64,000 nucleotides of DNA. It comes from Paenibacillus sp. 481 (GTDB lineage Bacteria > Bacillota > Bacilli > Paenibacillales > Paenibacillaceae). The position numbers and the translations under genes are program-made. The notes beneath the pieces were generated by a model. That model was not told where the DNA came from, did not search any database, and saw only the letters and a list, made by a program, of their open reading frames with translations. Numbering within the stretch: the stretch's first letter is position 1; every line of letters begins with the position of its first letter. This document shows, piece after piece, positions 1 to 64,000 of the stretch. Where the stretch lies: positions 2,026,001-2,090,000 of the forward strand of contig NZ_CP075175.1 of assembly GCF_021223605.1 (NCBI RefSeq). Direction: 5' to 3'.

Positions 1-571
1 TGCGTCCAAAGTGGATGTTAAGCACAGATGCTGCACAACCGTAGAAGCTAAGCATGGAAATAACAAATTCAGAGTAAGCCGCCAACATGTGCATCGCGTG
101 CGCCATAATTCCAAATGCGTTACCTGCCAAACCGATAAACAAGAAATCAATCGCTACAAATGTATAGAACAATACTTTGTTCGTTTCCATTGCGCCAATT
201 GTCATGAACAAGCAGAAGATCAAATAACCGACATAAGCAACGCCCAATTGACGAGGATCAGCTTGTGCAGCAAGTGCTTCACCGAATACGCCATTTTGAA
301 TCATCCACGACATACCGACTGCAAGCCAGAAGAACGTGAAGGCACCGAATGCTGTTGCACCGAACGTGTTACCTTTTTTCGCGTCGTGAATACAAGCGAA
401 TAATTGTGCAAATGCACCAAGGAAAATAGCCCAAGGCAGTACAAATGCAATCCCGTCCGTCCAACCAAGCTTGGAGGACGAAGCTACTAGTGTGATAATC
501 GCAAGACCGAACAATCCAAGTGCACTTGGATCAATGGTCGCCACTCTTACTTGTTGTGTTTCTTTGCTCAT
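1..571 (-). CDS. Acetate/succinate uptake transporter, SatP (GPR1/FUN34/YaaH) family, C-terminus off the window
   Basis: Reading leftwards from an ATG at 571, about 190 residues are visible before the window edge. They form a succession of hydrophobic helices separated by short loops, and the N-terminus carries DPSALGLFGLAI, a variant of the N-P-x-P-L-G-L signature that opens AceTr-family acetate channels. Family members are about 190-210 residues, so only a few residues should be missing. The start is preceded by GGGGAG at good spacing. The role inferred from the family is uptake of acetate or succinate across the cytoplasmic membrane. The signature is slightly degenerate (Asp for Asn, Ala for Pro), so substrate range is not certain. 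Confidence 0.85.
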   Translation of the reverse strand, partial: MSKETQQVRVATIDPSALGLFGLAIITLVASSSKLGWTDGIAFVLPWAIFLGAFAQLFACIHDAKKGNTFGATAFGAFTFFWLAVGMSWMIQNGVFGEALAAQADPRQLGVAYVGYLIFCLFMTIGAMETNKVLFYTFVAIDFLFIGLAGNAFGIMAHAMHMLAAYSEFVISMLSFYGCAASVLNIHFGR

Positions 572-738
572 TACAATAAGCTCCCCTTTTTGTACAATAG
601 CAATACCATGTTGTGTTAGGTTGTCAAAAACCAACAGCCAATATTCTATCATAGGGAGCGGTATGCATGTAACATTTAGTTCATATGTAATTTATGGTAA
701 AGTTGGATTTCCCATTGACAATGCTTCTAACGACCTAT

Positions 739-1044
739 TTATTGATTCAATTTGTCCCGTACAGATTGCAGCTTTTGCTCACTCGAAGCCACCTTATCAC
801 GGCGATCATCAATCTTAACTGCAGTAGACACGCGCTGTGCCCCTGCTTGAAACGGGCTCTCATGCAGCGCTTGAATCGCTGCAAATATCCGGTCCAGCGG
901 CCCCTCCACAATGGTACCCATTGATGTTAGCTCATAACGAATGCCTTCTACTTGCTCCAGCGCATGCTGCATGCCCACGACATACTCACTCAGACTCGTT
1001 GTGGCTGTCCCAATTGGAATCACTGTAATTTCGGCAATGGCCAT
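739..1044 (-). CDS. Thiamine-binding protein, MTH1187/YqgV (DUF77) family
   Basis: This is a 101-residue protein beginning MAIAEITVIPIGT, with the SLSEYV and TSMGTIVEG elements of the MTH1187/YkoF-like thiamine-binding fold. The length matches the family. These small alpha/beta proteins bind thiamine or a related pyrimidine in the cytoplasm, and their physiological role is not settled. GGAGG lies eight bases before the ATG. It stands alone between the acetate transporter and a secreted protein, with no thiamine genes nearby, so context does not help. Confidence 0.85.
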   Translation of the reverse strand: MAIAEITVIPIGTATTSLSEYVVGMQHALEQVEGIRYELTSMGTIVEGPLDRIFAAIQALHESPFQAGAQRVSTAVKIDDRRDKVASSEQKLQSVRDKLNQ

Positions 1045-1190
1045 GAATGTAACCTCCCAAACAATTGTCGTCCAACTTGTTAACTGTTAAGTGTTAAGGA
1101 TCGTTCCTATAATCCTTAGTATATTCAACTATTATAATTTAACCATTGTATCTTTGTAACTCCTTCTAATAATAGCTATAAAGCGCTCAA

Positions 1191-1225
1191 TAAAAAAACC
1201 AACTTCTACCGTTCGTAGAAGTTGG
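1191..1225 (-). terminator. Rho-independent terminator
   Basis: Perfect 11-bp stem (CCAACTTCTAC with GTAGAAGTTGG, 5-base loop), followed on the minus strand by a run of seven T. It sits just after the stop of the secreted protein gene at 1243. Confidence 0.85.
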
Positions 1226-1242
1226 CTGAGTCGAGTCCATTT

Positions 1243-1638
1243 TTAATTCGCGTTGTTGATGTCTAGTATGTAAGATGATTTATTATTTTTATCCATACCA
1301 ATTACTTTGATATAGTACTTTGTATTGGCCTCCAAGTAATGAACAATTTCTTCATTTGCGGTGCCTGGGTTGTTTGACTTAGCTATGCTCTTCTCGTTTT
1401 TATCATAAAGACGCAAAGCAGCATCTGCCGTTAAGCCAATCAATCTAATGCTGTAATTACGACTTGATTTAGGGATGAAGTAAAAATAATCATCATCCGT
1501 CCAGGTTACACTTCCTTCTTCAGCCACCTTCTTGATCTCGCTAGCTTTAGCGAAAGAATTACCATGAGCAAACACCGAACCTGCCGAAGCACCCGTAATC
1601 AACGCTGCACCGACCAAGCTTAATAGCACTTTTTTCAT
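1243..1638 (-). CDS. Small secreted protein with pre-peptidase C-terminal-like (PPC) beta-sandwich
   Basis: This is a 131-residue protein with a Sec signal peptide (MKK, hydrophobic core, cleavage near SVFAHG). The mature part is about 105 residues and contains the pattern of PPC domains: WTDDDYFYF, then SIRLIGLTADAALRLYDKN, then YYIKVIG near the end. PPC domains usually sit at the C-terminus of secreted proteases. Here it is a stand-alone domain, so a protease-independent binding or inhibitory role is possible. GGAGG is eight bases before the ATG at 1638. A TTG six bases further upstream is in frame but worse placed. A strong terminator follows. Confidence 0.75.
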   Translation of the reverse strand: MKKVLLSLVGAALITGASAGSVFAHGNSFAKASEIKKVAEEGSVTWTDDDYFYFIPKSSRNYSIRLIGLTADAALRLYDKNEKSIAKSNNPGTANEEIVHYLEANTKYYIKVIGMDKNNKSSYILDINNAN

Positions 1639-1827
1639 GTTCAAAACCTCCTTGACCTTCTTAAATTTAAGGATTTCTCCTTGGCTCTATCGTAGTATAA
1701 ATCTAGCTCAACGATTAGTAGACTACGATGACTTTAAGTGGTACTTTCATTACTTTTTCAAAATTAGATACGCTAAAATCGTTTTCGACTTTACACTTTA
1801 CTACAACTAAATTTCGCGTTTGATTTC

Positions 1828-1869
1828 AAAAAAAGGCCTTTAAAACCACTACGTGGAATTAAAGGCCTT
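1828..1869 (-). terminator. Rho-independent terminator of the chemoreceptor gene
   Basis: Imperfect palindrome with AAGGCCTTTAA arms flanking a CCACTACGTGG core, followed on the minus strand by seven T. It lies 40 bases after the chemoreceptor stop codon. Confidence 0.8.
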
Positions 1870-1909
1870 CTATTTATTCTAAGTTACCGTCAAATCGATT
1901 TGACGAATT

Positions 1910-3955
1910 CTACACCTTGAACTGACGCACATGCAACTGCAAATCTTCCGCCATCTTCGCCAATGACGTCGCCGAGGAGCTAACCTGCTCCATTGCAGCC
2001 AGCTGCTCTTCAGTCGCCGCAGATACACTCTGCGTGCCTTCAGCCGATTGCTCTGCCACTTGCGTAATGACATGGACTTGAGAGACCGCATAGTCGGTGC
2101 TCGTGTTCATTTGCACCAAGTAAGACGTCACTTCTTGAATTTGTGAAGCTACGGATTGAACCGCGTTCATAATTTCATTAAATGACTCGCCCGCTTGATT
2201 GACAACTTCGATGCCGACCGCAACTTCTTGCGTACCGCGCTCCATCGATTCAATCGCCTCTGCTGTTTCTTTTTGAATCGCAGCCAAAAGCTCCGCTATT
2301 TGTTTCGTCGATTCCCCCGACTGCTCGGACAGCTTGCGCACCTCGCCAGCAACGACTGCGAAGCCACGCCCATGCTCACCAGCACGTGCCGCTTCAATGG
2401 CCGCATTAAGCGCCAGCAAATTCGTCTGCCCTGCAATACCGGAAATCACTTGCACAATGTTATCAATTGTTGCCGAACGCTGACCAAGGCGTTTCACCGT
2501 CTCATTAATCGTGTTCACCGTCGTATGAATAGACTCCATCTGACGCTCCACCGATTGAATAGCACGATTTCCAATTTCAGCACTTTCGGATGCACTCATC
2601 GCCGAGTTGGCCACGCCTTGCGCATTAGCTGCAATTTGCTGCACGCCTTCCGCTACATCACGAATCGAGCGCACGCTTTCCTCGACGTTCTTCACTTGCT
2701 TCTCCGTGCCATCCGCTACCTCTTGGATCGACACCGCAATATGCTCAGTCGCCTTGCTCGTATGATCCGCATTTGCCGACAACTCCTCGGCTGACGTAGT
2801 TACGTCTTCAGCCGTACGGTTAACTTGCACGATAAAGCTGCGCAGCGTCCTAATCATCGTATTGACCGCAGTCGTCAGCCTGCCGACCTCATCCTGCGAC
2901 TTCACCGGCAACTCATCAAGGCTCAAGTTGCCTTGAGAAATAAGCTCCGCTGCATTTGACACCGCTATAATTGGTCGTGTAATTTGCTGTGCAATAAAGT
3001 AAGCAAGTGCAATCACAGCTAAGCTTACGAGTAGAACGATAATCGTTACGTTTGTCTTAATCGACGCTACAGCAGCCGTAATTGAATCCTCTGGGATATG
3101 CATGTACACACTATATCCAGCTGTTGATACTGGCGCATATGCTACCGTATAATTATGTCCCGCTTCGCTATATGTATATGAAGCCGCTTCCGCCTTCTTC
3201 CCATCCAAAATCGTCGTCAATCCAGCAGATAGCTTCGCTTCTTTCGCCGTCTTTCCGATGAGCTCTTTATTCGGATGGAGTTGAATTTTGCCCTGGTTGT
3301 CCATGACAATCGGATAGCCGACACCGTTATCAATGTACAAATCCTTCATAATCTTAGATGTAAATCCTTCAAAATTGACAAGCCCTGTCAACACACCTTT
3401 TACGTTGCCGTCAACTCCTTTAACAGGAGAGGCCATAATAATAGAGCGTTTGCCCGTTGTCTTGGCTAAGATTACGTTCGTAAACGTTTCTTGGCCTTCC
3501 AGCCCGTTTTTGAAAAACGGACGCATTCCCAAGTTGATGCCGATACTGTCTTTGAATGTGTCTGCTTTCACAAGGCCATCCGTACCAATAAACGTGTTGC
3601 CGTCATACGCCTGAGTTACCTTTTTTAACGATTGCAAATAAGCCGATTTCTGTACATGATCATCTGAGCGAATGTCTGTCGTTGACGCTAGCAAGCGTAT
3701 CTCCGTCATACGTTCATCTAAATAAGAGTCCATCATCATTGCCGTGCTTTTCGTAAGTGCTAGATAAGAATCACTTTGTTTCTCTATCGTCTTTTGTGTA
3801 CCTGTATTGTACACGTACAGAGACGTTGAAATGAGCGGAATAAACGATACAACTAGAAACCAGACAATAAGCTTATTTTTCAAGTTCCCTGTAAACCACG
3901 TGCGAATCAGACTGTCGGCTTTATGAGCCGAATCTTGTCCGACATTTGCGTCCAT
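1910..3955 (-). CDS. Methyl-accepting chemotaxis protein with dCache sensor
   Basis: A 681-residue transmembrane chemoreceptor. There is one membrane helix near residues 27-48 ([15 protein letters not shown]), then a roughly 250-residue extracytoplasmic dCache-like sensor containing [11 protein letters not shown] and [12 protein letters not shown] second helix follows ([18 protein letters not shown]), then HAMP and a long coiled-coil signalling domain whose tip reads [20 protein letters not shown], the diagnostic hairpin that contacts CheA/CheW. The ligand cannot be read from sequence, although dCache domains often bind amino acids. The ATG at 3955 is chosen because GGAGG precedes it by eight bases. 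An in-frame GTG 15 bases upstream overlaps that site and is unlikely. The gene stands alone with its own terminator. Confidence 0.95.
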
Positions 3956-4131
3956 TAATAATTCCTCCACTCTATCCTATAAAGTTCTCTAGTTATGGGT
4001 AAGCCGCATGTATGTTCGAAGGTGTGTATTAGCATCATGATGTGATTACATGCTATATATGTTGAGGGGACTTCAGAGGAGGTCCAGTTCACCTGGACCT
4101 GCCTCATCCGTCATTACCGTTATATTAACGA

Positions 4132-5850
4132 TTAATAGCCGATAGCTGCGCCTTCACCACGTGGGTCAGCGCCAGCAAATTTAACGTTGGTGTTCGGATC
4201 AATTACGACCATACCGGATTGACCAACTTGGTCTGTGTAGTCTTCAATCTTCTTCACCGGATGACCACGACGAATCATTTCATCCATAACGGATTGTGGA
4301 ATACGACCTTCCATTCTTAGTCCGTTAGCAGATTCTCCCCAGTTACGGCCGTGCAACCATCTTGGTGCTTCAATAGCGTCTTGAACCGTCATACCGAAGT
4401 CAACGAAACGTGTAACAAGTGCCGCTTGTGTCTGAGGTTGTCCCTCGCCACCTTGCGTACCATACAACATGAACGGCTTGCCGTCTTTCATCAACATTGC
4501 AGGGTTCAATGTATGGAATGTGCGTTTCTTAGGCTCCAAGTCGTTAATATGGTTCTTATCCAAGGAGAAGAAGCTACCACGGTTCTGCAACAGAACACCT
4601 GTGTCTTTTGCAACTACGCCTGCGCCCCAGTCAAAATAGTGAGACTGGATTACGGATACAGAGTTACCGTCTTTATCAACGATTCCCAACCATACTGTGT
4701 CACCTTTAGGGTCAAGCGGTTTTACATTTTCAGCTGCCTTTTTCATATCGATACGTGCAGCCAAGTTTTTGCCATGCTCTTTGGACAACAATTGATCAAC
4801 TGGAATTTTAACGAATTCTGGATCAGTCAACCATTTATCACGGTCAGCAAATGCTTGCTTTGTAGCTTCAACCATCACGTGGTAGTAGTCAGCTGTGCCT
4901 TCGCCCATACCCTTCAAGTCAAAGTTGTTCAAAATGTTCAAGATAGACAAGGAAGCCATACCTTGAGAGTTCGGTGGTACGTTGTAAGCTTTGTAGCCAC
5001 GGTAGTCAACGGAGATTGGGTTTACCCAGTCCGCTTTGTGGTCAGCAAAGTCTTTGTAAGTCAAGGAGCCGCCGTTAGCTTGAATGTCAGCAGCGATTCT
5101 TTTAGCAGTCTCGCCTTTGTAGAACTCTTCAGCGCCTTTATCAGCAATTCTCTTCAGCGTGTTAGCCAAATCTTTTTGTACCATAACATCGCCTGTTTTG
5201 TAGTACTCGCCGTTAGGCTTCATGAATACGTCCGTAAACGTTTTGAAACGTCCCAAGTCCTTCAACTCTTTATTCGAAGGATCCATAGCCGTTTTTGTCC
5301 ATCTTTCTTGGTTAGGTGTTACAGGATAGCCCTTTTCCGCATAGTGGATTGCGCGCTCCAACAACTCATCCCAGTCCATGGACAATTTCATTGTTTTTTC
5401 TGCATATTTGTAAGCTTCGCCCCATCCAGAAACCGTACCTGGAACTGTGTTAGCTGCCAAGTAACCACGGGAAGGAATTTTATCGAAGCCTTTATTTTTA
5501 TAGAAATCGATTGTCGTCTTCTCGCCCGAGCGACCACTTGCGTTCAACGCTTTAACTTCTTGAGTCTTCGCGTTGTAGATGAGCCAGAATGCATCTCCGC
5601 CCATGCTTGTGTATTGTGGATACACAACCGCCAAAGCCGCTTGTGCAGCGATAGCCGCATCAACCGCATTACCGCCTTCTTCAAGAACCTCCAACGCCGC
5701 AGCAGAAGCCAAGTAGTGTGGAGTTGTAACGATTCCGTTCGGTGCCATTGTTGTTGGACGATTTGCTGCACCAGCAGTTGTTGAGAAGATCGAGAAGCAC
5801 ATTACCGTCGTCATCAACAATACTGTCCATTTTTTGAAATTAGTTCGCAT
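4132..5850 (-). CDS. Secreted gamma-glutamyltransferase-family protein (YwrD-like)
   Basis: A 572-residue N-terminal-nucleophile hydrolase with a Sec signal peptide ending near TTAGAA. The GGT landmarks are present: GGNAVDAAIAAQAALAVVYP, TSMGGDAFWL, GRSGEKTT, PPNSQG and the C-terminal GTQGGEGQPQTQ. The autoprocessing and catalytic threonine is T385 in GDTVWLGIVD. In classical GGT the next residues are Thr-His, but here they are Val-Trp, as in the YwrD branch. Glutathione or poly-gamma-glutamate hydrolysis is therefore a family-level guess. AGGAGGAG precedes the ATG. The roughly 300-base leader holds a probable c-di-GMP riboswitch. An AGGTCCAG/CTGGACCT hairpin at 4080-4100 lies after the stop but has no T-tract. 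Confidence 0.9.
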   Translation of the reverse strand: MRTNFKKWTVLLMTTVMCFSIFSTTAGAANRPTTMAPNGIVTTPHYLASAAALEVLEEGGNAVDAAIAAQAALAVVYPQYTSMGGDAFWLIYNAKTQEVKALNASGRSGEKTTIDFYKNKGFDKIPSRGYLAANTVPGTVSGWGEAYKYAEKTMKLSMDWDELLERAIHYAEKGYPVTPNQERWTKTAMDPSNKELKDLGRFKTFTDVFMKPNGEYYKTGDVMVQKDLANTLKRIADKGAEEFYKGETAKRIAADIQANGGSLTYKDFADHKADWVNPISVDYRGYKAYNVPPNSQGMASLSILNILNNFDLKGMGEGTADYYHVMVEATKQAFADRDKWLTDPEFVKIPVDQLLSKEHGKNLAARIDMKKAAENVKPLDPKGDTVWLGIVDKDGNSVSVIQSHYFDWGAGVVAKDTGVLLQNRGSFFSLDKNHINDLEPKKRTFHTLNPAMLMKDGKPFMLYGTQGGEGQPQTQAALVTRFVDFGMTVQDAIEAPRWLHGRNWGESANGLRMEGRIPQSVMDEMIRRGHPVKKIEDYTDQVGQSGMVVIDPNTNVKFAGADPRGEGAAIGY

Positions 5851-5954
5851 GTTTCTCCTCCTAGAATTGTAATCGTGATGTTAGAGATATATTAGAACTT
5901 GTCCCTCTCTATCTATAACCTCCTTTCAAAGAGACAAAGGGCTCTATAAGGGCA

Positions 5955-6055
5955 GAAAAAAAGACGACATTGCAGCAAGAAAGAGACCTTTACCTTGGTT
6001 AGAGGAGGACCTTTCTGTGCAGGATGAAGAAGCTTCATCCCTTTAATGTCATCTT
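5955..6055 (-). terminator. Probable attenuator stem in the leader of the GGT-like gene
   Basis: On the minus strand AAGATGACATT (6055-6045) can pair with AATGTCGTCTT (5971-5961), which runs straight into an eight-T tract. The enclosed segment contains a GATGAAG/CTTCATC hairpin. This would be a branched intrinsic terminator between the aptamer and the start codon, suitable as the expression platform. The pairing was drawn by eye. Confidence 0.5.
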
Positions 6056-6077
6056 CTTTATAACCGTTGCGATGACA

Positions 6078-6160
6078 GGCAACTGGCTGGCTTAACCTGC
6101 GTAGAGTATGCAAGCGGTAGCCCCTATAGCTTTGCGACCTATCCTTTCGAATAGTGTGCT
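6078..6160 (-). promoter_or_regulatory. Probable cyclic di-GMP-I (GEMM) riboswitch aptamer
   Basis: The minus strand shows a CTATTC-GAAA-GGATAG tetraloop hairpin, then the highly conserved GTCGCAAAGC, then TATAGGGGCTACC. After a variable stem comes GGTTAAGCCAGCCAGTTGCC, the tetraloop-receptor half. The order and spacing match the GEMM consensus. The 5' strand of P1, usually GGCAAAC, is not obvious, so this is either a variant or a related motif. It lies about 230 bases before the secreted GGT-like gene. Confidence 0.65.
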
Positions 6161-6439
6161 CTTTTCTGTTATTTTAACCATATCTGTTCATGTGAATATT
6201 TAATCATATATTGTGTATAGGTTTGATTATAGCTCAACTAACAAAATCTCTCAAGAGTCGACAAAATACGATATTTATTGATTTTGGGTCAATTCGATGA
6301 CGATTTATCCTAATGGCGATCAGAGTGAGCAATTCTGCTTGAAACCATTATCCGAAATATATGTTTTTTAACCTATTTTTTACTATATATGCATAATTAT
6401 AAAGTTGAAAACTGTCTTAAAATGGCGTAAATTACCAAT

Positions 6440-7051
6440 ATGAGTCGAAAAAAACATTCTAATCGTGAAATTGTCGTTCATGTCGCTGCTGAACTTTTTT
6501 TAACAACTGGCTATCAAATGACAAGCATGGATGATATTGTAGCCGCAAGCAAAGTTTCCAAGACGAATATTTATTATCATTTTAAAAGTAAGGAGGATGT
6601 TCTGCTCACCATTATCGACCGGATGGTAGAGTACTATTCTGAAAGAACGTCATCTATCGTCTCCCAACATCACGTTTCCGTCGTCGCCCGCATTGAATTT
6701 ATGCTTCGTATGTTATGCTTTGACCCTTTTCAGCGGAATTGCCAAGCAGGCTGCCCTTTTCTCACTGTGTTTGCCCAGACTGCCAGAGAAAGCGAAGCTG
6801 TTCGCGAGAAAGTAAGAAGATTTTTTATGGATCAACTGATTGTCATAGAGCAACTACTCGATGAAGGAATTCGGATCAAGCAACTAAATGAATGCTTGCC
6901 TGTAAAGCAGACTGCCGCACTCATCGTCGCGATGTGGGAGGGCGGACAGTTTCTTGCTCAAGTGGATGAAAATGAACTCCTCTTACCGCATCTTTTTACA
7001 TCGTTGGAGTGGATGCTGACTGCAAATATGACAGCTCACCATTCGGTATAG
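6440..7051 (+). CDS. TetR/AcrR family transcriptional regulator
   Basis: A 203-residue protein with an N-terminal TetR helix-turn-helix (TTGYQMTSMDDIVAASKVSK, then TNIYYHFKSKEDVL) and an all-helical ligand domain of the YxaF/LmrA type, including a Cys-containing NCQAGCPFL segment. It is presumably a repressor of an efflux or stress gene, but no partner lies within the window on either side. The ATG has no convincing Shine-Dalgarno sequence, so translation may be weak. No in-frame alternative upstream escapes a stop codon. Confidence 0.9.
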   Translation: MSRKKHSNREIVVHVAAELFLTTGYQMTSMDDIVAASKVSKTNIYYHFKSKEDVLLTIIDRMVEYYSERTSSIVSQHHVSVVARIEFMLRMLCFDPFQRNCQAGCPFLTVFAQTARESEAVREKVRRFFMDQLIVIEQLLDEGIRIKQLNECLPVKQTAALIVAMWEGGQFLAQVDENELLLPHLFTSLEWMLTANMTAHHSV

Positions 7052-7364
7052 AACATAATGATGTCAGCATGAAACCTTCTTGGGGCCAGGCTAGTATTTA
7101 TTTTTGGAGATCATATATGTGGTTTATATAGAAGAAATAGCTTACGGCTGCCACAAATGACGTAGGCACAATTTTCAAATGCTGTTGTTTCAGCAATATC
7201 AACCGTCGTCGTGCTGCTAATAGAGGCAACATGACAACTCATTTGTTGATGATCGTTCATAAGTCATTAAACTACCAGAAAGAGTAACGAGAGTCCCGTA
7301 TATTTTAGTGTTGCTGCACTCTACAGTTAGCTTCTAAACTCAATGCAGTGAAATAAGCTTACAA
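7052..7364 (+). other. Non-coding stretch after the TetR gene
   Basis: No gene is supported here. A 49-codon minus-strand frame at 7111-7260 has no ribosome binding site and no recognisable product. Confidence 0.4.
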
Positions 7365-7393
7365 AGCCAAGGATTAATCCTTGGCTCTTTTTT
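7365..7393 (+). terminator. Rho-independent terminator
   Basis: Perfect 11-bp stem (AGCCAAGGATT with AATCCTTGGCT, no loop bases to spare) followed by six T. It lies about 310 bases past the TetR stop, so it may end a long 3' region or a separate transcript. Confidence 0.75.
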
Positions 7394-7495
7394 ATGTGAC
7401 CGATTGTAATATGTCGTGCAAAAGTTATCACATTCACCATAGTTACCATAAAGCGTTCAACTGAGTATTGATTCTCATGGCATGGTACCCGCCGC

Positions 7496-7678
7496 TAACG
7501 GATCTTACAGAGCTTATATCGCTCCTATTCATCGATGTTGATTTCTAACGGTTATTTAGAAAGCTTATTTGACGTTTTGAATGCTATTTCAGCTAATTTC
7601 ATTAGAATAAGCTCCACCTTAACCGTTAGATTTTAAAATTGCGGTTATTTCTAGGAATAACAACTGCTGTAACCGTTA
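7496..7678. repeat. 183-bp interspersed repeat, copy A
   Basis: Bounded by TAACGG at the left and CCGTTA at the right, with further internal TAACGGTTAT and AACCGTTAG motifs. It aligns without gaps to copy B at 48713-48895, which is also exactly 183 bp. Strictly shared blocks include TATATCGC, TTGATTTCTAA, AGCTTATTT, TAACCGTTA and AATAACAACTG. It has no coding potential of its own. The inverted terminal hexamers and lack of genes suggest a MITE-like or REP-like element. Confidence 0.75.
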
Positions 7679-7950
7679 GAGGTAAGCGATGAGGGGCGAC
7701 CCATAAATAGCCACAGTACGCTTGCCATAGATCGGTGTCGGGTGCGCTCAACTCAACAAACATCATGGACTCCACTTTGGCACTACTTTTGTTAGCTTTA
7801 GGCTTTCTCAAATCACTAAGCAGCTAAAGGTATTATGAAATGGATTCAATCTTACAAAAATAAATCGCATTCCTCGTCTCAAAGGTAGAATCGGATGGAT
7901 TGAATTCAATCCATCATCCATTGGACAATGCTCCCCCCCCCTCTAAACGC

Positions 7951-8490
7951 TTAACCTTTATCACCAACGACCTCTCCCAGCCCTCGATAAATGCTCACGA
8001 TTTCGGCCAACGGCATGCGCACCAAGCCGCTCGATGACGGCGCGACAAAATCACGCACTCCCGCTACAATTGACTCCGGCTGGATGCCCCAAACGGCATC
8101 CTTTCTGCCGCTATATGCTTCGTACACGCCCTTGCCAACGAAGCATACGTACTGTGGGCGAAAGCGTTCAATCTTCGCCCGTAGCTGCTCGCGCCCTTCC
8201 GCGTACTCGTCGCGGGTAATTTCCGCGGCTGTGCGCGTCGGGCGGGCTACTATGTTGGTGAAGCCATAGCCAAGCTTCAGCAACTCACTGTCTTCCTCCG
8301 CGTGATAACGACGCGGCGTCAAGCCCGCCTGATGTATAATCGTCCAAAATCGGTTGCGCGGGTTGGCATAATGATGCCCCGTCTGCCCCGATTTCAGACT
8401 CGGATTATAGCCTACAAACAAAATGCGCAGCTGTGGCGCGATATGATCCGGTATTTCGAATAGTTGCAATTCCTGATCCATCTCATTCAC
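7951..8490 (-). CDS. mug: Mismatch-specific (G:T/U) DNA glycosylase, Mug/TDG family
   Basis: A 179-residue protein of the uracil-DNA glycosylase superfamily, family 2. The catalytic-loop motif reads VGYNPSLKSG (family GINPG), followed by YANPRNRFW, and the substrate-recognition motif near the C-terminus reads APSSSGLVRM. It removes uracil or thymine mispaired with guanine and ethenocytosine, feeding base-excision repair. AAGGAG precedes the ATG by an appropriate gap. The coding part is noticeably GC-richer than its surroundings. It stands alone between the repeat copy A region and the simple-sequence cluster. Confidence 0.9.
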   Translation of the reverse strand: MNEMDQELQLFEIPDHIAPQLRILFVGYNPSLKSGQTGHHYANPRNRFWTIIHQAGLTPRRYHAEEDSELLKLGYGFTNIVARPTRTAAEITRDEYAEGREQLRAKIERFRPQYVCFVGKGVYEAYSGRKDAVWGIQPESIVAGVRDFVAPSSSGLVRMPLAEIVSIYRGLGEVVGDKG

Positions 8491-8507
8491 CTCTCCTTTT
8501 CGTATTC

Positions 8508-8602
8508 ACCGTATTTACGCTACGTCCGGTATTCACGACATTCACAGCATTTACACAATTTACAGCATTCACAACATTCACATTATTTACAGTATTCACA
8601 TT
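8508..8602. repeat. Degenerate 9-bp tandem repeat (ATTCACANN / ATTTACANN)
   Basis: About ten imperfect copies of a nonamer built on ATTYACA occur head to tail immediately upstream of mug. Nothing coding is supported. Confidence 0.7.
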
Positions 8603-8638
8603 AGAGTGAATGCCACATTCTATACCCAGACCCCACAC

Positions 8639-8717
8639 CTACCAACCTACCAACCTACCAACCTACCAACCTACCAACCTACCAACCTACCAACCTACCA
8701 ACCTACCAACCTACCAA
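8639..8717. repeat. Perfect 8-bp tandem repeat (CTACCAAC), about 10 copies
   Basis: Seventy-nine bases of CTACCAAC repeated without error. Because eight is not a multiple of three, any frame crossing it would shift with unit number. No gene with a ribosome binding site reads through it. Copy number is likely to vary between isolates. Confidence 0.9.
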
Positions 8718-8928
8718 TTGTGCCAGCCACTCCACTTATCCCTGCGAATTGTGACAAACTAGTGAATTCCACCGATCGTTCTGCTAATATATCAATAAGT
8801 TGTTCCGTAGCAACAATTTCGCCATGCAACAATAACTCTTAGTATCCCTATTCATTTCGAAGTATATTGCTATCGTGGACTGACAGCTTCTCTGTCATGA
8901 AAGTAGACATACAGTCTGCAAGGAACGT

Positions 8929-9086
8929 CTTAGCTGAATCAACTTCAATCTCGAGGTCGCATTCAATTCCAAGTTCAATTTCAATCTCGAATTCATTCCT
9001 AAATTCGCGTTCGATTCCAAGTTCGATATCAAATTCCAAATTCAATATCAAATCCCAAGTTCAACATCAAATTTCAAGCTCAACAT
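8929..9086. repeat. Degenerate hexamer tandem array (TTCAAT / TTCGAT / ATCAAA-like)
   Basis: About 25 imperfect hexamers end 40 bases before the sensor kinase start. The minus strand would read as alternating Glu/Ile/Leu codons, but no start signal is seen. It is the third different simple-sequence tract within 600 bases. Confidence 0.65.
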
Positions 9087-9125
9087 AAACAGCACACCAA
9101 AAACATATTCAAAAGGACGTTCCAC

Positions 9126-10739
9126 ATGCATATTCACATGCCCAGCATCCCATTTCGCCTTACACTGCGCACCCAAATCATGCTGCTCATCGCGATCGTC
9201 GTATGCACCAGCATGATTTTTGCAAGCGCTGTCTTTTCTATGCTGTTCAGCGATAAAATGCATAAGCAAATCGGCGACCAGGCCATGTCCGTCGCCAAAC
9301 TTACAGCAATGGATGAGCGAATTGCGCAAGCTTTTGCAACCGCAGCACCTTCGGACATCATCCAACCCATCGCTGAAGCGATCCGCCTTCATACGGGAGC
9401 CAGCTACGTCGTCATCGGGAACCGAGACGGCATTCGCTACTCCCACCAGAAGACAGAACATATCGGCAAAGTGATGGGTTCCAGCAATGAGCCAGTCTTT
9501 GCCCGCGGCGAATCCATTATATATGAAGGAACAGGTATTTCCGGTCAGGCCATCAAAGCAAAAACACCGATCCGCAACAGCAACGGCGACATTATCGGCG
9601 TATCCTCGGTCGGCTATCTGTTTCATGATATTGATGAGACGATTATGACATATCGTCGCCACATTGTATATTTCACGGCCATCATTCTTGCCGCAGGACT
9701 GCTCGCGGGATACGCCATTGCTCGCAGAGTGAAGCGACTTATTTTCAACTTGGAGCCGGAGCAGATCGCTTTTTTGTTCCAAGAAAAAGCCGCCACACTC
9801 GACTCGATCCGCGAAGCCATAGTCGCGGTCGATTTGCAAGGCAACATCGTCTCGATGAATCGGCGTGCACGAGAACTACTGCAAGGCAGCGAATGGAATG
9901 TTGGGGAACAGCTGCAACTACCTCACCTCCATGAAGCGCTGCAAACCGTTGCGCGAACAGGAGTCGAGCTAAGCCATCAGCGTATTTTTATCCAAGACCA
10001 GCTCTACGCGATGCAAGCCGCCCCCATTCAATTGAATCATACCGTACGCGGTGCCGTATTCACCTTGCAGACCGAGTCAGAAGCCGAACAATTAGTCGAG
10101 CAATTTACCAAAATGAAAGCCGCAACGGACCATATTCGAGCGCAAAACCATGAATTTTTAAACCGCTTGAATACGATATACGGACTTATAACGCTTGAGC
10201 AGTATGATCAAGCACTGCACCTTATCTCTAATGAAGTCAAAGAAAGGCAAGATACGATCGCCTTTTTAATGAACTCCGTTACTGAACCGCTTCTGGCTGC
10301 GTGTCTGCTCGGCAAGCTAAATCGCGCCAAAGAGTTAAAAGTGACACTCGATATTGATCCCGACAGCAGCCTAACCCAGTTGCACCCTCAGACTGACGCT
10401 AAAGCACTGGTCACCATTTTGGGCAACATTATCGACAATGGCATGGAAGCTGCGCAGGAACAGAATGGCACGCAGGGCATCGTGCGCGTCTCGTTTACCG
10501 ATTTAGGAGCCGACATCGTATTTGATATTGAAGACAACGGAACTGGCATTAAGGTACAGGATGAGCAGTACTTATTTATAGACGGTTATACGACAAAAAA
10601 AGGAGAGAACCGCGGACTCGGACTTGCGCTCGTTAAGCATGCTCTTTCTATTATAGGTGGACAGTTGTATATGGATCACAGTCATCTAGGGGGGGCCCGT
10701 GTTACGGTCGTTATTCCAAAAATAACAGACGATACATGA
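9126..10739 (+). CDS. Sensor histidine kinase, CitA/DcuS (DpiB) family
   Basis: A 537-residue membrane kinase. TM1 lies near residues 15-40 (IMLLIAIVVCTSMIFASAVF). An extracytoplasmic PAS-like (sCache) domain follows, including YVVIGNRDGIRYSH and AKTPIRNSNGDIIGVSSVGY, then TM2 (IILAAGLLAGYAIARR). After that come a cytoplasmic PAS domain, an SpoOB-type phosphoacceptor helix NHEFLNRLNTIYGL with H342, and a HATPase domain (NIIDNGMEAA, DNGTGI, GLGLALV). Family members sense citrate, C4-dicarboxylates or tricarballylate. AAAGGA precedes the ATG. The stop overlaps the reading frame of the response regulator, so the pair is one operon. Confidence 0.93.
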   Translation: MHIHMPSIPFRLTLRTQIMLLIAIVVCTSMIFASAVFSMLFSDKMHKQIGDQAMSVAKLTAMDERIAQAFATAAPSDIIQPIAEAIRLHTGASYVVIGNRDGIRYSHQKTEHIGKVMGSSNEPVFARGESIIYEGTGISGQAIKAKTPIRNSNGDIIGVSSVGYLFHDIDETIMTYRRHIVYFTAIILAAGLLAGYAIARRVKRLIFNLEPEQIAFLFQEKAATLDSIREAIVAVDLQGNIVSMNRRARELLQGSEWNVGEQLQLPHLHEALQTVARTGVELSHQRIFIQDQLYAMQAAPIQLNHTVRGAVFTLQTESEAEQLVEQFTKMKAATDHIRAQNHEFLNRLNTIYGLITLEQYDQALHLISNEVKERQDTIAFLMNSVTEPLLAACLLGKLNRAKELKVTLDIDPDSSLTQLHPQTDAKALVTILGNIIDNGMEAAQEQNGTQGIVRVSFTDLGADIVFDIEDNGTGIKVQDEQYLFIDGYTTKKGENRGLGLALVKHALSIIGGQLYMDHSHLGGARVTVVIPKITDDT

Positions 10740-10813
10740 CCGATGTGACCGTTGTAGTTCTTGCGGCGGTAGAACTTGCAAGCACCAATCTGACCAAGGA
10801 GCTGGTAAACCAC

Positions 10814-11581
10814 ATGAGCACAGAACAGATAACAGCTATGATTGTCGAAGACGATGAGATTGCGTCAAAAATCGTTGAGCAGTTCGCTCAACGTAATTCG
10901 TTTCGTGTCATCGCTACGGCCAGCACGGGGCAGCAAGCACTGGATTTGCTAGAAGTGTTTACGCCACAAATCGTGCTGCTAGATGTATATTTGCCTGATA
11001 TGAGTGGCATTGAACTGCTCTGGAACATAAGACGTAAGCACCGTGGGGTTGATATTATTTTGATTACGGCGGCAAATGATGCGGATACGGTGAGCGAAGC
11101 AATACGTGGGGGCGTGTTCGGTTATTTGATTAAGCCCATTATGATCGATCGTTTTAACGATATGCTTCAACGTTATACGACTGTGCGAAAGCAATTGCGA
11201 ACAGGTTTGTTAATGGAGCAAACAGAGGTCGATCGCCTGTTTATCCCCGGTGACAAGAGTACGGGCAGTAAACGGGACACGACCCTTCTTACTGTTACAC
11301 CCCTAGCCGCTACTACCGGCGGAGCTTCGAGTTCCTCTTTTTTGGCTGCGACTATGCTGCCTAAAGGCATTGACAAGCTCACCCTGAAGCGGCTTCGCGA
11401 CCATCTTAACCATACTCGCGATGCTGTCAGCGCGGATGAACTTGCCGCCTTAGCTGGCATGAGCCATTCTACGGTACGTAGATACTTAGAATTTATGGTG
11501 TCCCAGCAGGAGCTGGAAATTGATATTATTTACGGGACGGTAGGCCGCCCTGAACGAAAGTATAAACGTTTACTACCTTAA
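10814..11581 (+). CDS. Response regulator, CitB/DctR/DcuR family
   Basis: A 255-residue regulator. The receiver begins ITAMIVEDDEIA, the phosphoacceptor is D57 in IVLLDVYLPD, the switch Thr/Lys lie in LITAAND and YLIKPI. An Ala/Thr-rich linker leads to a C-terminal winged helix-turn-helix (VSADELAALAGMSHSTVRRY) of the CitB type. The frame is open from 10736, overlapping the kinase stop, but receivers begin just before the first beta strand, so the ATG at 10814 is preferred. AAGGAG lies 12 bases upstream of it. Likely targets are organic-acid uptake genes, such as the nearby binding-protein gene. Confidence 0.92.
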   Translation: MSTEQITAMIVEDDEIASKIVEQFAQRNSFRVIATASTGQQALDLLEVFTPQIVLLDVYLPDMSGIELLWNIRRKHRGVDIILITAANDADTVSEAIRGGVFGYLIKPIMIDRFNDMLQRYTTVRKQLRTGLLMEQTEVDRLFIPGDKSTGSKRDTTLLTVTPLAATTGGASSSSFLAATMLPKGIDKLTLKRLRDHLNHTRDAVSADELAALAGMSHSTVRRYLEFMVSQQELEIDIIYGTVGRPERKYKRLLP

Positions 11582-11597
11582 TAATTAGAAATAAAAA

Positions 11598-12386
11598 TTA
11601 GTTGTCAGCGCCTTTTTCAAACAGAACCATCCACTCATCAATCGAAAAGGACACGATATTGCCGTCGGCCACTTGCAGTTCGTGATACGTGTGCTGCTCC
11701 GGTGTTCCATCCAATATGTACTTCGTCACTTGCTCGATCTGCTCGTCAGAACGCGTTGTACGACGTACCCATGTTGGATAGGACTGCGTTTTTTTACGTG
11801 TGCGCGACTGCACATGGACAAGCCCTTCCGCTTCCAGCCACGCCGTCCACTCCGAGATCGTATGGCAGCGGAAATGACTGTCGTCGCGCAATTTCTCGAC
11901 CGTATTCATAAACGTATCGAGATGAGGCTCCTCTGGAGCAATATTATCAATAAAGAGCAGCTTGCCATGCGGCTTCAACACACGTGCCGCTTCTTTAGCA
12001 AATTGGCTCGGGTTCGGAAAATGATGCGCCGCAATCCGGCATGTCACGATATCGAACGTGCCATCCAAAAAAGGCAGCTGCTCCGCATCCGCGACGACAA
12101 AGCTGACATTGTCGGCATGCTCGGTTATAAATCCGCGTGCCGCAGCCAGCATGTTGCGTGTTAAATCTGTTACGGTTACGTGGGCAACATGAGGCGCCAA
12201 GTTCTTGGCTACATGTCCTCCGCCTGTCGCAATGTCCAGTGCCGTCCAATCCGTCTGCGGCTGCATCCACTCTACCATTAGTGATAAATCATCGCCTTTG
12301 GCGTGCGATTCACTCGCGACATATTTGTGAGCGTTAGCTCCAAACGTTTCTTGCACAGAAGCCTTTACGTCTTGTTCATTCATCAT
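11598..12386 (-). CDS. Class I SAM-dependent methyltransferase
   Basis: A 262-residue Rossmann-fold methyltransferase. Motif I reads LDIATGGGHVAKNLA, the acidic residue after strand 2 lies in VTVTDLTRNML, motif II is FVVADAEQLPF, and the post-II segment is CRIAAHHFPNPSQFAKEAARVLKPHGKL split across strand 4 and 5. The pattern is closest to UbiE/BioC-like generic methyltransferases, and the acceptor cannot be predicted. It is convergent with the response regulator (16-base gap). Its ribosome binding site (TAGGTA) is weak. Confidence 0.85.
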   Translation of the reverse strand: MMNEQDVKASVQETFGANAHKYVASESHAKGDDLSLMVEWMQPQTDWTALDIATGGGHVAKNLAPHVAHVTVTDLTRNMLAAARGFITEHADNVSFVVADAEQLPFLDGTFDIVTCRIAAHHFPNPSQFAKEAARVLKPHGKLLFIDNIAPEEPHLDTFMNTVEKLRDDSHFRCHTISEWTAWLEAEGLVHVQSRTRKKTQSYPTWVRRTTRSDEQIEQVTKYILDGTPEQHTYHELQVADGNIVSFSIDEWMVLFEKGADN

Positions 12387-12427
12387 GCTAAATACCTACC
12401 CTTCTGCGGAAAAATAGTATGAAGCGG

Positions 12428-12459
12428 AAAAAGAGAGCACAATCCGTGCCTCTCTTTTT
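12428..12459. terminator. Bidirectional Rho-independent terminator
   Basis: AAAAAGAGA-CAC and GTG-TCTCTTTTT arms with single-base bulges and a five-base loop. A-runs on one side and T-runs on the other let it act on either strand. It mainly ends the binding-protein gene read leftwards from 12473. Confidence 0.75.
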
Positions 12460-12472
12460 CAATAGAACAACT

Positions 12473-13564
12473 CTATTTTAACATACTTAAAGATCCAAGT
12501 ATTTCCTGAATCGATTTTTCTTGCTCCGTTAGAAATGCCTCAAAATCTGCTGCATTTTTGTAGCCATTTTCCCAGCCATTCGTCGCCAGTTCCTTTTTCC
12601 AAGCTTCCGATTCGGTCATATCCTTTAACGCCTTCTCCCAAAATGAAATCGCAGCAGGGTCCATATTTTTCGGACCGAATACGCCACGCCAAATCACAAA
12701 CTCTGCCTCCACGCCCTGCTCCTTGTACGTCGGAATTTGCGCGAATTCACCGCTCAAGCGCTCTGGGGCCGATACGCCTAACACCCGCACCTTACCGGAC
12801 TTTAAATACTGTCCAAGTCCCGAAATGTCAGAGGACAATACGTCTGCATTACCACCAAGCAAAGCGGTCAACGCCTCCCCGCCGCCATCATAAGAGACAA
12901 ATTTAATCGTCTTCGGATCAACTCCTGCCTTAACTGCTGGCAACATCGCGATCAGATGATCCTGTGATCCAGGAGCAGAGCCGCCTGCAATCGTGACATC
13001 GCCTGGCTTGGCCTTCAAGTCATCCAGCACCGAGGTTAAATCTTTGTACTTAGAGTCCGCCTTGACGACGATCGCGCCGTAATCCTTGGTCAACTGCGCA
13101 AGCGGCTTCAAATCTTTATGCGAATAAGGGCTATTACCTTCTTTTTTATAATGATTAATAATGATCGGCGCCGATGGGAGGAATAGCTTGTGTGAGTCTT
13201 TGCCGTCCTTGTTCACAAAGCTTGCTATTCCGACTGCTTGCCCGCCCCCTGGACGATTTTCCACAATAATGGATTCGCTAACGAGATTCGTCTCTTTCAT
13301 TACCTTGGACAGCGCACGTGCTGTTGCATCCAGACCGCCACCTGCACCAGACGGGGCAATGACCGTTATCGCCTTTTCCGGATAATTCGTAGCTGCATTC
13401 GATGTGGACGTTTCCTTACTCGTTCCTGCACTCGTTTCCGTAGTCGTTGACGTCGTACTAGCTCCCTTGCTCCCACTTCCACTGCTACCGCATGCGCTCA
13501 CCATCATCGTCACAGTCAGCATCGTTACGAAGCTTATTAACCACCGTTGTTTGTAACTTTTCAT
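12473..13564 (-). CDS. Tripartite tricarboxylate transporter substrate-binding lipoprotein (TctC/Bug family)
   Basis: A 363-residue lipoprotein with a signal peptide and lipobox VSAC, then a Ser/Thr/Gly-rich tether. The TctC fold is clear: YPEKAITVIAPSGAGGGLDA, ENRPGGGQAVG and FVSYDGGGEALTALLGG are the ligand-clamp motifs. Bug proteins bind carboxylates and hand them to TctA/TctB. No tctA or tctB gene is present within the window, so this is an orphan. It may act as an extracytoplasmic sensor for the adjacent CitA-type kinase, as BctC does for BctDE in Bordetella. It shares no operon with the kinase, being on the opposite strand. Confidence 0.9.
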   Translation of the reverse strand: MKSYKQRWLISFVTMLTVTMMVSACGSSGSGSKGASTTSTTTETSAGTSKETSTSNAATNYPEKAITVIAPSGAGGGLDATARALSKVMKETNLVSESIIVENRPGGGQAVGIASFVNKDGKDSHKLFLPSAPIIINHYKKEGNSPYSHKDLKPLAQLTKDYGAIVVKADSKYKDLTSVLDDLKAKPGDVTIAGGSAPGSQDHLIAMLPAVKAGVDPKTIKFVSYDGGGEALTALLGGNADVLSSDISGLGQYLKSGKVRVLGVSAPERLSGEFAQIPTYKEQGVEAEFVIWRGVFGPKNMDPAAISFWEKALKDMTESEAWKKELATNGWENGYKNAADFEAFLTEQEKSIQEILGSLSMLK

Positions 13565-13800
13565 GAACGTCTCCTCCTTGCGCCCTCACTTATGACAGCG
13601 CTTTCATTAAGTTATTGACATCCTATCATGCTCTCCTCGTCAGGGATACATTAACGTCAAATCTTAAATAAGTATCAATAATGATCATTTTTTTCATATT
13701 TTTTACGCTCCGACCGTTGGCCATGGTCATCTTCCGTTCGTTCTTTTAAGCATGCTATAATAGCAAAACATTTTACTATGAACAAAGAGAGGGATCATCT

Positions 13801-14988
13801 ATGATCTTTTACGTCATTAGTATCGTGTTTGGCTTTGAAATCATGTTAAGCATTACGAGGCCTATCATCTCCTTGCAAGCCTTCACTTTAGGAGCTGACA
13901 TGACTGAAATCGGACTCTTAACTGCCACGTATGCCTTTTTCCCGCTCATCTTCGCCATCCAAGCTGGACGCATAGCCGATAAAATCGGGGACAAGCTTCC
14001 TGTCATAGTAGGCATTATAAGTATGACACTTGCGTTATCGCTACCCTTCTTTTTCCCTTTCATGTGGGCGTTATATGTTTCCCAAGCTGTTGTAGGCGTC
14101 GCCCATATCTTTATCAATATTTCACTACAAAATGTACTCGGCCATATGGCTACACCCGAAAAAAGAGATCATTATTTCAGTATGTTCAGTATGTCTGTCG
14201 CATTAGGTGGCGTAATTGGGCCCATTGCTGGCGGTTATTTGGCACAATACTACTCTTATGGAGCAGCATTTTTGACTGCTTGCATGGTAGGAATAGTACC
14301 CATTGTCTTGTCTTTTTGTATCCCTCAAATAACGAAATCCGTATCCAACTCTGATCTACATCCATCTAATGGCGTATCAAATAAAGGTTCCAAACAGAAA
14401 CACCCTGCTTCCTTCTTCCAGTCACTACAATTACTCAGCAGTCCGATGTTGCGCACAGCGCTATTTACCAGCGCTCTCGTTCTTTATTCGCGCGATATAT
14501 TTATCGCGTACTTCCCACTCTTGGGACAACAGTGGGGCTTGTCCCTGTCGACCATCGGGTGGATTATTACGATTCAAGGAGTAACGATGGTTGCAATTAG
14601 ACTACTGTTATCTAAACTTACAACGTCTCTTGGTAGAGAACAGGTGCTATTCGCTTCTATTATCGTAGCTGGATTATCCTTTTTACTCGTACCAACAACG
14701 TCTCATGTAATCGTGCTGGCCTGTTTAAGCGGACTTATGGGCGCCGGCTTAGGCTGCGGACAACCCCTATCGATGACGACAACGTACAACGCTTCGCCAC
14801 CTTCACGCACGGGGGAAGTGCTTGGATTGCGGCTTGCTACGAATCGACTGTCGCAAACGATTGCCCCACTCCTATTTGGCGTAGTTGGTGCTTGGGCAGG
14901 TTTAGTCGCTGTTTTCTATGTTAGCGGCTTGTTTTTGATAGGTGGAGCGTGGGTGACACGGACGAAAACGGAGCCGAAAGTAAGGTAG
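13801..14988 (+). CDS. Major facilitator superfamily transporter
   Basis: A 395-residue protein with about twelve hydrophobic helices and the motif-A-like loop GRIADKIGDKLPV between TM2 and TM3. A second-half equivalent (LLSKLTTSLGREQVL) is also seen. GVIGPIAGGYLAQ in TM5 resembles motif C of drug:proton antiporters, which suggests export. GAGAGGGA precedes the ATG. It is a single gene, convergent with the XRE regulator. The substrate is not identifiable. Confidence 0.9.
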   Translation: MIFYVISIVFGFEIMLSITRPIISLQAFTLGADMTEIGLLTATYAFFPLIFAIQAGRIADKIGDKLPVIVGIISMTLALSLPFFFPFMWALYVSQAVVGVAHIFINISLQNVLGHMATPEKRDHYFSMFSMSVALGGVIGPIAGGYLAQYYSYGAAFLTACMVGIVPIVLSFCIPQITKSVSNSDLHPSNGVSNKGSKQKHPASFFQSLQLLSSPMLRTALFTSALVLYSRDIFIAYFPLLGQQWGLSLSTIGWIITIQGVTMVAIRLLLSKLTTSLGREQVLFASIIVAGLSFLLVPTTSHVIVLACLSGLMGAGLGCGQPLSMTTTYNASPPSRTGEVLGLRLATNRLSQTIAPLLFGVVGAWAGLVAVFYVSGLFLIGGAWVTRTKTEPKVR

Positions 14989-15024
14989 ATACTAGCCATC
15001 ACATGAAATTTCCCGTCGATCTGT

Positions 15025-15085
15025 GAAGCGCCCCTTGAGAATAGACATTGGAAACATCCAGATGTTCATTCTCAAGGGGCGCTTC
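15025..15085. repeat. Long inverted repeat between convergent genes
   Basis: An 18-bp perfect inverted repeat (arms 15025-15042 and 15068-15085, starting GAAGCGCCCC) encloses 25 bases that themselves contain AACATC-CA-GATGTT. There is no T-run, yet the position between two convergent stop codons suggests a shared transcription block or mRNA 3'-end protector. Confidence 0.8.
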
Positions 15086-15110
15086 GGCTTAGCCAGTCTT
15101 TGCTGCAACT

Positions 15111-16397
15111 TTAGTACGCTTTATTCATCGCCTTTGCATACAAAGCATTGATTTTGACTAAAATATCGGTACTAAACCGCGAACTATCCTCAATGATCGC
15201 ATCGTGTATGTAAGATACGCTTTCCAACGCTTTTTCATGCAAGCCTATCTGCATATACGCCGCTGCACTCTTGAGATAATAGTCGAAAGCTCGTTCCGTA
15301 TTTTGATGTAAGAACGCCTTTCCAACTATTCGATAAAAATAAGCTAATCTAGCTCTCTTATCAGGTGTTGCACGCTTATCTTTCAATGATTCCACCATGT
15401 CTTCTTCATATTTAAGCAGTTCAACCGCTGCGCTTAAATCATCGATCTGCAAATAAATATCAACCAATTCCGATACGACATACACCAAATTGTACTGTGA
15501 TGAACGTTCCAGATAAGAGTTCAGCTTCTCCAACGCTGCGGCTGTACTTTCTGTATATTTGCTTAACATCGCCTCGAACATGATTGCATCGTTATCAATT
15601 TGTGTATCTTTCAATTTCTTATACTTTTCCAAGTAATGCTTGCTTTCATCAAACCGTTGCAAATGATATGTACATAAAAAGAGGTTTTTCGTCGCGTTCC
15701 ATTTATTTCTCCCTGCATCATTCCGCTCAGCAAATGCACTAAGCTCTATCGATTCTTCATAAAGCATCAGGCTAAGAGCGTGCACACCTAAACTATAATG
15801 AAACACGATGCTCTCATCATCACTTAAAAAGTTGACGTAGTGTAATATGTTTCTCCCAGACTGATACGTAAGAAGTAGCTTACTGAAATCATTGCGCTCA
15901 ATCATATACTGTTGGTACATTCCTTTAGCCATGTAGGTCATAATTCCATGTTCACGAGAGTGGTGAATGATCGTGTTGTATAACATAAGTTGGATGGAGG
16001 GATCGGTCATTGTTGCTGTGGTTTTGTACAATTTCTCCGTTAAATCAATACTATCATCCAGTGGTGATTCGAGAAATTTGGTAGCGATGTGAGTTGTAAT
16101 GGCAATAGGAGCTGAGACTTGGATCGCTTCTTGTAAAATCGCGAGCAGCGAATCCGGTCTATTTTCATTTTCAATGTAAAGAGGGATATAGAGATCAAAG
16201 GGAATGTTCAGGCCGTTTGCAATAGCTTTAATCGTCTTAAAATCAGAGTGCCTTGTTTCTCCACTTTCGATTCTCGATATGCTTGCCGTAGTAACGCCTG
16301 ACATGGATTGCACTTGAACTTGGGTTAAATGCGAATCACATCTGTATTTCTTGATGAGGTCGCCAATGGTCATATATTGAGATGATGTCTTCGGCAT
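15111..16397 (-). CDS. XRE-family regulator with TPR-like domain (RNPP-type architecture)
   Basis: A 428-residue protein. Residues 10-70 form an XRE helix-turn-helix (IGDLIKKYRCDSHLTQVQVQ, then SMSGVTTASISRIESGE). The remaining 350 residues are helical repeats of TPR type, for example LSAAVELLKYEEDM and TERAFDYYLKSAAAYMQIG. This is the plan of PlcR, Rgg, NprR and AimR, which bind short secreted peptides. No pre-peptide gene with a signal sequence was found on either side, so peptide control is an inference from architecture. AAGGAGG precedes the ATG. The gene is divergent from PadR with 183 bases between. Confidence 0.85.
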   Translation of the reverse strand: MPKTSSQYMTIGDLIKKYRCDSHLTQVQVQSMSGVTTASISRIESGETRHSDFKTIKAIANGLNIPFDLYIPLYIENENRPDSLLAILQEAIQVSAPIAITTHIATKFLESPLDDSIDLTEKLYKTTATMTDPSIQLMLYNTIIHHSREHGIMTYMAKGMYQQYMIERNDFSKLLLTYQSGRNILHYVNFLSDDESIVFHYSLGVHALSLMLYEESIELSAFAERNDAGRNKWNATKNLFLCTYHLQRFDESKHYLEKYKKLKDTQIDNDAIMFEAMLSKYTESTAAALEKLNSYLERSSQYNLVYVVSELVDIYLQIDDLSAAVELLKYEEDMVESLKDKRATPDKRARLAYFYRIVGKAFLHQNTERAFDYYLKSAAAYMQIGLHEKALESVSYIHDAIIEDSSRFSTDILVKINALYAKAMNKAY

Positions 16398-16499
16398 ACT
16401 AGCTCCTCCTTATTTCACGATGTTGCCTACAATTTATCATTTCTTCGCGAGAAGTTAAACACTAATTTTCGTTAAATCCACATTTTTCAAAAGAAAATA

Positions 16500-16528
16500 T
16501 TTACATACAACAAAATACGCGTTATATT
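16500..16528 (+). promoter_or_regulatory. Sigma-A promoter of the padR operon
   Basis: TTTACA and TATATT separated by 17 bases, 53 bases before the padR-like start codon. Confidence 0.7.
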
Positions 16529-16530
16529 AT

Positions 16531-16556
16531 AGTCAACAACGTATAGTCAACGTTGA
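16531..16556. promoter_or_regulatory. Probable PadR operator
   Basis: AGTCAAC occurs twice, 14 bases apart, and the second copy is part of the perfect palindrome TCAACGTTGA. It overlaps the transcription start expected from the promoter at 16500-16528, as for an autoregulated repressor. Confidence 0.5.
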
Positions 16557-16580
16557 ATAAACATATTTGAGGTGATGTAA

Positions 16581-17132
16581 TTGACACGTCTAATGGTCCT
16601 CGGACTATTAACTTACAAGTCAATGTCTGGCTATGAAATGCAGACGCATATGCAAATGTCCCAAACTGATAAATGGGCAGGCATCCTACCCGGTTCTATT
16701 TATCACGCACTAAAAAAAATGGAAGCCGAAGGACTTGTGCGTGTCGAGCAAGTGGAGCACACCGGACATCGTACAAAAGCGATTTACTCGATTACCGAAG
16801 CAGGCAGAGCAGAACTGATGCAGCTCTTGCAGCATTCGCTCACGGTTTCGTCTGTTCAACTGCCAACGACGTTGTACACGGCCATTTCGTTCCTTCATAT
16901 GCTGTCGCCAGACATAGCAACAGCAGCGGTAAGCCAGCAAATTCGCCAAGTGGAAGCAGACTTGGTCGATATGAAGGCAGGGCAAAGCGCTAAAGAGGCA
17001 GCCACTCTGCTGCCAGAATATATCACGCTATGCTTCGAACATATTTACGAGCAGCATGAGATGCAGCTGCGCTTTCTGCACAAGCTGCAAGATTGCTTAA
17101 CACGTATGCCGGCGAATCCTAATAAAGAATGA
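16581..17132 (+). CDS. PadR family transcriptional regulator
   Basis: A 183-residue protein starting TRLMVLGLLTYKSMSGYEMQ, followed by GSIYHALKKMEAEGLV, the PadR winged helix. The C-terminal half is helical, as in PadR-s2/VirIP members. The TTG at 16581 is chosen as start because GAGGTG lies six bases upstream and the family begins with this sequence. It is followed after 24 bases by the acyltransferase-like gene, making a two-gene operon. It probably represses that operon through the palindrome in its own promoter. Confidence 0.9.
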   Translation: MTRLMVLGLLTYKSMSGYEMQTHMQMSQTDKWAGILPGSIYHALKKMEAEGLVRVEQVEHTGHRTKAIYSITEAGRAELMQLLQHSLTVSSVQLPTTLYTAISFLHMLSPDIATAAVSQQIRQVEADLVDMKAGQSAKEAATLLPEYITLCFEHIYEQHEMQLRFLHKLQDCLTRMPANPNKE

Positions 17133-17156
17133 TCATAAACAAGGAGGGAATGTAAC

Positions 17157-18548
17157 ATGGCCCCTATGATATTGGATCAACGAACAAGTGTACTTGCAGA
17201 TGAAATACCGCAATTGCGTATGATCGGTTTGGAACCCGATCAGCCTTATCACATAAGCGCAGAGATGCTGGACGATATCGGACGCACTTGGCGATCCGCA
17301 GCGACGTTTATCGCGGACGAGCAAGGTGTGATCGACCTGTCCGCCGTGGCTCCGCTCGAAGGCAGCTACGACGGCGTGGATGCCGCAGGCTTATTCTGGT
17401 CAGCTCGACTCCAGCAGCCAACGGGCGAGCTGTCTTGGATGGACCCCAGATCCATTCCCTATTTTTTAAAATCAGATCTTACTCCTACGACCTACACCGT
17501 CTCTGTACACCAAGTACACCAACTACACCAAACGCAACCAGAACAGCAACACTACCAAGAGAAACAAGACCAACAAGCACATCAGGCGCAACAAAATCAC
17601 CAAGAGCAAGCATCCATTCCAGCTTCCCTTTTACTAGCAACAACATCCATTGCACTCCGTTATTTATCGCAAGGCGTCTCATGCATCTCTTGCACCGACT
17701 CGAACGAAGGTTTTATAGGTAAATATTTTATGGCCTTAACTAATCAAGCAACACAGCTGCCCGCCTTAATTGTAGTCGGCGGATCAGGAGGCGGCTTCGC
17801 ATGGTCCGAGACAGTAGCCGCACTCCTGGCCTCTCGTGGCTTCAACACGATGGCCGTAGCGTATTTTGATTACGCTGGCAGCTATGGCTTGCCCGCTGAG
17901 TTGGTTGATGTGCCGTTAGAGCAATTTGGCACCTGTATCAAATGGCTACAATCCCGCCCCGAAGTGAACGGCAATCGTATCGGTGTGATCGGGATTTCGA
18001 AAGGTGCCGAGCTATCTCTACTGCTAGGATCGACGTTTCCCGAGGAGCTAAAGGCAATCGTCGCCTACGCCCCAGCTCACTGTGTCATGCAAGGGATCAC
18101 CATGCGCGGCTCCTTACCAGTGTCCTCATGGTCATATAACGGGCAGCCGTTTGCCTTTTTGCCTTATCCAGACGACTACAATCCTTCTCTGAACTTTGAC
18201 CGCGCACAGTTACACGATATTCATATAAGAGCTATGCAGAATGAAGCTGCCGTAGAGCGCTCCCGTATTCCTGTCCAACAGATGAAAGCGAGCCTGCTCC
18301 TTATATCTGGCGATAAGGATGAACTAGGGCCTACTTCCGAAATGTCACTAGAGGTGTTGGATCACTTAGCACAGCATCAATACCCCTATACGGTGCAGCA
18401 CTTGCGGCTACCTGATGCTGGACACAGCTTCTTTGTGCCGAACTTGCCACCGAACTGTCTTAACGACGAAGTAACGGTGCCAGCCGCGGCAAGTGGTGAT
18501 CGCGAGACGTGGAAGGAAATGCTCCACTTTTTGCGGCAATATGTATAA
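17157..18548 (+). CDS. Acyl-CoA thioesterase / BAAT-family alpha/beta hydrolase with a Gln/His-rich insert
   Basis: A 463-residue protein. Residues 15-105 match the N-terminal Ig-like domain of bile acid-CoA:amino acid N-acyltransferase/acyl-CoA thioesterase proteins (GTYSGVDAAGLFWS-like YDGVDAAGLFWS). The C-terminal half is the BAAT_C hydrolase: nucleophile S281 in GISKGAEL, acid in SGDKDELGP, His in PDAGHSFF. Bacterial members probably hydrolyse acyl-CoA or related esters. Residues about 115-152 are an inserted low-complexity stretch very rich in Gln and His (HQVHQLHQTQPEQQHYQ), absent from the family. AAGGAGGG precedes the ATG. Confidence 0.85.
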   Translation: MAPMILDQRTSVLADEIPQLRMIGLEPDQPYHISAEMLDDIGRTWRSAATFIADEQGVIDLSAVAPLEGSYDGVDAAGLFWSARLQQPTGELSWMDPRSIPYFLKSDLTPTTYTVSVHQVHQLHQTQPEQQHYQEKQDQQAHQAQQNHQEQASIPASLLLATTSIALRYLSQGVSCISCTDSNEGFIGKYFMALTNQATQLPALIVVGGSGGGFAWSETVAALLASRGFNTMAVAYFDYAGSYGLPAELVDVPLEQFGTCIKWLQSRPEVNGNRIGVIGISKGAELSLLLGSTFPEELKAIVAYAPAHCVMQGITMRGSLPVSSWSYNGQPFAFLPYPDDYNPSLNFDRAQLHDIHIRAMQNEAAVERSRIPVQQMKASLLLISGDKDELGPTSEMSLEVLDHLAQHQYPYTVQHLRLPDAGHSFFVPNLPPNCLNDEVTVPAAASGDRETWKEMLHFLRQYV

Positions 18549-18624
18549 GTCCTCACTCGTCATGGTTACATGTTAGGCTGAAAAATGGGTGCCGACCACC
18601 ACACTTGTCTAAGCTGACTCGAAT

Positions 18625-19551
18625 ATGAATGATAGAGAACGCCGAAGATATGTACCCTCGATGAAAGGAACGTGGTCTCGTATGAGCGTGCCACATAAGG
18701 CTGCGAAGTACGCTTTACGCACACGCCAAATTTTCAGCGATACGCATCAATTTATAACGAAGCTGCGCTACAAAGATAGCGACCAACTACGATTACTGTT
18801 AGTAAGCGATGCCCAGCTTGCGGTTTCGCACTATGCGGTTAAGCCGAAAAAAGCGTATAAGATCGTTAAATCTTTAAGCAGCCTCGAAAAAAACATAGCC
18901 CAAACCCAATCTACAAGTTCCAGCGATAATAGCGATGTGATGAAAAAAAATGCATCTGGTTATGCGATCTGTATGGTCATTAACAAAGGTGGCACAAAAG
19001 ATCACGAAATTAATAACGTTCAGGCTCAATTTATTGACGTCGATTTAAATAAAGTAAAAGAAACATTTACAACCAAACCGATGCTGCAAAAGCGTATCGA
19101 AGAGCTAAATAAGTACCATTATGACCCACTCGATTCGTTCACGGTAAAAAAGAATAAACACGGCGGCTACCAATTTACAGCCAACCGCAGCGATCAACGT
19201 ATCGTCCAGCTCAAACGGCGCTTCCTCCGCAAACATTGGGCCTACATTAAAAATGCGCTAATCGTCGAAACGTATAACGGCTATCATGTGTACTGGCCAA
19301 TTAAGAACGGCGACACCAAGCAATTTGTCGCCATCCAAGACGCGCTTGCCCGCAGGTTCGATTCTGATCCTGCTGTCAAAAATTTAGCGCGCGTCATGCG
19401 CCTCCCCGGATTTTATCATATGAAAAATCCGAAAAAACCGTTTATGGTACGCGTCATACAGTGGGGACGCTCCAAGCCGTTTACCCAGCAAGAGCTAATT
19501 AAGAAACTCAGCTTAGTTATGAATGAACATCGTTCAAAAACAGCCCCATAG
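18625..19551 (+). CDS. RepB-type primase-fold (AEP) protein, orphan
   Basis: A 308-residue basic protein. Residues about 130-290 carry the archaeo-eukaryotic primase motifs of the RepB_primase family. These are the metal-binding FIDVDL (D138, D140), then ETYNGYHVYWP with H221, then the Arg-rich LARVMRLPGFYHMKNP. Such domains prime plasmid or phage replication. Here there is no helicase domain, no replication origin and no integrase beside it. The first 110 residues are basic and not recognised. No good ribosome binding site is visible at either ATG (18625 or 18661), so the start is uncertain. It may be a domesticated mobile-element gene. Confidence 0.75.
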   Translation: MNDRERRRYVPSMKGTWSRMSVPHKAAKYALRTRQIFSDTHQFITKLRYKDSDQLRLLLVSDAQLAVSHYAVKPKKAYKIVKSLSSLEKNIAQTQSTSSSDNSDVMKKNASGYAICMVINKGGTKDHEINNVQAQFIDVDLNKVKETFTTKPMLQKRIEELNKYHYDPLDSFTVKKNKHGGYQFTANRSDQRIVQLKRRFLRKHWAYIKNALIVETYNGYHVYWPIKNGDTKQFVAIQDALARRFDSDPAVKNLARVMRLPGFYHMKNPKKPFMVRVIQWGRSKPFTQQELIKKLSLVMNEHRSKTAP

Positions 19552-19579
19552 ATGGGCGCAAGGAAGTAAACATAACAAA

Positions 19580-19616
19580 GTCAGGGAGAAGCTCCAAGCT
19601 TATCGTTCTCCCTGAC
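19580..19616. terminator. Hairpin between convergent genes
   Basis: Eleven-bp perfect stem (GTCAGGGAGAA with TTCTCCCTGAC) extended by AAG/CTT, without a long T-run. It lies 30 bases after the primase-like gene. Confidence 0.5.
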
Positions 19617-19674
19617 CTTAATCCAGCACATTTATCGAGACGCCGAGTCAGTTAGCAATACCAACCGTCGCATC

Positions 19675-21057
19675 TTAATGACCGCTATGAGTATCTTCTT
19701 CCTTTTTATCTGGGTCTGTCGCGTCTGCTGGTTGTGACGGTTCTGAAGGCTGTGCTGGCGTTGCCGGTTGTGACGCTTGCGATGGCTGTCCTCCAGCAGC
19801 TGGCGCTTGACCATGATTCATGCCACCATGCCCACCGCCATGGCCACCACCGTGCCCAGCGCCTGTAACGGAGACGATTTCCAGCATGGCATCGATCTCA
19901 CCCTGAGCTGGTCCCGAAATAAGGTTCTCTCCACCCGTAATCCATGCGTGGTTGTATGGCCCTTCCGCTGGCGACTGCTTGTACTTCGGCTGCAAGCTCA
20001 TAACGTAGTCCATGACGGAGCTAGGCATCTTGTCCTTATCCGTCCAAATCATAGGCGCATGCTTGCCTAAATGCGAGAACGGAGCAGCAGCAACGACTAG
20101 CGCTGGCGAACTGTCTTTGCTTAGGAAACTTAAGTTATGACCAGGTGTCGTAACTCCCCAGCCAAAGCCAGTAGCCTTATCTTGATACTTGGAAAAGGCT
20201 ACGGCCTGATCGTACGCATCCTTACCTGCGATGCGCTTAACACTACCGTATTGCCCTAATTGTTGGGCAACCTTGTCTGAAATAATCGACGCTGGGCCCA
20301 TCAAATAGATGTTCGCTTTGCCTTTTCGCAATTGCAAAGCTTCTATTGTCGCTTGCGGTAGCTCGTCCTGCTTCACGTACAATAGCGGCTCTGGCATATG
20401 AGCAATCCAGTTGCCCGCAGGGAGCGTATAGTCTGGTGCATCTACGTTGCCGACTACAACAGACATCGGCAACTCTCCAGCAGCCTTGGCGTAATAGGCG
20501 TCGATTTGTTTGGCGACTTCCACCGGGTCAGAGCCTGCTAGCTTATCGATTTTGTAGCCGGCCTGCTTCAACTGATTCTCGACTTTAGCCGAAAAGTCTC
20601 CGACCAAAATGACTTGTATGCCTTGATTGGCAGGCACACCTGTTGGCTGCAGCCGCTTCAACTCATTCAAGGTTACAGCTGGAATCTCGTCCTTGCTCGC
20701 GTATAGGACGGGCCCATTGTTCGGATGATGCACGAGATCCGTGCTCGCTAAGGCAATTTGCCATGCGTCCGGATTGGCGATTACGACACCGCCCGGACGA
20801 TTGTCATCCCGATTCGCCATCCATAATGTCTGCGATACGAGCACAGCCGCTTCATACGGATCGGAAGTGTTGATGCGGGTCGTGTTTTTTGTAGCTAACC
20901 AAGGGATCGCACCGTTCGTGTTACCGACCGCTGATTGCGCTGTATCTGGTGTACCAACGGCACCCGTCGTTGGTTGGTTTTCATTTTCAAAACACCCTGT
21001 TAACAATAAGGCAGCCGCTGTAAAGATGACCGTCCCTTTTACCCAATGTTGCTTCAT
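19675..21057 (-). CDS. Lipoprotein with cell-wall-binding repeat 2 domains and a His-rich tail
   Basis: A 460-residue lipoprotein (signal peptide, lipobox LTGC). The body has three CW_binding_2-like units, recognisable by VVIANPDAWQIALAS, PVLYASKDEIPAVTLNELKR, IYLMGPASIISDKV and RIAGKDAYDQAVAFSKY. These are related to the wall-anchoring repeats of clostridial surface proteins. After residue 400 it switches to GAGHGGGHGGGHGGMNHG, then a Gln/Pro/Ser-rich tail ending DTHSGH. The tail could chelate metal ions. It lies 134 bases downstream of the sensor kinase on the same strand and may be its target or accessory. The N-terminal repeats are degenerate, so wall binding is inferred. Confidence 0.8.
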   Translation of the reverse strand: MKQHWVKGTVIFTAAALLLTGCFENENQPTTGAVGTPDTAQSAVGNTNGAIPWLATKNTTRINTSDPYEAAVLVSQTLWMANRDDNRPGGVVIANPDAWQIALASTDLVHHPNNGPVLYASKDEIPAVTLNELKRLQPTGVPANQGIQVILVGDFSAKVENQLKQAGYKIDKLAGSDPVEVAKQIDAYYAKAAGELPMSVVVGNVDAPDYTLPAGNWIAHMPEPLLYVKQDELPQATIEALQLRKGKANIYLMGPASIISDKVAQQLGQYGSVKRIAGKDAYDQAVAFSKYQDKATGFGWGVTTPGHNLSFLSKDSSPALVVAAAPFSHLGKHAPMIWTDKDKMPSSVMDYVMSLQPKYKQSPAEGPYNHAWITGGENLISGPAQGEIDAMLEIVSVTGAGHGGGHGGGHGGMNHGQAPAAGGQPSQASQPATPAQPSEPSQPADATDPDKKEEDTHSGH

Positions 21058-21191
21058 TCCTCAATCAGCCCCTCTTCGTAAATACGTTCTTCAATAGTTT
21101 CTCCACAGCATACGCCGTCTCATAAGTGTAACGATAACTTTTGAAGAAATGATGAAGAGGGGTTAATGATCAGCTACCCGAAACCGCCCGA

Positions 21192-22292
21192 TTACAACTT
21201 CTCTTTTACAAATTGCACATGAATGCGACTGCCCTGCGCTCCACTCTCCGCCCACACTTCGCCACCATGCGCCTCTACGATTGTCTGCACAATCGATAGC
21301 CCAATCCCGCTTCCGCCTGTTGATCGCCCCCGTGCCTTGTCTGCACGATAAAATCGCTCAAACAGAAACGGAATATCGTCAGCCGCAATACCAATGCCAT
21401 TATCTTCGACGATGATTTCAATATGTTCCACATTGTCTTGCACAAGCACATGAACTTGACCTGCCGATGCAGGCGTAAATTTTAACGCATTCGATAATAA
21501 ATTAAGCAGCACCTGCTTTAATCGCTGGGGATCGCCCTTCATATGTACGTCACTTGCAAGGTGAGCAGAAATGGCGACTCCTTTTTCATAGTAAGCGGCT
21601 TCCATTAGCTGAATCGATTCTTGCACCAATTCATCCAACTTCACTTCGGAAAATGAGAGCCCAAATTCAGGCTGCTTCAACTCATTCAGCTCCTGCAAAT
21701 CATCGACGAGGCCAGCTAGGCGCTCGATTTCCTCGTAACAAGACGCAATGCGGCTCGGCGTTGCTTCCCATACGCCGTCTCGTAAAGCAAGCATATGACT
21801 CTTTAACGTCGTTAATGGTGTGCGCAACTCATGGGCAATATTGTCGGTCATCGATACGCGCAATTGCTCCTGCTGCTCAAGCCTAGCCGCCAAATGATTA
21901 ATAGCCTGACTTAGTTGCCCCAACTCACCGGCGTCCGTATGATGATGTGCGATCCGCGCGGCATATTTTCCGCGCGCCATCGATTCGGCAACACGCTTCA
22001 TCTCAACTAGAGGAGCTGAAATTTTCCGTGCGACATACATGCTGACGATAATCGCCAACAATAGGGCGCCTAACAGCGTCCACAATATCGATTCCACGAT
22101 GGCCTGCTCTAAATGTTTGCCCCAATTGTCTGTCATGTGCACATCCGAAATTGGCGCATGTTCAGCCTGGAACATCTCTACATGCATATGAATGCTTGAG
22201 ACGACGATAACCGTCACCATAAGCAAAATGCACGCGGTTAATGAAAATAAAATCCACGTCCAACGGACAGACAAACGATTATGATTTCGCAT
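21192..22292 (-). CDS. Sensor histidine kinase (BaeS/CpxA-like, HAMP-HisKA-HATPase)
   Basis: A 366-residue two-TM kinase. Between TM1 (ends VVSS, about residue 33) and TM2 (70-88) lies a very short, His/Met-rich extracytoplasmic loop: HMHVEMFQAEH, then ISDVHM. HAMP follows, then HisKA with H154 in NIAHELRTPL, and a HATPase with DNGIGI and GGSGIGLSIV. The loop is too small for a ligand-binding domain but could coordinate copper or silver, like the sensor loops of CusS-type kinases. It is 11 bases after the response regulator gene, so it is co-transcribed and probably translationally linked. Confidence 0.92.
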   Translation of the reverse strand: MRNHNRLSVRWTWILFSLTACILLMVTVIVVSSIHMHVEMFQAEHAPISDVHMTDNWGKHLEQAIVESILWTLLGALLLAIIVSMYVARKISAPLVEMKRVAESMARGKYAARIAHHHTDAGELGQLSQAINHLAARLEQQEQLRVSMTDNIAHELRTPLTTLKSHMLALRDGVWEATPSRIASCYEEIERLAGLVDDLQELNELKQPEFGLSFSEVKLDELVQESIQLMEAAYYEKGVAISAHLASDVHMKGDPQRLKQVLLNLLSNALKFTPASAGQVHVLVQDNVEHIEIIVEDNGIGIAADDIPFLFERFYRADKARGRSTGGSGIGLSIVQTIVEAHGGEVWAESGAQGSRIHVQFVKEKL

Positions 22293-22303
22293 AATTTCAA
22301 CCC

Positions 22304-22990
22304 CTAGCTGCCCTGAAAACGATAGCCTTTACCGAAAACCGTCACAATGTAACGCGGTTTTTTTGGATCAGCCTCTACCTTTTGGCGTAAATTTTTGATG
22401 TGTTGATCGATAGTACGTTCATCTCCCACATAATCAAAGCCGAGCACCTTTTCAATTAACTCTTCACGTGTAAACATACGCTGCGGGTGCCTAGCCATAA
22501 CGAGTAGCAGCTTGTACTCATTAGGCGTCAGGCCTATTTCTGATTGATGCACATATACTTTATGCTGTACCGCATCTAAGGTGAGTGCATCGTTATCGAA
22601 CGACATCCGATCGGCGAGCAGCGATTCTCCCTCTGTCCGCCGCAGAACCGTACGAATTCGGGCTACCAGCTCATTCGGGTCAAACGGCTTGACGATGTAA
22701 TCGTCCGCACCTAGCGTCAGGCCATTAATTTTCGACGATGCCGATGACTTTGCCGTCAGCATAATAATAGGAACCGAGCTAAGCTTGCGCACGCTGCGGC
22801 ACACTTCCTCCCCAGACAAATCAGGTAGCATTAAATCCAACACAACCATATTCATATTTTGCTGTTCAATTATATGTATAGCCTCTAGCCCCGTACCCGC
22901 TTCTGCGGTACGATAGCCGGCACGATGTAAATATGACACGATTACTTCACGTATTTTGGCTTCATCATCCACGACGAGCACCGTCTTCAT
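22304..22990 (-). CDS. OmpR/PhoB-family response regulator
   Basis: A 228-residue regulator. The receiver has the acidic pair in VVDDE, phosphoacceptor D52 in VVLDLMLPD, and YIVKPF. The C-terminal winged helix is of OmpR type (LTPNEYKLLLVMARHPQRMF, then DERTIDQHIKNLRQKVE). It is the first gene of a minus-strand operon with the kinase and probably the His-rich lipoprotein. Targets cannot be named from sequence alone. Confidence 0.95.
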   Translation of the reverse strand: MKTVLVVDDEAKIREVIVSYLHRAGYRTAEAGTGLEAIHIIEQQNMNMVVLDLMLPDLSGEEVCRSVRKLSSVPIIMLTAKSSASSKINGLTLGADDYIVKPFDPNELVARIRTVLRRTEGESLLADRMSFDNDALTLDAVQHKVYVHQSEIGLTPNEYKLLLVMARHPQRMFTREELIEKVLGFDYVGDERTIDQHIKNLRQKVEADPKKPRYIVTVFGKGYRFQGS

Positions 22991-23405
22991 CTCATCACCT
23001 CTTGCTCAACATACGATATATGGCGTATTTTTGCAAAACTTCAACAATCACAGCGCTCTTAAAGTGAGACCTAGTAATTAACTAGCTTTGTATCAACATC
23101 AGCTTTTCCTCACTCACTTACATACAGCCGAAATAACATATTTATCTAGACAGCAGTTGGCATACCGTTGATTTTGAGATAACGTAAAGCAATAAATAAA
23201 TTCATTCTCTTCTGAAAAATTATGTGATTTTCTGTCCAACAAAGTAGAGCCCATCTAAAACTATTTTACGTATACATGATTTAAAGGGTAGTGTCTGAAA
23301 AAGACACTACCCTTTAAACAACTTACAATATTCATGTTGGGAATGTATCTGTCCACTTAGAGCGTAAACACTTGTTAGTATGTTGATAATTTACTGAAAA
23401 CTAAC
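22991..23405. other. Intergenic region with a perfect hairpin
   Basis: No gene is visible. At 23281-23317 a 16-bp perfect stem (arm ends GGGTAGTGTCT) with a GAAAA loop lies 90 bases after the stop of the secreted protein gene at 23406. A weak T-run follows on the minus strand, so it is probably that gene's terminator. The rest is AT-rich promoter-like sequence ahead of the response regulator. Confidence 0.6.
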
Positions 23406-23819
23406 TTATGGCCTGTTTGGAGTTAACCGTACACTAGTGTTCGGACGTTTAATAGTGACATGCACTTGATCTTGCAATAACAATCTCCCACCGTATTTGG
23501 GATGTCCAACATATCCACCAACCCAAACTCTGTAATCGCCATAAGGCACACTGCGCTTTAGGCTAAAAAAACTTGATGGAACTACTTCCTCTGGAATTAC
23601 ATGCTCATCAGTATTCAGATTTCTCGCTGAAATTTGGTAATGAGTAGCTCCTCTAACTCGGCTCCACGAAATATTGATTGCTCCGTACAGTCTATTTTCT
23701 TGCTCAACCTTAGTTGCCTTAACAGTCGCCTTTGCAGTTTCTTGAGCAAATGTAGCACCTGTTCCGAGCGAAAGCAACATCGCAGCGGAAAGCAGAGAAA
23801 AAGTAAACTTTTTCAACAT
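23406..23819 (-). CDS. Small secreted protein, tandem paralogue 1
   Basis: A 137-residue protein with a signal peptide (MLKKFTFSLLSAAMLLS, cleavage near TFAQE). The mature part looks like one fibronectin-III-type beta sandwich: INISWSRVRGATHYQIS, then YGDYRVWVGGYVGHPKYGG. It is clearly paralogous to the next gene at 24035-24439, sharing the signal peptide, GATHYQ, EEVV, YRVWVGxYxGHPKxGG. GGGAGG precedes the ATG. Function is not known. The fold and secretion suggest a surface or matrix protein. Confidence 0.75.
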   Translation of the reverse strand: MLKKFTFSLLSAAMLLSLGTGATFAQETAKATVKATKVEQENRLYGAINISWSRVRGATHYQISARNLNTDEHVIPEEVVPSSFFSLKRSVPYGDYRVWVGGYVGHPKYGGRLLLQDQVHVTIKRPNTSVRLTPNRP

Positions 23820-23896
23820 AAACGTAACCTCCCATTAATATAGGTAATTACATTACTCATTGAGATCGTTACAGTGATGGGGGATTGAGTTCATTA

Positions 23897-23930
23897 GTGG
23901 GCAGTGACAGCCTTCGTTGACACTACCCAC
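23897..23930 (-). terminator. Hairpin between the paralogous secreted genes
   Basis: GTGGG-AGTG and CACT-CCCAC arms around 14 bases. The minus-strand arm GGGTAGTGTC is the same as in the hairpin after the other paralogue, so the duplication includes the 3' structure. It has no T-run. Confidence 0.5.
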
Positions 23931-24034
23931 AACGTAAATAACATTGTTATTCTTGATGGATAAAGTGTCTGTCAGCTAAGGGGCATTTAAGCGATTGTTA
24001 GTAGACCTGACAATTCTAGATGAGGGGGGAAACC

Positions 24035-24439
24035 TTACGGATTAAGATGCACTTGTTGATGGCCGGAAATATAGAGTTCCTGTGAAGAGCTCCCTATTAA
24101 TTGTCCACCAAATTTGGGATGTCCAATGTATGCGCCAACCCAAACTCTGTATTTGCCAAAAGGCAAGCCTGCTTTATTGAAAAAATCTCTAGGGTGGCGA
24201 ACTACTTCTTCTGGAATTTCATGTTTACCAGTGTTCACTTCCCTCAAGGAAACTTGGTAATGAGTAGCTCTAAACTTCTTGTTCCAAGAGATGTACAAAC
24301 TCCCTCTTTGCTGTTGTACATCTTCAACCTTAGCTGCCTTAACAGTCGGTTTTGGCGCTTCCTGTGCAAAAGCAGCACCTGTTCCGATAGATAGCAACAT
24401 CGCTACCGAAAGGAGTGAAAAAGTAAAACGTTTCAACAT
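24035..24439 (-). CDS. Small secreted protein, tandem paralogue 2
   Basis: A 134-residue protein with a signal peptide almost identical to paralogue 1 (MLKRFTFSLLSVAMLLSIG) and the same FnIII-like core: LYISWNKKFRATHYQVS, FGKYRVWVGAYIGHPKFGG. The ATG at 24439 is chosen by alignment to the paralogue and its GGGAGGT site. The ATG six bases upstream is too close to that site. The C-terminal 20 residues differ between the two, which is where they may have specialised. Confidence 0.75.
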   Translation of the reverse strand: MLKRFTFSLLSVAMLLSIGTGAAFAQEAPKPTVKAAKVEDVQQQRGSLYISWNKKFRATHYQVSLREVNTGKHEIPEEVVRHPRDFFNKAGLPFGKYRVWVGAYIGHPKFGGQLIGSSSQELYISGHQQVHLNP

Positions 24440-24728
24440 GAACATTACCTCCCATAAATATGAAATGTACTACATTTATCATTATACATATAATTTAAAA
24501 AATTGGTATAAAATAATCAATTGTCTCAATTGTTTTATTTTTTAGAATTTCAATCAACTTATGGGTATGATATTACTTTGTGTAAAATAAAGAATCGAGT
24601 CCCTATTTATCATTAGGTGAACGGTAGCCCGTTGGAGTAATAGCATTTTTTTAAAAAGTGTCCATCCTACGCGTTACAGTTTAGAATGATAGAGCAGTAA
24701 ACTTGACGTTATTATTTCATGTATCAAG

Positions 24729-24771
24729 CAAAAAATTGTCACTGCTTATTATTTCAAAGCAGTGACAATTT
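24729..24771 (-). terminator. Terminator of the seven-gene tubulin/GTPase operon
   Basis: Fifteen-bp perfect stem (AAATTGTCACTGCTT with its complement, nine-base loop) followed on the minus strand by six T, 23 bases after the last stop of the operon. The gap from here to the secreted gene at 24439 is AT-rich and holds no gene. Confidence 0.9.
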
Positions 24772-24793
24772 CATTGATAACCTATCCGATTGC

Positions 24794-27700
24794 CTATTTC
24801 GAACCTTCTTTCTTCACAGTTTCACTCTGCATATCTAACAGCGGGTACACTTTCTCTCCAATACGGACTTTGCTATCCTTAGGTATGTCGACACCTGTTC
24901 CAAGCTGGAATGTGACCGAATAAGGATATGCCTCTAAATTAGGCTGCGCCTGTCCATCCTGCGGCGTTTGCAGCGTTTGTGGCTTCTCGCCTTCTCCTAC
25001 TGCCGCTTTAGAATTGTTGTTCGCTACATTACTTTCATTACGTTCATTATTTTGAGTACTACCTGCAGTTTCATTGTTAGCCGTACTTGTACTGCTATTT
25101 TCACCGTCTTGGCTGCCCTTATTTGCTTTAACCGGGTTATCATCGGACTTCGCATCACACATCGATACCGGATTAAACGCGCCAAATGCCTCATTTGTAC
25201 CATCAGGCTTTTCTATCACAATACTAGTCGCGCTAAAAGATTGACACACTTGCTCGCTTGCGAAGCGGAACACCATTTGCATCTTTCCGCCTTTGCCCGC
25301 AGCGTTGCCAGTACTGCCTGCCTTCCCGCTTCCCTGCACCTGCTCCACATACACCAAAGGTTCTTCGGCCCCAGCTTTCGGATCTTTAGATGTGGCTCCT
25401 GCCTCTTTCGAAGCTTCAGTATCTACAGGAGTTAACGCAGGAACGTCGACCTGTGCAACCGGCCCCTTATCCTTATTAATAACACCCGCGGCCTGTAGCC
25501 CATAATAAGCCCCCGCACCAATTACGGCAACGGATACGGAGATGATGCTACCTAGCAGAATCGATCTTTTGCTGCGTGAAAAAAATCGGATCAGCGGTGA
25601 TGACAACTCCAACTTGGCCTTGTCATACACCACTTTAAGCGTAGGAACCGCTGTGTTGAAATATTGCTTGCGATTAGACCGTTTCTTAAACGCATCCCGA
25701 TCATGCTTCTTAAAATAAGTTAAAATGGCCGCTGCATAAGTTGGATGCAGCTTTCTTCCTTGCGTAAAGTCAGGATGCTTGGCCGACCAATTGATAAACG
25801 CATACACGGTTTGCTTCTCTTTTGCATGCTTGTGCACAAAATGAAGCAATGCTCCGTACTCAATCAGCATGTCGTCATTCGCAATCCGATAATAGGCCAG
25901 CACCATGCGCTCGAATTGAGTTGGCTCAACTTCATGCTGCAACCAAGAGCGCCCTAATTGCTGCACACTGTCCATTTCCATCGACGTAATGCCGTCGAAT
26001 ACCGTTTCATCAGGGGCACGCTCACTAAACCAGCGATAAGCGGATTGCATGACCGCTGCCTTCGATTTCAGCCGTTGCTCAAGCGGCGCCACTAATGCAC
26101 TAACTTCGCCTGCTTGCTTGAACAAATCCATTTGCAGCAACTGTTCTTTCGTCAACGAGTCCAGTTTCACATTCGTTAACAACATTAAACTTACCGTCAC
26201 GTAAAAGGAATTGAACAGTTCATCGCTTAGCGAAGCATGACGCAACTTCCCTAACTGCTCACGTGCCTCATTCACTGCCGCAACTAAATCCACTTCCCGT
26301 TCAAGCTTGTCCACCAACTGCCCTTTTGCCAAGTCCGCAAAAGCAGGCAGCCTCAGCACCTGTGGGTGAATTCTACTCCACTCCTGCACCGAATTAATGA
26401 CATCCCTTGCTCGTGGAGCTGCTTGAAACTTCGTCAATATATACGGCTCAAACAATGTGGCCGCCAGCCCACTGTCGAGCAATTTATCAAAGAAAGCCTT
26501 ACTAAGCGCTGGATTCTGCTCAACTATTTCATAAAAAGCTGAGACACCTGTTCCCGTCTTGCGACTCGGCGAATTAGACGATGCAAACGAAGATGATGTT
26601 GAAAATGCAGGTGCGGACGCATTATTAATGGTGCGAATCATACATTCGACCAACGCACCTTCGATGCCGCTCCCAGCAAGTCGATAGTAATCTTTAAAGC
26701 ACTCAACAAGCGACGGCTCCGGTACGGCACCTAACTTAACAGCGTCGAACTCGCGCTTAAACAACGCGAGAAACAACTCATTCAGCCTTCTTTTGCCTAC
26801 GAGTGCTCCTTGTGGTGCCAAATAATCGAGCAAGCTCCGCAGAACCGTACTTTTATTCGCCTCATAACTAGCGATACCGCCCTCTTCAATTTGGTAGAGG
26901 ACAGCTAGTTCATGATAGCTGGTCAGCGCTGATTTACGCGGCAGTTCCATATCCGCCAGCATCAACTCGGCAAACGAATAGAAGCTCTCTGCCCGCTCCA
27001 GACGACCAAGATTGCTCCATGCGAAATCCAAATACGGCTGGGCCGACCAATCCAACTCGACATTCGTTACCCGCCCCGTAGCGATATCGAAAGTATAATC
27101 CTTCTCGATATTGCGGTCGTTAGGGCGCAAGCTGCCCTTCTCCACGAACATCAAATGAATCGCTTTTTTACTTTGCGGCTCATTCGCATAAGTCATAAAC
27201 CCGAGCTGCCGTCGAATCGCATGCGGCAAACATGCATACAGCACCTCGAGCAGCAGCTTTGCTCGTTCCGATACGTGCTCAATCGGAACGTCCAGCGCGA
27301 CGTACACTTTTTTCTTGCCTGCGACAGCAGACATAACCGCAAACAGCAATTGCTTGAACAGCTTCTCGTGGATGTTCAATTCTGTAAGTAGCGCCTTGTG
27401 AGATGAGGCTGCAAGCTGCTTCCCGACCACAGGCAAGCGTTCCAGCTCAGCAAGCTCCATGCCTCTTTCAATATCGTAGCTATCCGTAAAGGAGGCGTTC
27501 AGCCACGACGGGTAGTTCGCCACAATTTCCGCGGACTGCTCCGCAGAAATGATATAGTTGTGCGCAAAAAAGGCACTGCGCAAACCTGTAAAGTCCGCCG
27601 CCTGATACTGACTGACCCCGAGCACCGTTTCCCCGCTATCGGTATGAAACAAATGCATCGCTGCGGGATATAACGCAGCATCCTTCTCGCCACGCACAGT

Positions 27701-27874
27701 CAGTTCAGTCGGGGCATCGTATACGCAGAACGGGTGAATTACCTTTTTAATAAACGAGCTATCCAGCCCTCTCGATTTGGCAATCGTATCGTAACCTTCG
27801 GTAGAGCGAAAAATACCTCTTCTCTCCCGCGTATACATTTGCTGCTGAATCGGCTTGGGATGAAATGAACTCAC
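24794..27874 (-). CDS. GAP1-N2-like GTPase-associated protein, membrane-anchored
   Basis: A 1026-residue protein, last in the operon. The N-terminus (QQQMYTRERRGIFRSTEGYD, then TIAKSRGLD) resembles the type-2 N-terminal domain of GTPase-associated protein 1 (GAP1-N2). That domain was defined by its pairing with double-GTPases in predicted NTP-dependent conflict systems. A long helical middle region follows. One TM helix lies near residues 770-795 (SIISVSVAVIGAGAYYGLQ), after which a Ser/Asn/Gly/Lys-rich tail of about 230 residues would be outside the cell. The start is GTG, overlapping the GTPase stop by four bases (GTGA), so translation is coupled. The partnership with the GTPase is strongly supported by context; the biochemical role is inferred. 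Confidence 0.7.
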   Translation of the reverse strand: MSSFHPKPIQQQMYTRERRGIFRSTEGYDTIAKSRGLDSSFIKKVIHPFCVYDAPTELTVRGEKDAALYPAAMHLFHTDSGETVLGVSQYQAADFTGLRSAFFAHNYIISAEQSAEIVANYPSWLNASFTDSYDIERGMELAELERLPVVGKQLAASSHKALLTELNIHEKLFKQLLFAVMSAVAGKKKVYVALDVPIEHVSERAKLLLEVLYACLPHAIRRQLGFMTYANEPQSKKAIHLMFVEKGSLRPNDRNIEKDYTFDIATGRVTNVELDWSAQPYLDFAWSNLGRLERAESFYSFAELMLADMELPRKSALTSYHELAVLYQIEEGGIASYEANKSTVLRSLLDYLAPQGALVGKRRLNELFLALFKREFDAVKLGAVPEPSLVECFKDYYRLAGSGIEGALVECMIRTINNASAPAFSTSSSFASSNSPSRKTGTGVSAFYEIVEQNPALSKAFFDKLLDSGLAATLFEPYILTKFQAAPRARDVINSVQEWSRIHPQVLRLPAFADLAKGQLVDKLEREVDLVAAVNEAREQLGKLRHASLSDELFNSFYVTVSLMLLTNVKLDSLTKEQLLQMDLFKQAGEVSALVAPLEQRLKSKAAVMQSAYRWFSERAPDETVFDGITSMEMDSVQQLGRSWLQHEVEPTQFERMVLAYYRIANDDMLIEYGALLHFVHKHAKEKQTVYAFINWSAKHPDFTQGRKLHPTYAAAILTYFKKHDRDAFKKRSNRKQYFNTAVPTLKVVYDKAKLELSSPLIRFFSRSKRSILLGSIISVSVAVIGAGAYYGLQAAGVINKDKGPVAQVDVPALTPVDTEASKEAGATSKDPKAGAEEPLVYVEQVQGSGKAGSTGNAAGKGGKMQMVFRFASEQVCQSFSATSIVIEKPDGTNEAFGAFNPVSMCDAKSDDNPVKANKGSQDGENSSTSTANNETAGSTQNNERNESNVANNNSKAAVGEGEKPQTLQTPQDGQAQPNLEAYPYSVTFQLGTGVDIPKDSKVRIGEKVYPLLDMQSETVKKEGSK

Positions 27875-29133
27875 TGTTCCTCTCTCCCTTCGATATAATT
27901 CAATTTATAAAGCAACCAAATGAACGGCTCGTCAACCCGAATCGGGCTAACTACCCCTTGCAGCTTCTGGTTGACCGGATTGCTACCGAGTGCAGACACC
28001 GCAAAATAGGCCGTATCCGAAAAATACACATCCATCGTGCCTTTGAACGGGCGGTCTACTTTCTCTATAAAACGACGAACCTCACCATCAATGTTCTCAA
28101 ATTCGGTCAAATCCAAATATTTTCGGTGCACCATATTGTGAAAAATGTTGCTGTTCGGCTTAATATATTCGCCATCTTCATCTTTCAATGAATGCAGCAT
28201 ATCGCTTTTCGCCAGCACGACCGCTGTCGGAATGTCCGTCTTCGTCTTGTCCTCGTATGCGATGAAATCGCCGAACATCGTTAGCACAACGTCACGCGGC
28301 TCATCGTATTGCGACACCCACTCGCCTGGCTTGTCGCCGTATTTCATACGCAGCTTCTCGCGAATCGAGCGGATTTGCAGCGGATCAACCATAAATAAAA
28401 TGCCCGCTGAGTTTTTAATATGCTGACCGTGCAGCCCGAGATAGTCCTGATCGACCATCCCCTCACCAGCGACGTCAAAGAACACTAGCGTAAGCGGCGG
28501 CTTCGACTCATCTTTAAACACGAATTGGAAAATGAAAGGCTCCTGCATTTTCTCTTTTTGCGTCGAAGCGAGCAAATCGCCCCGCTCAAATAGCGGTTCT
28601 TCGTACATCGTACGGAATTTGCGGCTAATTTCCGCGTTCAGCGGCATGCACGCTGCATCGAAATGGTCCGCAGTCATGTGCTGCAACGTATGAATTAAGG
28701 ACGTCATGTACACCGATTTCCCGACTTGCGACGCTCCGATAATCGAAATAATATTGCTCGGGACCTTGCCCGCAGTTACAGGCAGCTCGTTATGGCATTT
28801 CGGACACAGTCTGCGTCGCGTCATGACGCCATAGCGGTCATTCAGTCCGATTAATACGTTATCCGAATACATACGATGCTCTTCCGGTATATCATGCGGC
28901 TGAATAATCGCTTCAATATCGTAAACGGTATCGAGACCAAAACGCTCCCGATACCGGTTTAATAGCTCATCCTCGCCCAAGGCGTAATTTTCATCGTCCT
29001 CCCGATGGTGGGCCGCACGAAAGACGACATCCTCCGGGGAAAATTTACTGAAGCAGTACGGACACACAATATCGTAAAATAGCGGCTTCGGTGCCGCCTT
29101 CGGTTTTTTTTTGAACAAATCAAAAATGCCCAT
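27871..29133 (-). CDS. Zinc-ribbon P-loop GTPase (DO-GTPase2-like)
   Basis: A 420-residue protein. A split zinc ribbon is formed by C24/C27 (VCPYC) and C110/C113 (LCPKC). The GTPase core follows: Walker A GASQVGKS at 133-140, Walker B with switch II FFDVAGEG at 219-225, and the guanine-specificity motif AKSD at 308-311. This layout fits the DO-GTPase class of the TRAFAC GTPases that co-occur with GAP1 proteins. It is cytoplasmic, with no TM. GGAGG precedes the ATG by eight bases; the gene lies 13 bases after the 213-residue gene and overlaps the GAP1-like gene. It is likely the nucleotide-driven switch of the apparatus. Confidence 0.85.
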   Translation of the reverse strand: MGIFDLFKKKPKAAPKPLFYDIVCPYCFSKFSPEDVVFRAAHHREDDENYALGEDELLNRYRERFGLDTVYDIEAIIQPHDIPEEHRMYSDNVLIGLNDRYGVMTRRRLCPKCHNELPVTAGKVPSNIISIIGASQVGKSVYMTSLIHTLQHMTADHFDAACMPLNAEISRKFRTMYEEPLFERGDLLASTQKEKMQEPFIFQFVFKDESKPPLTLVFFDVAGEGMVDQDYLGLHGQHIKNSAGILFMVDPLQIRSIREKLRMKYGDKPGEWVSQYDEPRDVVLTMFGDFIAYEDKTKTDIPTAVVLAKSDMLHSLKDEDGEYIKPNSNIFHNMVHRKYLDLTEFENIDGEVRRFIEKVDRPFKGTMDVYFSDTAYFAVSALGSNPVNQKLQGVVSPIRVDEPFIWLLYKLNYIEGREEQ

Positions 29134-29146
29134 CTCATTAGCCTCC

Positions 29147-29788
29147 CTATTCCGGTACTAACTCGTACATATGCCCATATCGACGACCATCGGTAAAAAA
29201 TAAGCGCACATAATCGTCCTTGCCTACTTCAATCACAGGCAGCACATTGCGACCAGCTGCAAAATCCCCCACGAACGGATACATCGTTCCGTCCTCTTTG
29301 TTCAGCGGCGAACCGCCTTGTTTTTTGACATAACAGAGCACGTCCTTGGAAAAAGGCACTTCCGCCTTCACCTCGATTTGCACCGTCTTGTATTTGCGAA
29401 ACAAGCTGCTTTTATGCCGAATGGAAAAATAAATTTTGGCCTTGCCTGTGCTCACTAGCAGCTGATTCTCGCCGTGTTGCTGACGAATAAGCACGGTGTC
29501 TGCAATCGTTGCCGAATTGGCACAGGCATAAATCGTGTACACGTACCGCCCGATACCTTCAATTCGGTCATGGTAACCGTTATTCGCTTTGTATTCATCT
29601 TTCGTATATAGCTTCATCTGAGAGGCAGAAGTCGGCTCGCTCCTAACAGCATCCGCATCTGCTTTATGAATAAATACGGCCTGCACACCGTCCGGCCAGC
29701 GCCAGCGCAGTGTGCAGCGATCGTCATCAATTTGGTGCACGCAATCGGAAATAACGGGCGAAGTGGAATCCGCTTCGATGAACTGCAT
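29147..29788 (-). CDS. Beta-rich protein of the tubulin/GTPase operon, unknown function
   Basis: A 213-residue protein with no signal peptide or TM and a predicted all-beta character. The N-terminal 90 residues (DRCTLRWRWPDGVQAVFIH, then GIGRYVYTIYACA) look like a fibronectin-III-like sandwich. The second half (IYFSIRHKSSLFRKYKTVQIEV) may be another. I do not recognise a named family. GGGGAGG precedes the ATG and the gaps to both neighbours are under 25 bases, so it is an integral operon member. It may be an adaptor between the vWA protein and the GTPase. Confidence 0.7.
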   Translation of the reverse strand: MQFIEADSTSPVISDCVHQIDDDRCTLRWRWPDGVQAVFIHKADADAVRSEPTSASQMKLYTKDEYKANNGYHDRIEGIGRYVYTIYACANSATIADTVLIRQQHGENQLLVSTGKAKIYFSIRHKSSLFRKYKTVQIEVKAEVPFSKDVLCYVKKQGGSPLNKEDGTMYPFVGDFAAGRNVLPVIEVGKDDYVRLFFTDGRRYGHMYELVPE

Positions 29789-29810
29789 AAGTCGTTAATC
29801 CTCCCCGTCT

Positions 29811-31091
29811 TTAAAATCCTCTGCTTGTGTTATCCGTTGGCCGCTCGGCAAAGCCATCTCCTGCACGCCCGGCACGACCAGCCCGATTTCTAGCATCGTA
29901 TAGCTGACCGCTTTCCTTAATCGGGACAATAATCGTGAACATGGCGATCACACCTGCTAAAATAAGGTCTGCTAACAAGCGCGTTACACCGTCCGTAAAC
30001 CATTGCCCTGACAAGCCCGCTTCCAGCAGCAAGCCAGCGATAAGTCCAGCCACCACGCCGCCGATCGCAAAGCTTCTAGCAAGAAAGCGATTGTCGAACA
30101 CGAGGCCAAGTGCCACACCGATTGCCGCGCCAATGAGAACAAGCGCTACAACGCGTAGTACTGCATAGTAGGTGCTATCACTCAACGGACCTTTCCGCTC
30201 GGTAATAAGCGAGCGATCATCGATGCTGTCATAAATTTTTTGGAATATGAACGACAAATCTTCGGTATTGGCAACATCGTAATAACGTCCGCCCGTCTGT
30301 TCTGCGATGTCTCGCAATAGATTCGAGCCTTGCGCATCTACTAGACTAAGCCCAATCGTATTCGCTGCGATGCCCTGCTCGATATATGGAGACAACACTT
30401 TGTTGCGATCGAGCTGGCTAAACCCATCTGACAGCAAAATGACCATTTTACCGCGTCCAGATTCATCATGATCCCGAATGTGATCCATAGCTTCTGTCAT
30501 AGCGAGACCAATGTCTGTACCATCTGTCGTTTTCTTAATGGAATCTATCTTCCCCATTACACTATCCTTGGTAGCTTGATCCGATAATTGCACAAACGGC
30601 TGTAACAGTTCAGCCTGACTATTAAACGTGATGATAGCTACTCTCTTATCTGAATCCATCTCACCTACTAATTGTTTAGCCGCCTTATACCGATCGTCTC
30701 GCGGATCGGTCTTTTCCATGCTGCCCGAATTGTCGATCACGAGCACAATATCTTTAACAGATTTCACACTGCCAAGATTGACTTTGTATACAAAATCGAG
30801 CGCCAGCCCGAGTACAAACAGCATTACGAGTGTCGCTGGTATAAGCAGCTTCCAAGAAGCGGCCACATACCGCTGTCGCCATGATTGACCGTTGAGCTGT
30901 GGCTTGATCATTTCAGCCACAAGGCAAGACAGGCCGATACACAAGGCAAGAATGCCGAAGTACAGGCCTGTCAGCACGATACCCGGCAGCTCACCCGTAT
31001 ACATTTGCAGCACAATTTCACCCGCAATAAAGCCAATAAAGCCTCCGATCAAGCTGAACAACACTAAGAGCAAATTTATTTTTCGCTGCAT
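29811..31091 (-). CDS. Membrane vWA-domain protein
   Basis: A 426-residue protein. Two or three N-terminal TM helices (to about residue 100) are followed by a von Willebrand factor A domain with an intact MIDAS: DNSGS at 120-124, the Thr in TDGTDIGLAM, and the Asp in ILLSDGFS. Three or four further TM helices come after residue 310 (LIGAAIGVALGLVF, GGVVAGLIAGLLLEAG, LILAGVIAMFTIIVP). A Ring-like Arg/Gly tail ends it. The vWA domain's side of the membrane depends on the helix count. With MIDAS intact it should bind partners in a Mg-dependent way. It shows BatA/BatB-like layout but without the neighbouring MoxR ATPase typical of those operons. Confidence 0.85.
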   Translation of the reverse strand: MQRKINLLLVLFSLIGGFIGFIAGEIVLQMYTGELPGIVLTGLYFGILALCIGLSCLVAEMIKPQLNGQSWRQRYVAASWKLLIPATLVMLFVLGLALDFVYKVNLGSVKSVKDIVLVIDNSGSMEKTDPRDDRYKAAKQLVGEMDSDKRVAIITFNSQAELLQPFVQLSDQATKDSVMGKIDSIKKTTDGTDIGLAMTEAMDHIRDHDESGRGKMVILLSDGFSQLDRNKVLSPYIEQGIAANTIGLSLVDAQGSNLLRDIAEQTGGRYYDVANTEDLSFIFQKIYDSIDDRSLITERKGPLSDSTYYAVLRVVALVLIGAAIGVALGLVFDNRFLARSFAIGGVVAGLIAGLLLEAGLSGQWFTDGVTRLLADLILAGVIAMFTIIVPIKESGQLYDARNRAGRAGRAGDGFAERPTDNTSRGF

Positions 31092-31192
31092 GTTGATTGC
31101 ATCCTTTCACAAGGTATCCTATTGTTATGACGTTTCAAAAAGTTCCCTGAACGTTTAAGTAGAAATGAAGAACTAGGTAGCCACTCACGACA

Positions 31193-33754
31193 TTAGCGCA
31201 GCTCAGGCAGTCTACTCTGTTCCATACCATGAAACTCGTAACCGCTCGCCACATAGTGCTCATAGTACACTTTACCGTTCCGGTAATACATCAGATCCTC
31301 GAGATGGAAGCCACCCATTAAATTGAGCTTCTCCACGCCACTGCTCCGCTTTTCATGCACGCAGCCCAACTTGTAAATGCGTGATGTCTCGTCCGCACTT
31401 CGGGCATAGCGGATAAACTCGCTCGTATGATCGCCGAAGAAATACTTTTCCTCATAGCGATGCTCATGCGTGTAATCAAAGAGCCGAATATTAATTTCCG
31501 CGTTGTGCTCCAAAGTGGCGTACAGCTTTTTAAACAGCTCCGCCTTCGACAGCACTTGCTTGTTGCTATAATCGACCGCCACATTGGCCCGTCGCAACAG
31601 CTCCTCTTCGAACGTCTGCTGAAACGGCTCAGCCGTGAGTAGTTCATGACGGCACACGTGCAGCAATCGCTGGCACAGTGCTGCAATTCCTTGGTCTAGC
31701 AGCCGCGGAATATGACCGATATACCGTTCTTCGAAGAAAGCCGTAGCGCCTCGCTTAGCCTCGAACTCGTGCATAACGGTTTCGGTAACCCGTCCGTAAT
31801 ATTCTAAAATGTTCTGTCCGATATAATCGTCAGCCATACGAATGCTGTCCGTGGCTGCTCGTTGCAGTTGTTCCTCCAACTGCTCCAACTGCTGCACCTG
31901 ACGTTTGCAGTCCGCATGCAAATGCGCAAGCTCCAACTCATAACGACGATGCAGCTTAAGTTCCGTTTCTAAGCGTAATATTTCAAGCTTATGGCGATAC
32001 ACCTTATCGAAGAAGCAGCGAATAAAGCTGCGCAAATTGTGCTTATCCATAAGTGGCAATCGTTGAAATGACTGATCCTCGACCCGCTCCACATAGAGCT
32101 GCTCAAGGTCTATCTTCAACGCTTCCAGCTCCTTGGCTATTTGCTGAATCGTTAAGCGCAGCTCTTTGAGCACGCTATCCTTCTCATTTGCTTCATCTGT
32201 CCATTGATAGATGTGGAAAAAGCTAAGCTGCGGCTGGTTAGTCATATGCTGCTGAACAGCACCACGCAATTGCTCGGCAGCAGCAAATTGCTCCACGTAT
32301 TGCTCCGCTTCGCGCTCATAGTTGCTGCGGAAATATACGCGGCAGCCATCTCCGAATAGCGCGTCTTCCGCCTCACGCAAAGACATCCGCTTCAGCTTGC
32401 TGTAGCTCATATCGTGCGTCATAATTCCGCTCATATCGCCCAGCTTCCCTTCATCAGGGACAGCAGTGGCTGTGCGTCCTGCCATGGCCGCCGCATCAAG
32501 TCCGAAGAAGGTCAGCTTCTCTTTCGCTGACCACGGAAGCTCGGCTTGCATGCGCAGCAGCAATTGGCGATAGAAATGATATAGCACCGTCAACGCGATC
32601 GATTCATTCGGCCGCTTTACTTTGGAAAACCCAGCGGACACATAGCCTTGACGGCCCGATTCCGTCATGATGTTATTTTTGAACGACGTATTATTGTAAC
32701 TGTTCAAGTTCAACTCATGAGCCGCATCTTTCAACTTGCGGTTTTTCAGCAAGCTGACGTGACAAATGATTTCATAGTTGTCGTCCATGTCACGAAATGA
32801 TGAAATACCGCGTTCATTTTTGTCTGATAGCAAATAGACAAGGTCGAACAACGGCGAAGCCGCATGGGTTACCGGAATCGAGATGCCATCTTCCGTCACC
32901 TGCAAGCGGGCGGAAAAGGTATAATCCGCACGCTGCATGCCATCTAGCTCTCGCAAAAAAGCGACGCCTACCGAGCTGGAGTAGCCAAACGTCTCGACCT
33001 GCTCGCGCTCACTAATTAACGTAAACAAATCCATTTGCACCGATTTGAACGACTGATTGAAAATCGCTTTCGCCAGCAGCGATATTTCGGGAACGAACAC
33101 ATTAAGCGGATCATCGACCCGCGTAATGATGGACAAATGAATGCGATCAAACGACGAATACAATCGGCCGTAATCCGCAATCTGATGACTAACTTGCCGC
33201 AGCATACGATTCAACTCAACGAGCAATCGTTCTTCGCGGTAAAAAGCGTCATACACCTCTTTGCGCAACGTCTTCCCGTTCTCTGCATCTGAGCGTGCAG
33301 GCACAGGAAGAGCAAGGGTACTTAGCCGACTTAGCCCTTGCTGCCTGCCAGTCTCGCGGGTCTCCTGGGTCTCCCCTTGTGAAACAGAGGAGACCGCTGA
33401 ACCTGCTGCGACTGCCGAATCTACTGAGGCTGTTGAGATCGTCGAGTCTGCTGAGACTGTCGAAATCTCCGAGCTCTTCGAGAACGTCGAGTTCTTCGGG
33501 TTAGTTGAGTCCGCTGAGACAGCCGAGCCTGTAGCTGCTTGTGAACCGATATGAACGTACATCACACCATCACTGTTATCCCACTTCTTGTCGTTAATCT
33601 GGATGATCGGGTCAATCGCATCGACCGTCTTATCTCCGATAAACAAAAATACAGCCGGATAATGTATGCTGCTCTGATCGTCGCCCTGATCGGTCAACTT
33701 CTCTTCCGCAGCCGCATATTCAGTTGCGAATGGTTCCAACAATGCATTCATCAT
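31193..33754 (-). CDS. Large unknown protein encoded directly after the tubulin-like gene
   Basis: An 853-residue cytoplasmic protein with no recognised catalytic motif. The start follows the tubulin-like stop without a gap, implying coupled translation and near-equal amounts. Residues about 72-130 are an Ala/Ser/Thr/Val low-complexity stretch (STVSADSTISTASVDSAVAA). Residues about 175-340 (FDRIHLSIITRVDDPLNVFV, LFDLVYLLSDKNERG) are alpha/beta and might be a degenerate tubulin-like fold without the nucleotide loop. Residues about 520-680 are long, Leu/Glu/Gln-rich coiled coils. It may be the obligate partner of the tubulin-like protein. Two ATG codons stand in tandem at 33754 and 33751. Confidence 0.7.
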   Translation of the reverse strand: MMNALLEPFATEYAAAEEKLTDQGDDQSSIHYPAVFLFIGDKTVDAIDPIIQINDKKWDNSDGVMYVHIGSQAATGSAVSADSTNPKNSTFSKSSEISTVSADSTISTASVDSAVAAGSAVSSVSQGETQETRETGRQQGLSRLSTLALPVPARSDAENGKTLRKEVYDAFYREERLLVELNRMLRQVSHQIADYGRLYSSFDRIHLSIITRVDDPLNVFVPEISLLAKAIFNQSFKSVQMDLFTLISEREQVETFGYSSSVGVAFLRELDGMQRADYTFSARLQVTEDGISIPVTHAASPLFDLVYLLSDKNERGISSFRDMDDNYEIICHVSLLKNRKLKDAAHELNLNSYNNTSFKNNIMTESGRQGYVSAGFSKVKRPNESIALTVLYHFYRQLLLRMQAELPWSAKEKLTFFGLDAAAMAGRTATAVPDEGKLGDMSGIMTHDMSYSKLKRMSLREAEDALFGDGCRVYFRSNYEREAEQYVEQFAAAEQLRGAVQQHMTNQPQLSFFHIYQWTDEANEKDSVLKELRLTIQQIAKELEALKIDLEQLYVERVEDQSFQRLPLMDKHNLRSFIRCFFDKVYRHKLEILRLETELKLHRRYELELAHLHADCKRQVQQLEQLEEQLQRAATDSIRMADDYIGQNILEYYGRVTETVMHEFEAKRGATAFFEERYIGHIPRLLDQGIAALCQRLLHVCRHELLTAEPFQQTFEEELLRRANVAVDYSNKQVLSKAELFKKLYATLEHNAEINIRLFDYTHEHRYEEKYFFGDHTSEFIRYARSADETSRIYKLGCVHEKRSSGVEKLNLMGGFHLEDLMYYRNGKVYYEHYVASGYEFHGMEQSRLPELR

Positions 33755-36700
33755 TTATTTCAACTTTCTGCGAATAGCGTTTAATTTCGTAACTAATTGC
33801 TTGTAAAATTGATACGCTTCCTCACCGTTAGCCAACTCGACTTTCTCGTACTCCAAGCTGTCGCGCGCTTCGAGGAACGCCGAGTACAGCTCTTCCAGCT
33901 TCTCCAAGAGCGGCGTAACGTCTTCAGACGCCGTCAACTCGCCAGCACGTCGTGTCGCCTTGCGCATAAGCGTGCTGCGGCTTTTTTCATCCAAAGCACG
34001 GAACTGCTCGTACACCTCGAACTCCACGTAACTACGAATTTTCATCAGATTCGCAAACGGCTCCCATGCCTCTTCCTCTGGATCGCGATCGTAGACGAAT
34101 AGCGCACCTTTTTTGCAAATCGTCCCTGTATACAATGCTTCGATAAATTGATCCTGCAACTTCTCCTCATCCTGATGCAAGCTAAGCACTTGCTCCAATT
34201 CAGCCGCCTTCGCACGAATCGCTTCATACTTCGCCAACTCTTCACGAACACGGTCAATCAATTCAGGAGTACGGATCAAGTTCTCCTTCGCCAACTCTTC
34301 ATTAATGCTGCCAAAAATATCTTTCGTCGCTTCTGGCTCAAGCCCATCCGTCAGCATACGCTTCAAGTCGATAAATGCCCGCTTCACCTCGCCCAAATTC
34401 GGCTTCGATGCTTGCAGCTGCATATCGTAGCCACCAAGCACTTTTGCCAGATCAAATGGCTTCGTAAATTTAACTTCAAAGCGATTGCTCGTGTTGTGAT
34501 CTACGCCTTTTTCCACAATGACTTTCAACTCAAGTGCCTTGTCGAATGCTGCCCGAATACGCCCATTGTAATCTTGGACACGCGAATTCACATACGTATC
34601 TCCCCACGATTTTTGTGGAATCGGTGACGGCAAATACGTCCAGTTCACTTTGTCCGTCTGCACAAGATGTCGTCCAATGCCTTCCTTGTCCAAAATCGTC
34701 CGCTCGTAGCTTTCCTCGTACACTTTAAGCGGTGTATAGACGAACAACGGCACGCCGTTTTTCGTATTCAACCAGAAAATACGGTTCTTCACGTTGCTCT
34801 CTTTAATCGTAAAGTGAGATTTACCTACCGAATTGTTCTGATAGTTGCGAATCCCCTTCAAAATGCTAGGTGCCTGCAACGGTACCGATACGAAGCCCCA
34901 TGACGGGAAGTACAAGTTGCCGGAGCTGTTACTTAAATGGAATACCGGAACAGCTTCGTCATCCAGCTTGCTCGCAATGTTGCGCTCGACAAACTTTTCA
35001 ATCGACTCATCGTGACCGAATTTCATAATTAAGAACTCTTCCATCGATTGCGTAATTAAGTCGCCAAACTTATCGGTCAAAAATTCGGAAATCGAGCTAA
35101 CGATGTCGATATCCTGCTCTTTAATCCATTGATCCGAGTGTTCCAACAGTTCAGTAGCAAAATCACGAATCAGATCGTCGACTTCTTTTTGCTCCATCAC
35201 TTTGCTAATCGTTTTGGCGATGTCCGGCACACTGACGATATTCCAGTAATACGTGCGATTGCCTTTATGGTCGGTCTGTTCATCACCGTTAATCAAAATG
35301 TCGCCATTCTTATCGAAGATCGAATTAAGGGCATTCAATATTTCGGTATACACACTATAAATCCGGTTGTTCTCTCTATTTAGCAGCGCATGCAAATCTT
35401 CGTAGAACTCGATCATTTGCTCGGTACGTTCCAAATCCGCATGCAACCAATATTCGTTTATTTTTGCATCGATATAGAAGTTCTTCTTCTTATCCTTTGA
35501 CACAAATGCACTCTTCGCATCCCCCAGCTTCTGCATCGCTTGCTCTTGCGCCGTTTCGATGTCGCGTGGGATATGGTGCAGATTTTCCTTCAGCGTTTCA
35601 ATGTACGAGAGCAGCATCTTCAGCAAGCAGAACCCTTTTTCCGTATGAATAAGCCGTGATACGTAGAACGGTCCTTGCTCGGGATGAAGGAACATACGGC
35701 GAATTTGGTCGGTAAACTGTCCGACAATTTCACCTGGCAACTGTTTCTTCGCTTTAATGTACTCCTCGCGGGCACGCGCCAAGAAGCTCTGCTCCAGCTC
35801 GGTGTCCATGTTGACGACTTGCATTTTCACCACGTTGTTGTAGCTTAAGCGCTCGCTATTTTCATAGCCCGGTAACGGCTCTGGGACGCGTGATTCAAAC
35901 GTTTTGACCATCGTATCGAGATCAAGGCCCAGCTTGCGGGCGAACTTCTCAACATCGTCCTGAGTCGGTGCTTTTTCGAACATTTTGTCCATTTTGCTAA
36001 ACAGGCGATAGCCCAAATATGTCGTCATCTCTTCGATCGGCAGCACAGCCGAAGAAGCACCGATGATGTTGTACTCATAGTTGGCTGGGTACGCCTTATT
36101 CATTTGCGCGATATTCGTCCGAATGTTGCTGATATAGTCGTGAATTGCGAACTCTTCACCAGACTGCTTCTCCTCGCTGGAAATGAAGTTCGTGATGTTC
36201 TCAGCCGTTACGTTCATGCAATAGTCATAGGCGTTCTCAAGCAGCTTGCCTTCGGTATTCGTCGCCGAAATGAGATGGCATAAGTTGAATGGCGCTAACG
36301 GTGAATTAACCGTCAAAATATTGCCGTAACGCTGCTGGAACCGCTCACCACGGCTGTCTACGTTCATCCAGTAGTCCAGCTCTTTCAATGCAGCATAGCC
36401 GTTCTTCTTAATATACTCGCGCGTATGCTCGCTCAAGCTGCGGTTCGATAAGTTCACGTCCGGCGTAAACAAATAGCCGAGTGTGTTGACGCGGTCAATG
36501 CCCGCCGAACCGTGGTCGCGCTCAATAATACCTCGTACAATGTACGAAATGTCGAGGAAGCAGCCACTACCTGTTCCGCCAGATAAACCTGTCAGCAGGA
36601 ACACCATCAGCTTCTTGTTCGTGCCGACCGACAACGTTTTAATTTTTTTGTCGATCGCCTGTACGACTTGATTGATCTTTGTGAACAACAGCAAGCGGCC

Positions 36701-37144
36701 CGCTTGGCGGACACCTGCCGCACCGTTCATGCCGTCCGTAATGCTGAGCTCTGGCGACAGCCAATCCGTAATGTACGGCTCCAAAATGCTGCGGTTCTGC
36801 AGCAGCCCGCCGATCTCGGCATTGGAGAGCAGCACAAATTCATTTAACGGGTCGAGTCCGATCCCTTTATATCGCTTGCCGCGATCCTGCTCATTCGTTT
36901 CAAACGCTAGAAACTCTACATTAGCTGGCTTATCAAGCTTCTTTTTCGAAATCGGATCTTGTGGAAGCTTAAAGCGGCGGTTAATTTGATATTTTAAGCG
37001 CAGCAGCGCATCGATCCCTGTGCCGCCTAGCCCGATAATAAGTATCGGGTTGTCGATCGTATCGACACGAATCTTTTCACTGACAATGCCACCGCCAAGT
37101 GATACATCCAACTGTTGAATATGTTCGCGCACTACCGGTTTCAT
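33755..37144 (-). CDS. Tubulin/FtsZ-like GTPase-fold protein (Tubulin_2 type)
   Basis: An 1129-residue protein. The N-terminal third has the tubulin-fold nucleotide elements: GLGGTG at 38-43 as the first glycine loop and TGLSGGTGSG at 185-194, the FtsZ/tubulin signature GGTGSG. Between them FLAFETNEQD fits the strand-loop expected. The remaining 750 residues are mixed alpha/beta with coiled-coil stretches and are far larger than FtsZ (about 380), TubZ or tubulin. A Tubulin_2-like protein of this size would be a nucleotide-binding scaffold or polymer. AGGAGG precedes the ATG. It lies 79 bases after the first vWA gene and abuts the 853-residue gene. Confidence 0.85.
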   Translation of the reverse strand: MKPVVREHIQQLDVSLGGGIVSEKIRVDTIDNPILIIGLGGTGIDALLRLKYQINRRFKLPQDPISKKKLDKPANVEFLAFETNEQDRGKRYKGIGLDPLNEFVLLSNAEIGGLLQNRSILEPYITDWLSPELSITDGMNGAAGVRQAGRLLLFTKINQVVQAIDKKIKTLSVGTNKKLMVFLLTGLSGGTGSGCFLDISYIVRGIIERDHGSAGIDRVNTLGYLFTPDVNLSNRSLSEHTREYIKKNGYAALKELDYWMNVDSRGERFQQRYGNILTVNSPLAPFNLCHLISATNTEGKLLENAYDYCMNVTAENITNFISSEEKQSGEEFAIHDYISNIRTNIAQMNKAYPANYEYNIIGASSAVLPIEEMTTYLGYRLFSKMDKMFEKAPTQDDVEKFARKLGLDLDTMVKTFESRVPEPLPGYENSERLSYNNVVKMQVVNMDTELEQSFLARAREEYIKAKKQLPGEIVGQFTDQIRRMFLHPEQGPFYVSRLIHTEKGFCLLKMLLSYIETLKENLHHIPRDIETAQEQAMQKLGDAKSAFVSKDKKKNFYIDAKINEYWLHADLERTEQMIEFYEDLHALLNRENNRIYSVYTEILNALNSIFDKNGDILINGDEQTDHKGNRTYYWNIVSVPDIAKTISKVMEQKEVDDLIRDFATELLEHSDQWIKEQDIDIVSSISEFLTDKFGDLITQSMEEFLIMKFGHDESIEKFVERNIASKLDDEAVPVFHLSNSSGNLYFPSWGFVSVPLQAPSILKGIRNYQNNSVGKSHFTIKESNVKNRIFWLNTKNGVPLFVYTPLKVYEESYERTILDKEGIGRHLVQTDKVNWTYLPSPIPQKSWGDTYVNSRVQDYNGRIRAAFDKALELKVIVEKGVDHNTSNRFEVKFTKPFDLAKVLGGYDMQLQASKPNLGEVKRAFIDLKRMLTDGLEPEATKDIFGSINEELAKENLIRTPELIDRVREELAKYEAIRAKAAELEQVLSLHQDEEKLQDQFIEALYTGTICKKGALFVYDRDPEEEAWEPFANLMKIRSYVEFEVYEQFRALDEKSRSTLMRKATRRAGELTASEDVTPLLEKLEELYSAFLEARDSLEYEKVELANGEEAYQFYKQLVTKLNAIRRKLK

Positions 37145-37223
37145 TTCATTTCCTCCTAGGCTGTAAGTTCTAACAACTCAATCCATTCCATTCACTGTAT
37201 GACACGCTGTATTACACGCTAAT

Positions 37224-39068
37224 TTACACGAGATATTCGATCAAAATAGTCTTATCCACGTTACGCAGCGGAACCGTAATTCGATCGCCGCTCTTCAGTT
37301 CATAGCCGCTGCTCGTGTCGATTGCACGACCTGACTTCTCAATCGTACTGTCCGCGCCGCTGCGCAGCATGATGCGGTCGTTCTTGCTTGGAACGAATAC
37401 AATCTTGTCGGTTTCCTTCAATTCCGCAGCAAGTTGAAGCACTTGATGGAGATTGAATTTGCCTTTAAAGCCCGTCAACTTCCTATATTGCGGATGCGTC
37501 TTTTCGCCTGTATTTTCATCACGGATTTCAATGACAAGTTGACCAACGAAGCCCCGTGTTGTCTTTTTGTACGCTGCATATGCGAAATATGCGGCAACAG
37601 CAACCACGATAGCTATTCCTGTCCCGATCACAACCGTTCCGACAGGAAAGCCTTCGTCTGACTCGGATGCCGAGCCTGAACCTGATTTGCTCGATCCCGC
37701 TGTTCCGTTGCCCGATTTGGCACTAATCTTGACTGGCTTCGTTTCCCGATAGAAGCTCTGCTCCTCGGCTCTTACTTTTAATTCATAGTCATGCTTCTCT
37801 GCAATTTGGTACGTTCCGGCAAAATGATCACCGTCATGCTTCAGCTTTATTTCTTCGACGTCACCTGTATCCACATCTTTAACATGCAGCACAGCATTCA
37901 TATTTTTGTAAAGCTCCGAGTTCTGTACCTTCTGCCCGTTGCTTACTAACTGAGCGCGAATGTCAATCTCGTCGCCTTGCTTATATGTTTTCGCTGGAAT
38001 CGGCTCCATCGTCAATTCCATGTCGTAGTTAAATACAAGATTAATATCAATATTGTCTTGGGAAACTCCTTTGACTTCCAACTTCCAATCGCCTTGCTCT
38101 GGTTGAAGCAGCTTCAATAAGCTGTAGCTCTTCGACTTCGCCAGCATCACATCTTGGGAAGGAATCGTCCTGCTCTTACCCGCAGGGTCAGTCAACCTAA
38201 CCTCAACAGGCTTCGCTGACATAATCGAAATGTTCGCTTCCAGTACGTTAGCATTGGGTACGTTAATCGTCACTTCTTGAAAGGAGCCATTTCCTTTCAT
38301 CGATTGGATCGGTACCATTTTAAGCTTAAGATGGCTAGCGAAAATTTCACTCAATATACGCGGCAAGTCGTCCGCTGAATCCGTAATAAACGATTTTGCC
38401 CCTGTCTTGTTGGCGATATCGGCCAATACGTTCTTATTTAATTTCCCATCGGCATTGAGCCCGATCGTATACACCGGAATGCCTTGCTTTTTCGCATCCG
38501 CTACCGCTTGGCTTAACTCCTCGTCGGATTGTTCCTGCGTTCGGGAAGATTTTTTGTTCAAATAATTGTTTCCATCAGCCAATAAGACAATCATCGGTTC
38601 ATGAGCAGGATCAGCGCCACGTTTAAGCAGCTTTACCGCTTCCTTAACCCCCACCGCATTATCGGTGTACGCACCGCGATTAAGCTGATCAATAAATTGC
38701 TTCAGCTCTTGCTTATCCCCAGCTGATTGAATTTCTAGCAGCGCCTTTTCACGTTCGATCTTATCGGTGTATGCGACAATCCCGACTCTGTCCCCCTGTG
38801 TGGACAACATGTCGATAAACATCTTCATCGCCTCGTTGCCGATTTTGTTGGCATCGCTGGTGTTCATCGAATTGCTGACATCCACGACGAGCATAGCGTC
38901 AATCTTGGAAGATTGCTGCGTAGCAGCGCTTGCTACTGGTAGGCTGCCGATAAGTGGCGCCATAAACATTGAAATGATAAGCAGCAGCTGAACGATAATG
39001 TATGCTGGTGCTTTTCGTGATTTTTGTGATTGTGCTGTCATCTGCGCTCTCCCCGCTCTTCGAAGCAT
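37224..39068 (-). CDS. Exported vWA-domain protein with C-terminal membrane anchor and cytoplasmic tail
   Basis: A 614-residue protein, first in the operon. A signal peptide or signal anchor (residues 21-49, ending VASAA) is followed by a vWA domain with MIDAS DVSNS at 63-67, the Thr in GAYTDNAVGV and Asp in VLLADGNNYL. About 200 residues of beta-rich spacer precede a TM helix near 475-497 (VVIGTGIAIVVAVAAYFAYA). The last 115 residues are cytoplasmic and beta-rich (LRSGADSTIEKSGRAIDTSS resembles an FHA-like edge but lacks a clear phosphothreonine site). It could pass a surface signal to the tubulin-like and GTPase components. AAAGGAG lies eight bases before the ATG. Confidence 0.88.
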   Translation of the reverse strand: MLRRAGRAQMTAQSQKSRKAPAYIIVQLLLIISMFMAPLIGSLPVASAATQQSSKIDAMLVVDVSNSMNTSDANKIGNEAMKMFIDMLSTQGDRVGIVAYTDKIEREKALLEIQSAGDKQELKQFIDQLNRGAYTDNAVGVKEAVKLLKRGADPAHEPMIVLLADGNNYLNKKSSRTQEQSDEELSQAVADAKKQGIPVYTIGLNADGKLNKNVLADIANKTGAKSFITDSADDLPRILSEIFASHLKLKMVPIQSMKGNGSFQEVTINVPNANVLEANISIMSAKPVEVRLTDPAGKSRTIPSQDVMLAKSKSYSLLKLLQPEQGDWKLEVKGVSQDNIDINLVFNYDMELTMEPIPAKTYKQGDEIDIRAQLVSNGQKVQNSELYKNMNAVLHVKDVDTGDVEEIKLKHDGDHFAGTYQIAEKHDYELKVRAEEQSFYRETKPVKISAKSGNGTAGSSKSGSGSASESDEGFPVGTVVIGTGIAIVVAVAAYFAYAAYKKTTRGFVGQLVIEIRDENTGEKTHPQYRKLTGFKGKFNLHQVLQLAAELKETDKIVFVPSKNDRIMLRSGADSTIEKSGRAIDTSSGYELKSGDRITVPLRNVDKTILIEYLV

Positions 39069-39190
39069 ATAAATACTCCTTTTTATAGGTTGATAGTTAA
39101 CTCGTTGTTTCTCGGTCGAACAATGCCGATGCCAGTACTGCTACTGAATACTAGTAGTACGAGTACTACTACTGATACCGACCCGACAAA

Positions 39191-39220
39191 ATTCTAACAA
39201 AATCTTTTAAGAAATGACAA
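39191..39220 (-). promoter_or_regulatory. Probable sigma-A promoter of the seven-gene operon
   Basis: On the minus strand TTGTCA (39220-39215) and TAGAAT (39196-39191) are 18 bases apart, about 120 bases before the first vWA gene. No other promoter is evident inside the operon except possibly the 101-base gap at 31092-31192. Confidence 0.6.
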
Positions 39221-39254
39221 TATAATTACTAATTCTACCATACCTATGACGGTG

Positions 39255-39263
39255 TGCTATAAT
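39255..39263 (+). promoter_or_regulatory. Extended -10 promoter of the divergent small operon
   Basis: TGCTATAAT, an extended -10 element, 109 bases before the 49-residue gene. The -35 position shows no consensus. It lies about 40 bases from the divergent promoter, so one regulator could govern both. Confidence 0.5.
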
Positions 39264-39371
39264 GTTAACCTAATAACTTGAACATTATTTACGATTATGG
39301 TTAGCTAGCTGTTAAGTAGTAGCTAGGCTATACTACCTACTTATACAATCAGCAAAAGGAAGGTTCCCTCT

Positions 39372-39521
39372 ATGATTGGATACGGATTTTTGAGTATTTT
39401 GTTTCTTTTTGTCGTCGTAAAGCTGATTATTTCTTATTACCATCGCAAGCATACGCCAGCGCCAGAAGAAATAGATCGTCGTCTGCTTGCCATGCTGAAC
39501 CCAGAGCGTGATTACAAATGA
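39372..39521 (+). CDS. 49-residue single-pass membrane protein
   Basis: A short gene reading MIGYGFLSILFLFVVVKLII, then a basic stop-transfer (YYHRKH) and a soluble tail ending LAMLNPERDYK. AAGGAAGG precedes the ATG. Its TGA overlaps the ATG of the next gene (ATGA), so the two are translationally coupled. One TM helix with the tail inside is predicted. It is easy to miss because of its length. The conserved-looking coupling and context argue that it is real. Confidence 0.75.
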   Translation: MIGYGFLSILFLFVVVKLIISYYHRKHTPAPEEIDRRLLAMLNPERDYK

Positions 39522-40441
39522 AAAAACAACCTGTACATTTTAAGCCCTATCATATAACGAGATATGCGTACCAAAAGTTAAAAACTTGCAACAAGTGTAC
39601 TCAGTTCACGGTGCTGCAAGAGCAGCAATGTACGTTTTGCGGCAAATCGGCACTCACCTCTATTGAGAAGAAGGCTGCCCGCCTTGCGAACCGCTCCAGA
39701 TGGACAACTAGACTTATCGCGACTGTGTTGGCACTAGGTAGTGTCGTATTTAGCGACACACGAGAGCAAGCTGTCATCTGCGCACTGGCAGGAGCTCTGC
39801 TTGTGACCCTGCTCTGGCTATTCCAGCGGAAGAACGCGGCGATTGACGTTCATCGTCACCTCGACGCGCTCATCCACCGTGAGCAGAGCCTCATTATGAA
39901 CGGCTTATATCGCAATTGGGAAACATCAATTGCCTCATGGGAACACGATAAGCAGCTCACGTATGAGCAGCTGCGCGAAATTGCTACGCTAATACGAAAC
40001 GACAAAATCCGGTTGCAGCAGCTCGCCCTGCTCCACTTCTTTATCTTGCGTAAAGATATGGATTTGCAGCTGGACTCGCTCATGATAAATCACTATGACC
40101 CTCTGCTGGTCGATTACATTAGCGAAGTAGCCAAGGTTAAACGTGAACTTATTAAAGATGCGACGTTCCGTTACACCGTGTCCTTCGAGCCCGAAATTCT
40201 CGGCATGACGCGCGGCGTTGACAGCTTAGCAGCCATCGCTGGCGCAGCTGTTCGCTCGAAGCACTATGTGCTGGCGTACCCGAACTTTGTACGGCGCTAC
40301 GCGCACAAGTTGCCGAAGGACCGCTTCCTGCGGCTGTATCGGATGATGGTGCAATATCCGCATGAGCCTTGGGGCGGCTTGTTCGATGAGGTTCATCGCA
40401 TCCAACGTGAACAGTATCAATGGGACGCTGACTTTCAATAA
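39518..40441 (+). CDS. Zinc-ribbon membrane protein divergent from the tubulin/GTPase operon
   Basis: A 307-residue protein. An N-terminal zinc ribbon is formed by C24/C27 (TCNKC) and C38/C41 (QCTFC). Two TM helices lie near residues 63-78 and 84-101 (VICALAGALLVTLLWLF). About 200 helical cytoplasmic residues follow, with no recognised motif. The zinc ribbon echoes that of the GTPase on the other side of the shared promoter region, so it may be another part of the same membrane apparatus. No family name can be given. Confidence 0.75.
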   Translation: MKKQPVHFKPYHITRYAYQKLKTCNKCTQFTVLQEQQCTFCGKSALTSIEKKAARLANRSRWTTRLIATVLALGSVVFSDTREQAVICALAGALLVTLLWLFQRKNAAIDVHRHLDALIHREQSLIMNGLYRNWETSIASWEHDKQLTYEQLREIATLIRNDKIRLQQLALLHFFILRKDMDLQLDSLMINHYDPLLVDYISEVAKVKRELIKDATFRYTVSFEPEILGMTRGVDSLAAIAGAAVRSKHYVLAYPNFVRRYAHKLPKDRFLRLYRMMVQYPHEPWGGLFDEVHRIQREQYQWDADFQ

Positions 40442-40561
40442 AAGTCCATTCCATAGGACGAGCATCTGGAACGCAACCCCTTAGTAATTTAAATTCCATT
40501 TTATAGGAATTTATTGTATTATACGTTTGCATAGCACATAACCGAGTAGTTCCGCACAGCA

Positions 40562-40600
40562 TAGCCCAACTTGGCTCTAACAAGTTGGGCTATTTTTATT
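40562..40600 (+). terminator. Rho-independent terminator
   Basis: Twelve-bp perfect stem (TAGCCCAACTTG with CAAGTTGGGCTA) followed by TTTTTATT. It ends the zinc-ribbon operon 120 bases after its stop. Confidence 0.85.
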
Positions 40601-40692
40601 CCTTTTAAAGGGTTACAGCGTGACACTGTCCTATATCCATTCAAGCTACTGTCGAATAGTTTATCGTACTAGACTTTTGAGGAGGATGAATG

Positions 40693-41058
40693 ATGTCACA
40701 GTTTCAGCTTAATGGGATCGTTGGCGGCAAGTGTCCAATTAACGTCGGTCCTGGTAAAACCGTATTGCTGCAACAGATTGTAATTGGGGTTCCGAACGGG
40801 CAGAAGCTCATATTGAGGGATCTTAACTTTTTACTTAATAATGATGCTTTCTCGCTTAAAATAGAGGCAGAACCTTCACCTGGTAAGTTCATTGCAAAAG
40901 GTGGGTTTGGCGAGTTAACACCGAATAAAGTGTTATTCAACAACGATTCTGGGGCCGATGTCCTTATCTTTTTCCTTGTCAGCGCGATAAACACAGCCAA
41001 AAACACACGCTCCTTAAGCCGCTCAGATAGCTGGCATATGACGCTTGTCCGAAAGTAA
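40693..41058 (+). CDS. Unknown 121-residue protein
   Basis: No family is recognised. The sequence begins SQFQLNGIVGGKCPINVGPG and is rich in beta-type segments (KTVLLQQIVIGVP, VLFNNDSGADVLIFFLVSAIN). It has no signal peptide or TM, is neutral and compact, and looks like a single beta-sandwich domain. The ATG at 40693 is placed seven bases after GGAGG; the ATG just before it is too close. It is a single gene with its own strong terminator. Confidence 0.6.
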   Translation: MSQFQLNGIVGGKCPINVGPGKTVLLQQIVIGVPNGQKLILRDLNFLLNNDAFSLKIEAEPSPGKFIAKGGFGELTPNKVLFNNDSGADVLIFFLVSAINTAKNTRSLSRSDSWHMTLVRK

Positions 41059-41185
41059 GATTCACGTAGGCACATAGATACACGTAGCATCTGGGTATCT
41101 CAACAGTCAAATTACTCGCCCATCATGGACGAAAAATCCGCTATTGAGTTAAAAAATGCACCGCCCCACTCTTAAGTCAATTAAG

Positions 41186-41232
41186 AAGGTCGAGTTCAGA
41201 CGTCCATCCTAACCCGAACTCGACCTTTTTTT
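41186..41232 (+). terminator. Rho-independent terminator
   Basis: The hairpin half of the 86-bp repeat: 12-bp stem, 18-base loop, seven T, 128 bases after the stop at 41058. Confidence 0.85.
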
Positions 41233-41271
41233 GAACATCAACTCTTTAAGTAGCTGTTCGACTGTGGCTGA
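41186..41271. repeat. 86-bp interspersed repeat carrying a terminator, copy 1
   Basis: It aligns without gaps to 43846-43931. The first 47 bases form a hairpin (AAGGTCGAGTTC with GAACTCGACCTT) with seven T on the plus strand, which ends the 121-residue gene. The rest (CAACTCTTTA, ACTGTGGCTGA) has no known role but is conserved between the copies. Confidence 0.75.
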
Positions 41272-41329
41272 ACACTGCTTGTGGGACAACCCCGTGAAAG
41301 CAGGCGTGTAAGCACTCACGCGTCCAAAG

Positions 41330-41361
41330 CAAAAAGCCGACCTCATGAATAAGATCGGCTT
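41330..41361 (-). terminator. Terminator of ydjO
   Basis: AAGCCGA and TCGGCTT arms with an inner AGG/CCT-type extension, followed on the minus strand by five T, 19 bases after the ydjO stop. Confidence 0.8.
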
Positions 41362-41379
41362 CCATATTAGCCCTAGCCG

Positions 41380-41592
41380 TTAGTCTTTGGACTGATTCGG
41401 ACTTGTGTTGACAAGCACAGTCAATTTCTTTTCGCTCTTGACCATTGGAGATTTACATTGGGGGCAAGTCGGCTCACTGGCGAAGGAGAAGTTGTCCCTC
41501 ATCCACCCTTTACACTCATCGTTTGTGCAAGACCATATGGAAGTGACTTCTTCAACCATTTCATCTTGAGGCTTTTTCCGAGAATTGTACAT
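41380..41592 (-). CDS. ydjO: Cold-inducible protein YdjO family
   Basis: A 70-residue zinc-ribbon protein with WSCTNDECKGWMRDNFSF and PTCPQCKSPM, the family's conserved CxxxxCxGWMR...CPxC pattern. In Bacillus subtilis YdjO is induced by cold shock; its molecular role is not known. GAGGGA precedes the ATG. It is monocistronic with its own terminator. Confidence 0.9.
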   Translation of the reverse strand: MYNSRKKPQDEMVEEVTSIWSCTNDECKGWMRDNFSFASEPTCPQCKSPMVKSEKKLTVLVNTSPNQSKD

Positions 41593-41787
41593 GGACCGTC
41601 CCTCTTTCTATTCTGGACTCATAAGCCTTAAAATTAAATGCCCCAAACACGGTTTGTTCGGGGCATTATGATTAGGCCTACGGCTAATTTCAATACTCTT
41701 ATTATAACACATTTTACCGAAAATATGAATAATAATACTCGCCTTTTCGTCCTCACATAACGAGGATGTCTACACTACACATTTTTG

Positions 41788-41839
41788 TTGAATAATTTTC
41801 CAATACGATTTATGATGTTAGTGATTGATTAATCACTAA
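41788..41839 (+). promoter_or_regulatory. Promoter and operator of the TetR gene
   Basis: TTGAAT (41788-41793) and TATGAT (41811-41816) are 17 bases apart. Directly downstream, 41818-41839 is an inverted repeat with arms TTAGTGAT and ATCACTAA around six bases. It would cover the transcription start, as for autorepression. Confidence 0.75.
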
Positions 41840-41870
41840 CAGTTCAGCACATACAGAGAGGAGCTAGGGC

Positions 41871-42404
41871 ATGGCAACGAATAATAGCAAAAAAGGCACC
41901 CCACAAGCTAAAATTAACCGCCGCGAAGATATTATTGAAGCGGCTGTTGCAGTGTTTTCCGAGCTAGGCTATTACCGTGCCACGACAGCACAAATTGCCG
42001 AACGGGCAGGTATTTCGCAGCCCTACGTATTTAAATTTTTCGAAAGCAAAGAGGGCCTATTTATTGCGGCCTTGGAACGTTCATGCGAACGTATCGTGGA
42101 CGCCTTTAATCGGATCGAAGCTCCATTTGATCAATTGGAGGCCCATATGGCAGAAGCCTATACAGAACTGACCAACCTGTATCGCAAAGAAATTATTCTT
42201 CAGGTTCAAGCTCAAGCGATCCCTGACGAACCCATCCGTCAAGCCATGCGTGCCTCATTCCAGCGCGTACACGATGCTATACTCGAACGTTTTACAGCAG
42301 CAGGCTTAGAGCAACCTGAAACAAGAACGTTTTACTTCTTATCCGTCGGCATGCTGCTTAATGTCATTACGGTACTTGATATGCCTCATCTTAAACCTTG
42401 CTGA
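41871..42404 (+). CDS. TetR/AcrR family regulator with neighbouring operators
   Basis: A 177-residue regulator. The helix-turn-helix lies at residues 20-65 (AVFSELGYYRATTAQIAERA, then GISQPYVFKFFESKEGLF). The ligand domain is helical and short. GAGGAG precedes the ATG. The GTGATTGATTAATCA motif occurs both before this gene and before the DUF2306 gene 77 bases downstream, so it should control both. The stop codon lies inside a terminator hairpin. Confidence 0.92.
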   Translation: MATNNSKKGTPQAKINRREDIIEAAVAVFSELGYYRATTAQIAERAGISQPYVFKFFESKEGLFIAALERSCERIVDAFNRIEAPFDQLEAHMAEAYTELTNLYRKEIILQVQAQAIPDEPIRQAMRASFQRVHDAILERFTAAGLEQPETRTFYFLSVGMLLNVITVLDMPHLKPC

Positions 42405-42430
42405 CGATACAACATCGTTCAGCCTTTTTT
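42400..42430 (+). terminator. Terminator after the TetR gene
   Basis: GCTGA-CGAT and ATCG-TCAGC arms with one bulge and a five-base loop, then CCTTTTTT. It separates the regulator from the second operator. Confidence 0.75.
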
Positions 42431-42439
42431 CCGAGTATT

Positions 42440-42458
42440 TGTGATTGATTAATCAATA
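42440..42458 (+). promoter_or_regulatory. Second TetR operator, before the DUF2306 gene
   Basis: Contains the perfect palindrome TTGATTAATCAA within GTGATTGATTAATCA, which is identical to 15 bases of the operator at 41818-41839. Confidence 0.75.
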
Positions 42459-42480
42459 AATAACGATAAAGGTGATCATA

Positions 42481-43140
42481 ATGAAAAAATGGGAACTCGG
42501 ACTACTACTCTTCTGTTCACTCGCAATTGCCGGTTATGCAATCGCTCAATACACGTTCATTGATGCAAGTCACAATTCATTTTTAACCAGTAAAATCGCA
42601 ATCATGGGGCAGCTAAAATCCATTTGGTATATCGTCCTATACATTCATATTTGCAGCAGCCTGTTCCCGCTTGTCCTTGGACCTTTTCTCCTGTATGAAA
42701 AATGGAGACAACGCTGGCTAAGAGCACACCGTATGGCAGGCAAGATCTATGTAGTTAGCATTGCCTTCGGGGGAATAAGCGGACTCTACTTAGCCATGTA
42801 TGCAACGGGAGGGCCAGTATCTAGATTAGGCTTCGCAGCATTATCTATCGCGTGGATGCTTTGCACGTTCATGGCCTTTCGCCGTATTTTGCAAAAAGAC
42901 ATTCAGGCTCATCGCCGCTGGATGATTCGCAGCTTTGCACTTACGCTCGCAAGCGTGACGTTGCGTATATGGATTCCCCTCTTTCTATTTGTATTCGGGG
43001 GCGAGGCTTTTGAGACCAGCTATATCGTCATCGCTTGGCTGTGCTGGGTTCCTAACCTGCTCATAGCCGAATGGTATATGCGCAGGCGGACTCCCCGTCT
43101 CCCAGTCTCCCTAACCACAGGCAATCGCATCAGCCCTTAG
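42481..43140 (+). CDS. DUF2306 membrane protein
   Basis: A 219-residue protein with six hydrophobic helices and the family landmarks: a His in YIHICSSLFPLVLGPF, R/H in LRAHRMAGKIYV, GLYLAMYATGG, and HRRWMIRSFALT. The conserved histidines suggest a cytochrome-b561-like haem or metal role, but no function is established. AAAGGTGAT precedes the ATG at 42481, preferred over a GTG nine bases upstream. Control by the adjacent TetR is supported by the shared operator. Confidence 0.88.
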   Translation: MKKWELGLLLFCSLAIAGYAIAQYTFIDASHNSFLTSKIAIMGQLKSIWYIVLYIHICSSLFPLVLGPFLLYEKWRQRWLRAHRMAGKIYVVSIAFGGISGLYLAMYATGGPVSRLGFAALSIAWMLCTFMAFRRILQKDIQAHRRWMIRSFALTLASVTLRIWIPLFLFVFGGEAFETSYIVIAWLCWVPNLLIAEWYMRRRTPRLPVSLTTGNRISP

Positions 43141-43164
43141 TAGGTAGACAAGCTCACGTCCTAT

Positions 43165-43226
43165 AAAAATGCAAAGAGGGCCACCTCTACCGTAGATGCT
43201 TTCTACAATAGAGATGGCCCGTCCTT
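43165..43226 (-). terminator. Terminator of the secreted 141-residue gene
   Basis: GGGCCA..TCTA and TAGA..TGGCCC arms with an inner GTAGA/TCTAC hairpin; the minus strand continues into a T-rich segment. It lies 13 bases after the stop at 43239. Confidence 0.6.
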
Positions 43227-43238
43227 TAAGCTAAACCC

Positions 43239-43664
43239 TTATTGAATGGTATACGTTACAGTAAAGTTCAACTTCTCCTCATAAACAAATGGAGCGTGGT
43301 ATTGAACATAAACGTTGCCTTCTTCTTTAGGTGTATAAATAATGGAGTGCGAGTAGTTGCCAATTTTGTTACCATATTTGTCGCTTAGCGTATAAGAAAC
43401 CTCGGGACTACCCTTTTTTTGAATATGAATTCGCTGTCCCTTTTTTACATAAAAAGGTTCCTTAGCGGAAGATCCGCCCGTTGTAATGGAGTAATGCTTG
43501 GTCACGCTTTGCTGTGAACTTACAGACTGCTCTACGTGGGCTAGAGCCCCTTGATTGTTACTCCAATTAGCAGCACTTGCTTGTGTCGCCCCGTTATCCA
43601 ACAAACTTGCGCCCATCATACCTGTAACTCCTAGGACTCCAACTAAGATCACTTTTTTAATCAT
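43239..43664 (-). CDS. Small secreted protein, unknown function
   Basis: A 141-residue protein with a signal peptide (MIKKVILVGVLGVTGMMGAS, cleavage near ASAAN). The mature 105 residues are beta-rich: HYSITTGGSS, RIHIQKKGSPEVSYTLSDKY, then NVYVQYHAPFVYEEKLNFTV. It looks like one extracellular beta-sandwich domain. No family is recognised. GAGGAGG precedes the ATG. It is separated from the DUF2306 gene by convergent terminators. Confidence 0.65.
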   Translation of the reverse strand: MIKKVILVGVLGVTGMMGASLLDNGATQASAANWSNNQGALAHVEQSVSSQQSVTKHYSITTGGSSAKEPFYVKKGQRIHIQKKGSPEVSYTLSDKYGNKIGNYSHSIIYTPKEEGNVYVQYHAPFVYEEKLNFTVTYTIQ

Positions 43665-43845
43665 CCTAATTCCTCCTCAACTTTGTGTACAAGATACTTT
43701 GACTGATGCATTAACCACTGTTAAATAAACCAACTTCCACATATACCCATAATAGATTCTTTCGGAAACATTAGCAATAGTATTTTGTATACGTTTTCAT
43801 ATTTATTTTTTTTCATATACACCCGTCCGCTCTTCCAGCAATAAA

Positions 43846-43931
43846 AAGGCCGAGTCCGGGTACCACTCTGCACCCGAACTCGACCTTTTCTTGAAAAGCA
43901 ACTCTTTAGGCATCTGGTTTACTGTGGCTGA
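43846..43931. repeat. 86-bp interspersed repeat carrying a terminator, copy 2
   Basis: Same length and phase as 41186-41271, sharing CCCGAACTCGACCTTTT, CAACTCTTTA and ACTGTGGCTGA. Its hairpin (CCGAGTCCGGGT with ACCCGAACTCG) has five T on the minus strand and ends the large repeat protein gene, so here it serves the opposite strand from copy 1. The surrounding 43665-43997 holds no gene. Confidence 0.75.
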
Positions 43932-43997
43932 CAACTACCCACACTACTCACAGAACAGCCTTTGAACGACACAGCATCGCTATGTCAGCCTACTCTT

Positions 43998-46900
43998 TTA
44001 TAACGCAAATTCATTCGATGAAGCTGATAATACACTTGTTCCATCTTGGTACCCTTTGGAGAGAACGTACGCTTTATACACGGTTCCAGTTGTAATTGCT
44101 CTACCGTATATGTCGTTATCAGAGGTGTACAGTATCGTCAAGCTGTCCCCAGACGTGTTAACAACTTTATAACCGTTCGAGGACACACGATTCGCCTCTT
44201 CCAAAGTAAAGTTAGTGCCTGATGGAACGACCATAACGGTATAATAAGCGATGTTGTTTTGGTTACTCGGTTTTTCGAAATACACTCTGGCGCTTGAGCT
44301 ATTTCTATCACTTTCTGCTCTCACATTTGAAGCAGACTGAGTCGCATGGCCGTTGAGTGTGAACTCTCTGGAGCTAGCAGATAGCACGTTCTGTGAGCCT
44401 CTTCCGTCCGCTACCGTCAATACGAACACACGGTACGAAACGCCTGATACAATGTGATTCCCTCTTACATCTCTTGTCGAATCTGACAATGGATATCTAA
44501 CAGAATTACCATTGCCTTGTCTTGATACTGAAGTGTAATTGCCACTGTATACGCCATTTGCTTCAGACAATTGGAATGGCTGATCGGAACGCACAACCAT
44601 TACACGGTATTCAGCTACGTTCGACTCATTAGGTGCTGCATTGAATGTAACTTCAATGTCGCGTGCTGTGCCGTAATTGCTTACTGTATATGCGGCTACA
44701 TTCGTAACTGCACCTACAGTAGAATGGCCTGTTAATTCAACTTCATTTGAAGAAGAAGACAGTGCGTTTCGACTTGAGGAATAACTATCACCCATCGATA
44801 ATACAAAAGCCTTGTACTTGACACCGCTTCTAATTTCGTGACCGTCTACATCTCGGGCATCCGCACGAAGTGTCACTCGAATATCACTGCCTGTTTTATT
44901 CACATACGTGTAATTCAGACTGTGCGCGCGCTCTGCATCTGTCAGATTAAATTGATTTGCATTCCATGACTTCACGAGCATTACACGGTAGTGACTAATG
45001 TTTGATTCGTTGGCGGCTTTTTGGAATGATACTTCCAAGTCCGATGCATTATTGTAATCATGAATATCTCTTACATGTACATTTGTTGCCGTTCCGGTAT
45101 TCGAGTGGCCTGACAACTGAATGGAACTGGAAGCAGATGATAATCCATTGGAATAATTGTTGTAGCCCATTGCCAATACAAATACTTGATACGTTTCTCC
45201 AGCTCTAATCAAGTTACCATCTGTGTCGCGCGTGCTAGCTGACAGCGTCGTCGTATAATAGCTGTTATTATGACTGTATCTTCTGTCTACTTCCGTAAAA
45301 TTCCCACTACTTACATTGTTCGCATCTGACAAGTTGAAATTGCCTGAACGCCATGATTTCACAACCATGATCCGATAATTTCTAATGTTCGACTCATCTG
45401 AAGATCGATTGAACGAAACTTCCAAATCACGACCATCGCCATAGTCAGCAATGTCGCGCGCTGTTACGTAAGTTGGCGCGTTCGTACTGGAATTGTTCTG
45501 CGACAACGTTATCGAATGAGAAGCCGTTGACAATGTATTGCTGTTATTGTTTCTATCGTTCGAAACCGCCATAACGAATACTTGGTAGTTCTCTCCGTTA
45601 CGGATGGAATGGCCTTGAGTATCTTGCGTGCTGGATGACAATGTTACCTTGTAGTCGGAATAACCCGACTTCGACACATCGTAATACCTTGAGCTAGACG
45701 CATTGTTAGCATCGCTCAGATTGAAGTTGGATGCATCACGTTGTCTAACGACAAAGACGCGGTAATAGCTTATTTTTGACTCATCAGATGGACGGCTGAA
45801 ATGAACTTGCAAGTCGCGGCCATCGCCATGATTGCTTACATCTTCGACTTTCGAAATCGTAGGCACTCCAATCGAGTGGCTCAACGTAAATGTAGGTCCT
45901 TGCGTCAGCTTATTCGAATACTGACTTGAACTATTACTTACGGACAATATGAATACTTGATAAGTGACCCCGCCTTGAATGTAGCTGCCAGACGTGTCAC
46001 GAGCTGACGAACTTAACGTAGTGGACATCGTCGAGTTGCCGTTTTTGTTCAAGATCGAGTAGTTCGAGCTTGATACTGCATTTGCAGCCGACAAATCGAA
46101 TCTGTGCGCATCACTTGATTTCACAAGCATAATGCGATAGTTCGACAGTTGATCCTCTTGCTGCGCTTTGGAGAAGCTTACCCATACATCACGTCCATCT
46201 CCATAATCACTGCGATCTGAAGCTTGGATATTCGAGACACCTAACACAGAGCTACCCTCAGTGAGCGAAATCGTCTGTGAAGGATTAGAAAGACCGTAAT
46301 TTCTGCCATTGGTTCCGTCCGTTAATACAAATACTTTGTAGGATTGATTAGCCCGCAACAGATCACCGTCTACATCCCTTGTACTTGAAGTCAAGGAAAG
46401 GGAATGATCGCTGCCGTTCTTATAGACAGATGTATAATTACTGTAAGAAACCGAGCGTGCTGTTGATGTGAAGAAATTGGATGCTTTCTCTGATTTCACA
46501 ACCATAACTCGGTACTGACTCACGCTGCTCTCATTCGATGCTCTGGAGAAATTGACCGAAATATCACGCCCGTCTCCCTTATTTCCAGATACATGAGCAT
46601 TTACGCTCGTTACTGAAGTGAAGTTGTCATAATGGTCTGTAGGTGGTTTGTAGCCTCCGTTGTTTCCACCGGACCCGCCAGATGAATGATCACTAGGTGT
46701 AGTTACATATACCGTATTAGACTGCATCCACACCCTAGCTCCCATGGACTCGGAAACGAATCGAATTGGGACCAATGTTCTCCCTCGTTTCGTTTGTGCG
46801 GGAACATCTAGCTTTACAGTGCGACCGTTGACTACAGCTGTCTTTGAGCCAAGTTTCAACGTAATAGTCTTGCCACTTTTGCTAGCGGTAACCGTCTTCG

Positions 46901-47114
46901 TTCTTTGGTTCCAATTCACACTCGCATCCATCGCTTCAAAAATCGCTGCAAAAGGGACCAACACTCGGCCGTTCACTTTTACTGGTGCTTGATCCGTATA
47001 CACTCTGCTGCCATCGACATTAATTTGAATAGTCGGGGCAGCCTCTACTTGCGCCTGATTCGAAAAAGAAAACAACATAATAAATGCAGCAAGCACGGTA
47101 AATTTCCTTTTCAC
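43998..47114 (-). CDS. Secreted protein with copper-amine-oxidase-N domain and seven FnIII-like repeats
   Basis: A 1038-residue protein. The GTG at 47114 is chosen because GGGAGG precedes it and the signal peptide (KRKFTVLAAFIMLFSFSNQA) starts there. Residues about 30-135 form the copper amine oxidase N-like domain common in Paenibacillus surface proteins (VNGRVLVPFAAIFEAM, RTLVPIRFVSESMGA). A Gly/Ser linker leads to seven repeats of about 120 residues, each with DGRD(I/L)xVxF, ESxxxxYRVMVVKS and YxVFVL. The fourth to sixth are closest to each other; the last is shortest and most diverged. It is probably a wall-associated adhesin or matrix protein. No sortase motif or SLH domain is seen. Confidence 0.85.
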   Translation of the reverse strand: MKRKFTVLAAFIMLFSFSNQAQVEAAPTIQINVDGSRVYTDQAPVKVNGRVLVPFAAIFEAMDASVNWNQRTKTVTASKSGKTITLKLGSKTAVVNGRTVKLDVPAQTKRGRTLVPIRFVSESMGARVWMQSNTVYVTTPSDHSSGGSGGNNGGYKPPTDHYDNFTSVTSVNAHVSGNKGDGRDISVNFSRASNESSVSQYRVMVVKSEKASNFFTSTARSVSYSNYTSVYKNGSDHSLSLTSSTRDVDGDLLRANQSYKVFVLTDGTNGRNYGLSNPSQTISLTEGSSVLGVSNIQASDRSDYGDGRDVWVSFSKAQQEDQLSNYRIMLVKSSDAHRFDLSAANAVSSSNYSILNKNGNSTMSTTLSSSARDTSGSYIQGGVTYQVFILSVSNSSSQYSNKLTQGPTFTLSHSIGVPTISKVEDVSNHGDGRDLQVHFSRPSDESKISYYRVFVVRQRDASNFNLSDANNASSSRYYDVSKSGYSDYKVTLSSSTQDTQGHSIRNGENYQVFVMAVSNDRNNNSNTLSTASHSITLSQNNSSTNAPTYVTARDIADYGDGRDLEVSFNRSSDESNIRNYRIMVVKSWRSGNFNLSDANNVSSGNFTEVDRRYSHNNSYYTTTLSASTRDTDGNLIRAGETYQVFVLAMGYNNYSNGLSSASSSIQLSGHSNTGTATNVHVRDIHDYNNASDLEVSFQKAANESNISHYRVMLVKSWNANQFNLTDAERAHSLNYTYVNKTGSDIRVTLRADARDVDGHEIRSGVKYKAFVLSMGDSYSSSRNALSSSSNEVELTGHSTVGAVTNVAAYTVSNYGTARDIEVTFNAAPNESNVAEYRVMVVRSDQPFQLSEANGVYSGNYTSVSRQGNGNSVRYPLSDSTRDVRGNHIVSGVSYRVFVLTVADGRGSQNVLSASSREFTLNGHATQSASNVRAESDRNSSSARVYFEKPSNQNNIAYYTVMVVPSGTNFTLEEANRVSSNGYKVVNTSGDSLTILYTSDNDIYGRAITTGTVYKAYVLSKGYQDGTSVLSASSNEFAL

Positions 47115-47452
47115 TCGTTTCGTCCTCCCAGTTATCTTGGTTTGGGCAAAATAATTCTCCCTATAGTATAGAGTCCGAAAAGGAGGAAAATGTTTCATGT
47201 AATCGAGCCTAAAAGTACAATCTTAATGTTTTTTTAAGATTTGATCGTAGGATCGACTATTGTATACGCTTCCATTTTGTGTGGCGTATCCCCCTAGTCG
47301 TGGAATAATAATCAGAATAGTTGGGATTAAAAAGAAAATATAATAAAAATATCAAAATTTATTTTGGAAATGTATTGAAAAATGATGAAATATATAGTAC
47401 CCTTACATCGTTGGTAAAATAAGTATTAGGAGTTAGGTAGGAGGTGAAAAAA

Positions 47453-47677
47453 ATGGACAAGATGTGTATGCAAATGATGATGAATATGTGCATGGAAGAA
47501 ATGATGTGCAAAATGAACAGCATGAAGATGATGATGGAATGTTGCAGCAAAACGGATATGAGCATGATGGACATGGGAATGGACATGGACATGATGATGA
47601 ACAACATGCAAGCCTGCGATGAAATGATGACAATGATGATGCAAATGATGCGTGAAATGAAACAAGCTAGCATGTAA
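47453..47677 (+). CDS. Extremely methionine-rich small protein
   Basis: A 74-residue protein with 34 methionines (46%) and six cysteines, for example MCMQMMMNMCMEEMMC and MSMMDMGMDMDMMMNNM. The remainder is mainly Asp, Glu, Lys, Asn and Gln. TAGGAGGTG, a near-perfect ribosome binding site, stands six bases before the ATG, and a strong terminator follows. It has no signal peptide. Met/Cys clusters of this kind bind Cu(I) or Ag(I), or act as oxidant sinks; either role is inferred. The opposite strand also has a long His-rich frame, but without a start signal. It is not a family I recognise. Confidence 0.8.
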   Translation: MDKMCMQMMMNMCMEEMMCKMNSMKMMMECCSKTDMSMMDMGMDMDMMMNNMQACDEMMTMMMQMMREMKQASM

Positions 47678-47803
47678 TGGACAAACACACGAATAGCTGA
47701 TCATAATTTACGTGTATAACGTTCCGTGGCCTTAATGCTTCGAGACAATCGCATAAACTTCATTTATTCCGGCAATCTGTAACATTGCCGAGAACCGTTT
47801 CAT

Positions 47804-47835
47804 CGGGCAGAGCAGTTAACTGCATGCCCGTTTTT
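47804..47835 (+). terminator. Terminator of the Met-rich gene
   Basis: CGGGCA and TGCCCG-type arms around GCAGTTAACTGC, followed by five T; 126 bases after the stop at 47677. Confidence 0.8.
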
Positions 47836-47876
47836 AATTTCTCGTTCTATACCTGAGAAACGAGAATGGAATCCAT

Positions 47877-48230
47877 TCAAATCCCCTCATTTAAAGATTC
47901 TCGCTGAATCTGCTTCGTCACAGCTAACCGCTGCTGCTTCAACTCCCAAATTTGTTCGAACAATTGCCGCCTGTCATAAACGTCCTGACTCTCACGAATG
48001 TGTTGATATAACACCATTATCGTTTCGTTAATTTGGTCAAACTGATGCCACAGCATATTAACCACAGTCTGCTTCCACTCTTGCTGTATATAACATTTAG
48101 AATGGTTCAGCTCTTTCAGAACCTTCACAATGTGCTGCTTCCATTCATTATCCCCAATCGAGATCGCATAGTTCAATAAATCCAAATAGTCGTCATTCCG
48201 TCGGCCAATGAAATCTACAGCTTGCGTCAT
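47877..48230 (-). CDS. Unknown helical protein
   Basis: A 117-residue protein with no signal peptide or TM, predicted almost entirely helical (DYLDLLNYAISIGDNEWKQH, then LFEQIWELKQQRLAVTKQIQ). It is Gln-rich with several Trp. AAGGGTGAG precedes the ATG. It is monocistronic, convergent with the Met-rich gene. No family recognised; a small cytosolic regulator or chaperone-like bundle is possible. Confidence 0.6.
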   Translation of the reverse strand: MTQAVDFIGRRNDDYLDLLNYAISIGDNEWKQHIVKVLKELNHSKCYIQQEWKQTVVNMLWHQFDQINETIMVLYQHIRESQDVYDRRQLFEQIWELKQQRLAVTKQIQRESLNEGI

Positions 48231-49100
48231 CGTTATCTCACCCTTATTTATCTATTTATCTGTGTATACATATCATTATAGTCGGATTTAAAACGAATGC
48301 AAGGGCTATTAGACTTAAAACTAATTTCTTTCCATATGAACGGAATTCAATCGGGAGGCTCTAATTTACGGATAGAAATTAACTCTAATGAGAGCAGTCC
48401 CCTACAATAACTGTCTTGTATGGTACGCTTATCCTCGATTCTAAGTTACTAGCTTTGAGATTTTTGATAAAAGTTTATTCCAAACGAAAAAGGTTGGTTC
48501 AGGCTCTGCTTGGAGATCAGAAAATAATGAAGTTGATTTTGTTGTATGGATCTAGTAAAACAGCATAAAACGAAATAATGTGTGTTTATAAATAGTGTTG
48601 CCTATACTCTCATAGGCAGCACTATTTTACTGCAAGCGGATGATAATTATTCATACAAGAACGGCTCTTCATTATGAAGAGCCTAGGCTGTCGAGAAAGC
48701 AAAGTTAGTTCTTAACGGTTGCCACAATGGCTATATCGCCAGATTTAGCTCATTTTGATTTCTAATGGTTATAGGTGAGCTTATTTCTCGAATTTCATTC
48801 AAAATCCAGCTGTTTTCATCGTAATAAGCGCCATCATAACCGTTACATATTGAATGGATTCATATTCGCTGAAATAACAACTGTGGCGACCGTTAAGAGA
48901 GGAGGCACCATGAATCAGCTGACCACCTACGGTTAGGGCACAAGGGCACAAGGGATCAACTGACTACCAACCGATAAGCGCGAAGCTACTTGCCGTTATC
49001 TCAATGAAGAGAAACCCTCCTCGTAAAAAACAGAGGTTTCTTGACAAGTTGGGGCTCTTCAATATGAAGAGCCTATTTCTTCTCACACTGATCATCGACT
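48231..49100. other. 870-bp non-coding region dense in palindromes
   Basis: No gene is supported. It contains an AATAGTG/CACTATT hairpin at 48591-48626 (arms of 14 with one mismatch). Two near-identical 21-bp palindromes, GGCTCTTCA-n-TATGAAGAGCC in form, lie at 48663-48683 and 49053-49073. Repeat copy B is at 48713-48895. Confidence 0.7.
48713..48895. repeat. 183-bp interspersed repeat, copy B
   Basis: Gapless partner of 7496-7678, bounded by TAACGG and CCGTTA. It differs from copy A at scattered positions across its length, so the two are old copies or members of a large family. It is flanked at 30 and 158 bases by the GGCTCTTCA palindromes. Confidence 0.75.
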
Positions 49101-49664
49101 CTAGCGGCTCACATATTTCGCCCGATACTCGTCCACCAGCATCCCCATCAAGATCACATCATGATACTGATGATTGTAGTAGAGTGCTTGTCGGCGAACG
49201 CCCTCCCTGACAAAGCCTAGCTTCTCATATACGTGAGCCGCACGGGCATTATAAGCGAACACCTCTAGATCAATGCGCTGTAAATTTAACAAGCCAAATC
49301 CGTACTCAAGCATAAGCAACATCGCCTCCTGTCCATAGCCTTGTCCCTGATGTTCTTCATGGCTAATCGCAATACGAATGCCTGCTGAGCGATTAATGCC
49401 ATCCATATCTTGAAGCGCAATGTCGCCAATGACCTCATCGGTTTCATTTAATGCGATTAATAATAGTACACTCGAACGATCGTGAGCTTTGCTATCTATG
49501 TAGTTGGCGATTTGCTCTTTTGTGTAATGTTTATGCGTACCTGTAAATTTTCTCGTTTCACTATCGTACAATTGTTCATAGTACAGCTCCGCATCTTCCC
49601 GATTCAGTGGACGTAAGTACACGTTTTCCCCTACCAAAAATCTACTCTGCTTCGTATTCATCAT
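49101..49664 (-). CDS. GNAT family N-acetyltransferase (RimJ/SpeG-like)
   Basis: A 187-residue protein beginning with the Acetyltransf_3 pattern VYLRPLNREDAELYYEQL. The acetyl-CoA loop is EEHQGQGYGQEAMLLMLEYG (Q/RxxGxG/A) and the C-terminal signature is YNARAAHVYEKLGFVREG. The substrate could be a ribosomal protein, a polyamine or an antibiotic; sequence does not decide. AAGGGGG precedes two tandem ATGs. It is divergent from the MocR gene, with 102 bases between, so MocR may regulate it. Confidence 0.9.
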   Translation of the reverse strand: MMNTKQSRFLVGENVYLRPLNREDAELYYEQLYDSETRKFTGTHKHYTKEQIANYIDSKAHDRSSVLLLIALNETDEVIGDIALQDMDGINRSAGIRIAISHEEHQGQGYGQEAMLLMLEYGFGLLNLQRIDLEVFAYNARAAHVYEKLGFVREGVRRQALYYNHQYHDVILMGMLVDEYRAKYVSR

Positions 49665-49766
49665 CGCAGCCCCCTTTTAGAATATGTACCTATCGTATGG
49701 AATAACTGTATACTTTCAAATAGACAGAATTACATAATATAAAAGGACAGATGGAGGATACATGAC

Positions 49767-51218
49767 ATGTTACTGGCCCCTTTGCTTGATGAACAGAGCA
49801 CATCCCCCTATTACATCCAGTTATATGAGTATTTTAAACATGAAATCATCGCAGAAAATCTGACGGCAGGTACGCGCCTACCCTCATTGCGCAAGCTAGC
49901 GGAGCAGCTTAACATCAGCACAACCCCAATTGAACTCGCTTATCAACAGCTACTAGCAGAAGGATTTATCGAAAGCCGTGCAAAAAGCGGCTACTACGTG
50001 CAAGCTTTACACCCTATTTATCAACGAACAGACCATCACTGGGGACAAACGGGACAAATGAATCAAGCCGCCGCTCGCGCCATAACCGCGCGCGATCCCC
50101 ATTACTACCGGTACGATTTTCATATCTCCAAAAATGATTTTTCCATTTTCCCTTATCGAATATGGAAAAACCTCTTGCAGGAGCACCTTGCCAATCCTCA
50201 ACTACTTCAGTATGGAGATCCGCAAGGAGAGCCTGCGCTAAGACAAAGTATCGCGACGTATTTGCGACAATTCCGCGGATTGCGCTGCACCGCCGAGCAA
50301 GTCGTTATCGGCGCCGATCAGTACATATTGGCCTCCTTGTTGAGCCTATTGCTAAAAAATCATAGCGGCAATCGCATCGGGATTGAAGATCCTGGCTATC
50401 ACTTGCTGCCGGCCACCTTTTTGAAGCATGGCTATGAGGTTGTGCCGATCCCGCTTCAGGAAGATGGATTATGCATCGACCATCTGTATAGTAGCAAGGC
50501 AAAAGTCGTCTACACGTCCCCGTCGCACCAGTTCCCGCGCGGCATTACGATGCCGATTCAGAAACGGATGCAGCTGTTAGAGTGGGCCAAGCAGACGGAC
50601 GGCTTTATTATCGAAAATGATGATGACGGGGAGTTTCGCTATCACGGCAGGCCGATACCGTCCGTGCAGGGGATGGTGAAAGATGCGCCCGTCATTTATT
50701 TGGGCGGCTTTTCTCAAGTGATTGCACCCGCGTTGTGTATTCATTACATGGTGCTGCCGAAGTTTATGTTGTATGCGTATCATCAGCTGAAATGGGATTT
50801 GTATTTAGAGCATTCTGCTTCAAGATTGAATCAGATTGCCTTGCATCATTTTTTTGAAAAAGGTTACTTTGATAAACACTTGCGAAAAATGCGGCTGCTA
50901 TACCGCAGGAAGCATGACCAAATGATCCAATCCATTCAGCAGCATATGGGTGATCGGGCGGTTGTGACAGGTAAGGATGCTGGATTTCATCTTATGTTAA
51001 AAATCGAACATGAGCGTTCCGAAGCGGAACTTGTTCAGCTTGCCAAAGAGGCTGGGGTACGTATCGCTCCGATGTCGTTTACATGGTGGGGCAAGGACAA
51101 GTGTGACGAACATGGAATTGTACCTAAAGTTCATGAATTTATCGTCGGCTTTGGCGGGATTGATGAGGATAACATCGATGACGGAATACGAACATTAAAG
51201 GAAGTATGGTTTGATTGA
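49767..51218 (+). CDS. MocR-family regulator with a degenerate PLP site
   Basis: A 483-residue protein. Residues 10-75 are a GntR winged helix (GTRLPSLRKLAEQLNISTTP). The rest is a fold-type I aminotransferase domain. In MocR proteins the cofactor lysine sits in (G/T)(T/S)FSK with a following LR(I/L)G. Here the text is GGFSQVIAPALCIHYM: Q317 replaces the Schiff-base lysine, C324 replaces the phosphate-binding Arg and H326 the Gly. The usual EDDYDSEFRY reads ENDDDGEFRY, losing the Tyr. PLP binding is therefore doubtful, though the frame is intact. It is divergent from the GNAT gene. Confidence 0.9.
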   Translation: MLLAPLLDEQSTSPYYIQLYEYFKHEIIAENLTAGTRLPSLRKLAEQLNISTTPIELAYQQLLAEGFIESRAKSGYYVQALHPIYQRTDHHWGQTGQMNQAAARAITARDPHYYRYDFHISKNDFSIFPYRIWKNLLQEHLANPQLLQYGDPQGEPALRQSIATYLRQFRGLRCTAEQVVIGADQYILASLLSLLLKNHSGNRIGIEDPGYHLLPATFLKHGYEVVPIPLQEDGLCIDHLYSSKAKVVYTSPSHQFPRGITMPIQKRMQLLEWAKQTDGFIIENDDDGEFRYHGRPIPSVQGMVKDAPVIYLGGFSQVIAPALCIHYMVLPKFMLYAYHQLKWDLYLEHSASRLNQIALHHFFEKGYFDKHLRKMRLLYRRKHDQMIQSIQQHMGDRAVVTGKDAGFHLMLKIEHERSEAELVQLAKEAGVRIAPMSFTWWGKDKCDEHGIVPKVHEFIVGFGGIDEDNIDDGIRTLKEVWFD

Positions 51219-51255
51219 AACGACCATTGGGCAGATTACCATGTGAAAAGGACGT

Positions 51256-51313
51256 AAAAAAGGAGCCGATACGTGTAGTCCAATCACTTGGATGTACTAC
51301 ACGTATCGACTCC
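51256..51313 (-). terminator. Rho-independent terminator
   Basis: Long stem (GGAG-CGATACGTGTAGT with its complement, one mismatch) followed on the minus strand by six T, 20 bases after the stop at 51333. It may also stop MocR transcripts from the other side. Confidence 0.9.
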
Positions 51314-51332
51314 CTCTATATACAGCTATCGC

Positions 51333-51893
51333 CTAAGAGTGCGAAAGAGAAAATCCTTCTTCTGCAAGGTACTCAGCCGCTTCTTCATAATATTCAAATA
51401 TCGTATCCAAGTTCTCGCCTGCGTAAATATACCACATTTGATCCTCGTCATCTAAGTAAAGATCAAGCACATGATTGTTCTCATCCGTCCAGCGCTCTTT
51501 ATGAGTCTGTCCCAGCATTACCGATTCCGACTGTCCAGACTGTCCAGACTGTTCAGCTTGCTCAGCTTGCTCAGCCTGTTCAGACTGTCCTGCTTGCGTG
51601 GACAAATCAGCTTCGTTAGTCGCCAAAGAACGTATCGAACGCTCAATAATGGACTTCAACTCTTCCGCTGAAAATTCACGAATGTTCACAAACCCTTTAT
51701 CGTCCGTATCATAATCGTCCAAATGACCTGCGTACACAAATCCATTACCGTTCGGATGCAAATGGTACACGACGATCTTTTTATCGTAAGCGCTCTCCTC
51801 AAAATGGTAATTGAGGCGTCCAAGCGACACTTTCTTCTGTTCTAATTCAGGAAATGCGTCCACAATAGCGGACTTTTCTGCAAAACTAAGCAT
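51333..51893 (-). CDS. Unknown acidic protein with a Gln/Glu/Ala tandem-repeat linker
   Basis: A 186-residue protein. The first 95 residues (KKVSLGRLNYHFEESAYDKK, IVVYHLHPNGNGFVYAG) form one alpha/beta domain. The last 55 (WTDENNHVLDLYLDDEDQMW) form a second, acidic one. Between them (residues about 98-130) the text is built of EQA and GQS triplets: QSEQAEQAEQAEQSGQSGQS. This comes from a 9-bp DNA repeat at 51528-51590 that can change length without a frameshift. GGAGG sits seven bases before the ATG at 51893. No family recognised. Confidence 0.7.
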   Translation of the reverse strand: MLSFAEKSAIVDAFPELEQKKVSLGRLNYHFEESAYDKKIVVYHLHPNGNGFVYAGHLDDYDTDDKGFVNIREFSAEELKSIIERSIRSLATNEADLSTQAGQSEQAEQAEQAEQSGQSGQSESVMLGQTHKERWTDENNHVLDLYLDDEDQMWYIYAGENLDTIFEYYEEAAEYLAEEGFSLSHS

Positions 51894-51986
51894 ATCCGTT
51901 CCTCCATAAACTATGTTGATAACGTGTATTATACCATAGTTATCGTTCTGAACAGGAACGGCACCATCATCCATGCTATGGCGATG

Positions 51987-52853
51987 CTATTTCTGCTCTT
52001 CGTTATGCCAAATCACAGCCATCGTGCCTTCGCCAGCATGCACGGCGATAACAGAGCTAATCTCACCAACGATGATTTGCAAGCTTGGGAACTGCTTCTT
52101 AATCTCCTGCTTGAGCGCTTCTGCCTTGTCTCGTACGTTGCCGTGCATAATTTGCAACTGTTGAATATTATTTTTCACGTATGCTTGTTTAAATAGATCA
52201 ACCATGCGCAAGTATGCTTTTTTCTCTGACCGAACTTTTTCGAACAGCTCAAATTCCCCGCTTGTAGAATGAATGCGCAGCATCGGCTTAATGCCGAGCA
52301 AAGAGCCCAATAAATACTGGGTACCGGACATTCTGCCGCCCTTGTAGAACTGATCTAAATTGCCCAACACAATATAGTTTTCCGATTTAGAAGCTTCTTG
52401 GCGTAAGAATTCTGCAATATCCTTATAGTCTTTTCCTTGTTCAGCCATCTCTATTCCTTTATAAATTAGAGTGGTGATGGCATAGGACATCGACTTCGAA
52501 TCCACAGCTTCAACTTTAAATGAAACTAGATCCGTAGCAGCTATACAACCTGCTAATGTTCCAGATAGCTTATCGGAGACGTGAATAGCAATGGCGCAAT
52601 CATAGTTGACGCTCAATTGTTCGAACAATTCTACGTACTTACCGATCGGGGGCTGCGACGTCTTCGGAGTTTCTTTCTCCTCGCGAATACGGCGATATAA
52701 CATTTCAGTCGTTAAATCAACACCATTGTCGTCGATAACTTCGCTATTGCCAAAAATAATGCCCAGCGGCATCACATATACGTCAGGGTTATTTTTCAAA
52801 TCTTCAGGTATGAATGCAGTACTATCTGTAATCCATGCTATTTTCATCGTCAT
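51987..52853 (-). CDS. DegV family fatty-acid-binding protein
   Basis: A 289-residue-class protein with IAWITDSTAFIPEDL at the N-terminus, DLTTEMLYRRIREEKETPKT with SQPP, and the C-terminal GEGTMAVIWH. Ser-containing SDKLSGT and the KGGRMSGTQ motif bind the carboxylate of a fatty acid. FakB-type DegV proteins present exogenous fatty acids to the kinase FakA, but no fakA is in the window. The start is taken at 52853, five bases after GGAA; 52847 (MKIAW) is equally possible. Confidence 0.9.
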   Translation of the reverse strand: MTMKIAWITDSTAFIPEDLKNNPDVYVMPLGIIFGNSEVIDDNGVDLTTEMLYRRIREEKETPKTSQPPIGKYVELFEQLSVNYDCAIAIHVSDKLSGTLAGCIAATDLVSFKVEAVDSKSMSYAITTLIYKGIEMAEQGKDYKDIAEFLRQEASKSENYIVLGNLDQFYKGGRMSGTQYLLGSLLGIKPMLRIHSTSGEFELFEKVRSEKKAYLRMVDLFKQAYVKNNIQQLQIMHGNVRDKAEALKQEIKKQFPSLQIIVGEISSVIAVHAGEGTMAVIWHNEEQK

Positions 52854-53122
52854 CAAGTTCCATTCTATATAGTATAGTCATCTAGTTTAAAATTATATTT
52901 TAGTACTAGGTTCTAATATTAGTATTTGAGCATTATTATATCATTTTAATTGATATCTTTATACATGACAGGTGTCATGGGTATAGCATTCATTTTCCAG
53001 TACATTCACAAGTGAAATTAAACCAATCTTAAACAAAATAACGTCTTCATTTTAACCTCCCATGATTACGATATAGACACCCCAATATGATCGTTATCTA
53101 ACAAGGAGGTCTAAATAAGACC

Positions 53123-54595
53123 ATGAGACTATATGAAATCTTACTCGTTGTATCATGCCTTGCGTTATTAATTACGAGCATATTCCATACCAAGTTCCCG
53201 CGCAAAACAAGCTGGATTACCGGTATAGTAAGCATGCTTGTGCTCGTCACCCACCTCGTTGTTGAGGGCTACAGATGGCAGCTCATTATGGCGTATGTCG
53301 TGACAATTGTGTTGATTGGTAGCGTCTTGTTGAGGAATGCACGGGCTAATAGTCGTGTCCGAATCAAGATGTGGCGACCCGTCGTTTATATTTCATATGC
53401 GATGGCATTCCTCATGATCGGCGTGTCTACTTATTTGTCCGTGTCTCTACCCGTTATCCAATTTCCCCAACCGAGCGGACTGCTTAAGGTAGGCACTCAA
53501 ACTTTTCATTTTACGGACACGAACCGAGATGAAATGTTCACTGACGATGAAAGCGACAAACGGGAGCTAATGGTGCAAGTCTGGTATCCCGCTGATCTAG
53601 CTGACAAGAACACGCGTAGGCAGAGCAAAGCGCTTTTTCCAGAACAACGGGACATATTTGAAACCTATATGCAGGAGTACGCGAAACTGTTTAAACTGCC
53701 CTCATCTTTACTAGACTACTGGAAATATGCGCGCAGCCATTCTTACGAACATGCAGAATTGCACCCTGCTACAAAGCCATATCCGTTAGTGCTAATCAGC
53801 CATGGGATGGGAACGAGCAGAATCATGCATACTGCACAAGCTGAACATTTAGCTAGTCATAGGTACATAGTGGCCGCCATCGATCACACTTATAGTAGTG
53901 TGGCAACCGCTTTTCCTGCTGGAAACGTCACTGGCTATACGACAGAGATAAATGGAAGTAATTTTTATGAGGTTGGTAAAAAAGTTGGAGCAGTATGGAC
54001 GGAAGATGTTCATTTTGTGATTAAACAATTTCAGCAGCTGAATGCTGGAACGATGGGAACGGTGGGCCGTGCATTTAAAGGGAAAATAGATGTGCATAAC
54101 ATCGGCGTGATGGGGCATTCTTTTGGAGGAGCTACGGCTTTCAATGCTGGTTACTTGAACCCTCACATTAAAGCCGTGATTAACATGGATGGAACGATTA
54201 TTGAAGTGGACAATCGAACGGACATTAATAAGCCATTTCTATTTATGAAAACCGACAATTATCGAGACATTATTAAAAAGAGCCAGCAAGGTCAAGTTCC
54301 CGATGCACAACTCAAGAAACATATTGCTGCTGAGTTAGCCATTATGGATCGTGTCGTTAAACATGGTGGTAGCTTGTTATTTGTAGAAGGTAGTGGTCAT
54401 TTTAACTTTACAGACTTCCAGCTGTTTTCTGAGTTATTGAAGTTTACGGGCGCAACGGGCGAAATACACGGCGAACGATCCGCGTTTATTGTGAATCAGT
54501 ACGTACTGGACTTTTTTAATAAGCATTTAAAAGGAACTGGCGGCGAGTTAATGGACGGTGTTAGTGACGCGTTTCCTGAAGTCACTTTTTATTGA
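53123..54595 (+). CDS. Membrane-anchored alpha/beta hydrolase, PAF-acetylhydrolase-like
   Basis: A 490-residue protein. Four TM helices occupy residues 1-115 (LLVVSCLALLITSIF, ITGIVSMLVLVTHLVV, LIMAYVVTIVLIGSVLL, VVYISYAMAFLMIGVSTYL). An extracytoplasmic hydrolase follows with LISHGMGTSR (oxyanion strand), nucleophile Ser in GVMGHSFGGATA, and VEGSGHFNFTD for the catalytic His. It fits the PAF-AH isoform II lipase group, acting on phospholipid or polyester. The fused membrane domain is common in Bacillota homologues. AAGGAGG precedes the ATG at a longish distance. Confidence 0.85.
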   Translation: MRLYEILLVVSCLALLITSIFHTKFPRKTSWITGIVSMLVLVTHLVVEGYRWQLIMAYVVTIVLIGSVLLRNARANSRVRIKMWRPVVYISYAMAFLMIGVSTYLSVSLPVIQFPQPSGLLKVGTQTFHFTDTNRDEMFTDDESDKRELMVQVWYPADLADKNTRRQSKALFPEQRDIFETYMQEYAKLFKLPSSLLDYWKYARSHSYEHAELHPATKPYPLVLISHGMGTSRIMHTAQAEHLASHRYIVAAIDHTYSSVATAFPAGNVTGYTTEINGSNFYEVGKKVGAVWTEDVHFVIKQFQQLNAGTMGTVGRAFKGKIDVHNIGVMGHSFGGATAFNAGYLNPHIKAVINMDGTIIEVDNRTDINKPFLFMKTDNYRDIIKKSQQGQVPDAQLKKHIAAELAIMDRVVKHGGSLLFVEGSGHFNFTDFQLFSELLKFTGATGEIHGERSAFIVNQYVLDFFNKHLKGTGGELMDGVSDAFPEVTFY

Positions 54596-54708
54596 TACTG
54601 TTGTGACGTTTTGAATGAAATATGGCTTTCATTACCATTAGTTTCCCCCTTGCGAAATGGTAGTCTGTTCTCTACAATGTAATTTACAACTTTATAACTG
54701 GATGAAGT

Positions 54709-54901
54709 TTGCGGGAGATAGGCATATGTCTGGCCGAAGGGGTACGCTCTCAGGCGCTTGATCAGATCAATGGATTCGATTATTGATTGTGGCAAGCAGG
54801 ACCGTAAATGGACAGGACTCTGGAGAGACTCCGTTATGGGGCACCGAAGGGGCAAAGCGAGTTGGATAGACTCGCTCAAACTCTCAGGTAAAAGGACAGG
54901 G
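54709..54901 (+). promoter_or_regulatory. Tandem glycine riboswitch
   Basis: Aptamer 1 shows GGGAGATAGGC, GGCCGAAGGGG and CTCTCAGGCGC. Aptamer 2 shows GGAGAGACTCC, CACCGAAGGGGCAAAG and CTCTCAGGTAAAAGGACAG. Together they match the two-aptamer glycine (gcvT) motif. The linker between them is short, as usual. It lies 260 bases before the alanine/glycine:cation symporter and should control it through the hairpin at 55100-55129. Confidence 0.95.
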
Positions 54902-55099
54902 ATGTAGAAATAGATATCGTAAGTGATTTGTATCTATGTTATTTTTGCTGCATGTATGCACGTACATTCGCAAGTTTGCGAATGTTTACTTGTTTTTGCA
55001 TGGTAATACATGAATTTTCGTTTATTTTCATCATTTTTCATGTGTTTGCAAATTGCAGAACTAACTTACGCTATGAACATTATTCTGCACACATGTCCC

Positions 55100-55129
55100 C
55101 AGAGTCAAATCAGCTGATTTGGCTCTTTT
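55100..55129 (+). terminator. Expression-platform terminator of the glycine riboswitch
   Basis: AGAG-CAAATCAG and CTGATTTG-CTCT arms followed by five T, 34 bases before the transporter start. Between it and the aptamer (54902-55099) the sequence has repeated TTTGCA/TGCAAA-type words that could form an alternative stem. Confidence 0.8.
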
Positions 55130-55162
55130 TATGTTTACATTTTGCGAGGGGAAATGGTCATT

Positions 55163-56500
55163 ATGGTAGAACAATGGTTGGACAGTATTGGTAAAATTGT
55201 ATGGGGGCCGCCGCTGCTTATATTGCTGGTCGGAACGGGAATCTTGTTTACGTTGCGGCTTGGCTTACTGCAATTGTTTCGCCTGCCTTTGGCTTTGAAG
55301 CTTGTATTTAAGGCTAAAAATGAAGGCGAAGGTGATGTTTCCAGCTTCGGTGCACTCGCTACGGCACTGGCTGCGACAATCGGGACAGGTAATATTGTTG
55401 GTGTGGCAACCGCCATCAAGGTTGGTGGGCCAGGTGCGTTATTCTGGATGTGGATGGCAGCGTTCTTCGGTATGGCGACGAAGTATGCGGAAGGGCTGCT
55501 AGCCGTGAAGTATCGCAGCATCGATGACAACGGACAAGTGCTAGGCGGTCCGATGTATTATATAGAGAAAGGGCTTGGCAAGAAGTTCAAGCCATTGGCT
55601 GTCTTTTTTGCAGTTAGCGGGGTGCTTGTGGCGTTATTCGGGATCGGTACGTTCCCGCAAATTAACGCGATTGCCTCTTCCACGCAGGTAAGCCTAGGCA
55701 TTCCTGTCGTGATCACCGCAGCGGTTGTTACGGTGCTAACTGCCTTGGTGACGATCGGCGGCATTCAGAACATTAGCCGCACGGCGACAACAATCGTGCC
55801 TACGATGGCTATCGTGTACTTTGTAGCAAGCTGTATCGTACTGATTGCCTACGCGGATCGAATTCCGCAGGCGATATCACTCGTCTTTCACGGCGCCTTT
55901 AACGCAACAGCGGCTGGCGGCGGATTCCTTGGAGCCACGGTTATGATGGCGATTCAAAACGGTATCGCCCGCGGCGTGTTCTCGAACGAGTCCGGACTAG
56001 GCAGCACGCCAATTGCCGCTGCGGCCGCGAAGACGAAGTGGCCGGCAGAGCAGGGACTCGTGTCGATGACGGGTACCTTTTTCGATACGATTATTGTGTG
56101 CTCCTTGACGGGCTTAACGCTGATCGTTACGGGCGTATGGAATGGCTCGACAGAAGGCGCTGCGATGACGCAGGCAGCTTTTGACGCGGTGCTGCCGTTT
56201 GGATCAGTGATCTTGACGGTATGCCTGATCTTGTTCGCTTTTACAACGATACTCGGTTGGAATTACTACGGTGAGCGTTGCATCGTTTATTTGTTCGGGG
56301 TGAAGGCTATATTGCCTTATCGCATTGTGTTTATTTGTATCATCGGCATGGGTGCATTTATTAAGCTGGATGTGATCTGGAAGCTGTCGGACATTGTGAA
56401 CGGCTTAATGGCTTTGCCGAATCTCGTAGCGTTACTGGCCTTGTCGGGTGTGGTGGTTAGCGAGACCAAGCTGTATTGGGAGCATTTGAGTAAGAAATAA
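55163..56500 (+). CDS. Alanine/glycine:cation symporter (AGCS) family transporter
   Basis: A 445-residue protein with about ten TM helices and the AGCS signatures ATIGTGNIVGVATAIKVGGPG and GLGSTPIAAAAAKT (the latter preceded by GVFSNESG). WNYYGERC near the C-terminus is also diagnostic. It couples glycine or alanine uptake to Na+ or H+. The ATG at 55163 is used (GAGGGG 11 bases upstream); an ATG nine bases earlier is too close to that site. Because the riboswitch senses glycine, the transporter may be induced for glycine efflux or for use of glycine as a nitrogen source. Confidence 0.95.
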   Translation: MVEQWLDSIGKIVWGPPLLILLVGTGILFTLRLGLLQLFRLPLALKLVFKAKNEGEGDVSSFGALATALAATIGTGNIVGVATAIKVGGPGALFWMWMAAFFGMATKYAEGLLAVKYRSIDDNGQVLGGPMYYIEKGLGKKFKPLAVFFAVSGVLVALFGIGTFPQINAIASSTQVSLGIPVVITAAVVTVLTALVTIGGIQNISRTATTIVPTMAIVYFVASCIVLIAYADRIPQAISLVFHGAFNATAAGGGFLGATVMMAIQNGIARGVFSNESGLGSTPIAAAAAKTKWPAEQGLVSMTGTFFDTIIVCSLTGLTLIVTGVWNGSTEGAAMTQAAFDAVLPFGSVILTVCLILFAFTTILGWNYYGERCIVYLFGVKAILPYRIVFICIIGMGAFIKLDVIWKLSDIVNGLMALPNLVALLALSGVVVSETKLYWEHLSKK

Positions 56501-56511
56501 TAGTTCGGATT

Positions 56512-56547
56512 AAAAAAGCGACCTTACGATTACGAGGTCGCTTTTTT
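56512..56547. terminator. Bidirectional terminator
   Basis: AAAAAAGCGACCT and AGGTCGCTTTTTT arms with a ten-base loop, between the symporter and the convergent protease gene. Confidence 0.9.
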
Positions 56548-56599
56548 AATGATGAGGCTTTTTAAAAAATAACTCTGGAATTTACGCCTATAGTGACAA

Positions 56600-56977
56600 C
56601 TAATATCTTATTGTCATTTCACTAGCATCAATCACTAGACCTGCTGCTTTTATAAAATCAAAACCAATTATTCCATCAATCTCAAGACCATAGTCCATTC
56701 TTCCGATCTCGACTTGAAAATGTATGATCGACCTATCCTCAAAGTGAATGGCATCCAAAGATTTCGTGTAGACATACTCAACTCCACCCACTCCTCGAAT
56801 GGTTTCCACTACATCATTTTCTTCTGGAATGATCCCAATATCTCGAACCAAGTCGGCATTAAATATTGTACTTGCCGATCCCGTATCTAATAGCACCCTA
56901 TTTAATTCTAGCTCCTTACCCTTAAAAACCACCTTCAGCCGTACAAAAGGCAGACCATATTCTTCAGTTATATTCAT
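56600..56977 (-). CDS. Retropepsin-like aspartyl protease
   Basis: A 125-residue single-domain aspartic protease. The catalytic loop is VLLDTGSASTIF with D31 (DTGS motif), the flap region contains GVGGVEYVYTKSL, and the C-terminal hydrophobic-hydrophobic-Gly is IDGIIGFDFIKAAG. Like retroviral protease it should act as a homodimer. Bacterial relatives have unknown targets. It overlaps the preceding 85-residue gene by four bases (ATGA), so the two are made together, possibly as partner and protease. Confidence 0.85.
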   Translation of the reverse strand: MNITEEYGLPFVRLKVVFKGKELELNRVLLDTGSASTIFNADLVRDIGIIPEENDVVETIRGVGGVEYVYTKSLDAIHFEDRSIIHFQVEIGRMDYGLEIDGIIGFDFIKAAGLVIDASEMTIRY

Positions 56978-57231
56978 CTTGATCCTCGAATCCCAACATA
57001 ACGTTCCCTAGCTACCAGCTCAGATCGGGAAGTATGAAAAAAACAATATTCGCGACCTGGCTCTTGCTTATGCAGCTCGCTGTAGCGACGAAGAGCTTCC
57101 GTAGAATCAGCGAACTTATCAATTACAACAACTTCTTCAATGTATCGATATCCCCCCTCTGAATAAGCCTTCGTAGCCTCTAAAACAACCCATTCTTCTG
57201 GAAATCGTTCCTGTACTTCTTGCCAGCGCAT
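56974..57231 (-). CDS. Unknown partner of the retropepsin-like protein
   Basis: An 85-residue protein, beginning RWQEVQERFPEEWVVLEATK and containing IEEVVVIDKFADSTEALRRY. This is a short alpha/beta pattern seen in small proteins encoded next to bacterial retropepsins. GGAGG lies seven bases before the ATG. It is the first gene of a two-gene operon. Its function is unknown; it may be substrate, chaperone or regulator of the protease. Confidence 0.7.
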   Translation of the reverse strand: MRWQEVQERFPEEWVVLEATKAYSEGGYRYIEEVVVIDKFADSTEALRRYSELHKQEPGREYCFFHTSRSELVARERYVGIRGSR

Positions 57232-57337
57232 TTCGCCACCTCCATATCATTTCTATGATTTCCATTTTATCATAAAGCAGGCTCAGTGAAATAGTGACCA
57301 CATTGAACCCAAGCCTGAAAAAAGCTTTAAACCCTTT

Positions 57338-57757
57338 TCACCCCGAAACAATAAAAACAATACAAATCCCTATAACCAAACAGAGCGGAGAATAAAGAGC
57401 GCTGTCCCATTTTGCGAACAGGGTGCCTCTCTCTTTTTTAAAGAAGCCCAACCATTTAAACTCACCGATTGCACGGAGAATAAATACGATTGATAGCGCC
57501 CATCCCCCATATCCTATTAACCAATCAGGAAAAAGCAGGCCTTTCATGACTCCTAGTTCAAGCACAAGCCACCCTGCTATTGCCAAAGCTCCCGCAACAA
57601 TCAAGGTACCGATCTTTGATGGTTTAAACAGTGGCTTCGAGCCATTGCTAGGAATGGCTGCAACAGCCCCCTTTTTCCCACCTAACACCCAATAAATATG
57701 GACGCCACTCAACAGAAACAATATTCCCCCAGTAACCCAAGCTAGAAAAGTAACCAA
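57338..57757 (-). CDS. DUF3995 membrane protein
   Basis: A 139-residue protein with four TM helices and the DUF3995 pattern: HIYWVLGG near the start, WLIGYGGWALSIVFILRAIGE, and DSALYSPLCLVIG at the end. The start is TTG, seven bases after GGGAGGG. It lies 12 bases after the TetR gene on the same strand, so it is presumably autoregulated with it. No biochemical role is known. Confidence 0.85.
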   Translation of the reverse strand: MVTFLAWVTGGILFLLSGVHIYWVLGGKKGAVAAIPSNGSKPLFKPSKIGTLIVAGALAIAGWLVLELGVMKGLLFPDWLIGYGGWALSIVFILRAIGEFKWLGFFKKERGTLFAKWDSALYSPLCLVIGICIVFIVSG

Positions 57758-57769
57758 TATAAGCCCTCC

Positions 57770-58324
57770 CTAGATTCCGATTAAGTTCTTCCGCAGCATA
57801 TCAACATGAAGATGAACTTCTTCTTCCGTAAAATGATCCTGTTTATGACGCTCGTACCAACCTAGGAAATAATGATAGAGGAGCCATGCTTTTTGATTAG
57901 CAATCTCGGTTGGTAGTCCCGCCTTACAAAATAGCCCCTGAGCATACTCCATCCTTACTTGCTCTACATTGTCTAGCATGGAGCAATAGGCAGATTCATG
58001 ATTAGAAAGCTTTCTTAAATAAAATAAGAAATCTCCTTTTCTTGTGACGGAGAACATCTGAACCAACAAATTGATGATTTGTTCATCTACCGTTTCTTGT
58101 TTCGAAGTGTCGAGAATGACCTGATTCGTCGTCTGCTCTACCCACTTCTCCACGATGCGCTTAATAAACTCATTACGATTATCAAAGTACCAGTAAAAAC
58201 TACTTTTGCTGCAACCTAATGCCGCTGACATTTTTTCAATGACTAGTCCCTCTACTCCGCCCTGTGCAAAGCATTCTATCCCTGCTTGAATCCATTGATC
58301 TTCTGTTACGATAATTTTGGGCAC
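57770..58324 (-). CDS. TetR/AcrR family regulator with two operators
   Basis: A 184-residue regulator. The helix-turn-helix contains GVEGLVIEKMSAALGCSKSSF and YWYFDNRNEF. The GTG at 58324 is selected because GGAGG lies ten bases before it; the frame is open for 12 more codons. The start is preceded by two copies of a TGTACG-n4-CGTACA palindrome, so it should repress its own operon with DUF3995 and perhaps the divergent sulfatase. Confidence 0.9.
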   Translation of the reverse strand: MPKIIVTEDQWIQAGIECFAQGGVEGLVIEKMSAALGCSKSSFYWYFDNRNEFIKRIVEKWVEQTTNQVILDTSKQETVDEQIINLLVQMFSVTRKGDFLFYLRKLSNHESAYCSMLDNVEQVRMEYAQGLFCKAGLPTEIANQKAWLLYHYFLGWYERHKQDHFTEEEVHLHVDMLRKNLIGI

Positions 58325-58343
58325 CTTACAACGACCTCCTTTC

Positions 58344-58359
58344 TGTACGATACCGTACA
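58344..58359. promoter_or_regulatory. Operator 1 of the TetR/DUF3995 operon
   Basis: Perfect inverted repeat TGTACG-ATAC-CGTACA, 20 bases before the GTG start of the regulator. Confidence 0.7.
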
Positions 58360-58401
58360 TTTACTTGCATTGTAGCATAACAAGGGATGGAAAAATATAT
58401 C

Positions 58402-58417
58402 TGTACGGTAGCGTTCA
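58402..58417. promoter_or_regulatory. Operator 2 of the TetR/DUF3995 operon
   Basis: TGTACG-GTAG-CGTTCA, one base from a perfect copy of operator 1, centred 58 bases (about 5.5 helical turns) away, toward the sulfatase. Confidence 0.6.
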
Positions 58418-58520
58418 TAAAATTGTCATGCAAAGTGCCATTCGCAACTTCCCCAACATACAAAAAGAGCACACCTCATAAACTATAGGAACAACCTGAC
58501 TAATCAAGGATGTGTATGCT

Positions 58521-60248
58521 ATGAATGACCAGCCTAATTTTCTCGTACTGCTCGTAGATGAAGAGCGGTATCCTCCTATTTATGAAACTCCCGAAATAAA
58601 AGAATGGCGTAAAAACCATCTCACAACACACCAATATTTAAAGTCTCACAGTGTGGAGTTCCACCGCCATTATATTGGAAGCACGGCATGTTGTCCCAGT
58701 AGGGCTACTCTGTTTACGGGCCACTATCCTTCACTACATGGAGTAAGCCAGACAGATGGAATCGCAAAAGAAGCTTTCGACTCTGATATGTTCTGGTTAG
58801 ATAGAAACACCGTCCCAACCATGGGAGACTACTTTCGTGAGGCCGGATACCAAACCTACTATAAAGGGAAGTGGCATATATCCAATGCGGATATTACCAC
58901 CCCTGGCACACACAAGAGTATCCCTAGTTATCACCCGTGGACAGGTGTACCTGATAGACGACTTGAGGAACTATATTTTCAGGCTAATCGTTTAGAAGAT
59001 TACGGATTCTCGGATTGGATCGGCCCCGACCCTGTTGGGAAAAATCCACGAAATTCCGCTTCCTCTGCAGCTATTGGGCTAAGCGGTAGGGATGAAGTGT
59101 ACGCCGATGAATCCGTTAAACTCATCGAGTCTCTAAGTCGCCAAAAAAGGGCAGGCCATAATATGCCGCCGTGGTTAATCGTATCCTCCTTTGTGAACCC
59201 GCACGATATTGTGCTGTATGGTGATCTTACTGCACAGATTCCTTTTTTCAGGTTCGAAGTTGATCCCATGCCAGAGATTCCTCCCCCTCCGACCATAAAC
59301 GAACCGCTATTTACAAAACCGCGCTGCCAAGCCAGCTATCGTGATGTGTATCCAAAGGCTTTACAACCTATTAGTGATGGACCTTTTTACCGTCAATTCT
59401 ATTACCAGCTACAAAAAAATGCAGATCAACAAATGTTAAAAGTGGTTCATGCACTTACCAGATCCCCCTTTTATGACAATACCATTGTTATTTTTACATC
59501 CGATCATGGGGATTTGTTAGGCGCTCATGGAAATCTTCATCAAAAGTTTTACTGTGCTTATGAAGAATTTTTACATGTTCCTTTCCTTATTCATAACAAG
59601 CATCTGTTTCCTCACTCCAAACATATGGACACACTGACGAGCCATGTCGACCTCATACCTACTATGCTTGGACTAGCAAATATAGATGCCGCCGAAATTC
59701 AACGCCGCTTGCAGCCAAGGTTTAGTGATGCCCACCCACTTGTAGGACGTAACCTTACGCCCCTCATCTTCGGGCAGCACGATTACAAAATAGCGGATGA
59801 GCCCATTTATTTTATGACAGAAGATGATGTTACTCGCGGACAGCACCAAGTAAATCCATTGGGCGAGCCCTATTCGTCTGTTATTCAGCCTAACCATATT
59901 GAGACCGTACTGATGACGTTCCCAAGCAATAACAGCAAGCAATTGTGGAAATTCTCCCGCTACTTTGATAACAAACAATTTTGGAGCCATCCTGCTAAGC
60001 AAGATGTCACCTGCCAGCCCGTTGGAAATGATCCAGCCGAACAATGGGAAATGAATGTTAAAACAGAACCTGTTCCTGATGAGTATGAATTGTATAACTT
60101 AACTGACGATCCGCTTGAAACATGTAACCTTGCCCACCCTTCGGTAGCAACGCTTCATAGCAGAAATGTTCAAGAGTGGATGATGAAGATACTGGAACAG
60201 CAGCGCGCACAAAAGCGTTTATACCCGACCCCGTACACTATAAAATAA
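58521..60248 (+). CDS. Sulfatase family protein (formylglycine type)
   Basis: A 575-residue hydrolase. The metal-site strand is NFLVLLVDEERYP. The active-site signature is STACCPSRATLFTG, in which C57 of CxPSR would be converted to formylglycine. YKGKWHIS and TSDHGDLLGAHG supply the remaining ligands. There is no signal peptide, so it is cytoplasmic. A Cys-type enzyme needs a formylglycine-generating enzyme, and none is encoded in the window. The substrate may be a sulfate or phosphonate/phosphate monoester. AAGGA precedes the ATG at 58521; a GTG nine bases upstream is less well placed. Confidence 0.92.
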   Translation: MNDQPNFLVLLVDEERYPPIYETPEIKEWRKNHLTTHQYLKSHSVEFHRHYIGSTACCPSRATLFTGHYPSLHGVSQTDGIAKEAFDSDMFWLDRNTVPTMGDYFREAGYQTYYKGKWHISNADITTPGTHKSIPSYHPWTGVPDRRLEELYFQANRLEDYGFSDWIGPDPVGKNPRNSASSAAIGLSGRDEVYADESVKLIESLSRQKRAGHNMPPWLIVSSFVNPHDIVLYGDLTAQIPFFRFEVDPMPEIPPPPTINEPLFTKPRCQASYRDVYPKALQPISDGPFYRQFYYQLQKNADQQMLKVVHALTRSPFYDNTIVIFTSDHGDLLGAHGNLHQKFYCAYEEFLHVPFLIHNKHLFPHSKHMDTLTSHVDLIPTMLGLANIDAAEIQRRLQPRFSDAHPLVGRNLTPLIFGQHDYKIADEPIYFMTEDDVTRGQHQVNPLGEPYSSVIQPNHIETVLMTFPSNNSKQLWKFSRYFDNKQFWSHPAKQDVTCQPVGNDPAEQWEMNVKTEPVPDEYELYNLTDDPLETCNLAHPSVATLHSRNVQEWMMKILEQQRAQKRLYPTPYTIK

Positions 60249-60255
60249 GATCACG

Positions 60256-60288
60256 AAAAAGCTGCTCATCTGTTTGAGCAGCTTTTTT
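60256..60288 (+). terminator. Bidirectional terminator after the sulfatase
   Basis: AAAAAGCTGCTCA and TGAGCAGCTTTTTT arms with a six-base loop. Confidence 0.9.
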
Positions 60289-60347
60289 ATGTGATATTAG
60301 TCTGCTATGTGCTGTAAACTACACTTCATAGTGCTCTGGTTCTCAAG

Positions 60348-61103
60348 TTATTGCCGATTTACATCAACGGAGTAAGTTAGAATTTTAGGGACTTGGACTG
60401 TAAAAATAGAATGAAAAGGAGAATCGTGGGTGCTTTTAACAACTTCACTACTTTTTTTCAACTTATTATTCATATACACTTCTACTCGCTGAGTGATGAT
60501 ATCTCCATATCCAATAGTGATCTCATTTTGATCATATCCTACCGCGCTGTAGTAATCTCGTGAATTGTAAGGGGAAGAAGGATCAGGGCCTGTGTATTCG
60601 GTCGAAACTTCATACGTTTTGGAAATGGTGCCTGTTTCGGTTTGTGTTAATGATGAACTGATTACTTCAAAAATACTTGCGCTTACACTTTGTGAGACTT
60701 CTATCGTTTTGGATTGGGTGACAGATGAGGTTAATCGCTGTGACTGGCCTTTAGCGACACTAATTAACATGACTTGATTCGTCATTGGCTTGGAATCATA
60801 TTTCACGAGCTTAGAACCCATTGTTCGATGGGTTTCGTATTTACATTCATGTTCCACAATTCTTAAGAACCAACTACCCGTATCTTTCGTTTTATTGCAA
60901 TACCTGAGGTCACCTTTGATTTGCATGGGAGAAATGTTGTTCGAACTTGAGGTTCCTTCGCCTTGTGGGCGATAGATTTCATGAATGGTCATGGGTGATT
61001 GGTCTGATGGGTTGGCAGGAGCGGTTGCGGATGAAGCATTCACAGGAGTCGCGATGGAGGCTAACAGTAAACATGTGATCAACATTCTCTTTAACTGTTC
61101 CAA
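60348..61103 (-). CDS. Secreted protein with possible aerolysin/ETX-MTX2-like pore-forming segment
   Basis: A 251-residue secreted protein. The start is TTG, seven bases after AGGAGG. The signal peptide ends near PVNASS. A likely disulfide pair sits in RYCNKT and EHECKY. The middle of the mature protein is a long Ser/Thr-rich amphipathic stretch with alternating residues: SVTQSKTIEVSQSVSASIFE and SLTQTETGTISKTYEVSTEY. Such stretches form the membrane-insertion hairpin of aerolysin-like toxins. The match is by pattern only, and no family name is certain. It is monocistronic. Confidence 0.6.
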   Translation of the reverse strand: MEQLKRMLITCLLLASIATPVNASSATAPANPSDQSPMTIHEIYRPQGEGTSSSNNISPMQIKGDLRYCNKTKDTGSWFLRIVEHECKYETHRTMGSKLVKYDSKPMTNQVMLISVAKGQSQRLTSSVTQSKTIEVSQSVSASIFEVISSSLTQTETGTISKTYEVSTEYTGPDPSSPYNSRDYYSAVGYDQNEITIGYGDIITQRVEVYMNNKLKKSSEVVKSTHDSPFHSIFTVQVPKILTYSVDVNRQ

Positions 61104-61209
61104 TTAATTACCTCCTAGAAAATAGTATTTAGTTGTTGGTTAGATTATACCGTACGAATTCGGAAATCATATAGGACTCAGTACCTGGAAAACGTAAAAG
61201 AACGCAAAC

Positions 61210-61247
61210 AAAGGATGGGCTCACGAGCGAGCACATCCTTTTCTATT
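61210..61247 (-). terminator. Terminator of the YjbR gene
   Basis: AAAGGATG-GCTC and GAGC-CATCCTTT arms (one mismatch, six-base loop), with T-rich flanks on both strands, 61 bases after the YjbR stop. Confidence 0.65.
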
Positions 61248-61307
61248 TTTCAAAAATCATGAATCGGTGTTCTGGTTCTATCATATATGGGCATGTTACT
61301 TGCAGGC

Positions 61308-61652
61308 TCACGAACCGATAGCAGCTCTTTCCGCCTTCGTCATCGACTGAACGACTAGCTCATAGGAATGATCAATGAACGCCTCTATGTCCTCAACGGT
61401 TAGATTCCCGTCTAGCGAGACCGTGTTCCAATGCTTTTTATTTAAATGATAACCTGGCGTGACTTCGGTATGCTGCTCGCGCAGCGCCTCTGCACGTTGT
61501 GGATCACACTTCAAGCTTACGTGAGGGGTTCCGTCCGTTGGAAACAACGCGTACATTTTCTTCCCAACCTTCATAACATGTACATCAGGGCCAAAAGGAT
61601 TGGTCAGGCTCGTCCCTCTTTTGGTCATGCAATAATCAATCCATTTGTTCAT
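61308..61652 (-). CDS. MmcQ/YjbR family DNA-binding-like protein
   Basis: A 114-residue protein with the CyaY-like/YjbR fold: GPDVHVMKVGKKMYALFP, VSLKCDPQRAEALRE, HLNKKHWNTVSLDG (KxHWN signature) and HSYELVVQSM. The family folds like MotA C-domain-type double-wing proteins and may bind DNA, but its role is unknown. No clear ribosome binding site precedes the ATG. It is divergent from the WYL regulator, with 161 bases between. Confidence 0.9.
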   Translation of the reverse strand: MNKWIDYCMTKRGTSLTNPFGPDVHVMKVGKKMYALFPTDGTPHVSLKCDPQRAEALREQHTEVTPGYHLNKKHWNTVSLDGNLTVEDIEAFIDHSYELVVQSMTKAERAAIGS

Positions 61653-61813
61653 TGTGAATTAGGCTCACTTTCTCGTTCAAATGTAAGATAGCAGATGGCC
61701 TTAGCATAGCGAACTTGGTTTGTAAAATCAATCCTGAAAGCCCGCGGTTTCAGGAAGCTTGCCAGCAAGCACTGAGGAAAAGGGATCGAATGTACAGGAA
61801 CGGGGGAAATCGA

Positions 61814-62803
61814 ATGAATCGAACCGATCGACGGATGGCGATCGTGCTTGAACTACGACAGCGACGTGTATGTCGAGCGGAGGACTTGGCTGCGCTGTAT
61901 GAAGTCGGCGTACGCACGATTTACAGAGATATTCAGGCGCTAACAGAAATGGGAGTGCCTATTTCTTCAATCCCCGGCATCGGATATTCGCTGATGGAAG
62001 GGTACTTTTTGCCGCCGGTGCTGCTTCATCCCGAGGAGGCGATGTTGTTGCTGACGGGAGTGGAACATATCGGCGGTAGACTAGATGAATCTTGGTTGGC
62101 GTATGCACAAGGTGCACGCGCCAAGATGAAGGATCTTCTGAACGAGGCCGGACTTCATCGGGTGAAGGACATTCATGGGCAGCTGTGCTTTCTGCCACAT
62201 GATTGTACGGTTACGCCGTTGCACCGTAACAAGACCGAGCCGCTGCTAGGCAGTATGCAGCAAGCCGTGAAGCGCCAGCAAGCGCTGCATATTCGCTATG
62301 AGACGCCTGCTAAGAATAACGGATCGGTCGAGACGGAGCGCACGATCCACCCCTACGGTATTGTGCATACCGGAGATGTGTGGGTAGCAGTTGCCTACTG
62401 CTGCTTGCGCCAAGCGATCCGCCATTTCCGGCTGGATCGAATTCGTGCGCTCGAAGCGCTGGAACAGTATTTTGAACGGCCAGATCACTTCTCATTAGCA
62501 GCGCATATGCCCGCGGATGACCGCAATCTTTTGGTTACAGTCACTTTTCCGTTAAGCTTATCGCAACAAGTGAAGGAATCCCGTTTTTATTACATGGAAT
62601 CTATTGATGAACGTACAGATTGTCTTGTCGTAAAGCTTAAGGCACGGCAAGTGCAAGACGTGATCCCTTGGCTACTTGGTTGGGGCGCACAGGCTCGAAT
62701 TATCGAGCCTTTATCGTTAGCGGAAGCAGTTAAGGAAGAAGCCGCGCGGATTGTGCAAGCTTATTCTACTTCCACATGTTCTTCGGAGTCAGAAACTTAC
62801 TGA
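61814..62803 (+). CDS. YafY-type HTH/WYL-domain regulator
   Basis: A 329-residue regulator. The DeoR-like helix-turn-helix (VCRAEDLAALYEVGVRTIYR) is followed by GVPISSIPGIGYSLMEGYFL. The WYL domain (about residues 140-240) contains HIRYETPAKNN, IHPYGIVHTGDVWVAVAYC and FRLDRIRAL. The C-terminal extension (WCX) follows. WYL regulators respond to nucleic-acid or nucleotide ligands. The ATG at 61814 is taken because GGGGGAAA precedes it; the frame is open 33 codons further upstream. YjbR on the opposite strand is a likely target. Confidence 0.9.
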   Translation: MNRTDRRMAIVLELRQRRVCRAEDLAALYEVGVRTIYRDIQALTEMGVPISSIPGIGYSLMEGYFLPPVLLHPEEAMLLLTGVEHIGGRLDESWLAYAQGARAKMKDLLNEAGLHRVKDIHGQLCFLPHDCTVTPLHRNKTEPLLGSMQQAVKRQQALHIRYETPAKNNGSVETERTIHPYGIVHTGDVWVAVAYCCLRQAIRHFRLDRIRALEALEQYFERPDHFSLAAHMPADDRNLLVTVTFPLSLSQQVKESRFYYMESIDERTDCLVVKLKARQVQDVIPWLLGWGAQARIIEPLSLAEAVKEEAARIVQAYSTSTCSSESETY

Positions 62804-62837
62804 CATAATGGTGTGAGTAACCCTTCACCCGTAAAGC

Positions 62838-62887
62838 AAAAAAGAGCAGGCAACCGATGTTAGTACAGAAGCCTGCTCTTTCTTTTT
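62838..62887. terminator. Bidirectional terminator
   Basis: AAAAAAGAGCAGGC and GCCTGCTCTTTC-type arms with a 20-base loop between the WYL gene and the AHSA1-PDZ gene. Confidence 0.85.
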
Positions 62888-62895
62888 CTAACGGT

Positions 62896-63672
62896 TTAGG
62901 CGCTATATGCGACTGGGTATGGCGCGAGGCCGCTTTGCAGTTGTATGAATCGGCCATCACGCCATATCGTACATGTCAATTGTTCATGAATGTCACATTC
63001 ATTCACGACCATTTCCAATTCAGCGTAGCTACTAATCGCTCTATCGTTCACCTTCGTAATGATGTCTCCTGGCTGAAGACCCGCTTGTTCAGCAGGCGTT
63101 GCTTCACGAACGGATAATACTTTCGTGCCTTGCACAAGTGTGTCCGTGTCCACTCGCTCCTCGCTCTCCCCCACCGTCGTATGCTGAATTCCCAGCCACG
63201 TTTTCCACATATTAGCGCGCCGATCTTGATCGTTTTCATATACACTTTTCAAGTTCTTGAGAAACTCCAACGTCCCATAAGCCATATTCTCTTCCATGGC
63301 TTGTCCTTCCTCTCCGAACGGAAACTCCATCTGATACTCAATTGTCACCCGCACGCCGTCGGCTTCCTGCGCCAACGTCGTAATCGTGAGCGACATGTCT
63401 TCGCTTTGCAATACGAACCGCTTGCAATCAGCAATTTCGGTAATAACGCCTGCTGTATACGCTCCCCATCCGTGAGCCAAATTCATTCGCCCTCCGATAC
63501 GGAAATCGACTTCCGCCTCTCTCGTGTACCACCGATTCAAATGCTTGGGCACTGTAAGCGCCTGCCATACTTTTTCCAAAGGTGCTTGAATGACAATGTC
63601 TCTTTTTACGGACTTAACAGATCTAGTAGACTTAACAGACTCAATAGACTTAGTGGATTGAACGTTACTCAT
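62896..63672 (-). CDS. SRPBCC (AHSA1-like) domain fused to a PDZ domain
   Basis: A 258-residue protein. A short Ser/Lys/Val repeat (TKSIESVKSTRSVKSVKR) precedes an AHSA1/START-like domain with IVIQAPLEKVWQALT and FRIGGRMNLAHGWGAYTAGV. After residue about 165 a PDZ domain follows: KVLSVREATPAEQAGLQPGD, then IITKVNDRAISSYAELEMVV. This pairing is unusual, because PDZ domains usually sit on membrane or secreted proteases. The ATG at 63672 overlaps the end of the ArsR gene by eight bases, so they are coupled. The ArsR-AHSA1 pairing itself is widespread. Confidence 0.88.
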   Translation of the reverse strand: MSNVQSTKSIESVKSTRSVKSVKRDIVIQAPLEKVWQALTVPKHLNRWYTREAEVDFRIGGRMNLAHGWGAYTAGVITEIADCKRFVLQSEDMSLTITTLAQEADGVRVTIEYQMEFPFGEEGQAMEENMAYGTLEFLKNLKSVYENDQDRRANMWKTWLGIQHTTVGESEERVDTDTLVQGTKVLSVREATPAEQAGLQPGDIITKVNDRAISSYAELEMVVNECDIHEQLTCTIWRDGRFIQLQSGLAPYPVAYSA

Positions 63673-63985
63673 GCTTCGTTTCCCCTCTCTCCAGATACAC
63701 TTTAAGATTGGACAACTGGTCTTCAAGTATGTAGCCTAAATCATCAAGCAGGGATTGGTACGCCGTTTGCACCAATGTTCGTTCCAGACAATAAAGCCGA
63801 TATTTCCCTTGCTTCTGTTCACGAATAAGACCTTCATCCAGCAAAATCTGCAAATGCTTCTTAACGGCAGGTTGTGAAATGCTGAAGGATTGCACAATTT
63901 CGGTCTGCGTCTTATCCCCTCTTGCCAGCAAATGCAAGATAGTGCGGCGCGTCGGGTCACCTAGTGCCCGATATATATCAGTCAT
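63665..63985 (-). CDS. ArsR family (ArsR-SRPBCC operon) regulator
   Basis: A 106-residue winged-helix repressor: IYRALGDPTRRTILHLLARG, SISQPAVKKHLQILLDEGLI, then QGKYRLYCLE. No metal-binding cysteines of the ArsR/SmtB kind are seen, as usual for the branch paired with AHSA1 proteins. GGAG lies eight bases before the ATG at 63985, close to the window edge. Its promoter is outside. It should repress its own operon with the AHSA1-PDZ gene. Confidence 0.92.
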   Translation of the reverse strand: MTDIYRALGDPTRRTILHLLARGDKTQTEIVQSFSISQPAVKKHLQILLDEGLIREQKQGKYRLYCLERTLVQTAYQSLLDDLGYILEDQLSNLKVYLERGETKHE

Positions 63986-64000
63986 GTGCACCACTCCATC

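Follow-up and report, generated by a model that had tools for sequence, protein, structure and literature searches.

Gene content and layout of the locus

The window, the whole 64,000-nucleotide stretch of Paenibacillus sp. 481 DNA that was analysed, holds a cassette of seven minus-strand genes and a divergent plus-strand pair, with these features:

24794..27874, minus strand: GAP1, with GAP1-N2 and GAP1-M domains (Pfam), one predicted transmembrane (TM) helix and a polar, low-complexity C-terminal tail
27871..29133, minus strand: DO-GTPase, with an N-terminal zinc ribbon and a Pfam DO-GTPase2 match
29147..29788, minus strand: 213-aa beta-rich protein, whose position suggests a possible FNIII-type component
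29811..31091, minus strand: multi-TM vWA protein, with six predicted TM helices and a Pfam VWA match
31193..33754, minus strand: TUB2, 853 residues, an apparently GTP-dead tubulin homologue whose predicted fold is broken by a helical/coiled-coil insert
33755..37144, minus strand: TUB1, a 1129-aa Tubulin_2/FtsZl1 protein with an insert similar to that of TUB2
37224..39068, minus strand: secreted vWA protein (VWASEC), with a signal-like N-terminal TM, a vWA domain and a C-terminal TM (478-496)
39191..39220, minus strand: TTGTCA-18-TAGAAT, a promoter-like site 5' of the seven-gene operon, by consensus match alone
39372..39521, plus strand: ORF of a 49-aa single-TM microprotein, first gene of the divergent pair
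39518..40441, plus strand: zinc-ribbon membrane protein (ZNRTM), second gene of the pair
40561..40593, plus strand: terminator-like hairpin with a 13-bp stem, 3' of the pair (consensus match only)

Open reading frames, motifs and families are as the first-pass annotation had described them (ORF list, Pfam), and predicted TM helices agree with the membrane association it had assigned to the gene products. Its picture of closely packed minus-strand genes holds for most junctions, with four of six being 0-22 bases or overlapping and the other two measuring 79 and 101 bases, and the divergent pair that it had added is real, the one-TM ORF overlapping ZNRTM by 4 nt. The promoter-like site matches 10 of 12 consensus positions and ranks top of 17 such sites, a count to be set against a mean of 22.4 in shuffled sequence. 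Sigma-factor consensus patterns did not rise clearly above shuffles in the divergent intergenic region of 35 loci, the loosest of them (sigF/G-like) occurring in 24 of 35 loci versus a shuffle mean of 18.2.

Family assignments came largely from Pfam. GAP1 matched GAP1-N2 (PF20013; E 2.1e-44, 151.3 bits) and GAP1-M (PF20014; E 4.7e-30, 104.2 bits) and has a single TM in the scan at residues 771-789 with the polar extension beyond it, as expected of the GAP1-N2-like membrane protein that had been proposed. The zinc-ribbon GTPase is likewise borne out, both by its match to DO-GTPase2 (PF19993; E 4.3e-6, 27.0 bits vs a cut-off of 27) and by its motifs, with patterns for GASQVGKS (P-loop), DVAGEG and AKSD present in 113, 114 and 114 of 114 loci; the DV?.GE pattern, which holds the Walker B glutamate, was found in all 114, and the CxxC pairs of the zinc ribbon were recognised by eye. 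Two vWA proteins with D-x-S-x-S were confirmed, one signal-like with a C-terminal TM (motif in 114/116) and one with six predicted TMs (114/114), in which the vWA domain (Pfam VWA, E 2.2e-22) lies between TM3 and TM4. The secreted one otherwise gave weak Ig-like matches only (MG2, Hemicentin GBD), and an NCBIfam search of the cassette proteins returned just general vWA models, all under their cut-offs. The beta-rich protein was present in 114 of 117 loci, the three remaining contigs ending before its gene, and none of 32 members had a Pfam match, FNIII included.

TUB1 is a clear Tubulin_2 member (E 1.5e-74, 251.8 bits vs a cut-off of 27), with T1 (GLGGTG) and T4 (GGTGSG) loops intact in 116 of 117 sequences, the exception being a broken frame, and an additional C-terminal region starting at about residue 854. 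Structure prediction, at moderate confidence (pTM 0.42), gave a tubulin fold, the absence of which had been named as the outcome that would speak against a tubulin-like 1129-residue protein.

A probable second tubulin, apparently GTP-dead

The first description of the locus overlooked what we read as a second tubulin. TUB2 had been taken for a mere coiled-coil protein, and it looks like a tubulin homologue itself on the strength of a sub-cut-off Pfam match (Tubulin_2, E 1.8e-4, 21.3 bits, cut-off 27) and its predicted fold. Profile comparison with TUB1 (hhalign) was collinear over 706 columns at E 2.9e-4, with a probability of only 40%, versus E 0.023 for GAP1 and 0.14 for VWASEC as controls. 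Foldseek with the whole of TUB2 was weak (best E 5.7e-3, none <=1e-3), and VIA, which only re-aligns structures already ranked by Foldseek, extended the match to tubulins as far as the C-terminus. In the predicted models of both TUB1 and TUB2, matches to tubulins cover the two ends around the insert. The call of a tubulin fold for TUB2 draws on Foldseek, Pfam, the TUB1 profile match and the VIA re-alignment taken together. At the place equivalent to the T4 loop, GGTGSG was found in 0 of 116 TUB2 sequences; the GTP site looks lost, and we treat TUB2 as a homologue by fold, not classed as a GTP-binding member.

TUB1 and TUB2 occupy an identical set of 135 of the 246 genomes sampled from the order, none having TUB2 without the working TUB1. 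This count sets aside four PF13809 hits, the only TUB1-family hits lacking TUB2, which lie in loci without other system genes (L069-L072, genomes G033, G136, G175 and G213) and of which those in G033 and G136 exceed the family cut-off. BtubA/BtubB and alpha/beta tubulin are heterodimers; the obligate co-occurrence expected of a BtubA/B-like pair is seen here in the same 135/246 genomes, and by itself it is no proof of physical contact. The case differs from those dimers in that one putative partner lacks the T4 glycine loop.

Conservation, inheritance and genomic sites

Neighbourhood surveys showed that the genes are not scattered in related genomes and upheld the unity of the locus, with the larger genes keeping a constant order and strand. 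Of the order's 36 system loci, 34 have all eight in this arrangement, the exceptions being L060, cut by a contig end, and L068, without a visible ZNRTM gene; among the 34, frames are broken in L055 and L058, the GAP1 frame is short in L045, and L066 and L067 each show two GAP1 frames. The named loci examined, the 80 best among at least 460, lean toward close relatives; 77 of them keep the same arrangement, and contig ends cut the other three.

Gene trees covered 26-30 of the 36 genomes, since rpoB loci were kept for 30. Alignment A1 held 35 of 36 TUB2 sequences (broken L055 dropped) and A2 held 36 of 37 TUB1 sequences plus three outgroups (broken L058 dropped), while A3 and A4 kept 31 of 35 and 32 of 37 rows. 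The eight trees correlate with one another at r 0.87-0.97 vs 0.67-0.80 with rpoB (26 genomes), and of their supported splits, seven genes share 5-8 of 12-17 with rpoB and ZNRTM 4 of 14. Plain vertical inheritance was rejected, as the cassette trees agree mutually but partly conflict with rpoB. The two families remain separate in the TUB1 tree, and transfers were left uncounted because a single gene, rpoB, makes a weak species tree.

Within one genus the cassette is either wholly there or wholly missing, some genomes showing a clean empty site where others carry it, and it also sits at different sites. The empty site was seen in 4 of 7 searched g5 genomes without the cassette; in the same search, the two marker genes lay about 6.5 kb apart in G143, the kinase-like match in G131 was just 41% identical and distant, and no epimerase match came up in G145 within the limit used. 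The idea that the cassette shares no flanks at all with other contexts proved wrong for G243, where five window genes from both sides recur on opposite sides and strands, as if the cassette sat in an inverted copy of this neighbourhood. In the other eight contexts flank similarity was only scattered, and no upstream-flank gene was common to the window and 77 other loci. A recent mobile island was also rejected: none of the cassette genes is an integrase or transposase, and neither plasmids nor phages gave a match.

Relation to described systems

The combination of a DO-GTPase/GAP1 pair with two vWA proteins and a large tubulin had been put forward as new. It has already been published for Firmicutes (Kaur et al. 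2020, PMC7159879), and parts of the same gene association have been in print since 2010 (Makarova and Koonin 2010, PMC2875224). As far as the available text of these sources goes, the firmicute GAP1-N2 system of Kaur et al. is alike in its two tubulin-domain genes (the second degenerate here), two vWA genes (one multi-TM), zinc-ribbon DO-GTPase and GAP1-N2 protein with a polar C-terminal extension. One of its vWA proteins carries a YtkA domain, which Pfam did not hit here, giving just the weak MG2 and Hemicentin GBD matches noted, and it has an FNIII-repeat component, at whose position the 213-aa protein lies here. In the same portion of PMC7159879 we found no mention of GTP loop loss in the second tubulin, of the divergent 49-aa TM protein and ZNRTM, of a TPR-like extra gene or of empty sites. 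The FtsZl1 operons of PMC2875224, known from sequence, are similar in their large FtsZ-like protein with coiled coil, vWA protein, GTPase (sometimes fused to a cysteine-rich DnaJ-like domain) and uncharacterised membrane proteins. In that account FtsZl1 is not reliably alignable beyond H5, a difference from the tubulin matches here, which span both model ends, and its families A1-A2 and B1-B9 (Additional file 6) may include TUB2. Among the literature matches listed (titles and abstract openings), none reports experiments on Tubulin_2 (FtsZl1) systems. The system is already described from sequence. Computed here were gene content and order, the tubulin folds of the models, the missing T4 loop, the strict co-occurrence and presence or absence at the empty site.

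Proposed mechanism and alternatives

On balance, we take the locus for a Paenibacillus representative of the GAP1-N2/FtsZl1 tubulin system already published for Firmicutes, working in the steps below, and with that whole explanation we take the cassette to be accessory, probably gained or lost as a unit. We infer envelope sensing, a GTPase switch, TUB1-TUB2 hetero-assembly and an output. Envelope state or an outside ligand would be read by the two vWA proteins, secreted and multi-TM, together with GAP1's polar tail; the zinc-ribbon DO-GTPase and GAP1 would form a cytoplasmic switch; and the output would be a two-subunit tubulin polymer assembling at the membrane, in which TUB1 would bind GTP and TUB2 would be its constant partner. 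With the GTP loop of TUB2 gone, nucleotide would, we propose, be handled at only one of two polymer interfaces.

What such a polymer would serve can be read in two ways. The first, with a serious though less than even chance, is an envelope remodelling or homeostasis machine, a permanent cytoskeletal apparatus that would serve membrane vesicles, shape or the repair of the wall rather than defence, as proposed in PMC2875224. It fits the secreted vWA and several TM proteins, the presence of the system in 135 of 246 genomes and the strong constraint, by mean pairwise identity, on TUB1 (0.72) and the DO-GTPase (0.71), but the system is absent from the other 111 genomes of the same order and is missing at an intact empty site in congeners, so it is not essential there. 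Somewhat less probable is an anti-phage or inter-bacterial conflict system, in which the tubulin assembly, as effector, would sequester components of an invader or perturb the membrane past a GTPase threshold, the function predicted by Kaur et al. (2020, PMC7159879). Presence or absence as a unit, at the empty site and at others in one genus, is consistent with it, as are the rates of evolution: of the sensor-like parts, GAP1, the fastest-evolving of the eight larger proteins (mean pairwise identity 0.32), has a median distance of 15.5x rpoB and ZNRTM 12.6x, vs 3.1x (TUB1) and 3.65x for the slower GTP-binding proteins. Against it, PADLOC gave no match for the eight proteins (its 2023 library may lack the type), Pfam matches of the eight include no toxin-like or nuclease domain, TUB1 had no match in 72,556 plasmid and 50,697 phage records, and there is one locus per genome with the same parts across two families. 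Having both occupied and empty sites in a single genus allows defence and envelope roles to be compared.

That TUB2 is a structural scaffold or cap only, with no mixed polymer, we consider less likely: its distance (10.4x rpoB vs 3.1x for TUB1) and the variable, low-confidence insert at residues 75-138 would suit it, but the two genes adjoin without a spacer, their co-occurrence is strict and the match to tubulins reaches the C-terminus. Returning to hetero-assembly, we tentatively suggest a Paenibacillaceae tubulin heterodimer with one subunit permanently without a nucleotide site. Such an asymmetric polymer would have evolved independently of alpha/beta tubulin and be coupled to a DO-GTPase/GAP1 switch and transmembrane vWA sensors, with the conserved microprotein as a core part and the cassette moving as one. 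Should a GTP-dead tubulin have to associate with one that binds GTP, this would show an origin of asymmetric tubulin dimers outside eukaryotes.

The divergent pair may supply constant anchors or regulators. ZNRTM was found in 113 of 117 loci, with zinc-ribbon cysteines C24, C27, C38 and C41, of which the last three are invariant in 31 rows, and its Pfam matches are scattered and weak, each seen in 1-3 of 31 members and most of them to zinc ribbons. The microprotein accompanies it in all 113 of these loci, with pN/pS below 1 in 98% of 838 pairs (median 0.68), and is the part that short-ORF cut-offs could miss.

A conserved cassette with two tubulin-like genes

The seven minus-strand genes and divergent pair that the first-pass annotation had noted from the sequence are all open frames in the window, and the identities it had given (tubulin-like, two vWA, GTPase and GAP1) were borne out by Pfam matches to Tubulin_2, two VWA proteins, DO-GTPase2 (at its cut-off) and GAP1-N2/GAP1-M.

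24794-39068, minus strand: the seven genes
33755..37144, minus strand: TUB1, the Tubulin_2/FtsZl1 protein
31193..33754, minus strand: TUB2, a predicted tubulin homologue
39372-40441, plus strand: the divergent pair, a 49-aa one-TM microprotein and a zinc-ribbon/TM protein

Only TUB1 and TUB2 matched the Tubulin_2 profile (PF13809) in the window's genome, a single 5.69-Mb contig. The nearest named relatives among the matches listed were Paenibacillus, with P. apiarius and P. profundus best at 88% identity over TUB1, in a listing that possibly omits entries for the window's genome itself or for one very close to it. Across the sampled order, PF13809 matched in 139 of 246 genomes and exceeded its cut-off in 137, and in the sample drawn from the phylum it matched in 14 of 398, seven being the window's and same-family genomes and seven belonging to other classes (strong matches in G312, G463 and G520, weak ones in four more). 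Weak Tubulin_2 matches outside the system, in shorter frames of about 440-460 aa, were seen in G175, G213, G291 and G595 and are possibly TubZ-like.

Evaluating gene order, for which a neighbourhood survey had been proposed, we retrieved 40 regions from genomes of the order: the system is present in 36, and the other four, picked for short or weak PF13809 matches, showed no other system gene. All eight larger genes were present in 34 of the 36 loci, in the order GAP1, DO-GTPase, 213-aa, vWA-TM, TUB2, TUB1, vWA-secreted and divergent zinc-ribbon/TM protein, the exceptions being L060, which ends with its contig, and L068, in which the zinc-ribbon/TM gene was not detected. Order and strand were likewise kept, with all eight genes, in 77 of 80 named loci (the best 80 of at least 460), and the remaining three (L194, L202 and L203) hold, also in order, the part within contig reach. 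At the expected zinc-ribbon/TM position of L068 lies a 357-aa frame (L068:1536-2609, minus strand) without a profile match, and GAP1 frames are doubled in tandem in L066 and L067. Cassette frames are broken in L055, in L058 and in genome G226, which suggests decay in family f6.

Apparent loss of the GTP loop in TUB2

The profile match between TUB2 and TUB1 had a probability of 40%. Comparison of the two tubulin-like proteins revealed intact TUB1 loops GLGGTG and GGTGSG at 116 of 117 loci, all but the broken L058. At the T1 loop position of TUB2, rows with letters held G in 114/114 and D in 107/114, and at the T4 position a glycine string occurred in 0 of 116; the typical sequence there is T-R-V-D-D-P-L-N-V, with D-P at positions 5 and 6 of these nine in 113/116. 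A glycine string was found elsewhere in TUB2, within an insert, in 2 of 113 full-length sequences. TUB1 and TUB2 occurred in an identical set of 135 of the order's 246 genomes, none of which held TUB2 without TUB1, and in the four genomes with a PF13809 match alone, two of them above its cut-off, the surrounding locus shows no further system gene.

A second degenerate tubulin may extend beyond the order. In the distant firmicute G520, a 599-aa protein (L079:5914-7710, minus strand) has GLGGAG and a degenerate T4-like stretch, matched no Pfam family, and neighbours an FtsZl1 protein (L079:7706-10513) and a vWA gene.

Kaur et al. 2020 (PMC7159879) describe a firmicute theme that joins GAP1-N2 to two vWA genes and a pair of tubulin-domain genes, Makarova & Koonin 2010 (PMC2875224) describe FtsZl1 operons, and a 2023 FtsZ/tubulin phylogeny set Tubulin_2 proteins aside. 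Among the literature matches listed, including PMC11237479 and PMC10067837, the passages covered carried no report that the second tubulin of such loci is GTP-dead; with this coverage, which is of main texts, we claim no priority.

Genomic contexts and empty sites

Compared with the window, eight of nine cassette contexts of 40-60 kb showed only scattered similarities. The ninth, in G243 of the same genus (L034 with flanks L082 and L083), has five genes from both cassette sides in common with the window, with side and strand swapped around the cassette, suggesting the window's neighbourhood with an inversion. Among 78 loci, window included, an upstream-flank gene was shared by 128 of 134 pairs at TUB1 identity ≥95% and by 0 of 822 at 75-80%.

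In genus g5, the cassette of G095 and G234 has a small kinase-like gene on one side and, on the other, a reductase-like gene and then an epimerase-like gene (all three named by eye). These three genes are adjacent in four genomes without the cassette (G038, G077, G091 and G119), and G048 has the same site empty with its cassette on another contig; searches of three further genomes without it (G131, G143 and G145) did not find the adjacent arrangement. The roughly 18.5 kb between the kinase-like and reductase-like genes of G095 hold cassette genes only (frames ≥100 aa). Gain of the cassette and its loss are indistinguishable. The G095 cassette is also flanked, about 38 kb apart, by frames with a nearly identical N-terminus, transposase-like by eye (L207:426-1895 and the end of L208).

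Proposed mechanism and output

From the anatomy of the parts, we propose that the secreted vWA, the GAP1 tail and, probably, the six-TM protein's vWA would sense from outside, that DO-GTPase/GAP1 would be the switch, and that a TUB1/TUB2 assembly at the membrane would act. Cassette gene trees agree with one another better than with rpoB, with median tree distances relative to rpoB of 3.1x for TUB1, 3.65x for DO-GTPase, 10.4x for TUB2 and 15.5x for GAP1, and the slower GTP-binding and fast sensor-like parts fit such a scheme. These features of TUB2, a tubulin fold apparently kept, a loop lost and no occurrence by itself, suggest a mixed polymer or a dimer in which one face handles nucleotide. 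As to output, the strong constraint, the single locus in each genome and the absence from both plasmid and phage records lean toward envelope remodelling, and the accessory gain and loss of the cassette leans toward a conflict response.

The divergent arm and flanking genes

The microprotein immediately precedes the zinc-ribbon/TM gene, and its profile (from 14 sequences) located the two side by side in 109 of 113 loci (E 2.1e-24 to 0.016), with a 4-nt overlap in 60. In L127, L133 and L137 the microprotein overlaps a long zinc-ribbon frame whose start we regard as over-extended, and L153 holds both proteins in one continuous frame (L153:6612-7742, minus strand); because these make up the remaining four, we count the pairing as 113/113. 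Nucleotide constraint on the microprotein is modest (median pN/pS 0.68; <1 in 98% of 838 pairs). A further same-strand gene, whose product of about 590 aa has one TM and looks TPR-like by eye (e.g. L142:3854-5629, minus strand), is absent from the window and occurs in 65 of 113 loci, within 400 bases in 60 of them and usually directly after the zinc-ribbon/TM gene. In the window, a hairpin-like sequence after the zinc-ribbon gene is a candidate terminator.

Two minus-strand observations concern the surroundings: a tandem of two similar secreted-looking proteins of 136-137 aa adjoins the cassette (23406-24445), and a secreted-looking 1066-aa protein with several similar repeats (43998-47198) has an N-terminal region resembling, by eye, copper amine oxidase N-domains.
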